Positions 1 through 50,761 of a stretch of DNA of 50,761 nt are shown in pieces. The notes below the pieces were generated by a model, which saw only the letters and a program-made list of their open reading frames with translations, was not told the origin of the DNA and did not search any database. Made by a program: the position numbers and the translations under genes. The stretch comes from a virus. Within the stretch, counting starts at the first letter, position 1, and every line of letters starts with the position of its first letter. Location of the stretch: IMG/VR virus record IMGVR_UViG_3300046821_000457, positions 1 to 50,761 of that record. One strand, 5' to 3'.

Positions 1-315
1 ATGACTAAACGTAATTTATTTGATGAACTGATGGAAGGTGTGGATTCGCTGCAAGCAGAACGAGAAGGCAAAGTGACATTAAAGCGAGTAACCCTGCAAA
101 AAGTAGCAGAACCTCAAATTACTTCTGATGAAATTCTGACTTTACGCCAAACTAAGAATCTTTCACGTCCGGTCTTTGCCCATGTAATTCGTACTAATCC
201 CAGAACCTTAGAAAGTTGGGAACAAGGACGCAGTAAGCCCAATGCACAAGCCGCTTTGTTATTGCGACTGGTCGAGAAGTATCCTGAAACTTTGGAGCAT
301 CTGAAAAATTTATAA
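1..315 (+). CDS. XRE-family HTH protein, HigA/NadS-like antitoxin
   Basis: This 104-residue protein ends in a helix-turn-helix at about residues 40-100, with the motif LRQTKNLSRPVFAHVI followed by TLESWEQGRSKPN. That pattern is typical of HigA- or NadS-type antitoxins, which neutralise a RelE/HigB-fold mRNA-cleaving toxin and repress their own operon. In HigBA-type loci the toxin usually lies just upstream, which would be outside this window, so the pairing cannot be checked. The ATG is the first base of the window, so a start further upstream cannot be excluded. The next gene is 119 bp downstream in the same direction and is a phage terminase subunit. Assignment to the XRE fold is firm; the antitoxin role is inferred. 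Confidence 0.75.
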   Translation: MTKRNLFDELMEGVDSLQAEREGKVTLKRVTLQKVAEPQITSDEILTLRQTKNLSRPVFAHVIRTNPRTLESWEQGRSKPNAQAALLLRLVEKYPETLEHLKNL

Positions 316-434
316 CTTTAAATTTATTGCCATAACCAAATGATTTATCTTATTTTTAACATTAAAGTGTAGTGATTATTGAGAAACTACCCATTAAAAT
401 AGCTCTAACCAGTTCTAATTTAGAGGGTAATAGA

Positions 435-725
435 ATGACACAGGGCTATAAAACAGGCGGACGGGTGAAGGGTTCAATAAACAAAGCCACCGCAAGCATT
501 CGAGAGGCTGCACAACAATATACAGAAACAGCGCTTAAAACATTAGTTGAAGTGATGAGCGATGAAACCGCACCCCATGCCGCAAGAGTAGCCGCCGCTA
601 ACAGCTTACTAGATCGTGGACACGGTAAACCAAGGCAAGAACTTGATGTAGACCATAAGGGCGAATTAACACACCTCATAGTAAAGTTTGTTGATTCGGA
701 CGGTGACGGTAATGCAGTCGAATAA
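435..725 (+). CDS. Phage terminase small subunit-like protein
   Basis: This 96-residue basic protein has an N-terminal GGRVKGSINKAT stretch and a helical body with APHAARVAAANSLLDRGHGKP. That layout is common in short small-terminase or DNA-binding packaging proteins, which recognise viral DNA and hand it to the large subunit. The ATG at 435 is chosen over an in-frame GTG at 372 because AGAGGG lies seven bases before it. It overlaps the large-subunit gene by 14 bp, the usual TerS-TerL arrangement. The function rests on weak sequence similarity and strong gene context. It could also be a generic phage DNA-binding protein. Confidence 0.7.
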   Translation: MTQGYKTGGRVKGSINKATASIREAAQQYTETALKTLVEVMSDETAPHAARVAAANSLLDRGHGKPRQELDVDHKGELTHLIVKFVDSDGDGNAVE

Positions 726-1923
726 AATCACCTTGCCCGCTAAATTTAAGCCTTTTATGCAGTTAGATACTTATCGCTATAAAGTGGCTTATGGAGGACG
801 CGGGGGCGGTAAATCGTGGGGTATTGCAAGGGCGTTAATCATCCTAGCCGCTTCCAGAGAGCTGAGGGTATTGTGTGCTAGAGAGATTCAGAACTCGATA
901 AAGGAATCAGTGCATAAGCTCCTAGTCGACCAAATAGACACGCTGCAACTGAATCACCTGTTTACCATTACCGACACCAAGATAAGCAGTAAAACAGGCT
1001 CAGAATTCATCTTTAGCGGGATTCGCTCCAATATCACTAAGATTAAGTCAATGGAGGGTATAGACATATGTTGGATTGAGGAAGCCGAAAAAGTGTCTAA
1101 ATCTAGCTGGGATGTACTAATTCCCACAATTAGAAAGCCGCACTCTGAAATCTGGCTATCATTCAACCCGAATGAAATCACTGACCCTACCTACGAAAAA
1201 TTCATCTTGAACGCCCCCCCTAGTACCTTGCTACTGGCTATTAATTGGCAGGATAACCCGTATTTTCCAGAAGCACTTAGAAAGGAAAAGGATTACCTTT
1301 ACCGTGTTAGTCCCGACGACGCGGCGCACATTTGGGGCGGACAGTGCAAGCAAAACAGTGACGCACAAGTACTTAAGGGCAAGTACACGGTTGAATGGTT
1401 TGAGCCTAAATCACATTGGGACGGGGCGTATTATGGCGCTGATTGGGGTTTTAGTGTTGACCCTACCACGCTTATTGAATGCTACATCGAGGACAGAACG
1501 CTTTATATTCACCAAGAAGCGTACGGTATTGGGATTGACACGGACTACTTACCCGCTCTCTTTGAACAATTGCCCGATGCTAAGCACCACGTAATACGCG
1601 CTGATAATGCACGACCTGAAATCATTAGCTATTTGCAGCGCAATGGATATCCTCACATAGAGTCAGTCACTAAGTGGTCAGGTAGTGTCGAGGATGGTAT
1701 TGGGAGGCTACGCAGCTTTGAACGTATCGTTATACATCCCGACTGTACCCATACCATCGAAGAAGCACGGCTTTGGAGCTATAAAACCGACCGACTCACA
1801 GGTGATATTATGCCTGTGCTCATAGACGCACATAATCATTGCTGGGACGCCATTCGATACGCACTAGAACCAATTATTAGGGAACAGGGATATACCTATT
1901 TTGAGGATATAAGCCCTTATTAA
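712..1923 (+). CDS. Phage terminase large subunit (PBSX type)
   Basis: This 403-residue packaging motor has a Walker A loop GGRGGGKS at residues 28-35 and a Walker B-like ICWIEEAEK near residue 121. A C-terminal RNase H-like nuclease follows, beginning at GADWGFSVDPT near residue 242, with ADNARPE and a late HNHCWDAIRYAL segment. Length and motif order match complete PBSX/P22-like large terminases, which cut concatemeric DNA and pump it into proheads. The ATG at 712 overlaps the small-subunit gene, with GGTGACGG just upstream. No portal, protease or capsid gene follows; the next 167 bp are non-coding and then a long repeat begins. The gene looks intact, so it could serve a satellite or be a remnant of a disrupted phage. 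Confidence 0.93.
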   Translation: MQSNKITLPAKFKPFMQLDTYRYKVAYGGRGGGKSWGIARALIILAASRELRVLCAREIQNSIKESVHKLLVDQIDTLQLNHLFTITDTKISSKTGSEFIFSGIRSNITKIKSMEGIDICWIEEAEKVSKSSWDVLIPTIRKPHSEIWLSFNPNEITDPTYEKFILNAPPSTLLLAINWQDNPYFPEALRKEKDYLYRVSPDDAAHIWGGQCKQNSDAQVLKGKYTVEWFEPKSHWDGAYYGADWGFSVDPTTLIECYIEDRTLYIHQEAYGIGIDTDYLPALFEQLPDAKHHVIRADNARPEIISYLQRNGYPHIESVTKWSGSVEDGIGRLRSFERIVIHPDCTHTIEEARLWSYKTDRLTGDIMPVLIDAHNHCWDAIRYALEPIIREQGYTYFEDISPY

Positions 1924-2090
1924 TGGTAAAATTAATAATCATTAAATTTTTCAATAGTTGCTTCAACTATCCAAGATTATTTGACAGTTCAAAACCACGA
2001 AAAACGTTGTTTTTAGGATTATCAATCATTTAGCTTGTACCTAGTAGGGAGCTGCACCCACTAACCTAACGTTACGAATTAACGACTCTA
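1924..2090. other. Non-coding gap after the terminase gene
   Basis: This AT-rich stretch holds no credible gene. A short hairpin at 2000-2014 (AAAAAC-GTT-GTTTTT) could act as a weak terminator for the terminase genes. The long GAGTA-rich repeat begins at about 2091. Confidence 0.5.
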
Positions 2091-2315
2091 AAAAGTATTT
2101 TCTTACTCTTTTTACTCTTTTACTCTTTTACTCCCTAAAAAGTACTGTTTTTCCTTTAACTATCAGTCACTTAGAGAGACACCATAAAAAGAGTAAATCG
2201 TACTCTTTTATACTCTTTTTGTTACTCGTTTTAGGGGCAAAAAAGGCTATATTAGCCTTATAAATCAGTAGCTTAATAAAAAGAGTAAAAGTACTCTTTT
2301 TGTTACTCTTTTACT
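2091..2315. repeat. Left copy of a ~225-bp inverted repeat rich in TACTC words
   Basis: This segment matches the reverse complement of 11213-11436 across nearly its whole length with scattered mismatches and small indels. Shared stretches include TTTACTCCCTAAAAAGTACT and TTATACTCTTTTTGTTACTC. It holds many copies of TACTCTTTT (GAGTA on the other strand) and a near-palindrome around 2277-2300. It sits directly after the stop codon of the leftward Arc-like gene, just as the right copy sits at the stop of the DUF3987 gene. Its role is unknown. Iteron-type replication origin, element end and recombination site are all possible. Confidence 0.88.
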
Positions 2316-2317
2316 CC

Positions 2318-2545
2318 CTACCCCTTACCCGCTTTGGCTAGTTCTTCTCGTATTAACTCCCTTACTCTTAACTCTGTTAGGACTTCTTTTTGTTCATCTG
2401 ACTCATGAAAAGAAGCTTCTAGCCTTAAAAGCATTTCAGCATTTAAAGAGCGACCTGCAAGGCGTGCAGCATCCTCTAAGCGCTCCCTCAATTCTTTAGT
2501 TAACCTGATTGGGTATGGGTGATGGCGTTGGTCTTCTTTACTCAT
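2318..2545 (-). CDS. Arc-like ribbon-helix-helix regulator
   Basis: This 75-residue protein carries an Arc-type DNA-binding segment, HPYPIRLTKELRERL, then ARLAGRSLNAEMLLRLEASF. In this family a beta strand from each monomer of the dimer enters the major groove. The ATG at 2545 is preferred to an upstream TTG at 2581 because the TTG start lies inside an AAGGATA repeat cluster that looks like the operator. No clear ribosome binding site is seen for either start. The gene diverges from a second Arc-like gene at 2664 across an 118-bp control region. It is probably a repressor of one or both directions of transcription. Confidence 0.8.
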   Translation of the reverse strand: MSKEDQRHHPYPIRLTKELRERLEDAARLAGRSLNAEMLLRLEASFHESDEQKEVLTELRVRELIREELAKAGKG

Positions 2546-2579
2546 AGGCTGGATTTTGTAAAGTGAATCATTTTGTATC

Positions 2580-2627
2580 AAGGATAATTAAGGATAGAAC
2601 TTGTATCCTTTAAAAAGATTGTATACT
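2580..2627. promoter_or_regulatory. Operator/promoter between two divergent Arc-like genes
   Basis: Three copies of a 7-bp word are visible: AAGGATA at 2580-2586, AAGGATA at 2590-2596 (one helical turn later) and the inverted TATCCTT at 2604-2610. The last overlaps a plausible rightward promoter with TTGTAT at 2601 and TATACT at 2622-2627, although the spacing is short at 15 bp. Such half-site spacing is typical for ribbon-helix-helix repressors, and both flanking genes encode such proteins. The binding protein is inferred. Confidence 0.6.
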
Positions 2628-2663
2628 ATTCACACAGAAAGATAGAAAGGGATAAAAAAAGAT

Positions 2664-2834
2664 ATGACTGAAAAAAAGCGACAGAACGCTTATCCAGTAA
2701 GACTAGAACCAGAGATAAGTGAATGGATAAAGGCAAAAGCCAAACAGGAAGACCGCTCTATTAACGCGGAAATTAACCGCCAATTGAGAAAGGCTAAAGA
2801 AGCCGACACACAAGCCACTGATACAGCGGCATAA
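2664..2834 (+). CDS. Small Arc-like ribbon-helix-helix protein
   Basis: This 56-residue protein has the Arc signature NAYPVRLEPEISEWIKAKA followed by DRSINAEINRQLRKA, so almost the whole chain is the DNA-binding fold. GAAAGGGA lies about twelve bases before the ATG. It is the first gene of the rightward series and stands opposite another Arc-like gene, with the AAGGATA operator cluster between them. The two regulators may compete for the same sites in a lysogeny-type switch, but that is inference. Confidence 0.8.
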   Translation: MTEKKRQNAYPVRLEPEISEWIKAKAKQEDRSINAEINRQLRKAKEADTQATDTAA

Positions 2835-2856
2835 CTTGAATCCATAAGGAAAAAAC

Positions 2857-3099
2857 ATGGAATACGCCATATACGAATTACCTAATAGCCTCGCAATCGC
2901 TTACAGCTTTGCACCTGAAAACGTCAAGGAACGTTTAGACAATGCCAATTTAGAGAAAAACTATTTTGACTTAGGTGAAATGCTTAGCTTGTATGGGGTA
3001 ACAGTTAATGAAAACACTTTAGACCCTACCCATGAATTAACACTCGCTATCGAAGAACAAGATAAGCCTAGTTACGAATGGGTTTTAAACAACCTATAA
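2857..3099 (+). CDS. Hypothetical protein, acidic
   Basis: This 80-residue acidic protein has no recognised domain. It begins with EYAIYELPNSLAIAYSF, contains a short helical stretch with ENVKERLDNANLEKNYFDLGE, and ends EWVLNNL. There is no signal peptide or membrane segment. AAGGA lies upstream of the ATG at a usual distance and the gene follows the small Arc-like gene by 22 bp, so they are probably co-transcribed. A hairpin follows directly at 3106. Confidence 0.6.
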   Translation: MEYAIYELPNSLAIAYSFAPENVKERLDNANLEKNYFDLGEMLSLYGVTVNENTLDPTHELTLAIEEQDKPSYEWVLNNL

Positions 3100-3105
3100 A
3101 CGAAA

Positions 3106-3133
3106 AAGCCCCAAGACGTTAATCAAGGGGCTT
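3106..3133. terminator. Hairpin after the first small operon
   Basis: The arms AAGCCCC (3106-3112) and GGGGCTT (3127-3133) pair across a 14-nt loop. The upstream side is A-rich but no T-run follows on the plus strand. It is a weak rightward terminator, a leftward one, or an attenuating hairpin. Confidence 0.5.
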
Positions 3134-3200
3134 AGTGGGTTAAAGAGTCTCGAACACTCCAAAACCCTTTTACATTTCAAACATTTAATGAGTAATTAAA

Positions 3201-3710
3201 ATGCTAGAAAATCATAGCACATCTAACCGTATAGAATCATCCCCAACAGCACCCGATTATGTCTTAAGACCGATTGAAACGGAGCTAGTCGAGGAATCGC
3301 TGATTCTGGAGCGCGTCCAAGGCGTACTAGAGCAGCTTAACGCGAATGAGGATAACGACCGCCTAAGCCCACTGTTTGAACTGTGCCTACAGGAACTAGA
3401 GCGCACTAAGGAGCATCGAGGCAGGGCTATTTTACGCAGCCGTGAACTAGAGCGTTTAGCCGCTAAAAATCCCCTACCCTCACCTGTTGCCCCTATCAGT
3501 ACAAGCGAGCTTAATCAAATAGGGCTAGACCTAGGCAAGATTCGCACTAATTGCATCGCCTTGATGCACTTTTGCGAGGATAGCTTCCACTTCAACCCAA
3601 GTGCGTTTGGTGAGTTGGACTTCAATAATCATGATGCTTACCTACTGAGTTCTAATGCAGTAGAAACCGCTACCAAGTGGGCTAAGCGCTTAGCAGAAGG
3701 TGGGGTGTAA
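3201..3710 (+). CDS. Hypothetical helical protein
   Basis: This 169-residue protein is rich in Glu, Leu and Arg in its first two thirds (for example VEESLILERVQGVLEQL and CLQELERTKEHRGRAILR). That predicts long amphipathic helices or a coiled coil, and a Ser-rich linker follows near residue 95. No enzymatic motif, signal peptide or membrane segment is seen. There is no strong ribosome binding site before the ATG. It begins a tight run of genes that continues to 5693 with overlaps or gaps of a few bases, so it is probably part of one operon with the downstream membrane proteins. Confidence 0.6.
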   Translation: MLENHSTSNRIESSPTAPDYVLRPIETELVEESLILERVQGVLEQLNANEDNDRLSPLFELCLQELERTKEHRGRAILRSRELERLAAKNPLPSPVAPISTSELNQIGLDLGKIRTNCIALMHFCEDSFHFNPSAFGELDFNNHDAYLLSSNAVETATKWAKRLAEGGV

Positions 3711-3712
3711 TC

Positions 3713-3943
3713 ATGTACCTACCTACCCTACGAACCCTCAATAACGCCTCACAGGGCGATATGCTAAACGAGGCAAGCATCTACCTCGAAATGCTGCGTA
3801 ATACCTTAACGATGGTTCACGATAGCGAACCGGATAGCAGTCATTTAAAGCCGATTCTCTTGGGCTTAGATTGCCTCATACACAACGCTAATGAGCTGAT
3901 TCAGCTTACCCTCACTCAGATTGAGGGGGCGCATCATGGCTAA
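3713..3943 (+). CDS. Hypothetical helical protein
   Basis: This 76-residue protein starts two bases after the previous stop codon, with a strong GGTGGGG ribosome binding site. The sequence predicts helices (LNEASIYLEMLRNTLTMV and LDCLIHNANELIQLTLTQI) and has no recognised family. Tight spacing and the overlap with the next gene indicate translational coupling. The function is unknown. Confidence 0.6.
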   Translation: MYLPTLRTLNNASQGDMLNEASIYLEMLRNTLTMVHDSEPDSSHLKPILLGLDCLIHNANELIQLTLTQIEGAHHG

Positions 3944-4121
3944 GCGTACTCGCAAACCTGATCAATTAGACCTTGTTGATTACATCCAAGAACAAGCCCG
4001 CCCTAAAGCAGCTTATCGGGAAATCTTCCGATCAGTCCGCTTGCCGGATGGTCGTCTACAGCACTTTGACTACAGTCATTTGCCGCCTGAAAAGCGCCCC
4101 CTCGTTTGGGTTGAGGTGTAA
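3936..4121 (+). CDS. Small basic hypothetical protein
   Basis: This 61-residue protein has a basic start (MAKRTRKPDQLDLVDYI) and ends LPPEKRPLVWVEV. The ATG at 3936 is chosen because GAGGGGG lies eight bases upstream; the gene overlaps its predecessor by 8 bp. No family is recognised, and the basic head could bind nucleic acid. It belongs to the operon that leads to the peptidoglycan hydrolase and the translocase. Confidence 0.6.
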   Translation: MAKRTRKPDQLDLVDYIQEQARPKAAYREIFRSVRLPDGRLQHFDYSHLPPEKRPLVWVEV

Positions 4122-4123
4122 TC

Positions 4124-4660
4124 ATGAGTTTTACCTATGCAACGAATAGCGCTCTACCCAGTATCGTAGGCTACAGTGCTTTAGGTCTTGGCGTATTGAG
4201 CGCGGGTTCTTTACTGTTTGGCGGACTCCCTATCATCAATGTGAGTGGTGGAGAAGTGGCTGATTTTGCCGCCAGTGCTTTAACCGCTATCGGTGGCAGT
4301 GCGATTTTAAAGAGCCGTGAACCTGTTGCCGCATGGATGGGGTTAGCGGTCATCACGATGGGATTGACTTATGCCAATGTGTCAGTTGATACCATGCAAG
4401 CCTCTCGCATGTTAGAGGCGGCAAAACAAGCGGCAAGTAGTGGGGTGAATACGGCTAGCCACTCAGGTATGCAAGTACTGGAAGGGAATGTAAGTACTAA
4501 TAAAACCAACCCTAAATACACCGCCGTAAGACCCCTTAATAAAGCCGAAATCGCTGAATGTGTTGCAGGCACTCAGGAATGGACGCAAACCCCTAAAGGT
4601 CGCCTTAATTGCTCTATTGCGAGTGATGGTAAGCGTTACGTGTGGAAGGTGCAGCCATGA
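4124..4660 (+). CDS. Predicted membrane protein with C-terminal soluble tail
   Basis: This 178-residue protein has about three hydrophobic segments in its first 90 residues: SIVGYSALGLGVLSAGSLLFG, ADFAASALTAIGGSAIL and AWMGLAVITMGLTYA. A polar C-terminal domain follows with two Cys residues (IAECVAGTQ and RLNCSIAS) that could form a disulphide outside the cytoplasm. The start at 4124 follows GAGGTG and lies two bases after the previous stop codon. Together with the next two genes it forms a membrane-facing cluster. The family is not recognised. Confidence 0.65.
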   Translation: MSFTYATNSALPSIVGYSALGLGVLSAGSLLFGGLPIINVSGGEVADFAASALTAIGGSAILKSREPVAAWMGLAVITMGLTYANVSVDTMQASRMLEAAKQAASSGVNTASHSGMQVLEGNVSTNKTNPKYTAVRPLNKAEIAECVAGTQEWTQTPKGRLNCSIASDGKRYVWKVQP

Positions 4661-4836
4661 ATAAGCTCATTAGCTACCTAAACCCCTTGTGGGTTTGGGT
4701 AATAGGCTGGTTTTTCATCCTGAATGGGGTTGCCTATACGATCACCAAAAGTATTACAGGTGACAGCCTCAAAGGACTAGGTTCGATACTTTGGGAGCAA
4801 TGGGCATTGTTCAAGGGGTTATTCACATGGCTATAG
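4657..4836 (+). CDS. Small predicted membrane protein
   Basis: This 59-residue protein has one clear hydrophobic helix, NPLWVWVIGWFFILNGVAY, and an aromatic second half (LWEQWALFKGLFTWL). The ATG at 4657 overlaps the stop codon of the upstream gene, and the gene itself overlaps the next one by 10 bp, so all three are probably translationally coupled. The size resembles small coat or inner-membrane proteins of membrane-assembled phages, but no family match can be claimed. Confidence 0.6.
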   Translation: MNKLISYLNPLWVWVIGWFFILNGVAYTITKSITGDSLKGLGSILWEQWALFKGLFTWL

Positions 4837-5693
4837 ATGCACAAATCATGAGTCGTTTAGACCGGATTGAATCCCAAACGAGCGAACTCTTAGCCCAAAC
4901 CGCGCCACGGATGCCCCAGCTTTATGCCATGACACTAGGGTTACTGCTATGCAGTACCCTCGACTATGTGCTGAAAACTCGTGATGTGCCTTATGTTAGC
5001 GAAACGTATGAGCAAATTACGGATTATGTCGGGAATGAATCCGCGAGCCTTGGTGTGTGGATAAGCGACTTTATGGGGCATGTTGACCGCACCGCACCCA
5101 GTGTTATGGCTGAAAATGCTATCCGTGGACTAGATCAAGTACAGACGTGTCGCTTGATGGTAACGCTAAGAGCACGAGAATCCACGCATGACTATAGCAT
5201 CGTGAACGAATACGGGTACTTAGGGGCGTATCAGTTTGGCGCATCCGCACTGGCTACCGTGGGTTTAGTGAGCACTCAAGCCGTACAGCAAGCGCATAAG
5301 CGGGTAAGGCAAGGACTAAACCCCGAACAAGGTGAATTCTTACGAAATAGCGGAAACTGGATAGGCAGTAGTTATCAGCATTTTCTCAATACGCCTTCAT
5401 TGCAAGATGCTGCGTTTATTAGTTTGGCTAATGTGAATGTGGGGCAAGGCTTTAAATCAAGGGCATTGATTAAGACGAATCCTAATCGTATTGCAGGCTA
5501 CATTGCCGCCGCACACCTCAAGGGGAGTGGTGCAGCCAATAGTTGGTACTTAAGAGGGAAGGATAGTCGAGACGGTAACGGAACTCGTACCAGTGATTAT
5601 GCCGAATTAGGGGAAGATGCTATCAATAGTCGAGTCGAATTATGTGGCGATAAATCCCTAATGAATGACTTAATCGACACCTTTATCCAGTAA
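4827..5693 (+). CDS. Membrane-anchored lytic transglycosylase-like peptidoglycan hydrolase
   Basis: This 288-residue protein has an N-terminal hydrophobic segment (LYAMTLGLLLCSTLDYVL) that probably anchors it in the inner membrane. From about residue 112 there is a lysozyme-superfamily hydrolase signature, RARESTHDYSIVNEYGYLGAYQFG, in which Glu118 is the likely catalytic acid. IAAAHLKGSGAANSW and a late GTRTSDYAELGED stretch also match muramidase-like proteins of phages and secretion loci. It would cut peptidoglycan locally to let a DNA or protein conduit through the wall. The ATG at 4827 overlaps the preceding gene. Two genes further on lies an FtsK-like DNA motor, which fits a trans-envelope transfer or entry role. 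Confidence 0.75.
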   Translation: MAIDAQIMSRLDRIESQTSELLAQTAPRMPQLYAMTLGLLLCSTLDYVLKTRDVPYVSETYEQITDYVGNESASLGVWISDFMGHVDRTAPSVMAENAIRGLDQVQTCRLMVTLRARESTHDYSIVNEYGYLGAYQFGASALATVGLVSTQAVQQAHKRVRQGLNPEQGEFLRNSGNWIGSSYQHFLNTPSLQDAAFISLANVNVGQGFKSRALIKTNPNRIAGYIAAAHLKGSGAANSWYLRGKDSRDGNGTRTSDYAELGEDAINSRVELCGDKSLMNDLIDTFIQ

Positions 5694-5732
5694 CGCACCC
5701 AAATCCAAAAAGTACAGCCTACTACCCCCCAA

Positions 5733-5759
5733 AACCCCGTATTTTTGTAGTGCGGGGTT
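5733..5759 (+). terminator. Hairpin between the hydrolase gene and the next gene
   Basis: The arms AACCCCG (5733-5739) and CGGGGTT (5753-5759) pair perfectly around a 13-nt loop. No T-run follows, so it may be an attenuator or processing site rather than a full terminator. Confidence 0.5.
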
Positions 5760-5807
5760 ATAACGGACTTATAACGGGCTACTTTTTAAGCAATTGAGGC
5801 TTAAACC

Positions 5808-6593
5808 ATGACTCCGAACACTCTAAAAGACAGTCAAACCGTACAAGAAAAACTCTTAGTTGAACTCAAAAAGGCAGATTTACGTAATCAAAAAGGGCGC
5901 GAATCTATCCATGCTCTTTTAATTAAACCTCATGCGGTAAAGCTCTTAAGTGACCATGTAAAGGCTCATAATGGCGACCGTGAGCAGTATGTGAGTGGAT
6001 TACTAGCCCTAGTGAATCATTACGATTGCGGCGCACCTATTGCCCTACGTGAAGTCTGTACATTGGCAGCGACGCCCGACTTTAGCGCTAACCTGTTACA
6101 AACAAAACTTATACCTTTGCTGGTAGAGCTAGGCATTATTTTACGTTTGGGTGAACGTTCTTATCAGTGGCAGATTGCCGAAAAGATTGGCACTAAGCCT
6201 ACACTGCTAGCGTACTTGAAACCCGTCCTTGATATTGAAAGTACTCAAGCCTTACGCAAACAACAAGCGATTACCGCGAATGAAGTGCGACTCTTAGAGC
6301 TAGCCCGTAAGCAATCCTTACTGGCTCAAAAGCGCAAACAAACCACGATGCAGGCTTTAAATGCTGCACAGGAAGCGGAACGCCTCGCAGCTTCTTTACC
6401 TACTACCCCTAAGACCTCACTAGATTGGGCAAAAAGCAATGCTATGCCCTTGGTCATTATGGCGTTACTAGGTGCAGTGGTCATTGGTGGAATCCTTCAA
6501 CCCACGGGTACACCTGCGAATAGTCCACAGTTAGCCCAACCAATAGCTCCTACTTTGTCCGTACAAGCCGCTAACGTGGGAGGTACTGAATAA
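5808..6593 (+). CDS. Hypothetical protein with C-terminal membrane anchor
   Basis: This 261-residue protein has a helical N-terminal half resembling a winged-helix or replication-accessory fold (IALREVCTLAATPDFSANLL, then LVELGIILRLGERSYQW). A charged coiled-coil region with many Gln, Lys and Ala residues comes next (about residues 140-200). One strong hydrophobic helix, AMPLVIMALLGAVVIGGIL (about residues 213-231), and a Pro/Ala-rich tail complete it. GAGG precedes the ATG. The stop codon overlaps the start of the FtsK-like gene (TAATG), implying coupled expression. It may tether DNA or the translocase to the membrane; this is inferred from layout only. Confidence 0.65.
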   Translation: MTPNTLKDSQTVQEKLLVELKKADLRNQKGRESIHALLIKPHAVKLLSDHVKAHNGDREQYVSGLLALVNHYDCGAPIALREVCTLAATPDFSANLLQTKLIPLLVELGIILRLGERSYQWQIAEKIGTKPTLLAYLKPVLDIESTQALRKQQAITANEVRLLELARKQSLLAQKRKQTTMQALNAAQEAERLAASLPTTPKTSLDWAKSNAMPLVIMALLGAVVIGGILQPTGTPANSPQLAQPIAPTLSVQAANVGGTE

Positions 6594-7795
6594 TGTTAGT
6601 CGGCAACTTCAACCCACAATCCATCGTTCCTAGCTCCTATAAATCAATGTTGGCGTGTACAGGTACGGTACTTAGCACACTGGCACTCACACAATCCGCC
6701 CCTTTAGCCGTAGGGGCATTAGGGGCGCTGTACTTGGCGAATCAATGGAGCACCAGAGATAGTCGAGACGGGTACTTGTTTGATAGCCCACTGGATGACT
6801 TGATTAACGAGCCTGAATCTATTGCCAACGTAAATGATGTAGTAACCGAACGCATTAGGAAAGCCACGGGCAATAAAGACCTCATTGCACTGGAATCTCG
6901 TAGTGCTCAATACCGCCTATTTAAAATCTCCACGGATAATCCCCAAGAACTCGCAAAAGCACTGCCTAGAGTGGCGAGTGTGTTGGGGATTGCCCCCGAA
7001 GAACTAGGCTTTATCCCGACGGCTGGACGTGATCTAAGCATTATTCTTGCCCCTTTGCCGCGTGAGGATTGGCAAGCCGTACCTTTTGATGATTCACAAT
7101 TAAAGCAAGGTGAATTAATAGGGTATGTGGGTTTAGATGTATTGGGTAATCCCGTCACTTATCACCGTAAACATTCACCTCATATGATGATATCTGGCAC
7201 GACGGGCGCGGGTAAAACCGAAGCCTTAAGAGCCGATATGCACGCGATGCGATTATCGGGATTAAATCCAGAGCTTTATATTATCGATATTAAAGGCACT
7301 TTAAGACGTGAATCTTGTATTCAATTCACGAATGAGATGGAGGTCGGACTAGAAATACTGGCAGAAATAAACCAGCGTGCCAGAGAAAGAATGCAGGAAA
7401 TTGTAAAAGCCGACTGTGATAATTGGTTTGAATATAAAAAGCAGTGTCCTGAGAGTTGCCCCCGTCCTATTTTTGTTTATGTCGATGAATATCCCCAATT
7501 ACGCGCTCACAATAAAGAACGCTGTGAAGCATTAATGAGTGAACTTTTAAAAGTGCATCGTAGTGCAGGTGTATTTATTACCCTAGGTATTCAAAAACCT
7601 AAAGCCACTGAAATATCCACAGATTTACGCGATATGCTCGATATTCGTTTAGCGCTGCGTGTACCAGACTCTACCGCCTCGCAGGTAGCCATTGATGCAA
7701 CAGGTGCAGAAGGGTTAGCAGGTGAAGGGGCATTCTTGTTCCGAGTCGGGGGCGATAAGTTAGTGCAAGGGCGTGGGGTGTTTATGGCTAAATGA
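6593..7795 (+). CDS. FtsK/SpoIIIE-family DNA translocase
   Basis: This 400-residue ATPase starts with a hydrophobic region (residues about 20-50) that can insert in the membrane. The motor domain has Walker A GTTGAGKT at residues 202-209 and Walker B IFVYVDEY near 293-300. The family-typical tail is GVFITLGIQKP, then LDIRLALRVPDSTASQVAID and AEGLAGEGAFLF. Such hexameric pumps move double-stranded DNA through membranes or into capsids. It is much shorter than FtsK and lacks a recognisable C-terminal gamma domain. No relaxase gene is near. The neighbours are a membrane-anchored protein (overlapping by one base) and a peptidoglycan hydrolase. It could move element DNA between cells or serve a membrane-associated virion. 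Confidence 0.88.
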   Translation: MLVGNFNPQSIVPSSYKSMLACTGTVLSTLALTQSAPLAVGALGALYLANQWSTRDSRDGYLFDSPLDDLINEPESIANVNDVVTERIRKATGNKDLIALESRSAQYRLFKISTDNPQELAKALPRVASVLGIAPEELGFIPTAGRDLSIILAPLPREDWQAVPFDDSQLKQGELIGYVGLDVLGNPVTYHRKHSPHMMISGTTGAGKTEALRADMHAMRLSGLNPELYIIDIKGTLRRESCIQFTNEMEVGLEILAEINQRARERMQEIVKADCDNWFEYKKQCPESCPRPIFVYVDEYPQLRAHNKERCEALMSELLKVHRSAGVFITLGIQKPKATEISTDLRDMLDIRLALRVPDSTASQVAIDATGAEGLAGEGAFLFRVGGDKLVQGRGVFMAK

Positions 7796-7840
7796 GAGAC
7801 CTAGCAACTTAATCACTAAACCACGATTACCCCTGTTCAA

Positions 7841-7948
7841 ATGGACTCTATTGCTAACCGCTGGCTAGAACGGGCACGAATGCAAGGCGTATTGAAATAT
7901 AACCCTGAGTCAGGGGTAGGGAAGCCTAAATACGTATTGAACGATTAA
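7841..7948 (+). CDS. Possible 35-residue peptide after the translocase gene
   Basis: The reading frame encodes a short basic peptide containing NRWLERARMQGVLKYN and ending KPKYVLND. This resembles the last helix and wing of a winged-helix domain. It lies in the same frame as the translocase gene but is separated from it by several stop codons, and the ATG has no good ribosome binding site. It may be a remnant of a lost C-terminal DNA-recognition domain or a chance frame. A strong terminator follows 10 bp later. Confidence 0.35.
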   Translation: MDSIANRWLERARMQGVLKYNPESGVGKPKYVLND

Positions 7949-7958
7949 CTAACCCAAC

Positions 7959-7986
7959 GGGGGCGGGATTAGCGCCCCCTTTTTTT
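7959..7986 (+). terminator. Strong Rho-independent terminator
   Basis: The stem GGGGGCG (7959-7965) pairs with CGCCCCC (7973-7979) around a 7-nt loop and is followed by seven T residues. It ends the operon of membrane proteins, hydrolase and translocase. Confidence 0.92.
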
Positions 7987-7999
7987 CAAGAGAAGATAA

Positions 8000-8566
8000 A
8001 TGGATAAGACTGATTTTTATTTTTTACCAATCCCTAATTGGGACAATATAAAAGATGATGAATTATTAGATTTATCATTAGTAATAAGTGCCATTAATAG
8101 TTTGCATCCATTAAAAGTACTAACTTTAGACTTGATATGGAGACTTGACCGTATACAAAGGCTTGGCTTTCAAATAGATGTAAAATTAGAGATGAAACCT
8201 ATTAGATATAATGGTATTCCTGTACACGACGCTATCAGAACCACATATAAGATAAGTAAAACTAATGCTATTAATTTGAAGGTTTTTGCAAACTCTCCTA
8301 GCCCTGATATTGATAATGTAGAAACCAAAACCGTAGAAATTGAGAAAACATTTTCACCAAAAGAGCGCAACTCTATGCTGTTAGTAATCTTAGGCATGGC
8401 TATAGATAAATATGGCTATGATCCAGAAGCGAATAAAAATCCCGCTACAGGCAGCAATAAAAACAGCATTAAAGCCAGCTTAGAGAGAATCGGTGTTTCT
8501 ATAAGTGACGATACTATTAAAAAATATCTCGAAGAAGCCATTAAAATTCAACAACTTAAAAAATAG
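8000..8566 (+). CDS. Hypothetical phage/plasmid accessory protein
   Basis: This 188-residue protein is encoded by DNA clearly more AT-rich than its neighbours, which suggests a separate acquisition. The last 60 residues (LGMAIDKYGYDPEANKN, PATGSNKNSI, then DDTIKKYLEEA) resemble a short domain common at the C-terminus of uncharacterised phage and plasmid proteins. The first 120 residues are not recognised. AAGAGAAG precedes the ATG. The gene sits alone between a strong terminator and the repeat cluster ahead of the AlpA gene, a typical accessory ('moron') position. Its function is unknown and defence or host takeover is only a guess. Confidence 0.65.
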   Translation: MDKTDFYFLPIPNWDNIKDDELLDLSLVISAINSLHPLKVLTLDLIWRLDRIQRLGFQIDVKLEMKPIRYNGIPVHDAIRTTYKISKTNAINLKVFANSPSPDIDNVETKTVEIEKTFSPKERNSMLLVILGMAIDKYGYDPEANKNPATGSNKNSIKASLERIGVSISDDTIKKYLEEAIKIQQLKK

Positions 8567-8601
8567 TTAACCGATTTAGGTTAGTAGTTAACCTATTTAG
8601 G
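8566..8601. promoter_or_regulatory. Direct-repeat operator upstream of the AlpA gene
   Basis: A 15-bp word occurs twice, GTTAACCGATTTAGG (8566-8580) and GTTAACCTATTTAGG (8587-8601). They lie 21 bp apart, about two helical turns. The junction also forms a palindrome, GGTTA-N5-TAACC. An additional inverted pair, ACCTGT/ACAGGT, lies nearer the gene. It is a likely binding site for the AlpA-like protein or another regulator of the replication module. Confidence 0.6.
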
Positions 8602-8662
8602 ACAACATCATTATTAATTTGTATAGCTTAAACACCTGTGACAAACAAAAACAGGTAAAACC

Positions 8663-8863
8663 ATGAAAGCACTCAGCTTTAATCAAGTATCAGAAAAAAC
8701 CAGCTTAAGCCGCTCCCACATTTGGAAGTTAGAACACGCGGGAAAATTCCCTAAGCGCTTTTCAATCGGAGCGCGTGGCGTGCGTTGGTTAGAGAGTGAG
8801 ATAGACGCATGGCTTGCCGATAGAGCACAGGCAGGTGATAACCGTGCAGACAAACGCGCTTAA
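8663..8863 (+). CDS. AlpA-family excisionase/transcription regulator
   Basis: This 66-residue winged-helix MerR-like protein has the AlpA pattern: FNQVSEKTSLSRSHIWKLE, FPKRFSIGARGVRWLESEI and DAWLADR. Members of the family act as excisionases or activate integrase and replication genes in satellites and prophages. It is the first gene of a module with a toprim protein and a DUF3987 protein. Duplicated 15-bp repeats lie upstream and a hairpin follows at 8879. Confidence 0.88.
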   Translation: MKALSFNQVSEKTSLSRSHIWKLEHAGKFPKRFSIGARGVRWLESEIDAWLADRAQAGDNRADKRA

Positions 8864-8878
8864 CCCCCCCAAATGAAA

Positions 8879-8912
8879 AAGCCCGCTATCGCTACCAACG
8901 AAACACGGGCTT
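8879..8912. terminator. Hairpin between the AlpA and toprim genes
   Basis: The arms AAGCCCG (8879-8885) and CGGGCTT (8906-8912) pair around a 20-nt loop, just before the AAGGA ribosome binding site of the toprim gene. There is no T-run on the plus strand, so it may only attenuate read-through. Confidence 0.5.
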
Positions 8913-8928
8913 AAAAGGAATTTCAGTA

Positions 8929-9861
8929 ATGAATATTACACCATCCTATTACCAAAGTCTCGACAATCTACGCACCACTATGCACAACCTGCTAGGTTTT
9001 GCGCCCCCTGAATTGGTGGATAGTGGCGCATTAATCCGCTTTGACACCGACAAGCCACGCAATAAAGCAGGCTGGTACGTACTCCACCGCTTGAGCATAG
9101 GCGGACTGGTTGCCACCTTTGGCGACTGGAAACAAGGCATTAGTCACAAATGGACTAGCTACACACAAGACGAACTAAAACCGAATGAACGTGAAGCTAT
9201 AAGACAAGCCCGACTCAAACAAGCCGCAATCCTCAAGGCGGAAACGGAGCGCAACCACGAAACCGCAAGGCTTAAAGCGGTTGATATGTGGACTAAAGCC
9301 CCACTTGCTAGCACTGCACACCCGTACTTAATACGTAAGCAAGTAGGCGCGTATGGGATTAAGCAATCAGGCAATTTACTACTTATCCCGCTTATGGATG
9401 CAGGCGGATACCTACGCAACCTCCAAACCATTGCACCCGATGGGACTAAACGCTTTTTAAAGGGCGGCATTAAAAAAGGCATGTTTGCCCCCATAGGCAC
9501 ATTGCGAGGCGCTACACGGGCTTATCTATGCGAGGGATACGCCACGGGTGCATCTATCTATGAGGCATACCAACAACCTGTCATCTGTGCACTGGATGCG
9601 GGAAACCTGCTACCCGTAGCGCAAGCGATACGCGCTAAATGCTTAGACTTACCTCTAATCTTGGTAGCTGATAACGACCGTGCGACCGCTCAAAAGACAG
9701 GGGTTAATGTGGGTATCACCAAAGCGCAAGCGGTAGCTGAATCCGTTTCATTAGTGACCGTACAAGTACCCTACTTTGAGGATAGCGCCCCCCTAGACCT
9801 CTCAGACTTTAACGATGCAGTGAATTACTACCGCACCCAAGACAAGCCACAAGTTGCTTAA
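8929..9861 (+). CDS. Toprim-domain primase-like protein
   Basis: This 310-residue protein has a toprim fold in its C-terminal half. The acidic motif YLCEGYATGASIYEA (about residues 200-215), LDAGNLLPVAQA, LVADNDR and DLSDFND provide the expected metal-binding Glu and Asp residues. The first 90 residues, with LIRFDTDKPRNKAGWYVL, resemble the N-terminus of phage-type primase proteins. It probably primes DNA synthesis for the element together with the DUF3987 protein. AAAAGGAATTTC precedes its ATG, and the same sequence precedes the next gene. A homologue in the same gene order lies at 14133-15116 in the neighbouring element. Confidence 0.85.
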   Translation: MNITPSYYQSLDNLRTTMHNLLGFAPPELVDSGALIRFDTDKPRNKAGWYVLHRLSIGGLVATFGDWKQGISHKWTSYTQDELKPNEREAIRQARLKQAAILKAETERNHETARLKAVDMWTKAPLASTAHPYLIRKQVGAYGIKQSGNLLLIPLMDAGGYLRNLQTIAPDGTKRFLKGGIKKGMFAPIGTLRGATRAYLCEGYATGASIYEAYQQPVICALDAGNLLPVAQAIRAKCLDLPLILVADNDRATAQKTGVNVGITKAQAVAESVSLVTVQVPYFEDSAPLDLSDFNDAVNYYRTQDKPQVA

Positions 9862-9875
9862 AAGGAATTTCAACC

Positions 9876-11225
9876 ATGACGAATCAACCACATAAAGCAC
9901 CCGTTATCCCGATGACCACTCTTAAAATGGATAAGCCTTGTTACCAAGACCAAGAACTAGCACTGGCTAATGTGCCAGTACCCGACGAAGCGTGTTTTTA
10001 CGGGATATTGGGGCAATACGCTAACTATGCAGCTAATAAGCAAGAAACTACCCCTATAGCCATATTAGCGCACCTATTGCCCTTCATTGGCACGTATCTA
10101 TGCAAGCCTTACGCTTGCCCCCCTCAACACCTACCCAAAACTCAATTAGTGCTAGGGGGCGTAGTTGTCCCCCCTAGAGTAATGACCGTCATAGTAGGGC
10201 TAAGCAGTGCAGGCAAGGGGACAGCCGCTACACAAACCAAACTCTTAACCCGTTGTATTAATAAGGCACTCTTAGATTTAAAGCTACCTGTGCCCATTTA
10301 TGCCGATGGTCCTATGAGCACAGGCGAAGGGTTAGCATGGTTACTACGTGACGAATCGAAAGACCTAGACAAAGATAACAACCCTAAATTTGAAGGCGTT
10401 GACGACAAACGAGCGATGATTGTAGAGGAAGAATTTAGCGCGTGCTTGAAGGCAACTAAGCGCGATGGTAATACATTTAGTGCAGCAATCAGGAGATTTT
10501 ATGATGATGGTTGTTATTCGCCCATTGTCAAAACGGCAAAAGCCACCTGCACCCATGCTGATTTAAGTTTTTGCGGACATATCACCCCTAGCGAACTACT
10601 CAAAGAGATTGACCCGCAAGAGTTTTATAACGGTTTTGCTAATCGTATTCTGTGGTTCTATGTGCCACACAGTGAGATTGTCCCTATCCCACTAAGCCCT
10701 AGTGATAGCGCCCTACAAGCCTTCACAGATGAGATAGTGCAAGCCATTCAATACTCGCATCATCAAACCAACCTAACCCTCTCAGATGAATCTATCCGAC
10801 TATGGGAAAACGTCGCCAAACGCTTAGGCAAGGCACGTAATCAGATGCTAGGGGAACGTGCTCGACCCAACGTTTTACGCATTGCCACTATTTACGCACT
10901 ACTAGACAAAACCAACCAAGTGCAGCCGGAACACCTCAAAGCCGCTATTGCTTTATGGGAGTATAACCAGCAATCCATTAACTACATTTTTGAGATGCAA
11001 CAGGATGACAGAGAGCTAGACATAAGCAGGGTATTAACGGGTAGGGAGCTAAGCATTAGCGAGATTAGGCTAACCGCATTTAACCAGAACATAAGCTCTA
11101 GTGATTTAGGGCAATTACTCAAGCGCATGGAAGGACGCGGCTTAATTGAGCGTTTTGAGCGTCCTAACGTCACAGGTAAGGGCAAAAAGGCGACTTGCTT
11201 TAGATTAAAAGCAGTAAAAGAGTAA
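9876..11225 (+). CDS. DUF3987-type replication ATPase
   Basis: This 449-residue P-loop protein has VGLSSAGKGTAAT (about residues 108-120) as a modified Walker A. MIVEEEFSACLKATKRDGN then AAIRRFYDDG, and a later GHITPSELLKE segment with FYNGFANRILWF, are all typical of DUF3987/YfjI-like proteins. These occur with toprim proteins in phages and genomic islands, where they are thought to act as replicative helicase or loader. The C-terminus has a winged-helix-like stretch (LTGRELSISEIRL and LLKRMEGRGLIERF). Its last codons lie within the start of the right copy of the long inverted repeat, so the repeat directly abuts the gene. Confidence 0.85.
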   Translation: MTNQPHKAPVIPMTTLKMDKPCYQDQELALANVPVPDEACFYGILGQYANYAANKQETTPIAILAHLLPFIGTYLCKPYACPPQHLPKTQLVLGGVVVPPRVMTVIVGLSSAGKGTAATQTKLLTRCINKALLDLKLPVPIYADGPMSTGEGLAWLLRDESKDLDKDNNPKFEGVDDKRAMIVEEEFSACLKATKRDGNTFSAAIRRFYDDGCYSPIVKTAKATCTHADLSFCGHITPSELLKEIDPQEFYNGFANRILWFYVPHSEIVPIPLSPSDSALQAFTDEIVQAIQYSHHQTNLTLSDESIRLWENVAKRLGKARNQMLGERARPNVLRIATIYALLDKTNQVQPEHLKAAIALWEYNQQSINYIFEMQQDDRELDISRVLTGRELSISEIRLTAFNQNISSSDLGQLLKRMEGRGLIERFERPNVTGKGKKATCFRLKAVKE

Positions 11226-11436
11226 TAAAAAGAGTACTTTTACTATTTTTATTAAGCTATTGATTTATAACGATAATATAGCCTTTTTTACCCCTAAAAC
11301 GAGTAACAAAAAGAGTATAAAAGAGTACGGTTTACTCTTTTTATTGAGCCTCTCTAAGTTGCTGATAGTTAAAGGAAAATAGTACTTTTTAGGGAGTAAA
11401 AGAGTAAAAGAGTAAAAAGAGTAAGAAAATACTTTT
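11213..11436. repeat. Right copy of the ~225-bp inverted repeat rich in GAGTA words
   Basis: This segment is the inverted counterpart of 2091-2315. It includes GTTAAAGGAAAATAGTACTT, AGGGAGTAAAAGAGTAAAAG and GAGTAACAAAAAGAGTATAA. GAGTA occurs about nine times on the plus strand, and a near-palindrome AAAAAGAGTAC/TTTTACTATTTTT lies at its inner edge. It starts within the last codons of the DUF3987 gene. The closely spaced GAGTAAAA words look like iterons, so a replication origin is one hypothesis. Confidence 0.88.
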
Positions 11437-11455
11437 CTGAAAGAGGTTAGAAACT

Positions 11456-11674
11456 ATGTCACTCCTAGCTTATGTTGACGACTGTATAAGAGAGATTCGA
11501 CAACCCAAACCACCTTCTATGACACAAGACGAACAAGCCGACTTTGAGGAATGCCTAGAGGAACGTAGCGCGATAATGGAGTATGAAGGCGGACTACCAA
11601 GAGGTGAGGCAGAATTGCAAGCGCGTGTTATCTGTTTGACGGAGTACCGAAATAGGAAGGGTATTAAAGCCTGA
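11456..11674 (+). CDS. Small hypothetical protein
   Basis: This 72-residue acidic protein contains EECLEERSAIMEYEGGLPRGEAE. A similar phrase is common in small proteins and primase tails of phages and islands. AGAGG lies ten bases before the ATG. It is the first gene outside the right inverted repeat and probably belongs to the left element's replication region. The function is unknown. Confidence 0.6.
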   Translation: MSLLAYVDDCIREIRQPKPPSMTQDEQADFEECLEERSAIMEYEGGLPRGEAELQARVICLTEYRNRKGIKA

Positions 11675-11738
11675 TAATCAGTAGGGTAATCACTGGCTAC
11701 CCTTAGCACCTCGAAAGATTATTTTTGAGGGAGTCAAA

Positions 11739-11792
11739 ATGCCAAAAGTACACCGCAAAGTACACCGTAAAACGGTTTTAGACCTATTTTAA
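11739..11792 (+). CDS. Possible 17-residue peptide with duplicated KVHRK
   Basis: A short frame (MPKVHRKVHRKTVLDLF) follows a good ribosome binding site, GAGGGAG. Its DNA contains AAAGTACACCG twice in tandem. It could be a regulatory peptide, the head of a truncated gene, or chance. Confidence 0.25.
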   Translation: MPKVHRKVHRKTVLDLF

Positions 11793-11810
11793 GCCTTAGT
11801 CCTAAAAGCA

Positions 11811-11845
11811 AAAAGCCTTGTAAGTGTTTGACCTACAAGGCTTTT
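11811..11845. terminator. Strong bidirectional terminator beside the tRNA fragment
   Basis: The 12-bp perfect arms AAAAGCCTTGTA (11811-11822) and TACAAGGCTTTT (11834-11845) enclose an 11-nt loop. On the minus strand it lies just after the tRNA 3' fragment, so it was probably the terminator of the original tRNA-Thr gene. On the plus strand it ends in TTTT and can also stop transcription from the left. Confidence 0.88.
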
Positions 11846-11849
11846 AATT

Positions 11850-11894
<45 letters not shown>

Positions 11895-11951
11895 ATTTAG
11901 CAAACATTTTATTTATAAGGTTATGATTTTTATATAAAAATAAAAATATCA

Positions 11952-12039
11952 TCTAAAATCAAAGTCTTTTTTTCGTTATCATCGTTAATCACTATAAATC
12001 AGGTGAGATAGTCTAAAATCATCGTTTTTAAAAAACGAT
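11952..12039. promoter_or_regulatory. Candidate integrase arm sites and palindrome upstream of the integrase gene
   Basis: This AT-rich stretch contains TCTAAAATCA twice (11952-11961 and 12012-12021). It also has a perfect 9-bp inverted repeat ATCGTTTTT-A-AAAAACGAT at 12021-12039. It lies between the tRNA attachment core and the integrase gene, where arm-type integrase or excisionase sites normally occur. The binding role is inferred. Confidence 0.45.
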
Positions 12040-12086
12040 CATCCTTGTGTAGGACTAGCGTAGTACTAACGCTTTAGGAGTTTGGG

Positions 12087-13274
12087 TTGAGTGAGGTTAT
12101 AACGTTCACACAAAAACGCTTATCTTTGTTGGAAGTCCCCACCAGTAAGCGTGTTACTTATCGAGATAAAACTTTGCAAGGGTTTCAGCTTGTCATTTAT
12201 CCCTCTGGTGTTAAGAGCTTTTATGTTTATAAGCGGATTGGTAAGCAACCTGAGCGGGTTTTTATTGGTAACTGGCCATTGATGGATGTGGAGGAGGCTC
12301 GGCGTAAAGCACAGGAGATTTTAGGCAAGATTGCGTCGGGTGAGTTTGTGTTGCCTAAACAGGTTGTTGCCTGCCCTGTTCCGGCTCCTGTTATGAGTTT
12401 TGGTGAGTTATTTGCTAAGTACTTGGAGCTACACGCTAAGCCACGTAAAAAGACGTGGGCTGAGGATGAGCGCCAATATCGAGTGTATTTGCAGCATTGG
12501 GCTAAGCGTCCTATTGACGGTATTACTAAGCTGGAAGTAACGGAATTACACCAGACATTGGGGGATAAGCATGGGCATTATCAAGCTAATCGGGTGTTGG
12601 CATTGCTGAAATCGATGTTTGAGAAAGCTAGAGATTGGGATTTGTTGTTAGGCTCTAATCCTTGTAGTGCTACGGAAAAATTTGAGGAAGTGGCGCGGGA
12701 ACGTTTTTTACAGTCGGATGAGTTGGTGCGCTTTTTTAGGGCATTGAATGATGAATCTAATACGACTATTCGTGATTACTTTTTGATGTTGTTGTTTACA
12801 GGGGTGAGACGCACCGCAGTACTCAAGATGCGTTGGGATGAGATTAATTGGCTGGATAAAACGTGGTCTATTAAGCCGGAAAACGCTAAAAGCGGTAAGT
12901 CTCAGATTGTGCCTTTGGTATCGACTGCTTATGAGTTATTACAGGTACGGCGACAAAATGTAGAGGGTGAGTGGGTATTTCCGGCACGTTTGGGGGCTAA
13001 ACAGGGGCATTTGACTGAGCCTAAACGGGGGTGGGATAGGTTGTTAAAGCGTGCCCAATTGGAGGATTTACGGTTGCATGATTTGCGGCGCTCGATGGGG
13101 AGTTGGCAAGCTAAGAAGGGGTATAGTTTGGTTACGATTGGTAAAACATTGCATCATTCCTCCCCTGCTTCCACGGCTGTTTATGCGCGGTTAGATATTG
13201 AGACGGTGCGGGAGGCTATGGAGGATACAATTGAAACTATGCTCAAATTGAGCAAGATTAAATCACCTAGTTAG
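12087..13274 (+). CDS. Tyrosine recombinase, phage integrase
   Basis: This 395-residue integrase has an N-terminal DUF4102-like region (KRVTYRDKTLQGFQLVIYPS) and a core-binding segment near residues 110-210. Its catalytic domain shows Arg241 in TGVRR, His331 and Arg334 in HDLRR, the second His box at HHSS (356-357) and the nucleophile Tyr366 in AVYARL. It inserts or excises DNA at short core sites. The start is a TTG at 12087, supported by AGGAG seven bases upstream. It stands about 190 bp from a tRNA-Thr 3' fragment in the standard int-attL layout, so it most likely belongs to the prophage on its right. Confidence 0.95.
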   Translation: MSEVITFTQKRLSLLEVPTSKRVTYRDKTLQGFQLVIYPSGVKSFYVYKRIGKQPERVFIGNWPLMDVEEARRKAQEILGKIASGEFVLPKQVVACPVPAPVMSFGELFAKYLELHAKPRKKTWAEDERQYRVYLQHWAKRPIDGITKLEVTELHQTLGDKHGHYQANRVLALLKSMFEKARDWDLLLGSNPCSATEKFEEVARERFLQSDELVRFFRALNDESNTTIRDYFLMLLFTGVRRTAVLKMRWDEINWLDKTWSIKPENAKSGKSQIVPLVSTAYELLQVRRQNVEGEWVFPARLGAKQGHLTEPKRGWDRLLKRAQLEDLRLHDLRRSMGSWQAKKGYSLVTIGKTLHHSSPASTAVYARLDIETVREAMEDTIETMLKLSKIKSPS

Positions 13275-13372
13275 CATTTCACAGCGATTAAGTGAATTAA
13301 TTACCTTTTTGCGGTCTGTAAAGTCGACACTATTATTATTTTTAATGTCATAACGATATAAAAGGTCGCATT

Positions 13373-13780
13373 GTGAAAATCTATCTGCCTGATTGGTATC
13401 CTGCTAAACGTCATTTATATTCTATTAGTTTGTTTGATTTTGGGTGCTTTTTAGAAAATTGCTCTAGTTGTATATCGTTATCTCCTAGTTTAAGCCTGTT
13501 GTTGCCTGCTCAACCCCTGTCTCTTTATAAGTTTTCTACCTCATTGAAAAAAATCAGATTTTTTAAGTCTATTGATATTCTTGATTTATTAATTTGGTCA
13601 GAACAGCACTCTTTAAAATTGAGTGGGGAGCTTATTGCTAATGTGCTTTGGCCTTATGATTCGGTGAATTTAAAAAAGCGTTACTTTGAAACTGCTAGAC
13701 CTTTGGCTTTTTCTTTGCTTCATCTTGAGGGTATTAAATTTATTAAGTCTATTCCCAATAATCACTCTGTTTATATTTAA
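13373..13780 (+). CDS. Hypothetical AT-rich protein
   Basis: This 135-residue protein starts at a GTG after AAAGG. It is rich in Leu, Ser and Phe (for example ISLSPSLSLLLPAQPLSLY) and has no recognised domain. The second half (GELIANVLWPYDSVNLKKRYFETARPLA) could be a winged helix. It lies between the integrase and AlpA genes and ends in a hairpin. It may be a small regulator, but the family is unknown. Confidence 0.55.
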   Translation: MKIYLPDWYPAKRHLYSISLFDFGCFLENCSSCISLSPSLSLLLPAQPLSLYKFSTSLKKIRFFKSIDILDLLIWSEQHSLKLSGELIANVLWPYDSVNLKKRYFETARPLAFSLLHLEGIKFIKSIPNNHSVYI

Positions 13781-13795
13781 TCAAATGTGATTATT

Positions 13796-13813
13796 GCGGG
13801 GGTCAACTCCCGC
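13796..13813 (+). terminator. Short GC hairpin
   Basis: GCGGG (13796-13800) pairs with CCCGC (13809-13813) around an 8-nt loop, 16 bp after the stop codon of the hypothetical gene. No T-run is present, so termination is uncertain. Confidence 0.5.
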
Positions 13814-13897
13814 TATTTAATAATCTAATATCAATATGAACCGTTAATAATCAATTTTGATCATTAGCGTTGATAGGTTGTTAAGGAGTAGCACATT

Positions 13898-14152
13898 ATG
13901 ATCACTAACAGGGCTTTAAAAGCGGTCTCTAGCTTTACTGAACGACGTTTATCTATCGAACAGGCTGCTGCTTACATGGGTATTGGTAAAGCCACGTTGA
14001 ATAGATGGCGATATTCGGAATTACCTATTGGTACTAAACAACCCAGGTATCACAAGGTTGGCTCCCGTATCTATTACTTGCCCGAAGATTTAGATGCGTT
14101 TTTGGCAAACACTGCTATTGAATCAGCGGGGGATGCTTATCGTGAGGCATGA
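13898..14152 (+). CDS. AlpA/excisionase-like helix-turn-helix protein
   Basis: This 84-residue protein has a MerR-like helix-turn-helix (LSIEQAAAYMGIGKATLNRW) and the wing KVGSRIYYLPEDLDAFL. Proteins of this form work as excisionases or as activators of phage or satellite genes. AAGGAG precedes the ATG. It overlaps the toprim gene by about 20 bp and opens an AlpA-toprim-helicase module parallel to that at 8663-11225. Confidence 0.82.
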   Translation: MITNRALKAVSSFTERRLSIEQAAAYMGIGKATLNRWRYSELPIGTKQPRYHKVGSRIYYLPEDLDAFLANTAIESAGDAYREA

Positions 14153-15116
14153 GGTTGAAGCGGCATTTAAGGCAGCTATTGCTGATCGTTTAGGCTTTGC
14201 GCCTCGAGCGTTGGTAGCGGATGGTCGTATACATAGGTTTGGTGAAAAACGTACTGACTCATCGGGTTGGTATGTATTGCACGAGGGGGATTATCCTGCG
14301 GGGGCTTTCGGGTCTTGGCGGGGTAGTGTTAGCGAGAAGTGGTCTTATGGCACGGGCTTGGTAAAACTCTCACCTGATGAGCGTCAGGCGTTATTAAAGG
14401 AGCAAGCTGAGCGTAGACGGCAGGAGGAGGAGCGGTTGCTCTCACTGGCAATACGAGCGCAAAAGGTAGCCCATGAGCTGCTGCAAGCCGCAAGCTTTGA
14501 GGGTGTGGATGATCATCCTTATGCGGTGCGTAAGCAGGTACTTTTGCCAGCAGTAAAGGTGATTGAAGGTGCAGTGCTGGAGGGTATTTTAGCTAAATAT
14601 AAGATGCGAGCTTTAATTGATAGTACTCAGTCTGTGCTTTTAGTGCCGATGTTTAGCTTGCAACAGGGTAAGGGTCAATTGCGATCTGTACAGTTGATTG
14701 ATCACAATGGTTTAAAGCGTTTCTTGCAAGGTACTCAAAAGAAAGGGTGCTTTTTCGCGTTTGGGGGCAAGCTATCTGGGGCTATTGAGGTTGACTTATG
14801 CGAGGGTGTGGCTACGGCGGCTAGTGTGTTTGCTGAACGTGGCAAGCTCACTGTGTCGGCGTTTGATTGTGGTAATTTGCTGCCTGTGGCTCAAGCGTTG
14901 GTGCAGTCTTATCCTTATTTATCTATTACATTGATTGCTGATAATGATCGTAAAACACAAGGCAATCCAGGAGTGACCGCTGCTAAGGCAGTACGCTCTG
15001 CTCTGCCCTTTAATGTGTCTATTTTTATTCCTGCCTTTCCTGCTAATGCCCCTATTGAACTATCGGATTTTAATGATTTGATGTGCTTGCAGGCGGTTCA
15101 AGGCTCGACTCAATAA
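14133..15116 (+). CDS. Toprim-domain primase-like protein
   Basis: The C-terminal half carries toprim signatures: DLCEGVATAASVFAE, FDCGNLLPVAQAL, LIADNDR and ELSDFND. The N-terminus (DRLGFAPRALVADGRIHRF, then SSGWYVLHEGD) parallels the left element's toprim protein. A Glu/Arg-rich coiled-coil stretch lies near residues 80-115. The start is probably the ATG at 14133, but a GTG at 14142 has better spacing from the GGGGG at 14128-14132. It should supply primers or a primase-like activity for replication with the downstream ATPase. It shows clear homology with 8929-9861, although DNA identity is low. Confidence 0.85.
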   Translation: MLIVRHEVEAAFKAAIADRLGFAPRALVADGRIHRFGEKRTDSSGWYVLHEGDYPAGAFGSWRGSVSEKWSYGTGLVKLSPDERQALLKEQAERRRQEEERLLSLAIRAQKVAHELLQAASFEGVDDHPYAVRKQVLLPAVKVIEGAVLEGILAKYKMRALIDSTQSVLLVPMFSLQQGKGQLRSVQLIDHNGLKRFLQGTQKKGCFFAFGGKLSGAIEVDLCEGVATAASVFAERGKLTVSAFDCGNLLPVAQALVQSYPYLSITLIADNDRKTQGNPGVTAAKAVRSALPFNVSIFIPAFPANAPIELSDFNDLMCLQAVQGSTQ

Positions 15117-15124
15117 GGATAACT

Positions 15125-17146
15125 ATGATGAGTGATGCTGTATTGGAGGCTATTTCCGGTAGTGCTCTGATTGATGACGCTACTAATGCCATTATTGATA
15201 AAGCAATTGAACGAGCTAAGGGCGGTTTACCATCTGCCTTGTTTGAAGATGTGGCATTGGCGGCATTTCGCAAGCTGCGCGAGGTTGATGAGAATTATTA
15301 TTTACGACTGGATGCGGATTGGCGGGCTGCAAAGACTATCCCTCATGCCGTCATACTGAGGCTTTTTAAAATCACGGCTCCTTTACCTGCGGGTGGTGGG
15401 GGGATGCAAACCAAAGCCGATTTATTGGTGGCGTTGGTCAATAGTAAGGCTGAGTTGTTTAGGGATGATGATGATGAGTTTTATGCAACTTGTCCTTGTG
15501 ATAACCCCAGCGGTGAGGGGTCGCATAATGAAACGTACCTGTTGCGTGGGGTGGATTTTAGGCGTTGGGCTTCGAGAGAATTTTTTAATATTTATGAAAG
15601 TAGTCCGGGGGATAGTGCGTTTAAGGATGCGCTAGAAACGCTGGAGGGCTTTGCTGCTGAGGGTGAGTGTAGGTCGGTGTACTTGCGCTATGCGATGCAC
15701 GAAAACGAGGTTTATGTGGCGTTGCATGATGATTTGGCACGGGTGGTAAAGATTACGGCTAAAGGTTGGAATGTTATTGCGGCGGCTGATAGTCCGGTAC
15801 GGTTTCGTAAGTCGCGTAATGCTAGAGCATTACCCTACCCTGTTGAGTCGGGCGAACTGGGGACGCTGTGGGAGCATATTAATCCGGTGGATGATGAGAC
15901 ACGAGTACTGGTGGAGGCGTGGCTATTAGAGGCTATGCGGGGCGATTTCCCGTTTCCGGTACTGGAGGTATCCGGTGAACAAGGTTCGGCTAAGTCGACG
16001 TTTCAAAAGCGGATTTGCGCCTTGATTGATCCCGCTAAGGTGATGCTGCGGCGTGAACCTAAGGAGATTGCGGACTACTTTGTGTCGGCTCGACATAATC
16101 ATGTGCTTTGTTATGACAATATGAGCAATCTTACGGCGGGTGAACAGGATGCTTTGTGTACCATGTCTACTGGGGGTGGCTTTGCTACACGGCGACTCCA
16201 TACTACCAGTGAGGAGGAAATGTGGGATGCTAAACGTCCAGTGATTATTGGTGGCATTAGTGAATTGGCGACTCAAGCGGATTTGGCTGATCGGGTGATT
16301 GCGGTAGAACTGCCTATTATTAAAACATACAAGCAGGAGCAAGGGTTGGAAGATGCTTGGGCTAGGGATTATCCGGCGATTTTGGGTGGTTTGTATGCGC
16401 GTATGAGTCAAACACTGGCTAAGCTGTCGAGTACTGTTGTGCCTAATCCTCCGCGTTTGGCTGACTTTGCTCATTTGGGGCAGTCGATGTTGGTAGGGAT
16501 TGGGGATGCGCGGGATTTTATTGAGGTGTTTACACGGAATCGGAATCGTGTTGTTAATCGGGCGATTGAGTCGTCACCTGTGGCGCAAGCGATTGTGAGC
16601 CTGATGGATAAAGTACCTAGCTATTATGATACGACGGCGGCGTTATTAACGGACTTGACTAATAATCACCGCCCTATTTTTTATGACAAGCAAGGCTGGC
16701 CACGATCACCAAAAGGATTAGGCGGTACTTTGCGGCGGTTAGCGCCAGCGTTGAGAGTGCGCGGGATTATGGTGGAACATGAAAAATCGCGGGATGGTTG
16801 GCGGGTGAAGATTAGTCAAGTTCAGTCTGCTCCTGTACCTGAGTCTGCACCTACTCCAGTACCTGTACCTGATACGGATAAGCGGGATTTAAGCGATTGG
16901 TTGACGGCGTTGTATGCGTCTGATTTAAAGATCAGTGTGTTGTATGGTGGCAAGCTATTACGTTTTGAGAGTGCTGATGAGGCACTGGTGCGTGAGTTTG
17001 AGCAGGGTATCCAAGCCGATAAGCCTAAGCTATTGGCGTTGATTCAGGCGGATATTAAACGGGCTAAGGCTCATGGTGAGACAGTACGACAGGAGTATGA
17101 TTGTCCTAGTTTACTGAAGCTGTTGGAGGCTGAGGACGGGGTTTAG
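15125..17146 (+). CDS. P-loop replicative helicase-like ATPase
   Basis: This protein of about 673 residues has a Walker A GEQGSAKST near residue 284, the Walker B-like HVLCYDNMS near 328 and the segment ALCTMSTGGGFATRR. That set is characteristic of phage and satellite ATPases distantly related to SF3/DUF927 helicases. The late part contains a Pro/Val linker (VPVPDTDKRD) and a tail with GKLLRFESADEALVREF and ADKPKLLALIQ, which resembles TubC-type docking tails found on some phage primases. The ATG at 15125 is chosen for the AAGGAT upstream and because earlier starts run into the toprim gene. It is likely the replicative helicase of the prophage module. Confidence 0.82.
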   Translation: MMSDAVLEAISGSALIDDATNAIIDKAIERAKGGLPSALFEDVALAAFRKLREVDENYYLRLDADWRAAKTIPHAVILRLFKITAPLPAGGGGMQTKADLLVALVNSKAELFRDDDDEFYATCPCDNPSGEGSHNETYLLRGVDFRRWASREFFNIYESSPGDSAFKDALETLEGFAAEGECRSVYLRYAMHENEVYVALHDDLARVVKITAKGWNVIAAADSPVRFRKSRNARALPYPVESGELGTLWEHINPVDDETRVLVEAWLLEAMRGDFPFPVLEVSGEQGSAKSTFQKRICALIDPAKVMLRREPKEIADYFVSARHNHVLCYDNMSNLTAGEQDALCTMSTGGGFATRRLHTTSEEEMWDAKRPVIIGGISELATQADLADRVIAVELPIIKTYKQEQGLEDAWARDYPAILGGLYARMSQTLAKLSSTVVPNPPRLADFAHLGQSMLVGIGDARDFIEVFTRNRNRVVNRAIESSPVAQAIVSLMDKVPSYYDTTAALLTDLTNNHRPIFYDKQGWPRSPKGLGGTLRRLAPALRVRGIMVEHEKSRDGWRVKISQVQSAPVPESAPTPVPVPDTDKRDLSDWLTALYASDLKISVLYGGKLLRFESADEALVREFEQGIQADKPKLLALIQADIKRAKAHGETVRQEYDCPSLLKLLEAEDGV

Positions 17147-17176
17147 TACTGACTTGGTTTTGTTTTGGGATTTTGT

Positions 17177-17202
17177 GCCACTCGTTGTAGTGGCTTTTTT
17201 TT
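17177..17202 (+). terminator. Rho-independent terminator after the helicase gene
   Basis: GCCACT (17177-17182) pairs with AGTGGC (17189-17194) around a 6-nt loop and is followed by eight T residues. Confidence 0.92.
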
Positions 17203-17303
17203 GCCTTGCGTTCCCCCCTCCCCCCTTCCTTTCTTCTAGTTTTTATAAGTACCTTCTTATTCTTATATTCTTTTTATCTTTTTAGTTCTTAAAACACCGG
17301 AAC

Positions 17304-17510
17304 AATGTTCACAACGTTCTCATGCCTTAAAAAAGACTGTTTATTCAGTGTTTTAGGTGTGAACATTGAGTTTTTTGTAATGTTCACAATGTTCTCAACG
17401 TTCACAAAGGAATGAGCTTGATTAGGTTTAACAGTTGGGGAAAAACAGGGGTAAGGCGCTCATTTCGTTAATGTTTCACGGAATGAGCGTTAAGATCATG
17501 AGTGTGAACG
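17304..17510. repeat. Iteron-like TGTTCACA/TGTGAAC repeats in a convergent gap
   Basis: The 19-bp word AATGTTCACAACGTTCTCA (17304-17322) recurs with one change at 17379-17397. It is followed at once by AACGTTCACAAAG. Inverted forms GTGTGAACATTGA (about 17358) and GTGTGAACGTTAG (about 17501) bring the TGTTCACA-type words to five in 210 bp. The surrounding 364-bp gap has no gene and lies between convergent genes, so ordinary promoter operators are less likely. A replication origin bound by an initiator is a reasonable inference. Confidence 0.65.
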
Positions 17511-18155
17511 TTAGAAACGGGGCATGAAGTCGCGAATGCGGTCTAGGTCTTCATCCAGTAGCTCAATATTAGTTTCTGGTCGTGGTATTTTTGGGTTTAC
17601 CAACATACCGGACATTCCCAGCAATCTTTGAAACAGCTCATGGGTAATGTGTACATCGTTCAGGCAATAATCTATTACCTCCCCTACTTGTCCGCGTTGC
17701 CAAAGTACTGGGGCTAATGCTCCGTTACCACTCTTGGTAAGGTTCTCTAGGTTGGCTCTTGCCATTGCGTCCAGTCCATAGCCGCCGTGTGTTCTGGGGT
17801 TGAACTCATCAGGGTCTAAGCCTTGTGCTTTCCAGATGGCGCGTAGGATGTCAAAGTGTTTGTAGTCATCAATGGTGATGTCATTGGCGGCTAGTAGGTT
17901 GCGGTCGAAGTTGTGACCGTTGAAGTCAACGATTACATCATGCTGGTCTAACCTGCCTTGAAAGATATGGAAGTTGTCAGCACAAAAGACGTGTAGTTCG
18001 GTGATAGAACTGTATGCACCAATGACGCTGATTCCCATACCTGCAAAGTCTTTCCAGCCTTCGCAATAGTCAATATCTTCATAATGAGGTTCATTGGGTT
18101 TGGGTGGAATAGCTTTGATAATTTCGCAGTCGTAAATAAGGTAGCTGGGTTTCAT
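17511..18155 (-). CDS. DnaQ-like 3'-5' exonuclease
   Basis: This 214-residue DEDD-family exonuclease has motif I Asp9 and Glu11 in YDCEII, motif II in VDFNGHNFDRNLL (about residues 77-89) and motif III in YCLNDVHITHELF. All acidic residues expected for two-metal catalysis appear present. It resembles PolB-type proofreading exonuclease domains without a polymerase. AGGAATA precedes the ATG, and the preceding small gene overlaps it by ATGA. It may proofread or process ends for phage replication or recombination. It points leftward, opposite to the helicase gene. Confidence 0.82.
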   Translation of the reverse strand: MKPSYLIYDCEIIKAIPPKPNEPHYEDIDYCEGWKDFAGMGISVIGAYSSITELHVFCADNFHIFQGRLDQHDVIVDFNGHNFDRNLLAANDITIDDYKHFDILRAIWKAQGLDPDEFNPRTHGGYGLDAMARANLENLTKSGNGALAPVLWQRGQVGEVIDYCLNDVHITHELFQRLLGMSGMLVNPKIPRPETNIELLDEDLDRIRDFMPRF

Positions 18156-18385
18156 AATGGTATTCCTGTTCGGGTTGAGGGTTGAATGGAAATAATATTG
18201 CCTTTTCGGTCATAGGTTATTTGGTCGCGTTTGCCGTTTTCGTAGGTGATTAGGCAGACTTTGCCTTTTGGCTTTTCTATGCAAAAACTATCGATAATGT
18301 TGGGTAGGTTTATTTCCCTGTTTTTGCTGGATGCTGCTATTGCATTAGTGTTGATTAATAACGCTATGAGTAATAACCGTTTCAT
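18152..18385 (-). CDS. Small exported protein
   Basis: This 77-residue protein starts with a signal peptide (MKRLLLIALLINTNAIAAS). The mature part has two Cys residues (DSFCIEKPKGKVCLITYENG) that may form a disulphide in the periplasm. Its stop codon overlaps the start of the exonuclease gene. No family is recognised. Export suggests lysogenic conversion or superinfection exclusion rather than replication, but there is no direct evidence. Confidence 0.6.
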   Translation of the reverse strand: MKRLLLIALLINTNAIAASSKNREINLPNIIDSFCIEKPKGKVCLITYENGKRDQITYDRKGNIISIQPSTRTGIPL

Positions 18386-18428
18386 AAGTTGCCCCTGTTT
18401 GTATTTTTATAAATGAGTATTGGTTTAG

Positions 18429-18755
18429 TTATTGGCTCATTTTCTGCTTTTGCAAGTAACCTTCTAACATCCAGATTTTTTGAATAGCTTCTTCTTTTGC
18501 AATACCTTTCCCTATTTCTTCGTCATAGTTTTCAGGTGAGAGACAAGCTGATTCTCCTGTGACTGTATAGCCATTTTGCAAGGTCAGACAGCAAACCGTA
18601 AGCGTAGTATTTTCAAAGCGATGGTATTGCTCAGATTTTATTACTGAGCGTATGTAGTCGGGTGTTAATCGTGGGGCAGTTAAATTCTTTTGTTGAATTA
18701 GGTCTTCTGCTTGGCTGTCATTTAGTGGGGTAACAGCTTTTATTTCATTAGTCAT
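18429..18755 (-). CDS. Phage Gp49-family protein
   Basis: This 108-residue protein matches the Gp49 pattern: LTPDYIRSVIKSEQYHRFE, LTVCCLTLQNGYTVTGESA, then CLSPENYDEEIGKGIAKEEA and a final IWMLEGYLQ. The family is widespread in tailed phages and prophages but lacks a firm biochemical role. It is the first gene of the leftward cluster, about 145 bp from the rightward secreted-protein gene, with an inverted repeat between them. Confidence 0.88.
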   Translation of the reverse strand: MTNEIKAVTPLNDSQAEDLIQQKNLTAPRLTPDYIRSVIKSEQYHRFENTTLTVCCLTLQNGYTVTGESACLSPENYDEEIGKGIAKEEAIQKIWMLEGYLQKQKMSQ

Positions 18756-18809
18756 TATTAGACTCCAATGATTGTTGAAGTCTTTATGGTAGGGAGTTGG
18801 GGAGGGTTG

Positions 18810-18857
18810 ACCGTAAAAAGCGTGATTATGGGGTTGAGTTTGGGTAGTCTTTACGGT
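18810..18857. promoter_or_regulatory. Divergent control region with ACCGTAAA inverted repeats
   Basis: ACCGTAAA (18810-18817) and TTTACGGT (18850-18857) are perfect inverted copies 32 bp apart in the gap between the leftward Gp49 cluster and the rightward secreted-protein gene. This suits a repressor operator controlling both directions. No repressor gene is adjacent. Confidence 0.5.
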
Positions 18858-18901
18858 GAATAATTAATAATTGTCTGTGATGTTTACTAAAGGCTAAAAA
18901 T

Positions 18902-19390
18902 ATGAAATCAATCGTTGTATTCGGTTTGGTGTTTTCTATTGTATTTTCTGCGCTGGCTTGGGCTGATGCTCCTGTTACTCATAAGCATGGTGGTCGTTCT
19001 CATACCCATGTGTTGCCGAGTACTGGGGTAAATCATAGTCATGGTTCACCGCAACGACCTACTCCGCAACCAGCAACTTCTTCTGGATGGGTGTATATAA
19101 CTACATCGGATGGATATAATCCCGTTTCATTTTATGGAAAAGCTGGTTCACTCCAAAGAACTACCTCTCATTATTCAATAATATCTAAATCTCATAACCC
19201 ACTAACAAAAGGTATCGTTATATCTAGAGAAATTGTTCCAATCAGTAACTGCAATAATGGTGTTGGTGTACTAAAAGCTTATGACTTGAGCGGTAATTTA
19301 GTACAGCAGAATGATTTTGCCTTTGGTTCAGGAAATGTTGCTTCTTTAATTGCGGAAACTATTTGTATAGCTGGGGCAAGTTTGAGGTAA
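18902..19390 (+). CDS. Secreted His-rich surface-type protein
   Basis: This 162-residue protein has a signal peptide (KSIVVFGLVFSIVFSALAWA) ending near residue 22. A His-rich stretch follows, with THKHGGRSHTHVLP and NHSHG, that could bind zinc or nickel. The C-terminal domain (SGWVYITTSDGYNPVSFYG to the end) resembles surface-adhesin-like domains seen in bacterial exported proteins. It is an unusual cargo between a Gp49 cluster and the replication-O gene and may alter the surface of the lysogen. The family assignment is tentative. Confidence 0.6.
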   Translation: MKSIVVFGLVFSIVFSALAWADAPVTHKHGGRSHTHVLPSTGVNHSHGSPQRPTPQPATSSGWVYITTSDGYNPVSFYGKAGSLQRTTSHYSIISKSHNPLTKGIVISREIVPISNCNNGVGVLKAYDLSGNLVQQNDFAFGSGNVASLIAETICIAGASLR

Positions 19391-19411
19391 CAAGTTTTTA
19401 AGGTTGTCATT

Positions 19412-19798
19412 ATGTGGTATTTCATCGCTTTTGCTGTGGTGTTTGGGTTGTCCCTCACTCCACTGGTGCAGTTTTTAGCGTTGGTGTTGCTGATTCCTTT
19501 GTTCTTTGGGTTGCGGTTTTGTGCGGCTTGGTTGGCTCAATCGGCTGATTTAGGCGAACGACGGCGATTCTTGGAAAGTAATTTGAAGGGTGAAAATAAA
19601 TCAGAGGCTTTCATTGAAATCGAGGTTAGGAAACTTGAGAAAAAGCCTTTGATGGATTTTTATAATTCTGAATTAGCAGATAAGCTCTTTGCACTTTTCT
19701 TCTTTATGGCTATGGTTATCTTCATTGGGTTGCAACAGCGCTATTCTGATGCTGATTCCAATGTTAGCGATTACGAGTATGAATATAGGCAACGCTAA
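19412..19798 (+). CDS. Predicted membrane protein
   Basis: This 128-residue protein has a long hydrophobic N-terminal region (residues 1-40, probably two helices), a charged cytoplasmic loop with ERRRFLESNLKGENKSEAF and a third helix (LFALFFFMAMVIFIGL). It ends with an acidic tail. AAGG precedes the ATG. The gene follows the secreted protein by 21 bp, so the two may be co-expressed. The family is not recognised. Confidence 0.6.
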   Translation: MWYFIAFAVVFGLSLTPLVQFLALVLLIPLFFGLRFCAAWLAQSADLGERRRFLESNLKGENKSEAFIEIEVRKLEKKPLMDFYNSELADKLFALFFFMAMVIFIGLQQRYSDADSNVSDYEYEYRQR

Positions 19799-19934
19799 GT
19801 ACCCTATTGACTCTACCCAAATTTTGGGATTATTCTATCTACAGCTTCCTAACCGCGTGAGCGGCGCAAGCTAACAAAGTTGTCGGGATTGCATTCCCTC
19901 TCACGTAGTCTTAACACGGTTTCCCTGTTGCTAT

Positions 19935-20040
19935 TGGTATAATACATGCGTCGGGCATGTGGACTATGCAATAGGATAAAACCAAAATTCCACACGCTTT
20001 TCGTGAGGCGAATGCGATGTCCGATGTGTTTATATCGCAT
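19935..20040 (+). promoter_or_regulatory. Extended -10 promoter and structured leader
   Basis: TGGTATAAT at 19935-19943 is a consensus extended -10 box without a good -35. The roughly 110-nt leader that follows contains CATGC-GTCGG-GCATG and a hairpin with perfect arms ATGCGAT (20012-20018) and ATCGCAT (20034-20040). The hairpin ends about ten bases before the GAGG ribosome binding site of the next gene. This layout suggests RNA-level control of the replication genes. The rest of the 19799-20060 gap shows no credible gene. Confidence 0.6.
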
Positions 20041-20060
20041 TAGAATATCACGAGGTAGCT

Positions 20061-20474
20061 ATGTTAAGCTCTACTGAGATTACTTCCGCTGGTGAGCAAT
20101 TCCTCATCGGCGGTATCCCATCCCTACACTCCTCCCTCAATACTCGTCCTAGTACGCCTAAAGCTGTACCCTCCCCTTTAATCTTTGAACGCGCTAATCA
20201 ACACTCCCTCATCGGCTACCTGAATAAAGCTCCGGTGTGCTGGCTGTATCGTGGCGTACATTACGGTCAAGCCGAAAACAAAGACCTGATGAGCGTGTAC
20301 GTGGATGTTGCGTTTTTATCCACGGTCAAGCGTTCACGCTTTATCGACACCAATACTTTTGAAGAACCTACCCTCACTCCAGTCATGGGCATACATGATC
20401 TGTACGAACTCCTAGAGTCACAAGCTAAAGCCTTTTTACGTGATCATTTTGCGGGGGTGAACCATGTACGTTGA
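20061..20474 (+). CDS. Hypothetical phage protein
   Basis: This 137-residue protein has no recognised family. The first 55 residues are rich in Ser and Pro, and the rest is a mixed alpha/beta sequence with CWLYRGVHYGQAENKDLMS and VYVDVAFLSTVKRSRF. It overlaps the replication-O-like gene by 11 bp and shares its promoter, so it may assist replication. CGAGG precedes the ATG. Confidence 0.6.
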   Translation: MLSSTEITSAGEQFLIGGIPSLHSSLNTRPSTPKAVPSPLIFERANQHSLIGYLNKAPVCWLYRGVHYGQAENKDLMSVYVDVAFLSTVKRSRFIDTNTFEEPTLTPVMGIHDLYELLESQAKAFLRDHFAGVNHVR

Positions 20475-21426
20475 ATACATGCAAGCCCGTCGTGCGGCGG
20501 ATTTATCCAAGACTGAAATGAAAGTACTGGATTTCATCATGGAGAAAACGATTGGTTATCGTAAGCAAGAGGATGATATTTCCAAGTCACAGTTTTTTAA
20601 TGCTACCTGTTTACGTTCCGATCATTTAAGTACCGCCTTAAAGGGCTTGATTGCTAAAGGGTTGATTGAGGTATTCGATGGTAGGTATGGTTTGATTTGC
20701 CGGATTCCTGATGAGCATTGGAGTGCTGGTTGCAAGTCATGGTTAATGGATGAGGCTAAAGCGAGTACTCCATCTAGTACTGAGCCTGCCATTGACCCCG
20801 AACTAGAAACCGAGTTTAGGGCATTTATGGCATTTCGCACGTCTATCCTTCCCAAGATTAGGGATGAAAATAACCAAACATTGGGAGACGTACACCCAAA
20901 AGCTGGGGAATCTGCTCCCGAAAATTGGTTACATACACCTATAACTACTACACCAAAAACTATTACACCACACACTACGACAGACAACGCACACCCTGAG
21001 GTCGTGGTGAGTCGTGAGGCTATCGCTCTGGTGTTTGAAGATCAGGATTGCAAGCAAGCTGAGGTGTTGTTGAAAGCCTGCCCCGCTAGTGATCGTGAGG
21101 CGGTATTGCAGATCGTGAAGCAAGGTGTGCAAGCGGGTAAGGTGAAAACTCGCTTAGGGTACTTGGCGGAATTGGTCAAACGCGCTAATGCGGGTTTATT
21201 GGATAAGTCCGGGTTGAGTGCTCCAGTACCGCTACCCACTACCCTACCTGCTCCCGTGCCTGTAGTTCCTGCTCCTGTGCCAAAGGTGGTAGAGCGAGTG
21301 AATCTAGCCAATAGCCTAGTTTGGTTGGGCAATATGGCTAAGGCTTTGGGTAAGAGTGTACGTGAGACAGCGGAAATGATGGCTCCTGAATTGTTGCCCC
21401 ATGTAAGTGAGGAGGTAGCGGCATGA
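20464..21426 (+). CDS. Phage replication protein O-like
   Basis: This 320-residue protein begins with a winged-helix region typical of phage replication protein O: LSKTEMKVLDFIMEKTIGY, then RKQEDDISKSQFFNATCLR and LIAKGLIEVFDGRYGLI. These proteins bind the phage origin and recruit a helicase. The middle is a Thr/Pro-rich linker and the C-terminus (about residues 180-320) is helical with a Pro-rich insertion. It coexists with a toprim-helicase module in the same prophage, which is notable. It overlaps its neighbours on both sides. Confidence 0.75.
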   Translation: MYVEYMQARRAADLSKTEMKVLDFIMEKTIGYRKQEDDISKSQFFNATCLRSDHLSTALKGLIAKGLIEVFDGRYGLICRIPDEHWSAGCKSWLMDEAKASTPSSTEPAIDPELETEFRAFMAFRTSILPKIRDENNQTLGDVHPKAGESAPENWLHTPITTTPKTITPHTTTDNAHPEVVVSREAIALVFEDQDCKQAEVLLKACPASDREAVLQIVKQGVQAGKVKTRLGYLAELVKRANAGLLDKSGLSAPVPLPTTLPAPVPVVPAPVPKVVERVNLANSLVWLGNMAKALGKSVRETAEMMAPELLPHVSEEVAA

Positions 21427-21722
21427 GTCAATTAGACCTATTCAAACCAGCGTATCAAATACCGGAACCTAAGCCAATTGTTAAAAAAGCATCTCCTGGT
21501 TTTGTTTTTGGGGTTAAAAGCATTGATAACACATGGGAGGAACATGAGAGTGGATTAATGGCTCGTATAATTCCCAATTGGCAGTCTTGGGATTTTGAAG
21601 TAACTAATGGGAGTTATTCGATAAAGCTATCATTTGAAAAGTCTATGTTTCCTACTTTTGTCAAAGTATTTGACGTTGCTTTGCCTGAGTTTGAATTACT
21701 TGAGGAGTGCAGCCATGACTAA
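21423..21722 (+). CDS. Hypothetical phage protein
   Basis: This 99-residue protein begins with MSQLDLFKPAYQIPEPKP, a short form of the clamp-binding QLDLF-like motif often found in phage and plasmid replication proteins. The remainder is beta-rich with a hydrophobic core. It overlaps the O-like gene by 4 bp (ATGA) and is coupled to it. Binding to the DNA polymerase clamp is possible because of the QLDLF peptide; nothing else points to a function. Confidence 0.6.
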   Translation: MSQLDLFKPAYQIPEPKPIVKKASPGFVFGVKSIDNTWEEHESGLMARIIPNWQSWDFEVTNGSYSIKLSFEKSMFPTFVKVFDVALPEFELLEECSHD

Positions 21723-21894
21723 AGTACTTCACTCTATCTTGGAAAGAGTCACTATTTCTTCTCAACAGCTTGCAATGATGACCACTACCCTACTCACACA
21801 CGGGTACTCTGTAGAGGTGCTGGGTGTTGGCGCGGGTCAACACACGATTAAGATTTATTGGATACAAGAGGTGCGTCATGCTGTCACTCACTGA
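21715..21894 (+). CDS. Small hypothetical protein
   Basis: This 59-residue protein includes ERVTISSQQLAMMTTTLLTHG and a short beta segment, YSVEVLGVGAGQHTIKIYW. The ATG at 21715 follows GAGGAG and overlaps the preceding gene by 8 bp. No family is recognised. Confidence 0.55.
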   Translation: MTKVLHSILERVTISSQQLAMMTTTLLTHGYSVEVLGVGAGQHTIKIYWIQEVRHAVTH

Positions 21895-22207
21895 GATTTG
21901 TGCTGAACGTGGAGTGACTGAATCCGATGATATTCAATGGATTCAGACATGCCTAACCGAATATGCACATGATCCTGAGCGTGCGATGTTCTGGATTAAC
22001 TATTACTACCCTCTTCCGGCTGCGCCTGTTTTTACGGCTCCAGTGGCTGATTTAGGTACAAACTCTGTACGCGTACACGATCAGTCTGTGCGCGTACACG
22101 CTGATAGCGCTGATACGTACATGGTGTGGCGCTTATCCCCAGACCAAGTAGCGTTTTGGCTACGAGTGGCGGCGGTTTTAATCATTTTATTAATAGGATT
22201 GTGGTAG
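21878..22207 (+). CDS. Small predicted membrane protein
   Basis: This 109-residue protein has a soluble N-terminal half (LTEICAERGVTESDDIQ) and a single C-terminal hydrophobic helix (AFWLRVAAVLIILLIGLW). Two near-identical DNA words containing GCGTACACG occur at about 22068-22100 and encode a repeated SVRVH. The ATG at 21878 overlaps the preceding gene. The function is unknown. Confidence 0.55.
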   Translation: MLSLTEICAERGVTESDDIQWIQTCLTEYAHDPERAMFWINYYYPLPAAPVFTAPVADLGTNSVRVHDQSVRVHADSADTYMVWRLSPDQVAFWLRVAAVLIILLIGLW

Positions 22208-22483
22208 ATGCGCGTACAGCTTACACAGGAAATTGATGTTGCTTGGCTTTGGGCTGAGGTATTGCGTCCGGTGTTGTGGCTGTTTTCGATCATCATGTAC
22301 GTGTCCCAAGTACTTTATCCGTTTGTGATGTTGCCCTTGAGTACGTACATGATGTTGAGCGTTCCGGTGGTATTGATTGGATTGGTGTTCATCGGTACTC
22401 AACATCTACTAGCCAAGTATGATTTTAATCTGGGCTTTCTCTGGGTGTGGTGCGTGTCACTAGGGTTAATGTATTGGTTTTGA
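22208..22483 (+). CDS. Small predicted membrane protein
   Basis: This 91-residue protein is mostly hydrophobic, with three probable helices: VLRPVLWLFSIIMYVSQVLY, LSVPVVLIGLVFIG and FLWVWCVSLGLMYWF. It starts directly after the previous stop codon, so the membrane genes are co-translated. It could be holin-like, but its position far from the endolysin argues against that. Confidence 0.55.
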   Translation: MRVQLTQEIDVAWLWAEVLRPVLWLFSIIMYVSQVLYPFVMLPLSTYMMLSVPVVLIGLVFIGTQHLLAKYDFNLGFLWVWCVSLGLMYWF

Positions 22484-22498
22484 AAAGGGCAAACGATT

Positions 22499-23704
22499 AT
22501 GAGTGATTTAGTGATTCGTGAAGGTACTCGACTGGCAAATAATAAACATAAAGATCAGTTGGTAAAGGATTTTAAAGAGTTATCGTTTTTTTATCCGGTA
22601 GCGGCGGTGGCATCTTTTTTAGCGTCGTTGTTTTTTGTGCTTAATATTTCTATTGGTGGGCGTTGGGATTGGTCATTATGGACGGTGAATGATTGGGCGG
22701 GGGTGACGTTTGCAGTATTGGGCTGTGTGGCGATTACCGCAGGGGAGTACTTTCTGTATCGCTCTGGTGTCTTAAATCCCTGGATACTGTTACTCAAGGC
22801 AGTACTGATCTCGTTTAATTTATCCACTGAGATTTTTAATATGATGGAGCGTGAGGATGTGACCGTCCGTGCTCGATCTGAAAGTAGTGCAGTGTATCAG
22901 GCTACGGTCAATCAGATTAATCAACCTGTGGTAGTCAGCTCTAATAATGGTTTAGAACAGGCCCACTCACGCAAAGCTAAAGCTGAGTATGAGTTATCGG
23001 TTTGCAGTCGTTATAAAAATGAAGATCAGCGTGTACGTTGTGTACGTATCGAGACGGGTAATGTAAAAGCGGCGGAAGCCTCTATTACTACATTACAACA
23101 ACAAGAACAATCAGCAGCGGCACTGGCAGTAGAGGCTAAAACTAAGCTGATTGATAAAGCTCAAGATTTAAGTCATCAGGATGAGATGTATAACGCAGGT
23201 ATTAAACTGGTGGCTGAGAAGGGCGGGGTTAGTCATCAGTCTGCCTCGTTTTTGTTGATGGGTTTATTGATTGTGACTTTTACAGGCGCTTTTATGTTTT
23301 TAGGTTGGTTGATGAATTGTATTGAGTATGCGTTGCGCTTGAAAGGCTTTGATACTAAGGGCAACTCACTAGCACATGAATCTGCTGTCCCTGTTACTTC
23401 AACAGCTAGTCAAGTACCAGTAGGTGTAGATTATTCCGCATCAACCTCTGAAACGGAAGCGCAGGTATTAGAAAAGGTTTATCAGAATTATGTGGCTGAA
23501 TCGACCTTACCCACTACCTTTAGACCTCAAAAGACTTGGTTATCTCAGCAACTAGCACACTATCAAGTACATAAAAAGATTGAGGATATACAGGCGTTGA
23601 TTAGTCAGTGGATGGAGCGTGCTTATCAAGAGGGTGTGATGATAGTCAATCCTGATTTTAAAGAAGGCAAAAATGTACCTAAGTACGTTCGCAAGATGGT
23701 GTAA
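22499..23704 (+). CDS. Membrane protein with central coiled coil
   Basis: This 401-residue protein has three N-terminal helices (FFYPVAAVASFLASLFFVL, WAGVTFAVLGCVAITAGEYF and ILLLKAVLISFNLS), a soluble middle and a fourth helix (ASFLLMGLLIVTFTGAFMFL). The middle, about residues 120-245, is rich in Ala, Glu and Gln and predicts a coiled coil, with Cys residues in CSRYKNEDQRVRC. The cytoplasmic tail ends YVRKMV. AAGGG precedes the ATG. It is the last gene before a strong terminator. Its architecture suggests a membrane sensor or exclusion protein, but it belongs to no family I recognise. Confidence 0.6.
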   Translation: MSDLVIREGTRLANNKHKDQLVKDFKELSFFYPVAAVASFLASLFFVLNISIGGRWDWSLWTVNDWAGVTFAVLGCVAITAGEYFLYRSGVLNPWILLLKAVLISFNLSTEIFNMMEREDVTVRARSESSAVYQATVNQINQPVVVSSNNGLEQAHSRKAKAEYELSVCSRYKNEDQRVRCVRIETGNVKAAEASITTLQQQEQSAAALAVEAKTKLIDKAQDLSHQDEMYNAGIKLVAEKGGVSHQSASFLLMGLLIVTFTGAFMFLGWLMNCIEYALRLKGFDTKGNSLAHESAVPVTSTASQVPVGVDYSASTSETEAQVLEKVYQNYVAESTLPTTFRPQKTWLSQQLAHYQVHKKIEDIQALISQWMERAYQEGVMIVNPDFKEGKNVPKYVRKMV

Positions 23705-23776
23705 AGTAGGCTAACTGACTTTGGTGGTTAGTTCACAGACAATTACCTCTTTCGCCCTGTGGGTAAACGTCATTCA

Positions 23777-23803
23777 GCGGGAGCTTTACTCCCGCTTTTT
23801 TTT
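23777..23803 (+). terminator. Rho-independent terminator
   Basis: GCGGGAG (23777-23783) pairs with CTCCCGC (23789-23795) around a 5-nt loop and is followed by eight T residues. It ends the operon that starts at 20061. Confidence 0.93.
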
Positions 23804-23845
23804 GTGCATTAATAAATATAAGTATATGATTTAAAAAGGTATTTT

Positions 23846-24073
23846 ATGTTAATGTGGCACTTGGTGAGGGTCATGCTGGGGTTTTTCATTATGCTGGTTG
23901 GTTGTTTGTTAATACCTACCCTCAAATGGTTTCCGGTACTTGCGCTGTGTTTTGGAGGGTGGGCCATATGTGGAGGATGGGAGTGGCGCGTATCTTTATT
24001 TGATCAATCCAATAAACCGCTGTTAGTAGGTATCGTGAGTAGTGTCATAGGGGGTCTGTCGTTATTAATTTGA
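23846..24073 (+). CDS. Small predicted membrane protein
   Basis: This 75-residue protein has about three hydrophobic segments, VRVMLGFFIMLVGCLLIPTL, LALCFGGWAICGGW and LLVGIVSSVIGGLSLLI. AAAGG lies upstream of the ATG at a short distance. It is monocistronic between a terminator and a promoter. The function is unknown. Confidence 0.55.
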   Translation: MLMWHLVRVMLGFFIMLVGCLLIPTLKWFPVLALCFGGWAICGGWEWRVSLFDQSNKPLLVGIVSSVIGGLSLLI

Positions 24074-24110
24074 ATGATCTGAAATGATCAAAAAGACTTA
24101 AGTACTTGTT

Positions 24111-24119
24111 TGTTATAAT
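24111..24119 (+). promoter_or_regulatory. Extended -10 promoter before the HTH gene
   Basis: TGTTATAAT is a perfect extended -10 element with no good -35. An interrupted repeat, TGATCTGAAATGATCA, lies about 25 bp upstream and could be a repressor site. The start codon of the HTH gene lies 28 bp downstream. Confidence 0.6.
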
Positions 24120-24146
24120 TAATAAAATAATGATAGGAGCATCCGT

Positions 24147-24368
24147 ATGCAAACAGGGCGGCGTATTGATTGGGCAACGATGTTATTGAATCTCCGGTCT
24201 AAAGGGTTATCACTGCGCAGGGTGGCACGCGCTTCTGGTATTCCCTTTACTACTCTTTCTGGATGGCAAAACTTAGGGCGTGAACCTTTGTACTCTACTG
24301 GTGACGAATTTATCAATTTTTATTGTGGTGCTCTTAAGGTTGGTAGAGATCACTTGCCCCGTTGTTAG
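24147..24368 (+). CDS. Cro/CI-like helix-turn-helix regulator
   Basis: This 73-residue protein has a helix-turn-helix in LSLRRVARASGIPFTTLSGWQ, then a short helical tail. It resembles small phage repressor or Cro-type proteins. TAGGAG precedes the ATG. It lies between the early genes and the lysis and head genes, so it may gate late gene expression. A hairpin with a T-run follows at 24393. Confidence 0.7.
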   Translation: MQTGRRIDWATMLLNLRSKGLSLRRVARASGIPFTTLSGWQNLGREPLYSTGDEFINFYCGALKVGRDHLPRC

Positions 24369-24392
24369 TGTACGTTGCTTGTACGTGATTAA

Positions 24393-24417
24393 TGTACCCC
24401 ACTAGGTACACGTTTTT
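24393..24417 (+). terminator. Terminator-like hairpin with GTACC-CACTA-GGTAC core
   Basis: TGTACC (24393-24398) pairs with GGTACA (24405-24410) across a 6-nt loop, and CGTTTTT follows. The 16-bp core GTACCCCACTAGGTAC recurs with one change at 31500-31515. Confidence 0.65.
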
Positions 24418-24470
24418 AGTCATTATGTTTGGGTATTTTAACTAATTTTTCCCATTAACTGAGCATCAAT

Positions 24471-25199
24471 ATGAGTACTAAAAACGTTATCTCTACTGCC
24501 ATTCCAGTCGTTGCTATGCTGGATCACCTGAATAAAGGCTCTGCCTTATCGGTCATCCAGCAAGTAGTGACGGCTGCTGAAACTGCCAATCAGAACTTAG
24601 ATGCAAAGTTCACTAATGAAGTCCATCAACTCAATCAAAAAGTTACAGACGCTTTGCAAAAAGCTGAAATTCTTGAGGATTTTGAGTTAGGTCAAATTGA
24701 AGAAGCATTTGCCAAGTTTGTCGAAACTGAAGGTATGCAAAATATCATTGGTCAGATGTGTATTACGGTCAATGGTCAATCGGTCAAATTATCCTCTGTT
24801 GTAGAAGCGGTACTGGATGCTGTTGAGGGCGGCAAGTGGACGTTTAATCGCAATGCTGAAGGTACTGAATTGCTTAATGCCGTACTGACCTTAACTAACG
24901 GTTCGGTGGCTACATTTGACCTTGAGCTAAGCAATGAATCTACTGCGACTGAAGCGATCTATACCGCAACGGTGTCTGATTTTAACGGCACGGGTGCGAG
25001 TGTGGAGTTCTACGGAAAGTTTACTAAATATCCGACTGTCTTAGTCGCGTTTGGGGTCAATATTACTTCGGTCGATTATGATCTAAAAGAAGCAACTAAT
25101 CTGGTGTTTGATCTAGGTGGATTGGTAGCTTGTGGGGGTACTAGTACTACTACTGACCTCAATAACGACGGTGTGGTCGGTAACGCGGGTAGCATCTAA
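24471..25199 (+). CDS. Hypothetical phage protein with calcium-loop tail
   Basis: This 242-residue protein has a helical first half (AETANQNLDAKFTNEV, then LNQKVTDALQKAEI) and a beta-rich second half ending DLNNDGVVGNAGSI. The last motif, D-x-N-x-D-G-x-V-G, is the calcium-binding loop of dockerin and EF-hand type repeats. It begins the late operon upstream of the lysis genes. A structural or decoration role is likely, but no family is recognised. Confidence 0.55.
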   Translation: MSTKNVISTAIPVVAMLDHLNKGSALSVIQQVVTAAETANQNLDAKFTNEVHQLNQKVTDALQKAEILEDFELGQIEEAFAKFVETEGMQNIIGQMCITVNGQSVKLSSVVEAVLDAVEGGKWTFNRNAEGTELLNAVLTLTNGSVATFDLELSNESTATEAIYTATVSDFNGTGASVEFYGKFTKYPTVLVAFGVNITSVDYDLKEATNLVFDLGGLVACGGTSTTTDLNNDGVVGNAGSI

Positions 25200-25201
25200 T
25201 C

Positions 25202-25651
25202 ATGGCTGAGTCTCTAGTTAATCCGGCTGAACTCCCTAGCACTAATGACGTGGTGGTGAATTACACGATTCGCCACAACGGGCTATTTTTGACGGTGCGG
25301 GAAAATTCACAGGCGACTAGAGAGGAAGTGCTCACCAATGCGCTGGATTGGGCTAATCAAGTCTCTCAACATGACCCTGATTTGGGCTGGTATGTGTTGA
25401 GATTTGACGCTCGTTCTGGCGCATTTGGGATTACTTATAGCGAACGGCTCAAGCGTCAATTGGGCTTAGGTCAATATCACTATGACATGGTATCGGGTTA
25501 TGCGTTGTCGGCTACTGACTTAGCAACGTTGCATGAATTGCTGAATAAAATGAATTCAGCCGGTGGCGTTAATGGTCTGAACTTAGGCAATGACATACTA
25601 GGTAGCGCAGGCGTAACGGTTTATCAGGAGGGTAGCAGTGGCTCGCTTTGA
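25202..25651 (+). CDS. Hypothetical phage protein
   Basis: This 149-residue protein has a beta-rich core (DVVVNYTIRHNGLFLTVREN, then GWYVLRFDARSGAFGITYSE) and a Gly/Asn-rich C-terminal tail. It starts two bases after the preceding stop codon and overlaps the endolysin gene by 14 bp. No family is recognised. Its place suggests a minor structural or lysis-accessory role. Confidence 0.5.
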   Translation: MAESLVNPAELPSTNDVVVNYTIRHNGLFLTVRENSQATREEVLTNALDWANQVSQHDPDLGWYVLRFDARSGAFGITYSERLKRQLGLGQYHYDMVSGYALSATDLATLHELLNKMNSAGGVNGLNLGNDILGSAGVTVYQEGSSGSL

Positions 25652-26408
25652 TGAGTTGTTCCCACTCTTAATTCAAGCGGAAGGAACTAAATATGTCGAC
25701 CATCCTAATGATCCGGGCAGTGCTACTAAATACGGTATCACACGCAAAACGTTAGCTGATTGGCGCGGGATTAAACCGTATTTCCAGCTTGATAAAAAGG
25801 AAGTGCGGTATCTAACGCTAGATGAAGCTAAGGCGATTTATAAAGCGCATTACTGGGATGTCATAAAAGGCGATAGTTTGCCTATTGGGGTTGATTATGT
25901 GGTGTTGGACTATGCTGTTAATTCGGGTTGCTCGCGGGCTATTAAACAGCTTCAAACGCTTTTACAAGTAAGTATTGATGGTGTCGTGGGTGATGAAACG
26001 CTATCTGCTTTAAAAAAAAGGTTGGTTACTGCTCCTGCTCTTGAAAACTTTATTACCCAATATACAGAAGCTCGCTTGAGCTTTCTGCAATCGTTAAAAC
26101 ATTGGGTGGTGTTTGGTCGAGGTTGGGGGCATAGGGTGCAGCGGGTGTCTGCAATTAGTATAAAAATGGCGCAGTCTGCTTATAAGCCTGCTCAACAACA
26201 AAGTACTTTAGGAGATTTATCTATGTTTCAATTTTTGCGTGGTCGTAAAACGTTCGCAACAGGTTTAGTCATGGTAGGTGTGGGAGTTGCTAATTTAGCA
26301 GGTTATCAAGTGCCGGGTTTTGACCCAGCGCAAGCCGGGCAATTAATTACGGAAGGGTTAGGTATTATCTTTATTCGAGCGGGTATTCGTAATGATGTAG
26401 GTGCGTAA
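25638..26408 (+). CDS. GH108 endolysin with C-terminal membrane segment
   Basis: This 256-residue muramidase of the GH108 family has the catalytic Glu15 in IQAEGTKYVD, then the family signature DPGSATKYGITRKTL and AHYWDVIKGDSLP. A PG_binding_3-like region follows with VVLDYAVNSG and IDGVVGDETLSAL. It hydrolyses the glycan chain of host peptidoglycan during lysis. The GTG start at 25638 is supported by AGGAGG. Unusually, residues about 205-245 add two hydrophobic stretches (FATGLVMVGVGVANLAGY and ITEGLGIIFIRAG), which may anchor it to the membrane until the holin acts. The holin-like gene follows immediately. Confidence 0.92.
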   Translation: MARFDELFPLLIQAEGTKYVDHPNDPGSATKYGITRKTLADWRGIKPYFQLDKKEVRYLTLDEAKAIYKAHYWDVIKGDSLPIGVDYVVLDYAVNSGCSRAIKQLQTLLQVSIDGVVGDETLSALKKRLVTAPALENFITQYTEARLSFLQSLKHWVVFGRGWGHRVQRVSAISIKMAQSAYKPAQQQSTLGDLSMFQFLRGRKTFATGLVMVGVGVANLAGYQVPGFDPAQAGQLITEGLGIIFIRAGIRNDVGA

Positions 26409-26653
26409 TGGATGCGGACTTAGAAAAGCGGGTTCGCGCCTTAGAAACTGAAATGCACGAAATTCGTTATCAAATAAAAGATAACGCAGAGCAACTCAAA
26501 GTACAGGGGCAGGATATTAAAAATCAGGGTGCAACCCTTAATAATATTCTGCACTCGATTAATACGATTAAAGCAACTTTATTTGGTGGGATAATTGTTA
26601 TTGTTGCTCAATCTGTTGGTATCGTAGAACTTTTAAAAAAAATGATCTTTTAA
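26408..26653 (+). CDS. XhlA-like holin
   Basis: This 81-residue protein combines a coiled coil (EKRVRALETEMHEIRYQIKD, continuing to about residue 50) with one C-terminal hydrophobic helix (FGGIIVIVAQSVGIVELL). That is the layout of XhlA/haemolysin-type holin components. Its ATG overlaps the endolysin stop codon (TAATG). It would permeabilise or collapse the inner membrane so that the endolysin reaches the wall. Confidence 0.75.
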   Translation: MDADLEKRVRALETEMHEIRYQIKDNAEQLKVQGQDIKNQGATLNNILHSINTIKATLFGGIIVIVAQSVGIVELLKKMIF

Positions 26654-26666
26654 TTATTAAGGGTGG

Positions 26667-27272
26667 GTGAAGGTAGTGCAACAACTGGGATTAGATCAAA
26701 TTGCACCCGCAGTTGAAATTAGTAAAACTCGTGAGTGTGATGTTTTTTTTGCTAAGTTGCGCCACTTTGCCCAAGCCTTAGTGATGCGTATTGATCCAGT
26801 GACGGGCGATGAGGTCAAGGATAATACGGATGCTGCATTAAAAGCGGGGTTAGGCAAGAATAAACGCTCTGCCGCATCAATGGCGAGTCAATACAAACAT
26901 CATCCTATTGTATTGGCAGAAATGGAGCGAGCTAAGCGAGTACTGTTTGGTAGTGCGTTAGCTACTCATGCTGAGGTAATGGGAGGATGGCGCTCACTGT
27001 TAGATATGACTATGGGACTAAAGCCAGTGGTGTTACCCATAGTTGATGATAAAGGTGAGGCGGTTATTGATCCTAAGACTAACAAGCCTGCGGCGCGAGA
27101 AGAATATATTATTAAACCTGACGTGGCTGAAAAAGTTTTAGAGAAAATGGGTAAAGCCGTGGGGCTTTTAGATAATAAAACTGATACTACTACGCAACAA
27201 TCCACCTTAATTATATCCGCTAATCCCGATATTAGTCCTGACGAGTGGGTTAAACAGTACGGCGCGTCTTAA
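26667..27272 (+). CDS. Phage terminase small subunit
   Basis: This 201-residue protein has a helical DNA-binding region with a TerS-like KNKRSAASMASQYKHHPIVL and a C-terminal interaction region ending NPDISPDEWVKQYG. GTG at 26667 follows AAGGGTG; GTG at 26676 is another possible start. Its stop codon overlaps the ATG of the large subunit. It would recognise the pac or cos site and regulate packaging. Confidence 0.78.
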   Translation: MKVVQQLGLDQIAPAVEISKTRECDVFFAKLRHFAQALVMRIDPVTGDEVKDNTDAALKAGLGKNKRSAASMASQYKHHPIVLAEMERAKRVLFGSALATHAEVMGGWRSLLDMTMGLKPVVLPIVDDKGEAVIDPKTNKPAAREEYIIKPDVAEKVLEKMGKAVGLLDNKTDTTTQQSTLIISANPDISPDEWVKQYGAS

Positions 27273-28660
27273 TGTCGATTCAATTACCGCATACTTTAAT
27301 TACCCCTCAAGTTTTATGGATGCCTAATGCTGGTCCTCAAACCGCATTAGTCAATTGTCCGGTATTTGAAGTATTTTTCGGGGGTGCGCGTGGAGGTGGT
27401 AAGACTGAGGGTATGTTGGGAGATTGGTTATTACATCAAGCTAAATATAATCAGTATGCTAAAGGCGTTTTTTTCCGGCGGACTTTGCCACAGTTAGAAC
27501 AGGTTATTGAGCGAGCCAAAAGTATCTTTACTTTAATAGGTGCTCAGTACCGCGAGCAGAAAAAAACTTTTATTTTTCCTTCTGGCGCAACTCTTAAATT
27601 CCGCTTTTTAGATAAACGCGGTGATGCTGATAATTATCAGGGGCATGAGTACACACGAATTTATCTTGAGGAAATTACCAATTGGGCTGACCCCACTGAA
27701 ATTAATAAAATGCGGGCAACTTTGCGTAGTAGTGCTGGAGTACCGTGTTGCTTACGCATGACTGGTAACCCCGGCGGGGTGGGGCATAGTTGGGTTAAGG
27801 CTCGCTTTATTGATGCAGCTCCACCGATGACGCTGATTAAAGATCAAACTAGCGGCAAGCAACGTGTCTTTATACCTTCCGTACTGGATGATAACCCGCA
27901 TTTAGATCAAGTCGAATACATGGCAACGCTGGCAGACTTAGGTAGTCCAGCACTGGTGAAGGCATGGCAAAAAGGCGACTGGAATATTATTGCGGGTGCA
28001 TTTTTGGGTGAACTCTTTGATACGTCTACGCATGTGGTTGAACCATTTACTATCCCTGCCCACTGGACACGTTGGCGTGCTATGGACTGGGGCAGTAGTA
28101 GACCTTACTGTGTACTCTGGTTTGCTCAAGACGAACAGGGCAATGTGTATGTGTACCGTGAGGCTTACGGCGTGGAGTATGACTCATCAGGAATCGTCAA
28201 ACCTAACGTCGGTACTCGTGAATCTGCCGAGGCGGTGGGGACTAAAGTACTTGAGTTAGAAGCGGCTGAGATTAAGCGCGGTATTGAAATACGCGGTAAT
28301 GTGGCTGACCCTGCTATTTGGGCTAAGAACGGTACTGAATTGAGTATTGAGGAGCATTTTAGGAAAGCGCGTTGTATTTGGCAAAAGGCTGAGACGGGTG
28401 CTGGCTCAAGGGTGCAAGGCGCTCAAGAGATTGTGCGGCGGCTGCGTAATGGTTCGTTATACTTTTTTAAAACGTGTGTCCATACGGTTAGAACGATTAG
28501 TGCTATTCCGCATAGTCCAACGAATCCTGAAGATGTGGATACTAACGCTGAGGACCATGCGTGGGATGCGCTGCGATATGGTTTGAGGCGGCGTAAAGCG
28601 TTGGCTCCTGATAAGTCAAGCTCGGCTGAGGCTGAGATGTGGTTAGAGAGGTTTGGTTAA
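27272..28660 (+). CDS. Phage terminase large subunit
   Basis: This 462-residue packaging motor and nuclease has Walker A GGARGGGKT at residues 37-45, Walker B RIYLEEIT near residue 130 and the nuclease start MDWGSS near residue 270. A late DNAEDHAWDALRYGL-like segment is also present. Length and order are those of a complete Terminase_6-type enzyme. It overlaps both neighbours (TerS and portal) by one base. It is clearly different in sequence from the TerL at 712-1923, so the window has two complete terminases of unlike lineages. Confidence 0.95.
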   Translation: MSIQLPHTLITPQVLWMPNAGPQTALVNCPVFEVFFGGARGGGKTEGMLGDWLLHQAKYNQYAKGVFFRRTLPQLEQVIERAKSIFTLIGAQYREQKKTFIFPSGATLKFRFLDKRGDADNYQGHEYTRIYLEEITNWADPTEINKMRATLRSSAGVPCCLRMTGNPGGVGHSWVKARFIDAAPPMTLIKDQTSGKQRVFIPSVLDDNPHLDQVEYMATLADLGSPALVKAWQKGDWNIIAGAFLGELFDTSTHVVEPFTIPAHWTRWRAMDWGSSRPYCVLWFAQDEQGNVYVYREAYGVEYDSSGIVKPNVGTRESAEAVGTKVLELEAAEIKRGIEIRGNVADPAIWAKNGTELSIEEHFRKARCIWQKAETGAGSRVQGAQEIVRRLRNGSLYFFKTCVHTVRTISAIPHSPTNPEDVDTNAEDHAWDALRYGLRRRKALAPDKSSSAEAEMWLERFG

Positions 28661-30522
28661 TGTCACAAGATACGGATAGCAGTGCGTTAGCGGCACGCTG
28701 GAAAACTCGAATTAAAGAGGCTTTATCCTATTGGGATAAGGACTTTAAGCGCGTTGAGCATATGCGAGCATTAGTGGGTGCTTTGGATGTTGATAATCCT
28801 AGTGATAAGACTAAGCGTGTTAATTTAATCCACTCGACTATTAAGGGTTTGTTGCCTCATGTTTATGCGCGATTGCCAGAAATAGCTATCCAGCCGAAAG
28901 AGAGTATGGATAAGAGCGAGTATGAAATGTTGCGCTCGTTTGCGACTACGCTAGAGATTGTACTCAATGAACTGCTGGAGGCTGCGAAACTCAAACGTAT
29001 TGCAAAATCAGCCACGCGGCGGGTTTTTAGTGAGGGCATTACGTGGGCTAAGGTAGGTTGGCAACGTGATATTAAGCAAGACCCGATTATTTTAAATCGG
29101 ATTGCCGATACTCAAGATAATATTTTACAGCTTCAACGTTTAATTACTGAACTGCAAGGGCAAGATACCAGTACTCATGAAGCTAAGTTGGAGGAGCTAC
29201 ATCAATTACAAAAATCATTAGAAGATGCAGTGGAAATTGTAGTAGCGGATGGGTTAGTCATTGATAATCTACGAGCTGAAGATGTAATTTTAGACCCTAC
29301 CATTACCAGTCTTGAAGACTGGGATAAGTCACGTTATATCATCCATCAAGTGCTTTTGCCACTTGAAACAGCTAAGGCTCAATATCCTGATGCATCTTTT
29401 AGTGCTACTGCCATTAATGATGAAGCGCGTCCGGTCACTCTAGCGGCACCTACCTCTTTACAAAACAATGAACGCATACGTGCTAATGAACGTATGGTGA
29501 AGATTTGGGAGGTGTGGGACAAAACGACTATGACAGTTTACACCTTGTCGGATGAAGCCGTGGATTATGTTCGTGAACCCTATCAGCCTGAAATTGTAAG
29601 TGAGGACTGGTATCCGTTTTATCCTTTAGCGTTTGAGATTACGGATAGTCGGGTTTATCCGTTCTCTGTAACTGAGTTGCTAGAACCTTTGCAGAGTGAG
29701 TACTTGGAGACACGCGAGAAGTACGCACTTCATCGTAAACGGGCTATACCTATGATGGGTGTCAGAAAAGATGCAGTCTTGCCTGAAGATGCTAGGAAAA
29801 TTAATGAAGGCGAACTGTTAGAAATGGTGAGATTGGAAGGATCACCTGACGGTAAACCGGTGCAGAATGAATTAGGCTTTATCCCGTATCCACCTATTGA
29901 TGGCTCACTGTATGACACGTCCGCTATACGCTTTGACGTTGAAATGATGAGCGGATTACAGGACGCTCAACGGGGTGCTATTGCACGACCTAAGACCGCG
30001 ACTGAAGCGGAGGTAATGCAATCGGGTTTAACCTCCCGCGTCACTGAAATGCAAGACACGATTGAGGATTGGATTGAGCAAATTGCTACGGCTGGGGCTG
30101 AGCTGGCGCTTTGGGTGATGACTAAGCCTGAGGTGGAGCGCATTGCAGGACGTGGGGCAGTGTGGCCTGAGATGGATAAGGAAACCATTTATCGTTTTGT
30201 GCGTGTGAGTGTGCGTTCTGGTACGTCAGGCAAACCTAATAAAAGCCAAGAACAACGCAACTGGGCGCAAGTGGTTCCGCTAGCTATGCAACTTATGCAA
30301 TCTGTAATGCAAGCGGAACAAGTGGGTATGCCTGAACTAGCAAACGCTCAACGGGAGTTGTTGGCTGAAACCTTACGACGTTTGGATGAGCGCTTTGATG
30401 TTGATCGTTTACTGCCTAAGTTATCTATGCAACCTACACCACAAAATACTATGCAACAGGCTCTACCACCTGAAGCCATGCAGTTATTAGCACAACAAGG
30501 GCAGTCTTTGCCTGTGAACTAG
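28660..30522 (+). CDS. Podovirus-type portal protein
   Basis: This portal candidate is about 620 residues long. It contains VNLIHSTIKGLLPHVYARLP, a coiled-coil insertion near residues 165-205, DNLRAEDVILDPTI and a late RPKTATEAEVMQSGLTSRV helix, as in P22-like portal proteins. It forms the 12-subunit ring at the head vertex through which DNA enters and leaves. ATG at 28660 overlaps the TerL stop codon. Its tail is Gln/Met/Pro-rich. Scaffold and capsid genes follow directly. Confidence 0.85.
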   Translation: MSQDTDSSALAARWKTRIKEALSYWDKDFKRVEHMRALVGALDVDNPSDKTKRVNLIHSTIKGLLPHVYARLPEIAIQPKESMDKSEYEMLRSFATTLEIVLNELLEAAKLKRIAKSATRRVFSEGITWAKVGWQRDIKQDPIILNRIADTQDNILQLQRLITELQGQDTSTHEAKLEELHQLQKSLEDAVEIVVADGLVIDNLRAEDVILDPTITSLEDWDKSRYIIHQVLLPLETAKAQYPDASFSATAINDEARPVTLAAPTSLQNNERIRANERMVKIWEVWDKTTMTVYTLSDEAVDYVREPYQPEIVSEDWYPFYPLAFEITDSRVYPFSVTELLEPLQSEYLETREKYALHRKRAIPMMGVRKDAVLPEDARKINEGELLEMVRLEGSPDGKPVQNELGFIPYPPIDGSLYDTSAIRFDVEMMSGLQDAQRGAIARPKTATEAEVMQSGLTSRVTEMQDTIEDWIEQIATAGAELALWVMTKPEVERIAGRGAVWPEMDKETIYRFVRVSVRSGTSGKPNKSQEQRNWAQVVPLAMQLMQSVMQAEQVGMPELANAQRELLAETLRRLDERFDVDRLLPKLSMQPTPQNTMQQALPPEAMQLLAQQGQSLPVN

Positions 30523-30532
30523 GAGTTTTACC

Positions 30533-31495
30533 ATGTCTGATGAAAAAATGATTGAAGGAATGTTGGGTGCTGTGAATGAGGCATTAGCGCCTGCATCAAC
30601 GGATGAGCCTGAAGCTGCACCTGTAGAAGCAGTAGAACAGGATGATGTCTCTGAAGATGTTGAAGAACAGGAAGTAGAGGAGGAACAGGATAGCTCTGAA
30701 TCTGAAGAGGAGTATGAGGGTGAACAAGGAAAGGAAAGTTTATCCTCAGACAAGAAAAAAGAAGCCGATGATACGCCACTGACTGATGAGCAAATTAAGG
30801 CGGGTTTAGCGCCTCGTGCTCAACAGCGTTTCCAGGACCTATCTGAACGAGCGGGTAAGTTTGAATCGTTACGTGCTCTATTAGATGACAGCGTGAGTAG
30901 TCCCGCTGAGTTTGTGCAACTACTGGATTTTAGCAGGGCGGTACGTAACGGACAGTTTCAACAAGCGGTTGAGATGTTAGATAGAGTACGGAATGATCTA
31001 GTACTGAGAGGGGGTATTAAGTCTGTACCTCAAAAAGATGTCTTAGATGATTTTCCCGACCTTAAGCAAGAGGTGGAGGAATTTAATTTAACACCTGAAC
31101 GGGCTTTAGAACTAGCTCGGGCGCGTAAGTTGGAGTCTGAGTATCGTCAACAGCAAGCACATGAGCAACGTAACTCTCAAGAGTTGCAACAGTATCAACA
31201 AGCTGTAGAGGTGGCAGTACAACAAGTACAGCAGTTGGAAGCTGAGTGGGCGCGTACTGATCCCGATTACAAGGCTAAGATGCAACGTTTAGCGGGGCAA
31301 ATTAGTAACATTGGTCAACAGTATCAACCTAGCCAATGGGCTGGTGTGGTGGCTATGTTGTACCAGAATTTGAGTATGCCTGCGAGCACTAAGAAACCTC
31401 AGTCGCATTTACGTCCTGCGGGTGCGGGTGGTAAATCCAAACCTGCTGAGCCTAAATCGTTGGAGGCTGCTATTGGTGCTGCACTAGGTTGGTAA
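30533..31495 (+). CDS. Acidic scaffolding-type protein
   Basis: This 320-residue protein has a very acidic first 90 residues (for example SEDVEEQEVEEEQDSSESEE) and a helical, Gln/Arg-rich rest that predicts a coiled coil (YRQQQAHEQRNSQELQQYQQ). The chain ends with a basic Lys/Pro/Ala stretch. That pattern suits head scaffolding proteins, which organise capsid assembly and are then expelled. AGGAG precedes the ATG. It lies between the portal and major capsid genes. Confidence 0.8.
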   Translation: MSDEKMIEGMLGAVNEALAPASTDEPEAAPVEAVEQDDVSEDVEEQEVEEEQDSSESEEEYEGEQGKESLSSDKKKEADDTPLTDEQIKAGLAPRAQQRFQDLSERAGKFESLRALLDDSVSSPAEFVQLLDFSRAVRNGQFQQAVEMLDRVRNDLVLRGGIKSVPQKDVLDDFPDLKQEVEEFNLTPERALELARARKLESEYRQQQAHEQRNSQELQQYQQAVEVAVQQVQQLEAEWARTDPDYKAKMQRLAGQISNIGQQYQPSQWAGVVAMLYQNLSMPASTKKPQSHLRPAGAGGKSKPAEPKSLEAAIGAALGW

Positions 31496-31499
31496 GGTT

Positions 31500-31515
31500 G
31501 TACCGCACTAGGTAC
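31500..31515. repeat. Second copy of the GTACC-CACTA-GGTAC hairpin
   Basis: GTACCGCACTAGGTAC matches 15 of 16 bases at 24394-24409. It lies 4 bases after the scaffold gene's stop codon. This copy has no T-run, so processing or protein binding is more likely than termination. Confidence 0.6.
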
Positions 31516-31530
31516 GCTCATTTAATTATA

Positions 31531-31628
31531 ATGGGTTAGATTTAACGCATTTACGCAGTAACAGGGGTCGCGGTCTGGCATGGGTTAAATCTACCCGTCA
31601 ACGCAGTAACAGGGGTCGCGTCCTGTGC
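31531..31628 (+). repeat. Two tandem ~49-bp repeats upstream of the major capsid gene
   Basis: Each unit starts with ATGGGTTARATYTA and contains the perfect 20-mer ACGCAGTAACAGGGGTCGCG, at 31553-31572 and 31601-31620. The units sit in the 194-bp leader between the scaffold and capsid genes, with no coding sense and a small GGGT-ACCC hairpin. Position suggests a structured leader controlling capsid synthesis or mRNA stability. The function is unknown. Confidence 0.75.
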
Positions 31629-31689
31629 ATCGATGATGTTCAAAGACGGTAATAACTAACTGATTTTATTTATTACGTCCGAGGACATC

Positions 31690-32730
31690 ATGCCCTTTAG
31701 TTCCGATCAAATTAAGGAGGCTGGTTACGCCAGTCTCGATTACTATCTAAAAAATACTCCCGTCGATCAAATTGCTACTGAGCGCCCGTTATTAAAAAAA
31801 CTACTCGAAAAGAAAAAGCCATTTCCGGGGGGCAAGCAGTTTATTGTTGAACAATTGCGTACCAATTACGGCTCTAACTTCCAGTGGTATAACTGCGATA
31901 AAGAAGTCACGTACAACAAGCGTAATACGCTAGCTCATGCTAATTTCCCGTGGCGCTCCTTTCATGATGGATTTGAAGTTTGCGAAGATGAGATGGTGCA
32001 AAACGGTATTATTCTCACGGATGAGAAGCGCAAAAATCCACCGACTGCCAGTGAGGGTGAAAAGGTCCAGCTCGTTAATTTATTTAATGAAAAGATGGAA
32101 GTGCTGGGGCTGGGCTTAGAACAAAAACTAGACCTCGCATTACATCAAGATGGTACTGCATCCCCAGAAGCTTTAGTCGGATTGGATGGTCTGATTTCTG
32201 TTAATCCTACCACAGGTGTGATCGGTGGGATTGATCGGGCAACGAAACCGTGGTGGCGTAATCATATCGCGTTGAATCTTACTAAATCTAACCTGCTCTC
32301 TACGATGGAAAAAGTTTGGCGTGCCTGTATCCGCAATGGTGGTAAGCCTGACTTTATTATAGTGGGTCAAGATTTTCTGGATGCTTATGCGGCTGCTGTG
32401 CGTGAGTTTGCGCATATTGAGGTCATGGCGGGTCGCACGATGGCGATTGAGGGTGGCATTAGTGAAATGACCTTTAAAGGTATTCCTTTAGTTTGGGATC
32501 CTGCTTTTGATGATTTAGATGCGATGGATTGCCCTAGTCCGGCGTGGTCTAAGCGCTGCTACATGCTCAATATGAATCATCTCCGTTTGCGTACTATTGA
32601 TGGTCACTGGATGTTGCCTCGCACTCCTAGCCGCGACAAGAAAACCTATGTACATAGCTTTGCTATTACTGGCAAAAGTGCGCTCACAGTGAATCGTATG
32701 AATGCTCATGCGCTTATCACGATTAGCTAA
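31690..32730 (+). CDS. Major capsid protein
   Basis: This 346-residue protein has the features of podovirus major capsid proteins of the HK97-fold superfamily. An N-terminal arm is followed by MEVLGLGLEQKLDLALHQDG, EALVGLDGLISVNPTTGVIG and PDFIIVGQDFLDAYAAAVRE, and a C-terminal beta-rich segment ends NRMNAHALITIS. GAGGA precedes the ATG. It follows the portal and scaffold genes in the expected order and has its own long repeat-bearing leader. The identity is supported by both order and sequence pattern. Confidence 0.85.
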   Translation: MPFSSDQIKEAGYASLDYYLKNTPVDQIATERPLLKKLLEKKKPFPGGKQFIVEQLRTNYGSNFQWYNCDKEVTYNKRNTLAHANFPWRSFHDGFEVCEDEMVQNGIILTDEKRKNPPTASEGEKVQLVNLFNEKMEVLGLGLEQKLDLALHQDGTASPEALVGLDGLISVNPTTGVIGGIDRATKPWWRNHIALNLTKSNLLSTMEKVWRACIRNGGKPDFIIVGQDFLDAYAAAVREFAHIEVMAGRTMAIEGGISEMTFKGIPLVWDPAFDDLDAMDCPSPAWSKRCYMLNMNHLRLRTIDGHWMLPRTPSRDKKTYVHSFAITGKSALTVNRMNAHALITIS

Positions 32731-32742
32731 GGAGTAGTCATT

Positions 32743-33066
32743 ATGGTTGCTGTAAATACTGTTGTCGTTGCTATCGTAATGGATAGCATGAATACGTTAG
32801 AAGTTCGTGTGCCTGAGCATGAGGTTAAGTTATTGCAGGCGGTGCATAACGAGACTGAATTAGTAGCGGATAGTGATGAGGTGCGAGAACTACCGATTGA
32901 TGAGTCAAATGAGTACTCGCGCTTAGTTATGAAATATGGTGCTGCTGCGGTTGAGTCTGCCTATGGTTTACCTGCTGATAACAAACTAAAAGGGTTGATT
33001 AAGAAAAAAGCTAAAGTTACTAAAGAGTCTGAGATTGACAAATCAACCGAAGATAAAGTGGTGTAA
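32743..33066 (+). CDS. Hypothetical head-associated protein
   Basis: This 107-residue acidic protein has a beta-rich first part (AVNTVVVAIVMDSMNTLEVRV), a central helix (EYSRLVMKYGAAAVESAYG) and a Lys-rich tail. AGGAG precedes the ATG. It directly follows the capsid gene, where decoration or head-tail joining proteins are common. The family is not recognised. Confidence 0.55.
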   Translation: MVAVNTVVVAIVMDSMNTLEVRVPEHEVKLLQAVHNETELVADSDEVRELPIDESNEYSRLVMKYGAAAVESAYGLPADNKLKGLIKKKAKVTKESEIDKSTEDKVV

Positions 33067-33068
33067 CT

Positions 33069-34445
33069 ATGACTTATACCCGTCAATATGCCTTTAGTAC
33101 TACTGTCTCCGGTGTGCAACTTGATCGTGAACTGGATGGAGTTAGCCAAGAATTTGGTCGCGTCAATCAAAAGCTTGGCGCGGTGGTGCGTGATGACGGG
33201 CAATTGCAAGACGGTATTGTCAAGCGTCATGCACTGCATGCAGAAACTATTGCTCATCTTGCAGTAGAAGTACGCAACGAACTAGAGCCACTGTATAAAG
33301 AAATACAGTCTTACGCTCAACGTAGTGCAGATGACTTACAACGTGTCTTAAATAACGAAAACGAGTTGCAACGCTGGTATGAGCTAATGAAACAATTAGC
33401 TCAAGACACGGGTGTACTGAATCAATCGGCTCAAGCTGCATTAACTAAAACGTTACGCGCTCAACAAAATACCGAATCATTAGAGCGTTCTTCGGCTACT
33501 CATGCGCAACAAGTGGCAACTACTGAAAAGGGCGTGCAGGTACAAGTAGAGCGTGCCAAGCAAGTACAAGAACAAGTACGGGCATTGGTAGGCGTTGCTG
33601 AAACTGCCTCATTAGAAGCGACTGAACGGGCACGATCTGCGTGTGAGTGCAGACGTAAAGCTGAGGAGGCTGCTAATAAAGTACTGCAATCTAATTATGC
33701 AGTGGAGTTGCAACGTAATGAAGTGCGCGGCTTATTAGCACAGGTACGACAACTCACAGATCAAGTAGTTGCTGCTGAAAAAGGTATTAAGCAATCGTAT
33801 CAAACACTGATTACTAAAATTAGTGAGATAGAGCGTTTGGGTCGTGAGCTAATGACAGCGCGTGATCAAGCTGTAGTCAGTGCCTTTGCTGCTAAGAACT
33901 CTGAATTACAGGCTGATTTGGCAGCATGTGAAACTCGCAATGCTGCTAATGCGGCTACTAGTGCTGCAACTAAAGCGGTTAATAATGCAGGTGATGCGTG
34001 TTTATCTGCACGGGCGGCTGAGTATCACCATATTAAAGCGGCGGGTTTTGCTAACGAGGCTAGTGTTAGTTTGAGTCAGGTGCAAGTACTTGCAGCTCAA
34101 ACGCAAGAGGCTCAAAAATCTGCACAGCAAGCATCTGATATTGCCTTTACTGCCAGTACTGATGCTAGGTACTCGGCTAATCGTGCCGAACAATCTGCTC
34201 AAGTGGCACAACAAGCGGCAGCCAGTGCGGGGCAATCTGCACAACAAAGTAGTGCCGCTCAAGCACAATCCATTGCTGCTAAAAACGATTCTGCACGTTA
34301 TGCCATTAACGCTGAAGCCTCTGCTCAACGAGTCGAAACTCAATACGAATCTATGATCTGGGTGGCGTTTTCTGGTGTGCTTTCTAATGCTGCCTCCCTG
34401 ATTAAAACCCAACGCCTCATTATGATGGAGCATGTACTCGCATGA
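33069..34445 (+). CDS. Long Ala/Gln-rich coiled-coil virion protein
   Basis: This 458-residue protein is almost wholly coiled coil with heptad-like Ala, Gln and Ser repeats (for example AEQSAQVAQQAAASAGQSAQ). It has the composition of tail-fibre stalks such as the middle part of T7 gp17. No receptor-binding tip is recognisable. It overlaps the next gene by 4 bp, so the two were probably made together. A fibre stalk or tail spike adaptor is likely. Confidence 0.65.
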   Translation: MTYTRQYAFSTTVSGVQLDRELDGVSQEFGRVNQKLGAVVRDDGQLQDGIVKRHALHAETIAHLAVEVRNELEPLYKEIQSYAQRSADDLQRVLNNENELQRWYELMKQLAQDTGVLNQSAQAALTKTLRAQQNTESLERSSATHAQQVATTEKGVQVQVERAKQVQEQVRALVGVAETASLEATERARSACECRRKAEEAANKVLQSNYAVELQRNEVRGLLAQVRQLTDQVVAAEKGIKQSYQTLITKISEIERLGRELMTARDQAVVSAFAAKNSELQADLAACETRNAANAATSAATKAVNNAGDACLSARAAEYHHIKAAGFANEASVSLSQVQVLAAQTQEAQKSAQQASDIAFTASTDARYSANRAEQSAQVAQQAAASAGQSAQQSSAAQAQSIAAKNDSARYAINAEASAQRVETQYESMIWVAFSGVLSNAASLIKTQRLIMMEHVLA

Positions 34446-36643
34446 CTGATACTCCTATCCAGCGAGCCTATGAAGAACTCTCGCGCCTAACCCAAGAAAC
34501 CACTGAGCTATTAGAACAATGCCTACTGATTAAGTCGCGGCTCAATACCTCAGTAGAACGCTCTGAAACGGCTGCAAACAATGCTCAATCATCTGAAGAT
34601 GATACTCGTAAGCTCTTACAGCAAGTACAGACGCTGAAGCAAACGATTGATGCTAAATATACGGATGTAGTCAAGCTGCTCAATGATGCTGAGGCAGTGG
34701 TGTTTGGCGGTGGGTATAGCGTTACTCCTACTCCGGGTAATGTGCCGATTGCCGATGCTAACGGCAAACTAGATGAAGGCTGGCTGCCGGAAGATTGGTC
34801 GCAGTTAGAAGCCGTGCTGGCTTTAGCAATTGATAACGTTACGGAAAATTTGCAACGTTATAAAGCTGAGTTAGAGGCTCAAAATCATTTAGCTGTACTA
34901 GATGAACAAGTAGATAGCTTATTAAAGCGACTGATTTTGCTTAGAAAAGACTTCAGTAACACTGAGCATAACTTAGGTGTAGTCCAGCAAGATCTTGAAA
35001 ATATCGCCTTAGTATCGGCTGATCAAGAGGAGTACTTTGCTGAAGTACTGAGAAGCATGGGGCAATCCGGCTTCTTGCTAGGGCGGCAATATACTTACGG
35101 CGGGCAGTTTGCGTTTAATCGCCCTTTTACCAATAACTACTCTGCTTTGGGTATCCACGACCATAGTGATTTTGGCGAAGAGCGTATGCTATTGGGCATG
35201 GCAGAAGGGAAGGCAATTGTCGACGGGAAACCTATTGGTCGTCGCCATACAGATTACGAGCCTAGAATGCCTGCCCCTGTAGGGTCAAATTGGTTAGCCA
35301 CTCAACCGGTGCAAACTCCGGATGTACCGCCTGATGTGTTAGCACAGCCTACAGTTGAGTTACAAATTGCCAAAATGCGTGAGTACTTTGAGGTAGCGGT
35401 GGGTAAGCGTCCAGCTAGTGATGTAGCCGACTTTGCCAATGCGTTTAAAGTGTGCATCGCTTACGAGGAAATGTGGGATGAGGTATTAACACAAAACATT
35501 GTTGATACGTTTACGTCCGGTCGACATAAAATCAATGCCTCGACGATGACCGAACTGCTGAATCATGTGCGTTACTATAACGAAGGCGGTCATAAAGACA
35601 GGTTAGAAAACATTGCGTACTGGCATGCTTTTGTAAAACGGGTCGATGCGAAAGGCAAGTCCCACATTGCGGTGCGTAAAAGTCGCGTGTGTTTGATGCC
35701 AGTGGGTAATTTGGTTGACTACCCATTAGCCACAACACTAGAGAGTGTTGATGATATTTTGATGCGCCAACGTTTAGGCTTAAGTCAGTCACAGTTAGAG
35801 CAAACCGCACATGCGCGGTTTAGAATTAAATCTCGTGTAGCTGATAGCAATGGCAATATTTATCAGCCTGATTTAATTGATGAGATGTTTAGCAAAATCT
35901 GTGGACTGGATGGTGATGGAGCTTATTTAACTGAGCAATATGACCAATATGGTCTACAAGATCGTTTAACAGAATTTAGCTCTGCCAAGCCTTTAAATGC
36001 AGCCTATTACAACCGTTTTTATAGCGCACAGTATCTTGATGCAAGCAATCGCAGTGGTGCAAAGCGTGGCTATAACGACCCTACCTTATGGGTTGCCAAA
36101 ACAACGCGCCCAGAAGTATCCCCCGTCATTGTAGGTACTGAGGAATTACGCTTTACTAAAATGATACCACTGGAGGTGGTGATTCTGACTCCACTGCATA
36201 AGTGGAGAGCACGCCCTATCAACAAAGCTAGTACTTATAGTACCAGTAAAGGTTATGCCGAAAATAACCCGTTAGAGGGTTATCACCCCACTCTTAATTT
36301 TTATTGTACCCCTATAGAGCTATATGAAAGTGGCACTAAGTCGGCAGCGGATGCGGCAGATACTGCCGCTAATTATCGCTGGGTGCGCTGCGCTGATGGC
36401 ATAGCTCGTAAACATACTACATCGGGCGTGCCCATTATCTTACCCCATATACCGAATGTAGGCGCATTTAGAGTGCGCTACCCCATCCCCTTTTCATTTT
36501 ACGAAGGTTCTTACGCTCAAGCCACCAGTGAAGCTATGCAGCGTGAGCAATGTAGCTGGAATGCTTTAGCTATTAATCAAGTAACAGAAAGTTTAAAGCA
36601 TGAAAAACGTTTATTAGATTTAGAGAAAACCATAGGAGCATAA
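34442..36643 (+). CDS. Large tail fibre/spike-like protein
   Basis: This 733-residue protein starts with a coiled coil (residues about 1-85) and a collar-like turn (YSVTPTPGNVPIADANGKLDE, which recalls phage fibre linkers). A second coiled coil lies near residues 125-180, and a large beta-rich C-terminal part holds many Tyr and Asn residues. It ends with a short helical tail. There is no enzyme motif I can name. Position after the stalk-like protein suggests a receptor-binding or fibre component. Confidence 0.6.
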   Translation: MTDTPIQRAYEELSRLTQETTELLEQCLLIKSRLNTSVERSETAANNAQSSEDDTRKLLQQVQTLKQTIDAKYTDVVKLLNDAEAVVFGGGYSVTPTPGNVPIADANGKLDEGWLPEDWSQLEAVLALAIDNVTENLQRYKAELEAQNHLAVLDEQVDSLLKRLILLRKDFSNTEHNLGVVQQDLENIALVSADQEEYFAEVLRSMGQSGFLLGRQYTYGGQFAFNRPFTNNYSALGIHDHSDFGEERMLLGMAEGKAIVDGKPIGRRHTDYEPRMPAPVGSNWLATQPVQTPDVPPDVLAQPTVELQIAKMREYFEVAVGKRPASDVADFANAFKVCIAYEEMWDEVLTQNIVDTFTSGRHKINASTMTELLNHVRYYNEGGHKDRLENIAYWHAFVKRVDAKGKSHIAVRKSRVCLMPVGNLVDYPLATTLESVDDILMRQRLGLSQSQLEQTAHARFRIKSRVADSNGNIYQPDLIDEMFSKICGLDGDGAYLTEQYDQYGLQDRLTEFSSAKPLNAAYYNRFYSAQYLDASNRSGAKRGYNDPTLWVAKTTRPEVSPVIVGTEELRFTKMIPLEVVILTPLHKWRARPINKASTYSTSKGYAENNPLEGYHPTLNFYCTPIELYESGTKSAADAADTAANYRWVRCADGIARKHTTSGVPIILPHIPNVGAFRVRYPIPFSFYEGSYAQATSEAMQREQCSWNALAINQVTESLKHEKRLLDLEKTIGA

Positions 36644-36647
36644 ATTT

Positions 36648-37403
36648 ATGAGTTGTGCAGAAACCGCATTGGCGGTGCAAAATTTAGAAAAGACTGTAAA
36701 GGGTATGTTGCCCGATGCTGAGTCGAGGGTGGCAGCCTTAGAGAAATTAGTTCGTGACCGTATGGCAGAGATTAATTCAGGGTTTGGTTTAGTCGACACG
36801 TTATGGGATGCTAGTGCTACCCCTATTAAGTTAGAGCCACGATTTGCTAGTTATCAAAATGCCGTGGATTTTGAGTTTTCGGCGGCAGAGGACTACGCGC
36901 CTGAGAATTGCTTTGTGGATTTGCGGCGTAAAATACCAGGGATAGTGGGCAAAAACTATTTAAGCACAATAAGTCCTTATGCCAATGATAGTTATCAATC
37001 CTCTAAGCAGCTCACTGGAGTGGTATCGCTATATGCCAATATAGCAGTAGGGACAAGACATGGTGGGCAAGAAGACCCTGCCAACCTTGGTAAATACGGT
37101 GCTCAGACGCGCATAGCCCTATTAGCTAATAGTATTGGCAGTCATCATCAACTCGTAACAACAGGAAACCCTACACCTAACTACAGAGAGCCTCGCTATT
37201 TTTTGAACGATGCTAAATATCGATCCTTAAATTTGCATGGGCAAAATTGGGGTACTACTAATTTCAATGATTTATTTGCCTTAGCTGAGAATGTGGCAAT
37301 GCCCCGTATATTTGGTAATACCTATATCCGCTTAATTAACTTGGGTAATCAACCTATTTGGATTAAAGGCGCTTGGTTTGTCTATCATGGCGAGGTGAAA
37401 TAA
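36648..37403 (+). CDS. Hypothetical tail-associated protein
   Basis: This 251-residue protein has an N-terminal coiled-coil helix (AETALAVQNLEKTVKGML to about residue 40) followed by a beta-rich domain with FVDLRRKIPGIVGKNYL and IRLINLGNQPIWIKGAWF. The helix-to-beta layout is like short tail fibres. It lies four bases after the spike-like gene and overlaps the next gene by one base. A second fibre or a cap is possible. Confidence 0.55.
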   Translation: MSCAETALAVQNLEKTVKGMLPDAESRVAALEKLVRDRMAEINSGFGLVDTLWDASATPIKLEPRFASYQNAVDFEFSAAEDYAPENCFVDLRRKIPGIVGKNYLSTISPYANDSYQSSKQLTGVVSLYANIAVGTRHGGQEDPANLGKYGAQTRIALLANSIGSHHQLVTTGNPTPNYREPRYFLNDAKYRSLNLHGQNWGTTNFNDLFALAENVAMPRIFGNTYIRLINLGNQPIWIKGAWFVYHGEVK

Positions 37404-37822
37404 TGAAATTAATTAATACTACTACGGGTATTGTAGAGTTTTTTGGTGCTCAAGCAGATTTTGAGGGTGTGGAGTTTTACGACACTTATCTTGATGAAAC
37501 AGGTAACGCTGTCAGTAAGAATCAAAAGTACCTGATTGAGTTGGATGATACTGAAAAGCAAGCTGAGCGCAAAGCGGAGCAGCTTAAAGGCGTCGAGTTT
37601 CAGGGGGTAATGTGCTCGGCAACAGAAGCTGATCAAAACGGATTAGGCGTTATGCTAACGCGCTACATAGCCTGCAAAATATCAAATAAACCGTTTACGC
37701 CCGTTAATTTCAAGTTTGCGAATGGCAATAGCTTGATTCTAACTGCTGATAATATTGATGCTTTCCAAGCAACGTGGGAGCCATTCCGCGCTCAATTCTT
37801 CCCTGTGCCTGAAGTTGCCTAA
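37403..37822 (+). CDS. DUF4376-like tail fibre-associated protein
   Basis: This 139-residue protein contains GVEFQGVMCSATEADQNGLG and FKFANGNSLILTADNIDAFQ, then WEPFRAQFF, the pattern of DUF4376 tails in phage fibre proteins. Such proteins assist fibre folding or attach to the tip. The ATG overlaps the preceding stop codon (TAATG). Confidence 0.7.
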   Translation: MKLINTTTGIVEFFGAQADFEGVEFYDTYLDETGNAVSKNQKYLIELDDTEKQAERKAEQLKGVEFQGVMCSATEADQNGLGVMLTRYIACKISNKPFTPVNFKFANGNSLILTADNIDAFQATWEPFRAQFFPVPEVA

Positions 37823-37824
37823 CT

Positions 37825-38274
37825 ATGATTCAAGCCGCTTTTTATCGTAAAAAAGGCGATTGGGTTGATCGGGTGATACGGTTTCGCACGGTATCACTTT
37901 ACTCTCATGTGGAGCTAGTAGCGCCTAATGGGTTGTGTTACTCCTCTAGTCCTCGTGATGGGGGAGTACGCGCTAAGGTACTTGAGCTGTTACCTGAGGA
38001 TTGGGAATTAGTCCCGCTGCCGTGGGCTGATTATCCGCGTATTAAGCAGTTTTTTGAACGTACACAAAGCAATCCCTATGACTTTGTAGGCGCTATCGTG
38101 GGGCAAGCATTGGCGGCTAACGCACACCGAGAAGGCGCTTATTTTTGCTCGGAATGGTGTGCTGAGGCGTTGGGGTTGTCCGAATCTTGGCGGTATTCAC
38201 CTGCTTTACTTTACAATGTGTTGACTGATTACAATAAGGTGAGTTATGACGACACTAGGCGCATTGCGTTATGA
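37825..38274 (+). CDS. Permuted papain-fold (NlpC/P60-like) peptidase
   Basis: This 149-residue protein shows the circularly permuted papain-like arrangement: His28 in YSHVEL comes first and Cys108 in FCSEWC comes later, the likely catalytic pair. The family hydrolyses amide or thioester bonds, and tail-located examples may cut peptide cross-links of the wall during entry. It lies between the fibre genes and the head-tail connector genes and overlaps the next gene by 29 bp. Its target cannot be told from the sequence. Confidence 0.78.
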   Translation: MIQAAFYRKKGDWVDRVIRFRTVSLYSHVELVAPNGLCYSSSPRDGGVRAKVLELLPEDWELVPLPWADYPRIKQFFERTQSNPYDFVGAIVGQALAANAHREGAYFCSEWCAEALGLSESWRYSPALLYNVLTDYNKVSYDDTRRIAL

Positions 38275-38914
38275 CTTGGCTACACGGTTGGGATTCACGA
38301 CTCAAGGTGATGTGTCTCAACGTCAACGACCCATTTTAGATTCTTTTATTCGCACGGCTCAATACGTGCTTTATCAAGATTTACCTGCTCATTTATTTTA
38401 TAAAATAACCACTTTGCCAGTAGGTATTGGGCAAGAACTTTATAATTTGCCCGAAGACTTTGAACCTAATAAACCTCATCAATTCTTATATTGTGGGGTG
38501 CAGGGTGTTAGTACCTTACAGTCGCGGGATTTATTTTCGTTATCGGGGGCTAGTACTTGTGACTCTAATGCTCCTGTTCCCACTGATACTCCGTGGCAAC
38601 TGGGTCTACAAGGTGGCACTCCTCGTTTTTACTCCATCACTCATCAACAGTTCTTACTATCGCCTGTGGCGGATGCTAGTGCTGCTAAGGGTACTTTACG
38701 TATTCACTATTGCACGCGATTACCCGCTCTGGTGAATGATAGTGACTCTTTATTATTGCCCTATGAGCCAGTGTTTTTATTGGCGCTGGCTGAAGCTAAG
38801 GCGCACTACCAACAACCTGATGTCGGGCAAGTGGCGCAATTGTTTGAACGAGTACTTAAGCGCTTGCGTGCTAGTGCTGTGAATGATGATGTGCGTTATG
38901 TGCGACGGGGTTGA
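38246..38914 (+). CDS. Head-tail connector (gp4-like) protein
   Basis: This 222-residue protein has an N-terminal helical region (LGALRYDLATRLGFTT, SFIRTAQYVLYQDLP) and a C-terminal helix (LLALAEAKAHYQQP, VAQLFERVLKRLRA). That pattern matches podovirus adaptor proteins that attach under the portal ring. It is followed directly by a gp10-like protein, as expected for a P22-like tail. The assignment is mostly by position and shape. Confidence 0.65.
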   Translation: MTTLGALRYDLATRLGFTTQGDVSQRQRPILDSFIRTAQYVLYQDLPAHLFYKITTLPVGIGQELYNLPEDFEPNKPHQFLYCGVQGVSTLQSRDLFSLSGASTCDSNAPVPTDTPWQLGLQGGTPRFYSITHQQFLLSPVADASAAKGTLRIHYCTRLPALVNDSDSLLLPYEPVFLLALAEAKAHYQQPDVGQVAQLFERVLKRLRASAVNDDVRYVRRG

Positions 38915-38916
38915 TC

Positions 38917-40284
38917 ATGCCGCGTAGTATCACATTTGACCGATTCGATGCAGGGATTGATCTGCGTAAGGGGCATTCTGTCACGGACGCTAACCGCATG
39001 ATGGAACTCTTAAACTGTGACATAACAACAGGTTTTGCTATTGCTAAGCGTCCGGGGCTGAATCGTCTTAATCCAGTACCTGCTGATAGTGTGGGGCTGT
39101 TTGTGTTGGGCAATGAGATTAAATCCTTATTAAGTGCTGATGTGTTTGGGGCTGCGAGTCGATTAGTTGCCTTGCACAGTGCATTGATTGTAGGGGGTAA
39201 GCTGTACGCTGTATTGGAGTACCTTGATCAAGGTCAGGCTAAAGTAGCTCATTGCTATTTTAGTGAGGGCATGGGCTTTGATGCTAATAAGGTGGTGGAT
39301 GCTAATTGTCCTCACTCTAAACAAGTGGTAACCCTTCAGGGTAAGGTATTTGCTGCCTCTAATGACGGCGCTACCGTGCGCTTTAGTGCTACCAATAAAC
39401 CGACTGATTGGTCTACTGCTGATGATGCTGGCTTTTTACCGGTGTCGCATCATGGGGGTGGATATGTGGTTGCTCTTGCGGTGTATCGCGGTTTCTTGGC
39501 GGTATTTACTTCTGTCAATGTGCAGATTTGGCGGGTTGACCCTGACCCTGCTCAACATGCCCTCATTGATATGACTCACGGCATTGGTACGAATTACCCC
39601 TACTCCATTACTTCTGTATCCGGTGATGTGATCTTTTTAGGTCATGGTGGAGTACGTTCGCTTAGTCAACAAGCTACAACGGGCAATTTAGCGGATATGG
39701 ATATTGGCTCGGCTATTGATCTGCTGGTGACACCAGTACTTAACCGCAATGCTGGAGCACGGGTGTTTGGGCATTATTCGCAAGCACTGGGTAAGTTGCT
39801 GTTATTTGTTGGGCGTGAAGTACTGGTGTACTCCTTATCCAAGTCTGCGAGTCTTGCTGCATGGTCGCGCTGGGTGCTGCCTCATGTGGTTGAGGCTGCG
39901 GTGGATATGTCCGGTATTACGTATCTACGGGCTAATAACGTGCTCTATAAGCTGGATACTAATAGCTATACGGATGATGGAGTGGTGTTTGAGTGTCGGG
40001 CTGAGATGGGTTACATGGCTCTCAAACAACCGGGGATGCTCAAGCGTTTGTTAGGTATGGATGTCGTTATTAAGGGTGAGTGTGCGTTTAGCATTGGCTT
40101 TGATGAGTCCCATATTACGGATGAGATTGAATCTGTGCTTTTAACGGGTGAGAGTCGTCCGTTTGATACTTTACCGATTGAACTACACGGCACGGCATTC
40201 GCGCCACGCTTTAGAGCGCAACATGATCAGCCGTTCCAAGTCGATTTAATTACCTTTTATTACGACACGGCGGGGGTACGATGA
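38917..40284 (+). CDS. Tail hub/packaged-DNA stabilisation protein, P22 gp10-like
   Basis: This 455-residue beta-rich protein begins PRSITFDRFDAGIDLRKGHS and contains repeated blade-like strands such as GYVVALAVYRGFLAVFTSV and VIFLGHGGVRSLSQQ. This is typical of beta-propeller-like tail nozzle proteins of podoviruses. It plugs or extends the portal after packaging. The ATG at 38917 is chosen over a TTG at 38911. It overlaps the GNAT gene by 4 bp. Confidence 0.7.
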   Translation: MPRSITFDRFDAGIDLRKGHSVTDANRMMELLNCDITTGFAIAKRPGLNRLNPVPADSVGLFVLGNEIKSLLSADVFGAASRLVALHSALIVGGKLYAVLEYLDQGQAKVAHCYFSEGMGFDANKVVDANCPHSKQVVTLQGKVFAASNDGATVRFSATNKPTDWSTADDAGFLPVSHHGGGYVVALAVYRGFLAVFTSVNVQIWRVDPDPAQHALIDMTHGIGTNYPYSITSVSGDVIFLGHGGVRSLSQQATTGNLADMDIGSAIDLLVTPVLNRNAGARVFGHYSQALGKLLLFVGREVLVYSLSKSASLAAWSRWVLPHVVEAAVDMSGITYLRANNVLYKLDTNSYTDDGVVFECRAEMGYMALKQPGMLKRLLGMDVVIKGECAFSIGFDESHITDEIESVLLTGESRPFDTLPIELHGTAFAPRFRAQHDQPFQVDLITFYYDTAGVR

Positions 40285-40751
40285 GTACTACTATCAAAGA
40301 ATTAACCTTAGATGATGAGGATTACATTAATCAAGCTTTTACGATGCTATGGCATTACGCCCAAGAGACTACGTTGAACTATGGTCATGCACCGGATAAA
40401 GATAAAGCACTGCATTCGATTTTGCATTTTGTTGCAAGTGATCACTTTTGTGTGTTTGCCTTAATTGAAAATGAGCAGGTGGTGGGTGTTTTGATTGGCA
40501 AAATACAAACGACTTGGTTTAGTTATGCGATTGTGGCTGAAGATTTGATGGTGGTAGTACGGCAAGATCGACGTGGTGCGTTGGGGGCTAAAAAGTTAGT
40601 CACTGCCTTTGCTGGTTGGGCTAAAGCACACGATGCGCGTGCAGTGTTTTTAAGCTCTATTTCCGGTATCAATCCGGGGCGTACTGCTCAGTTTTATCAG
40701 CGTCTAGGATTTGATGTGATTGGCATGGTCAACGTTATGGAGTTGGAATAA
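40281..40751 (+). CDS. GNAT-family acetyltransferase
   Basis: This 156-residue N-acetyltransferase has the acetyl-CoA motif VRQDRRGALGAKKLV in its middle and the C-terminal strand-helix GRTAQFYQRLGFDVIG. The substrate could be host or virion proteins, polyamines or an antibiotic. Overlaps with structural genes on both sides (4 bp and 1 bp) make it a true part of the late operon and not a loose accessory gene. Confidence 0.85.
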   Translation: MSTTIKELTLDDEDYINQAFTMLWHYAQETTLNYGHAPDKDKALHSILHFVASDHFCVFALIENEQVVGVLIGKIQTTWFSYAIVAEDLMVVVRQDRRGALGAKKLVTAFAGWAKAHDARAVFLSSISGINPGRTAQFYQRLGFDVIGMVNVMELE

Positions 40752-41383
40752 TGGGTGGTGGTAAAGATGGTGGTGACGGCGGCGTTGAAGACTTACGTAG
40801 AGCTGAAGAACAACGTAAGGCCGAGGTGGCTGCACGTATAACAGAAATCAATAATATCTTTGATGCAGGTGGTACATCGCGCAATGCTCTATATGATCAA
40901 GCAGCGGCTAATGCGTTTAATTTGGACAAATTGTATTTGGATGAAAATCGTGCTGATACGGAACGCATGAATCGCTTTGCTTTAGCGCGGCAAAGTTTAG
41001 CGGGCGGGTCGCAAGAAGTTGATCGCAATAAAGCTTTACTGAATACCTACAATGAAGGGCTGCTACGTGCGGGACAACGGGGCGAGCGTCTCAAGGCTGA
41101 GTGGATGCAGACCGATGAAGATTTACGTAATAACCTCATTAAACAGGTATCAGTTGACCCGCAAGCCTTTAATGCTGCCAGTGCTCAAGCACAATTGAGT
41201 GCTGCGAATCAAGCACGACAAAATGCAGGTAGTGATCAGACCTTAGGTGGGTTATTCCAACAGTTTGCCGATACCTATGCGCTGAGCCGTTATAATCAGG
41301 GGGTTAATACAGGTATGGGTCAAACGACTCCTAGTAATTTGCCTACAGGTGTATCTACTCGTAAAACCTATCAAGGGCGATAA
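40751..41383 (+). CDS. Predicted internal virion (ejection) protein
   Basis: This 210-residue helical protein has a Gly-rich N-terminus (GGGKDGGDGG), long helices with RRAEEQRKAEVAARITEI and a disordered tail. It lies in the gene position where podoviruses encode ejection proteins that leave the head with the DNA. Its start overlaps the acetyltransferase stop codon by one base. Confidence 0.6.
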   Translation: MGGGKDGGDGGVEDLRRAEEQRKAEVAARITEINNIFDAGGTSRNALYDQAAANAFNLDKLYLDENRADTERMNRFALARQSLAGGSQEVDRNKALLNTYNEGLLRAGQRGERLKAEWMQTDEDLRNNLIKQVSVDPQAFNAASAQAQLSAANQARQNAGSDQTLGGLFQQFADTYALSRYNQGVNTGMGQTTPSNLPTGVSTRKTYQGR

Positions 41384-41385
41384 TC

Positions 41386-42006
41386 ATGTACTTCTTAGCT
41401 CCCCTTTTGGCAGTGGCGGCGGGTGCTGCTGTTAATAACTATGCTCAACAGCGTGCAGCTCAACAGCAACAAAACGCTATTAACCAAATGCGTCAGAATC
41501 AGTTTAGCGCGAAACGCGAACAGAATCAGACGCTAATGGATGCTATTCAGCAATATAAACCTGAAGATCGCACGCAAAAGTACGAGGAAGCACAACAATC
41601 TGCCACTGATAATTTGATTAAGCTGATACAAGCTCAACCGGAACATGCGCAATTGGCTAAGGCTACGGAAGGTAGTACCGGACAAGATTATGATCTGGCG
41701 CGAGCTACGGCTACGGCGGATAGTCAGAATCGCGCGTATAAATTAGCGGGATTGTTAGGACGTAGTACGGCTCATGCTGATCTATTTAGGAATGAGGCTA
41801 AGGGATTGGCGGCGGCTGAGAATAAAGGGTTGCTCATTGGGCAAGATGCACAAATGCAGATGCTCATAGATCAACAGAAAGCCCAGCAAGCAGGGAAGGT
41901 GAATCCCTGGCTCTCGATGGCGGGGGGTGCTTTATCTAGCTACGGTATGTCTAGTTTGGGTAAGGGTATGTCTGGTGTGGGTGGGGCGGGTGGCTTTCAA
42001 TGGTAG
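41386..42006 (+). CDS. Predicted internal virion (ejection) protein, T7 gp14-like
   Basis: This 206-residue protein has an N-terminal hydrophobic stretch (FLAPLLAVAAGAAVNNYA), a Gln-rich helical body (QQRAAQQQQNAINQMRQNQF) and a Gly/Ser-rich C-terminal membrane-active-looking segment. The layout resembles small T7-type internal core proteins, which insert in the outer membrane on infection. The role is inferred from shape and position. Confidence 0.6.
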   Translation: MYFLAPLLAVAAGAAVNNYAQQRAAQQQQNAINQMRQNQFSAKREQNQTLMDAIQQYKPEDRTQKYEEAQQSATDNLIKLIQAQPEHAQLAKATEGSTGQDYDLARATATADSQNRAYKLAGLLGRSTAHADLFRNEAKGLAAAENKGLLIGQDAQMQMLIDQQKAQQAGKVNPWLSMAGGALSSYGMSSLGKGMSGVGGAGGFQW

Positions 42007-42018
42007 TCGGAGGTTGAT

Positions 42019-43212
42019 ATGAGCTTTACAGTAGGTGCTCAAACGGCACAAGGTCTTGGTACTTTACTGGGTCAGATGTTTGGCGGTGGCATGGGGCAAA
42101 AGGATTATGCTCAAGGTCAGTTGGTGGGTACTCAGATTCGTGAACGTAAGGCTAAGGCTGCATTGGATGAGCAACAGTATAAATCTATTGCCGATGCTAT
42201 TACTGCGGGTCTAGCGGGTAATTGGCAAGCGGCTAATGTTAATAGTTTGTATGGTGGGCATGGTCGTACTTCATTTGATGTGACTAATCAGGGTGCGGTC
42301 TTTAATAAAAATACGGGTGAAGTAGATATAGGGAATGGTATTGCTCAAGCCTTTCTGAAGCTCAAAGGAGCTGAAGCTGCTAATCAAAGTTTGCAAGGCG
42401 ATTATTATCGATCCAAAGCTGAGACTGAACGTGGGCTATTGAATGAGCGGGAACGAGTGGAAGTAGCTAAGGCTTTGTTTGATGAGGCTAGAGCTAGGGA
42501 TGTAAATAGTTTAATTAAACCTAAACAGGAGGCGATGTTAGCACAAGCCTTCGCACGTATGGCACAAGGTCGTCAATATGATGCTGCGGCTGGGTTGAAT
42601 AATGCTCGTGCCGGTGAAGTAAATAGCTTAATTGCTCCTAAGCAGGAGGCGATGTTAGCACAAGCCTTCGCACGTATGGCACAAGGTCGTCAATATGATG
42701 CTGCGGCTGGGTTGAATAATGCTCGTGCCGGTGAAGTGCAGGCATTAATGCCCTTAGAACAACAATTAAAAGCGGCTCAAACCGCTAATCAAATGGGGCT
42801 GGCTACCCGTAATCATCAATTGGCTGCAAGCACTCCAGCCGTACAACAATCTATTGTTGATAGAAATAAAGCTCAAGCAGAAAAGTTACGTCAAGCCGAT
42901 CAATCAAAATTATTAGAAAATCCTGTGGTGGCTAATGTATTAGCGCAAATACAGGATTTAGATAGTCAATTATCTCAAGAAGAACCCAATAAGCCGCTGA
43001 TATGGGGTCGGGGTAATTATGAAGCTGGTACTGAAAAACAGCGCTTGTTACAACAGCGTATGAGTTTGCAAGATCAGCTTAATACGCTTCTAAGTGCTGG
43101 TGGGGCTGCACCTTCCAGCGGTGCTCCTTTTCCAGATGGCGCATTGATACGCGGCAAAGATGGGCGGCAATATCGGGTTGTTAATGGTCAACCTGTGGCA
43201 GTAGGTGGTTAG
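42019..43212 (+). CDS. Predicted internal virion protein with internal 39-residue repeats
   Basis: This 397-residue protein has an N-terminal Gly/Met-rich segment (LGTLLGQMFGGGMGQKDYA) and a long helical middle. The middle holds two near-perfect copies of a 39-residue unit (QEAMLAQAFARMAQGRQYDA and following), with a further diverged edge on each side. A Pro/Ser linker leads to a small C-terminal domain (GALIRGKDGRQYRVVNGQPV). GGAGG precedes the ATG. It is the third of three ejection-type genes before the giant protein. Confidence 0.6.
   Translation: MSFTVGAQTAQGLGTLLGQMFGGGMGQKDYAQGQLVGTQIRERKAKAALDEQQYKSIADAITAGLAGNWQAANVNSLYGGHGRTSFDVTNQGAVFNKNTGEVDIGNGIAQAFLKLKGAEAANQSLQGDYYRSKAETERGLLNERERVEVAKALFDEARARDVNSLIKPKQEAMLAQAFARMAQGRQYDAAAGLNNARAGEVNSLIAPKQEAMLAQAFARMAQGRQYDAAAGLNNARAGEVQALMPLEQQLKAAQTANQMGLATRNHQLAASTPAVQQSIVDRNKAQAEKLRQADQSKLLENPVVANVLAQIQDLDSQLSQEEPNKPLIWGRGNYEAGTEKQRLLQQRMSLQDQLNTLLSAGGAAPSSGAPFPDGALIRGKDGRQYRVVNGQPVAVGG
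42526..42737 (+). repeat. 117-bp tandem repeat within the virion protein gene
   Basis: A 95-bp stretch at 42526-42620 is repeated without change at 42643-42737, with a period of 117 bp (39 codons). Flanking DNA before the first copy and between copies is also related but diverged. Perfect identity in a coding repeat suggests a recent event. Confidence 0.85.
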
Positions 43213-43213
43213 T

Positions 43214-46200
43214 ATGGCAACTGTTGATTGGAGTCAATTTGAATTAGTTGAACCTCCTCCTGCTAAACCAGCAGCTAATAATGTTGATTGGAGTCAATTT
43301 GAATTAGTTGAACCTCCTCCCTCTGATGGTTTATTTGATGATTTAGTTCCTCCTAGCGGTGGGGCAGGCGCGATGCCTGCCTCTTTTGAAGATAAACCAT
43401 TACCGAAAGGAGTAGCTATTGCTAAGCCTTGGGAGCCTAGCTTAACTGATCAAGTGTTGGGTTTCTTTGGTGGCAATCGCGAAAAGGCGATGAATGAGGT
43501 TGTAGCTAGAAGTATTGCCAACGATAAAAAGATTCCTCTTGACCAAGTTTACGAAAATGCAGGAGGACATCGCCCTATTTTAAATCCTGAAGGTCGTGCT
43601 TCTGTACCCTCTTTAATCGAAGGTGCAGGCGTAGTGCTGGATCAATCACCTGATATTTTGCCCTCTGCTGCCAATACGGTGCTGCGCTCGATAAGAGGGG
43701 GAGATGATAGTGTTGAAAATACTTGGTTAGATCAGCTCATCCAATCCACTACTATACAACCCAAGAAAAATGAGAAGGGGGAATTAATAGAGGTTGATCC
43801 CAACTATGCCAGTTTACAGGGTATTGGTAAATCATTGGGCTATAGTCTGACTAATATGGGGGCTGGTTTAGGCGTGGGTGTGCCTGCCAGTATGCTCGCT
43901 AGCCCTGCCGTCGGTGCGGTTGCGGGAATGGGGGCATCAGGTACTGTCTCGTTTCGTGCGTCAAAAGATGAGTTTTTAGATAGAGTACTTGAGCAGTTAA
44001 AAGCTAAAGCAGTGGAGACTGGTAAGCCTTTGACTCAAGAAGAGTGGACACAAACTGTTGATCAGTACAATGCCGCCGCTAATGAATACGGGGCATGGGA
44101 AGCCATACCCGAAGCCGTTAGTAATTTGATTATGTTGCGGGGGGTGGGTAAAGGCATTAAAGGATTTTTAGGGGGCATGGGGTCAGAACAAGTCACTGAA
44201 ACTATGACGGCGCTGGGGCAAAATCACGCTGAAAGAAGCGCTAATTTAACCAAAGAAGAACTCGGTATACCTGACGCATGGCGACAACATGCGTTGCAAA
44301 CTGCCATTATGTCGGGTGGGATGCAAAGTGTTGGCTCTGTGGGAAGTATGGTAAAGGATAAGCTAACGTCTAAGAAAGATGTGACTGCACCTGCACCCGA
44401 TACTACCGATAGCCTGTCGGGGATTATTGCCTCTGGTGAGGGGGATTATAATTCTTATAACAAGGGTATTGCTGGGGATAGTCGAGATAAAATTGATTTT
44501 AGTCAGATGACTGTAGGCGAGTTAATGGCTCGGCAATCACTACCTAAAGGCAATCCTAATCGTATTTTTGCTGCGGGAAAATATCAAGCCACCCCAACTA
44601 CTTTTGCAGAAAGTGTACAAAAGCTGGGAATATCTTTAGATGAAAAGGTAACGCCTGAGCTGCAAGAGCGTATTTTTGCTGATTATATTGCTAAGGATAA
44701 ACGTCCTGATTTACGCGACTATATTACGGGTAAGTCTAGTGATATTCGTGCGGCTGTAAAAGCGGGGTCAATGGAATTTGCAAGCGTAGCCAATCCCGAA
44801 ACGGGTAGAAGCTATCATGAGGGTAAAGGGGGGAATGCTGCCTCTATTAGTGCTGAGCGGTTTGGCACAGGGTTACAAAATGCGCGAGAACAGTACGCCG
44901 CTTTGGTTGCTAAAGGGGTGGACTCAAATACAGCTTATCGGCAGAGCTTAGGGGCTATGGTCAATAGTGCAAGTACCAGCTCGTCTATTGCTCCAAATCC
45001 GATTAGCACAAATCAAGGTAGTGTAGCCCCTGTGCAATCAGCTAATAGTACGCTGACTAACCCTGTTCCAGTACGTACGCCTGAGCCTGTCATTATGCAG
45101 GGTGATTTTAACAATCCATTGCTAGGAGATGATTTAGCCAGTGCTTTGTCTGATGCTGAGCCTGTGGCATTGTCTGATGATTTTGACGACTCTAATTTAG
45201 ATAGTGAATTTGACTCTGAAGTAGAGGCGGCTACTAATGAATGGGATAGTTATCAAGCTGAGATTGAGCAAAGTACTCCTAATGATGGCTTGTTTGATGA
45301 TTTAGTACCTGAATCACTACCTGCTAGTGATGATTTAACTAATACAGAACAAAATGCGAACGCACAAAACGCGCCAGAATCCACGATCTCTAGTGAAGCA
45401 ATACCGCAAGATACCCCTAATCCTGATGCGCTAGAATCGGCTCCCGTTCAAACCGCAGAAACAACGCCACAAGACACCTATCAAGGCGAAAGAATTATAG
45501 GGCAATCTAGCAAGATACGCTCAGAGGATGGTCAGTGGCACGCGGTAGACTATGAAGTACTAGATGCAGCACGTTTAAATCCTACAATTGAGCAAGCGGA
45601 TAATCAGTATCGTGATCGTAATCGTGCCGCCTTAACACAACAAGTGCAGTCTATTGGTAATGACCTGCAATATGAGCTAGTCGGACAATCGCCTGTGATG
45701 GACTTTGGCGCTCCGGTACTTAATCAATCAGGGCAGATTGTTGCTGGCAATGGGCGCATGTCTGGCATTCAGGAAGCGTATAAAACGGGTAAAGGTGCTC
45801 AATATAAGGCTAAGTTGATAGAAGATGCGGGGCGTTTAGGGATTGATTCAGCTCGTGTACAAGGGATGAAGTATCCGGTACTGGTGAGGCGCTTTAAAAA
45901 TGCGGTCAATACTCGTGATATGGCAGTGATGAGTAATGAGGGTGGAGCTGCGCGTATGTCACCACTGGAGCAAGCACGAGTGGATGCTGAGCGTGTGGGG
46001 TCATTACATGATTTAGAATTTGATGACTCTGGAAATATTACACTACCTGCTGCGCGTAATTTAGTAAGGCGCATTTTAGCGAAAACACCTATTAATCAGC
46101 ACAATGAGTTGATGGATGCTGAAGGGGGTATTAGTCAAGCGGGTTTAAGGCGCATCCAAAACGCAGTACTACATTTAGCTTATGGGGATAGTCCGGCTTT

Positions 46201-49200
46201 ACAGCGTTTGGTTGAGCGTACTGATAATACTAGCCGAAACGTGCTCAATGCCCTAAATGGGGCTGCTCCTGCATTGGCTGAGTTGCGGGATAATGTGAAG
46301 CAAGGTATTGCTCATCCTCATCTGAATATTGTTCCACATTTAATTGATACGGTAGAAATTTTCACTCGGCTCCGATCGCAGAATATTGACGTGCAAGAGT
46401 GGTTAAATCAATTAGATGCGTTTAATGATACGGTAGAAATTTTCACTCGGCTCCGATCGCAGAATATTGACGTGCAAGAGTGGTTAAATCAATTAGATGC
46501 GTTTAATGATACGCCTATTGAAATAAAACAATTATTAAACTTTTTAGATCAGAAAGCGCGAAAACCTGCAACTCTGCGTGACTTTTTGCAACGTTATGCG
46601 GAAGGGGTAAAGCAAGCGGGTAATCCTAAACAGGCGGGGTTATTTGGTGATAATCCTCCCGCATCCAGTGAGGTGATTAATAATGCCATTGAACAAGCCA
46701 ACACCCAAGAAACCGAACGCAACACCAGCACCAGTGCAGAATCAAGACGCACTGGACCAAACCAAGATCAGGGAATTAATCCGGCAACTACAGAACAATC
46801 CTCAGTTGCTGAAGGCGCTACGGCAAGCGCTACCAGTTCAGTAGGTGGTGCTCAGTACTCTAAGGCTGAAGCTCTGCCTCAACAAGATTATAATGCTGTA
46901 TTGCCTAAAATCCGCAATGAGCTAATTAATAAATTAGGTGCTAGTACTTTTAATAAGCTGGTGCAATCGGGTCGTTTGGTGATTAGTGATAATGCACCTC
47001 CGAATGTGGCGGGTGTTTATGATAATGGCGTGGTCACGCTTTATCCTCAGAATATACCAGTGGGTCAAGCGTGGGCTGTATTCGTGCATGAGGCAGGTGA
47101 ACATGCTGCACTGTCTACTATGTTGGGTAATGAGTACGCTGATTTAGTAAAGCAATTTAACCAGCTTTTAGAAAAGGGCAATCCTGACGCTATCAAAGCG
47201 GCTGAGCGTGTACCTGCCTCTACCCCTGCGGAACATATTGACTCTGAGCGGCTGGCGTATTTGGCGCAAGGAGTGATTGCGGGTGGACGGCTGAACCCTG
47301 TGGGTAGTCGGGTGATTGCTGCGGTGCGGCGTTTTGTTCAGAAAGTACTTAAAAAGCTGGGGATTGAGAGGGCTATTAATCCTAAGGATATAGCCTATTT
47401 GGCTGAGCGTGCGGCGAAAAGTTGGGCTAGTGGTAAAACAGCTAGTACCTTGTCCAGTACTAAATATACCTTTGCTGGGGAGCGTGCTAAAACGGCTGAT
47501 CAGGCTAAAGACTGGTTTATAGGAGCAGATGACAAGGCGCGTTTTGAAATTGATGATAGTCAGTTTAAATTAACACCGTTATTTAAATTAATTGCAGAGG
47601 GTGGGCATAAATCATCAACTATTAAAACGGTAACGTATCGACCTAATGAACAGAATAGTTATGATGTAAAACTAGTACCTACGGATGCCAAAAAGACATC
47701 TGATATTATTAAAATCGAGGGTGCTAATATTGAGCTTTTAGAGGAGTTATTGCCTGCTAGCTTGTTAGAGTCTATAAAAAAACACGAGGGAATGCCTGAG
47801 CCTTATAGTGATGATATTGATATAGAGGATGGATTTTATTTAAAAGATGTTAATCAGCAATTCAAGGGGGCTAATGTATTGCCTCTTGATCAGGCGATAA
47901 TTCACCCTGAGTTATTCGCAGCATACCCAGAATTAAAAAATATTTTAGTAATGGTAGATAAAGATAGCACTGGCTCGTCAGCATCTTTTAATGTGTTGTC
48001 TAGTGGGGAGTGGTTAATACGTTTAGGTAAATATTCTCAAGATTCGGCTCTAATCCACGAAGTACAGCACGCTATTCAGCGTTTAGAGGGGTTTGCAACA
48101 GGTGGGGCAGCCAATGAGTTTGTAGATAAATATGATGACAATAAAACTGAAATCGCGAAATTAAGTGATGAAATTCAAGACTTAATGTTTAGCAACTCAG
48201 AATATGGTGATTTGCGTCGTAAAGCGAATCGAATGTTTATCAGTATCCAAGATAAGTATGGTACTAGTAGAGAGCGTAATGGAAAAATACAACGCGGTCT
48301 CAATTGGGATAATGTTCCTAGTAATGAAGCTAAGGATTATTTTGGGATTTTGGATGAATTAAAAACTTATCCTGAAGATAAAACATATCTTGATTTATTT
48401 ATGCGCCGTGAACACTTGCAGAATAATCCTACGTTAGTAACAGCCTATCAGCAATATGAGCGTTTAGCGGGAGAAGTTGAGGCGCGAAATGTACAAGCTC
48501 GGCAGAAACTCAATGCTCAACAAAGGGTAAATACTCCTGTAGAAATCACGGAGGATGTGCCTAGGCATTTACAGACAATACGTTTTAATCATGGAAAGCA
48601 AGAATTTAATGTAAGAGATTTATCTAATCCTACTAAAGCTAAACAATTATTAAAGCAAGGGCTTGCTAGTGTTGAGCGTGGTATTAAAAAGGCTTGGTCT
48701 CATAAAAATCCTAGTGATTTAGTACTGCATACGATGACGTTGCAGACGATTATTGATCGTAATAAAAAGATTTTTAATAAGTTTGCTGAAAATCCTTTAA
48801 CTGCTATTGAGCATCTTAATCAAGGGATGCAGGCAGTGATGCAGCATTGGGCGAATCGGTTTGAAAAATCGCATGATGCGCTTATGCGCTTGTCGGCTCC
48901 TGAGCGTCAAGGTGTCATGGATATGATGCTCAATGCTACCCTCAACAATGTACATCCTGACCAAGACTATACGCCAAGTCTAAATATGAAGTGGGCTAGA
49001 GGCAAGAAAACTCAGTTTGAGAATGAGTTGCGTAATCTGGCGGCGGATGAGCGCAAAGCTCGGCATAATCAAGCTTATACACCTGATGAACGTACCCGTG
49101 CTACTAAAAAGGCTCAAACGGGCTTGGCTTTACTGCAAAAGAAAATGGACTTTGAAACTAAGCGTTTTAAAGCACAACCTGAATTAGTTAAACAATGGCA

Positions 49201-50761
49201 GTCCTTAAGTACTGACCAGCAAGCAGTTTATCAAGACTTTAAAAAACAGCTTAATACGTTATGGGAAAAACAAACTGAATCATTAGAGAAGCATATTGCG
49301 GATATTGTGCAGGAAAATAAGCTGGATGCTAATGCAGCTCAAGCGGCTATGGATACGGTCAAGGGGTTGCGTCTCCAGTACCGGAAGCAATTGCAACTGG
49401 GGCCTTACTTCCCGCTTAAGCGTTATGGTGATTATGTGGTGCAAGTGCGCTCATTAGGTGAATATGCGCGGTATCACTTTGAGTCTGAATTCGAAGCGAA
49501 TGAGTTTGCTGATGCTATTAAAAAAGATGAGCCTAAAGCTAAGGTGCTGGTAAGTAAAAAGGTGGAATTGCTCAATCACCCGAAAGATGCGCCGGGGATT
49601 GCGGGTAAACTCCTCTCTGCTTTGAATGATGTACAAGGTTTAACGGATGACCAAAAGCGCACTCTGAATGCGTTTGTGTTAGATCAATTACCGGATTTGA
49701 GCGCTCGTAAAGCAGAAATGCGGCGGCACTTTGTGGCGGGTGCGTCCGGTGATATGGAGCGTAGTTTTGCGAATGCCATGTTGCATGGGGGGCATGACTT
49801 AGGGCGTATTCTATTTGGGCATAAAATCCAACGTGCTATGAGTCATATGGCTGAGCAAATTAAGCTCCAAGAGGATTTGGTGGCAGGACGGTATGATGAT
49901 AAGCCTTTAGTTAAGGATGCGGCTGAGCAAAGTATCTTGATTGATGAAGCTGACCGCGTGCAAGCGGGGCGTGTACTTAACGTTATGCGTAAGCAGATTG
50001 ACGCGATGATGTCACCTAATACGAATGCTTTGGCTGCTTTTATGAGTAATGCCGCTTTCTTTATGTTATTGGCGGGTTCTCCAGCGGCGGGATTGCTTAA
50101 TCTGATGCAAATTGCTCAGATTACCTACCCTGCCCTTGCCGCGCGCTTTGGGGATGTAAAAGCTAATGAGGAACTCTTTAAGGCGGCTGCGGATGTAATG
50201 AAAGCTACTAAGTTGGGGCGGACTACTGATGGTAAGTTTGATGTACGACAAGGCATTTTTAGTACTTCATCGGCTCAACACCTTACTTCAGAGGAGCGGG
50301 AGTTATTAGGAACGTTTGAGCTGGAAGGTATTACTTCTACTACACAAGCTAATTCGCTGGCTCGTACTGCATCGGGGGATGGTTTAGCTAATGTGGGTAA
50401 GTTTGCGTTGAAGATGTCTAAGGCGGCGGCTTATCTGGGGTTCTTTTTCCACAATGCTGAAATTTTTAATCGTCAAGTCACTCAATTGGCGGCTTATCGT
50501 TTATACCAAGCGGTAGATAAACCTACTCAACAAAAATTGGATAGACAAGGAAGTAATGGTATAGGTGCTAAAGATTTTGCGCGTTGGATTACTACCCGCA
50601 CTCACTATAACTATGGTCATGCTAACCGTGCGCTGATGATCAAGGGTAATGCAGCCAAGATACTGTTACCTATGAAGAACTACAGCATTATGACAACTGA
50701 GTTTTTACTCACTCGTATGAAAGACGTGATTAGTCAAGAGACTGACCCTGAAGTTAAAAAA
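43214..50761 (+). CDS. Giant polyvalent virion protein (partial)
   Basis: The frame encodes at least 2,516 residues and is open at the window end. Order: duplicated N-terminal motif WSQFELVEPPP (residues 6 and 26); hydrophobic Gly/Ala-rich segment (about 205-246); lysozyme-like domain with SGEGDYNSYNKG near 404 and AAGKYQATPTTF near 454; ddrB/ParB-like domain with IVAGNGRMSGIQEAY near 842; a 27-residue tandem duplication (1045-1098); a zincin-like HEAGEH motif (1292); a second metallopeptidase motif HEVQH (1615-1619) with a late GEVEARNVQAR; and PLKRYG (2067-2072), the PLxRFG signature. This is the makeup of phage polyvalent proteins, which enter the host with DNA and are thought to open the wall and counter defences. 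The ATG lies one base after the preceding stop codon. Confidence 0.88.
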   Translation, partial: MATVDWSQFELVEPPPAKPAANNVDWSQFELVEPPPSDGLFDDLVPPSGGAGAMPASFEDKPLPKGVAIAKPWEPSLTDQVLGFFGGNREKAMNEVVARSIANDKKIPLDQVYENAGGHRPILNPEGRASVPSLIEGAGVVLDQSPDILPSAANTVLRSIRGGDDSVENTWLDQLIQSTTIQPKKNEKGELIEVDPNYASLQGIGKSLGYSLTNMGAGLGVGVPASMLASPAVGAVAGMGASGTVSFRASKDEFLDRVLEQLKAKAVETGKPLTQEEWTQTVDQYNAAANEYGAWEAIPEAVSNLIMLRGVGKGIKGFLGGMGSEQVTETMTALGQNHAERSANLTKEELGIPDAWRQHALQTAIMSGGMQSVGSVGSMVKDKLTSKKDVTAPAPDTTDSLSGIIASGEGDYNSYNKGIAGDSRDKIDFSQMTVGELMARQSLPKGNPNRIFAAGKYQATPTTFAESVQKLGISLDEKVTPELQERIFADYIAKDKRPDLRDYITGKSSDIRAAVKAGSMEFASVANPETGRSYHEGKGGNAASISAERFGTGLQNAREQYAALVAKGVDSNTAYRQSLGAMVNSASTSSSIAPNPISTNQGSVAPVQSANSTLTNPVPVRTPEPVIMQGDFNNPLLGDDLASALSDAEPVALSDDFDDSNLDSEFDSEVEAATNEWDSYQAEIEQSTPNDGLFDDLVPESLPASDDLTNTEQNANAQNAPESTISSEAIPQDTPNPDALESAPVQTAETTPQDTYQGERIIGQSSKIRSEDGQWHAVDYEVLDAARLNPTIEQADNQYRDRNRAALTQQVQSIGNDLQYELVGQSPVMDFGAPVLNQSGQIVAGNGRMSGIQEAYKTGKGAQYKAKLIEDAGRLGIDSARVQGMKYPVLVRRFKNAVNTRDMAVMSNEGGAARMSPLEQARVDAERVGSLHDLEFDDSGNITLPAARNLVRRILAKTPINQHNELMDAEGGISQAGLRRIQNAVLHLAYGDSPALQRLVERTDNTSRNVLNALNGAAPALAELRDNVKQGIAHPHLNIVPHLIDTVEIFTRLRSQNIDVQEWLNQLDAFNDTVEIFTRLRSQNIDVQEWLNQLDAFNDTPIEIKQLLNFLDQKARKPATLRDFLQRYAEGVKQAGNPKQAGLFGDNPPASSEVINNAIEQANTQETERNTSTSAESRRTGPNQDQGINPATTEQSSVAEGATASATSSVGGAQYSKAEALPQQDYNAVLPKIRNELINKLGASTFNKLVQSGRLVISDNAPPNVAGVYDNGVVTLYPQNIPVGQAWAVFVHEAGEHAALSTMLGNEYADLVKQFNQLLEKGNPDAIKAAERVPASTPAEHIDSERLAYLAQGVIAGGRLNPVGSRVIAAVRRFVQKVLKKLGIERAINPKDIAYLAERAAKSWASGKTASTLSSTKYTFAGERAKTADQAKDWFIGADDKARFEIDDSQFKLTPLFKLIAEGGHKSSTIKTVTYRPNEQNSYDVKLVPTDAKKTSDIIKIEGANIELLEELLPASLLESIKKHEGMPEPYSDDIDIEDGFYLKDVNQQFKGANVLPLDQAIIHPELFAAYPELKNILVMVDKDSTGSSASFNVLSSGEWLIRLGKYSQDSALIHEVQHAIQRLEGFATGGAANEFVDKYDDNKTEIAKLSDEIQDLMFSNSEYGDLRRKANRMFISIQDKYGTSRERNGKIQRGLNWDNVPSNEAKDYFGILDELKTYPEDKTYLDLFMRREHLQNNPTLVTAYQQYERLAGEVEARNVQARQKLNAQQRVNTPVEITEDVPRHLQTIRFNHGKQEFNVRDLSNPTKAKQLLKQGLASVERGIKKAWSHKNPSDLVLHTMTLQTIIDRNKKIFNKFAENPLTAIEHLNQGMQAVMQHWANRFEKSHDALMRLSAPERQGVMDMMLNATLNNVHPDQDYTPSLNMKWARGKKTQFENELRNLAADERKARHNQAYTPDERTRATKKAQTGLALLQKKMDFETKRFKAQPELVKQWQSLSTDQQAVYQDFKKQLNTLWEKQTESLEKHIADIVQENKLDANAAQAAMDTVKGLRLQYRKQLQLGPYFPLKRYGDYVVQVRSLGEYARYHFESEFEANEFADAIKKDEPKAKVLVSKKVELLNHPKDAPGIAGKLLSALNDVQGLTDDQKRTLNAFVLDQLPDLSARKAEMRRHFVAGASGDMERSFANAMLHGGHDLGRILFGHKIQRAMSHMAEQIKLQEDLVAGRYDDKPLVKDAAEQSILIDEADRVQAGRVLNVMRKQIDAMMSPNTNALAAFMSNAAFFMLLAGSPAAGLLNLMQIAQITYPALAARFGDVKANEELFKAAADVMKATKLGRTTDGKFDVRQGIFSTSSAQHLTSEERELLGTFELEGITSTTQANSLARTASGDGLANVGKFALKMSKAAAYLGFFFHNAEIFNRQVTQLAAYRLYQAVDKPTQQKLDRQGSNGIGAKDFARWITTRTHYNYGHANRALMIKGNAAKILLPMKNYSIMTTEFLLTRMKDVISQETDPEVKK
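43222..43320 (+). repeat. 39-bp direct repeat at the 5' end of the giant gene
   Basis: A 39-bp sequence at 43222-43260 recurs exactly at 43282-43320, with a 60-bp period (20 codons), repeating the peptide VDWSQFELVEPPP. The acidic, aromatic peptide could be a binding motif for another virion protein. A related phrase DGLFDDLVP occurs twice further on (about 43325 and 45290). Confidence 0.9.
46346..46507 (+). repeat. Perfect 81-bp tandem duplication in the giant gene
   Basis: Bases 46346-46426 are repeated exactly at 46427-46507, and the frame is kept (27 codons, starting DTVEIFTRLRSQNIDVQEWL). GATACG then begins a third, diverged copy. No base differs between copies, so the duplication is very recent or an assembly artefact. 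Confidence 0.92.

Follow-up and report, generated by a model that had tools for sequence, protein, structure and literature searches.

Long inverted repeats of a probable phage satellite with its own terminase genes are most likely duplicated replication origins

Introduction

The satellite P4 has paired ori and crr sites, both of which bear iterons and one of which lies just past the alpha gene. PICI origins are located immediately 3' of the initiator gene and contain two iteron sets flanking an AT-rich stretch, and some PICI carry a small terminase gene (PMC6092414). PICMI satellites have about six genes, with AlpA and a DUF3987 primase among the core genes, are located at fis and have no terminase or capsid-remodelling genes (PMC10803314). 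The 16.8-kb satellite phiAH14b of Pseudomonas sp. ANT_H14 (KU708005) was found in helper capsids (PMC4936722).

Here we describe an element at the left end of a 50.8-kb viral record (the window; the whole stretch of 50,761 nucleotides that was analyzed), which in common with satellites in general has replication and control genes and in which no virion structural genes were found. It resembles phiAH14b in having AlpA, a separate toprim primase, a helicase, an array just past the helicase gene and no capsid genes. In contrast, phiAH14b has its own integrase, no terminase, a single array at the helicase gene and neither FtsK nor a wall hydrolase. At the sequence level, the element shares with Gram-negative PICI the AlpA regulator, a primase/initiator and, directly past the 3' end of its gene, iteron sets (the putative origin), but it adds a large terminase, a putative second, inverted copy of the origin and FtsK/hydrolase cargo, and shows no integrase. 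Unlike cf-PICI, it has only terS and terL, without a capsid or portal gene of its own. The combination of AlpA with a DUF3987 protein and the lack of capsid-remodelling genes are shared with PICMI, but the element carries terminase genes and adjoins a tRNA-Thr, without fis or its own int. With P4 it has in common a primase-helicase, two separate iteron-bearing sites and a cargo hotspot, whereas no homologues of psu, delta, sid or epsilon were found among the element proteins, and the P4 sites are not long, near-identical inverted copies.

Results

A pair of inverted repeats of about 225 bp, which an earlier note had described as the edges of a 9-kb element, was confirmed by self-BLAST of the window (225 versus 224 nt, 94% identity, E ~1e-93), with no third copy. 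Within the 50.8-kb window, AAAAGAGTA occurs 17 times, each time inside one of the two repeats, which are iteron arrays (Table 1), probably of the origin type and not element boundaries. The possibility, also raised in that note, that the repeats are unrelated terminators was rejected, as the terminator scan called none in either of them.

Comparable arrays follow helicase genes elsewhere. In nine other phage contigs, arrays of a different unit begin about 20 bp or less from the stop codon of the toprim-helicase gene or of the following helicase gene. The arrays of phiAH14b (CTGTTCCCC) and of a sister element, G001 (GTGTTCC), start 52-61 bp past the helicase gene, and the helicases of these two share 33% identity. 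In the prophage that occupies the remainder of the window (prophage B), an array starts 157 bp past the helicase gene, and a second cluster is present near the other end of the prophage. We consider the inverted repeats most likely to be two copies of a replication origin in a small phage parasite, and not to mark the limits of a novel type of mobile element. The arrays would function as origins, to which the helicase may bind.

As a natural unit, the element extends beyond the repeats, since terS and terL are located just outside the left one. It covers about positions 1-11849, from terS-terL to a tRNA-Thr fragment, with the left end off the record; of the proposed 9-kb element the repeats stand but the bounds probably do not, the right limit being the tRNA-Thr att copy and the left end lying beyond terS. 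The record starts on the ATG of the HTH-protein gene, and therefore the leftward sequence has probably been trimmed; the first codon of the G001 record is likewise an ATG, a short distance left of terS. No integrase was seen within 1-11849, the left end of the element being outside the record. Prophage B continues beyond the window as far as an intact tRNA-Thr, and its tRNA-Thr att could formerly have been the site of the element as well. The integrase gene at 12087 was rejected as the element's own and assigned to prophage B because it is also present in G002.

Table 1. Features of the element and its surroundings (positions in the window).
Feature	Position	Strand	Remarks
HTH protein, phrog_2104	1..315	+	at left record edge
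terS-like small terminase, phrog_15261	372..725	+	55-61% identity to G001 copy
terL large terminase, Terminase_3/PBSX type	688..1923	+	76% identity to G001 copy
Left inverted repeat, iteron array	2091..2315	.	8 TACTC[T/G]TTT units and 2 AAAGAGTA units; second copy of putative origin
Arc-like repressor arcR	2318..2581	-	48-51% identity to G001 copy
Arc-like regulator	2664..2834	+	divergent from arcR
Cargo operon, first part	2857..4836	+	small proteins, no assigned function, at 2857, 3201, 3713, 3921, 4124, 4642
Probable wall hydrolase	4791..5693	+	lysozyme-like domain and moderately hydrophobic N-terminal segment
261-aa protein	5808..6593	+	C-terminal hydrophobic segment (residues 212-230)
FtsK/HerA-type DNA translocase	6593..7795	+	Pfam FtsK/SpoIIIE E 8e-9; PHROG E 2e-39; Walker A GTTGAGKT
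Strong terminator-like hairpin	7959..7979	+	closes cargo operon
188-aa protein	8000..8566	+	no assigned function
AlpA regulator/excisionase	8663..8863	+	E 1e-16
Toprim primase (Toprim_3)	8929..9861	+	E 9e-8; 49% identity to G001, 38-40% to phiAH14b
DUF3987 replicative helicase/initiator	9876..11225	+	E 4e-13
Right inverted repeat, iteron array	11213..11436	.	putative replication origin; begins over DUF3987 stop codon
Small conserved protein past origin, phrog_22422	11456..11674	+	71% identity to G001 over 38 aa
tRNA-Thr(UGU) 3' half	11850..11894	-	att copy, left end of prophage B; right limit of element
Prophage B	12087..50761	+	integrase 12087-13274, own terL 27272-28660; outside element

Profile searches with the element proteins, the left end lying outside the record, produced no capsid, portal, tail or relaxase matches, in agreement with the earlier note, which had recognised neither a capsid nor a relaxase gene. 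These searches also revealed no double jelly-roll capsid protein or protein-primed polymerase of the tectivirus type, though with poor structural models divergent folds are possible. The AlpA-toprim-DUF3987 replication module and the FtsK-type motor noticed earlier were both supported by domain matches. The predicted peptidoglycan hydrolase, which has no Pfam match, resembles the tail lysozymes of phages (E 5e-17 in PHROG; 34% and E 6e-18 against Rhizobium phages). The genes between the repeats point rightward, as had been stated for all the major ones, with a single exception, the Arc-like repressor.

The sister element G001 has the order terS-terL-arcR-arc-(cargo)-AlpA-toprim-helicase-array in common with the element and contains no structural genes. 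Between the two terL genes, differences at codon positions 1/2/3 are 0.21/0.13/0.56, so that substitutions are mostly at the third position, and TerL is evolving under constraint in both. The claim of conservation is based on two elements, as a single sister was found; no further element of this layout emerged when alignments of terS, arcR and the 11456 protein were used as queries. Another candidate relative, L270, was rejected and appears to be an ordinary phage that carries a different terminase.

A comparison with 50,697 phage records placed the primase of phiAH14b closest among the named ones. Because AlpA, the toprim primase, the helicase and terS-terL occur without structural genes, in a layout shared with a sister element and with a primase closest to that of phiAH14b, the element is probably an integrated phage satellite resembling P4, PICI and phiAH14b, with its own TerS-TerL, a second, inverted origin and packaging by a helper. 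Of the earlier suggestions, that of a satellite which uses the capsid of a helper is thus the best supported, albeit without the repeats as its limits. The TerL of prophage B is of a different type from that of the element, which counts against this explanation.

The variable part of the element lies between arc and AlpA, where G001 has other membrane proteins and lacks the FtsK-hydrolase set. The small cargo proteins encoded at 2857-4124 have one or more hydrophobic segments and the 64-aa product of 4642 has one; no relatives of the proteins in 2857-4836 or of the 261-aa protein were found. The N-terminal segment of the probable wall hydrolase is under the cut-off of a simple hydrophobicity scan. 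AlphaFold (AF2) models of this hydrolase and of the 261-aa protein (pLDDT 36 and 53, respectively) were too poor for a fold search. The FtsK protein stops after the motor domain, with no gamma domain seen, and an alignment search returned solely motor-domain relatives (22-29% identity), without any of the neighbouring genes. No close relatives of this protein or of the DUF3987 protein were found in IMG/VR or in 84,980 species genomes. The FtsK-hydrolase operon is cargo whose relatives are all distant, and the functions proposed for it here are putative, including a possible transfer of double-stranded DNA, for which the support is distant homology.

Discussion

In the proposed mechanism, the toprim primase and the DUF3987 helicase would replicate the element from iteron-array origins, with the canonical origin at the 3' end of the helicase gene and its inverted duplicate past terL, a putative design which resembles the paired ori and crr sites of P4. 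AlpA, together with the two Arc-like proteins, would control the element, and its own TerS-TerL would fill the procapsids of a helper phage with element DNA. Between the two origins would lie variable cargo, here an operon including the wall hydrolase and membrane proteins and with the FtsK motor last.

The cargo operon might alternatively be an anti-phage, exclusion or segregation device, in which the FtsK protein and the hydrolase target rival phage DNA or the envelope and do not mediate transfer. This is possible, if somewhat unlikely. The operon occupies the variable arc-AlpA region, and P4-like satellites house defence genes in such regions (PMC8628076). The best PADLOC matches are the FtsK-type defence proteins SspH and Mads8, but these matches reflect the common motor domain only, none of the known defence systems is complete, and a wall hydrolase is uncommon in defence.

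We consider it unlikely that the FtsK motor, the wall hydrolase and the membrane proteins form a conjugation-like channel that carries double-stranded DNA between cells in contact, either as the sole route or in addition to packaging. Among solved structures, the FtsK protein is closest to PDB 6o1w, a "DNA translocase coupling protein" (E 2e-17, versus 9e-12 for FtsK), which we take to be TcpA, the coupling protein of the conjugative plasmid pCW3. Wall hydrolases are encoded by pCW3 too, and the lysozyme-like domain is found again in those of small Agrobacterium plasmids that bear genes for a relaxase, a coupling protein and DotA/TraY. The cargo genes form a single terminator-closed operon with several hydrophobic-segment products. 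However, the element differs from pCW3 in having a lone FtsK/coupling-type ATPase and no genes for a relaxase or a type IV secretion channel, and no relatives of VirB4, VirB6 or VirB8 were found. The FtsK homology is limited to the motor, with phage and DndD-linked FtsK proteins equally distant, and the sister satellite lacks the set altogether. To our knowledge, no self-sufficient FtsK channel has been described in a Gram-negative bacterium.

That the element is a decayed prophage stripped of structural genes, with G001 as a second relic, seems similarly improbable: the terS-terL order is phage-like and an integrase was not seen, but all of the ORFs are intact, TerL is constrained in both copies, and the identical order free of structural genes occurs in two divergent elements in different settings. 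It is extremely improbable that the repeats are the ends of a 9.3-kb linear virus (tectivirus- or autolykivirus-like) or a transposon, which we rejected: their length and identity fit, and an FtsK-like ATPase and a wall hydrolase both occur in membrane-containing viruses, but no capsid, DNA polymerase or transposase gene and no target-site duplication beside the repeats was found, the iterons lie at gene ends as in relatives lacking terminal repeats, and the conserved unit reaches past the repeats to include terS-terL.

For the satellite reading, a far-reaching and very unlikely extension would be a two-way satellite, which enters helper capsids by means of its own terminase and also passes double-stranded DNA directly between Gram-negative cells through a minimal, membrane-anchored FtsK pump and wall hydrolase, with the twin inverted origins making or timing the transferred DNA. 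The position of the arrays after helicase genes may provide a simple way of locating origins in phages and satellites. Known satellites borrow the large terminase of the helper or build their own capsid, and a conserved terS-terL pair without a capsid would be an intermediate between them. The FtsK-hydrolase operon is a candidate transfer, defence or exclusion device aboard a satellite.

A probable phage satellite resembling phiAH14b

The sequence features of the element point to a probably real, somewhat unusual phage satellite of a kind already known; unusual are its own terminase, an inverted second putative origin and an unexplained FtsK-hydrolase cargo. The closest match to its toprim protein in a set of 50,697 phage records is that of phiAH14b (E 9e-43), a satellite phage of Pseudomonas sp. 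ANT_H14 that occurs inside helper capsids (PMC4936722). The element also contains AlpA and DUF3987, which are both core genes of the PICMI satellites (AlpA and DUF3987 primase; PMC10803314). The gene calls of the earlier note (FtsK-type ATPase, wall hydrolase, AlpA, toprim, DUF3987) were confirmed, and no recognisable capsid, portal, tail or relaxase protein was found in the element, in agreement with its description as lacking capsid and relaxase. The rightward direction reported for the major genes between the repeats holds except for an Arc-like repressor gene, which points left. Gene content and array positions are observed directly, and from these protein families we infer a likely cycle in which induction would be controlled by AlpA and Arc proteins, toprim and DUF3987 would replicate the element from the arrays, and its own TerS-TerL would package it into a helper procapsid.

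Features of the element, prophage B and related loci (L-numbered loci have their own coordinates)
Sequence	Position	Feature	Remark
Window	about 1-11849	Putative satellite (element)	
Window	2091-2315	Left arm	Inverted repeat
Window	2664-7795	Cargo genes	
Window	7959	Terminator-like hairpin	Strong
Window	11213-11436	Right arm	Inverted repeat
Window	11850-11894	3' half of tRNA-Thr(UGU)	Right limit of element, att of prophage B
Window	11850 to about 53.1 kb	Prophage B	Own integrase and terminase
Window	12087-13274	Prophage integrase end	Beside satellite
L088	12713-13954	Prophage integrase end	Beside satellite
Window	17303-17512	Iteron cluster, AATGTTCACA/TGTGAACGTT	After helicase gene of prophage B
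L178	1009-1110	Iteron cluster, AATGTTCACA/TGTGAACGTT	Near right att of prophage B
Window	42502-42737	Tandem duplication	Inside ORF 42019-43212
Window	46339-46513	Tandem duplication	
Window	22499-23704	Large coiled-coil protein	
L006	5059-6519	Large coiled-coil protein	
L088	9537-11081	Large coiled-coil protein	
L006	2261-2315, 3383-3437	55-bp direct repeat	93%
L006	11261-11827	Small serine recombinase	

Limits of the element and prophage B

The record begins at a start codon just before terS, and the element sequence covers no left end, integrase or second att copy. From 12396 onward the window is matched exactly by another record, G002, which extends beyond the window end and has a second 48-nt copy of the att sequence within an intact tRNA-Thr gene; next to this comes a host gene that we take, by sequence alone, to be trmJ-like. 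This second copy delimits prophage B. The element sits on the opposite side of the att from prophage B, as integration of B into the same tRNA next to the element would predict.

Both in the window and in the record of L088, the satellite directly adjoins a full prophage at its integrase end; the terminase types of these two prophages are unrelated. Prophage B also contains tandem duplications at two places, the first of 117 bp (95%) and the second of 81 bp (98%).

A sister element beside a different prophage

Searches for elements of this layout found only two, that of the window and a sister in G001, a 62.1-kb isolate provirus record, where it lies beside a different prophage. The sister lacks FtsK and the hydrolase, and the two arrays present there are not long inverted copies. 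The gene order is the same (terS, terL, arcR, arc, cargo, AlpA, toprim, helicase, iteron array and a homologue of the small protein encoded at window 11456-11674), with 76% identity for terL and 49% for toprim, a DUF927-type helicase and unrelated cargo. Third codon positions are where the terL differences concentrate (0.56, compared with 0.21 at first and 0.13 at second positions), which argues that TerL is under constraint.

The direct repeat of the sister element brackets a RelE-like toxin-antitoxin pair placed between terL and arcR, and the serine recombinase lies between this satellite and the integrase of the neighbouring prophage. Both these phages and the cargo slot of the sister contain large proteins that combine a coiled coil with several hydrophobic segments (27% identity between the L006 and L088 proteins); those scanned matched no Pfam or PHROG family.

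The cargo operon

The cargo genes look like one operon, closed by the hairpin. The FtsK protein is a motor with no visible gamma domain, and its nearest solved relative is the DNA translocase coupling protein 6o1w, presumably TcpA of pCW3; wall hydrolases are likewise encoded on that plasmid. For the cargo hydrolase, similarity is to tail lysozymes of Rhizobium phages and, at a weaker level, to a hydrolase encoded beside relaxase and DotA/TraY genes on Agrobacterium plasmids; a search for relatives of the operon neighbour of this hydrolase, the 5808 protein, found none. The operon could tentatively be a defence, exclusion or segregation device, although the resemblance of the FtsK protein to SspH and Mads8 in PADLOC comes from the motor alone. 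A DNA transfer device seems unlikely: the coupling-protein likeness of the motor and the hydrolase kin beside relaxase and DotA/TraY genes are compatible with it, but also with defence or exclusion cargo. Both hypotheses are about the operon and do not compete with the satellite reading; the confidences therefore do not sum to one.

Inverted repeats as putative replication origins

The inverted-repeat positions in the earlier note were exact, and the arms are 94% identical. Each is composed of repeats of an 8-9 bp unit (TACTCTTTT/AAAAGAGTA), arranged in tandem and as head-to-head pairs flanking AT-rich DNA; the two arms hold every one of the 17 exact unit copies in the 50.8-kb window, and a further scan gave the same short arrays. 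The start of the right arm overlaps the DUF3987 stop codon. This helicase-end position also occurs outside the element, mostly with a different repeat unit: the array starts at most ~20 bp from the helicase stop codon in nine related toprim-helicase contigs (some closely related to one another, with a common unit), 52 bp past it in phiAH14b and 61 bp past it in the G001 element. In prophage B, an array begins 157 bp past the helicase gene and a second cluster lies close to the far end. The array-cluster threshold was reached in 12 of 42 scanned toprim loci, of which nine had the array where the helicase gene ends and the other three had repeat clusters elsewhere; the rule is therefore common among the clusters found, though the scan does not establish it as universal.

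PICI satellites have their replication origin directly downstream of the initiator gene, where two sets of iterons flank an AT-rich stretch (PMC6092414). Given this and the helicase-end array position, we read the arms as putative replication origins, the left one being an inverted duplicate. An unknown element delimited by the repeats is not supported; terS-terL and the tRNA-Thr att lie outside these origin-type iteron arrays. The two near-identical inverted putative origins, 9 kb apart, recall the ori and crr sites carried by P4. Since prophage B has two iteron clusters of its own, paired origin clusters may be general. In the element, the paired inverted arms would allow inversion of the 9-kb segment between them by recombination.
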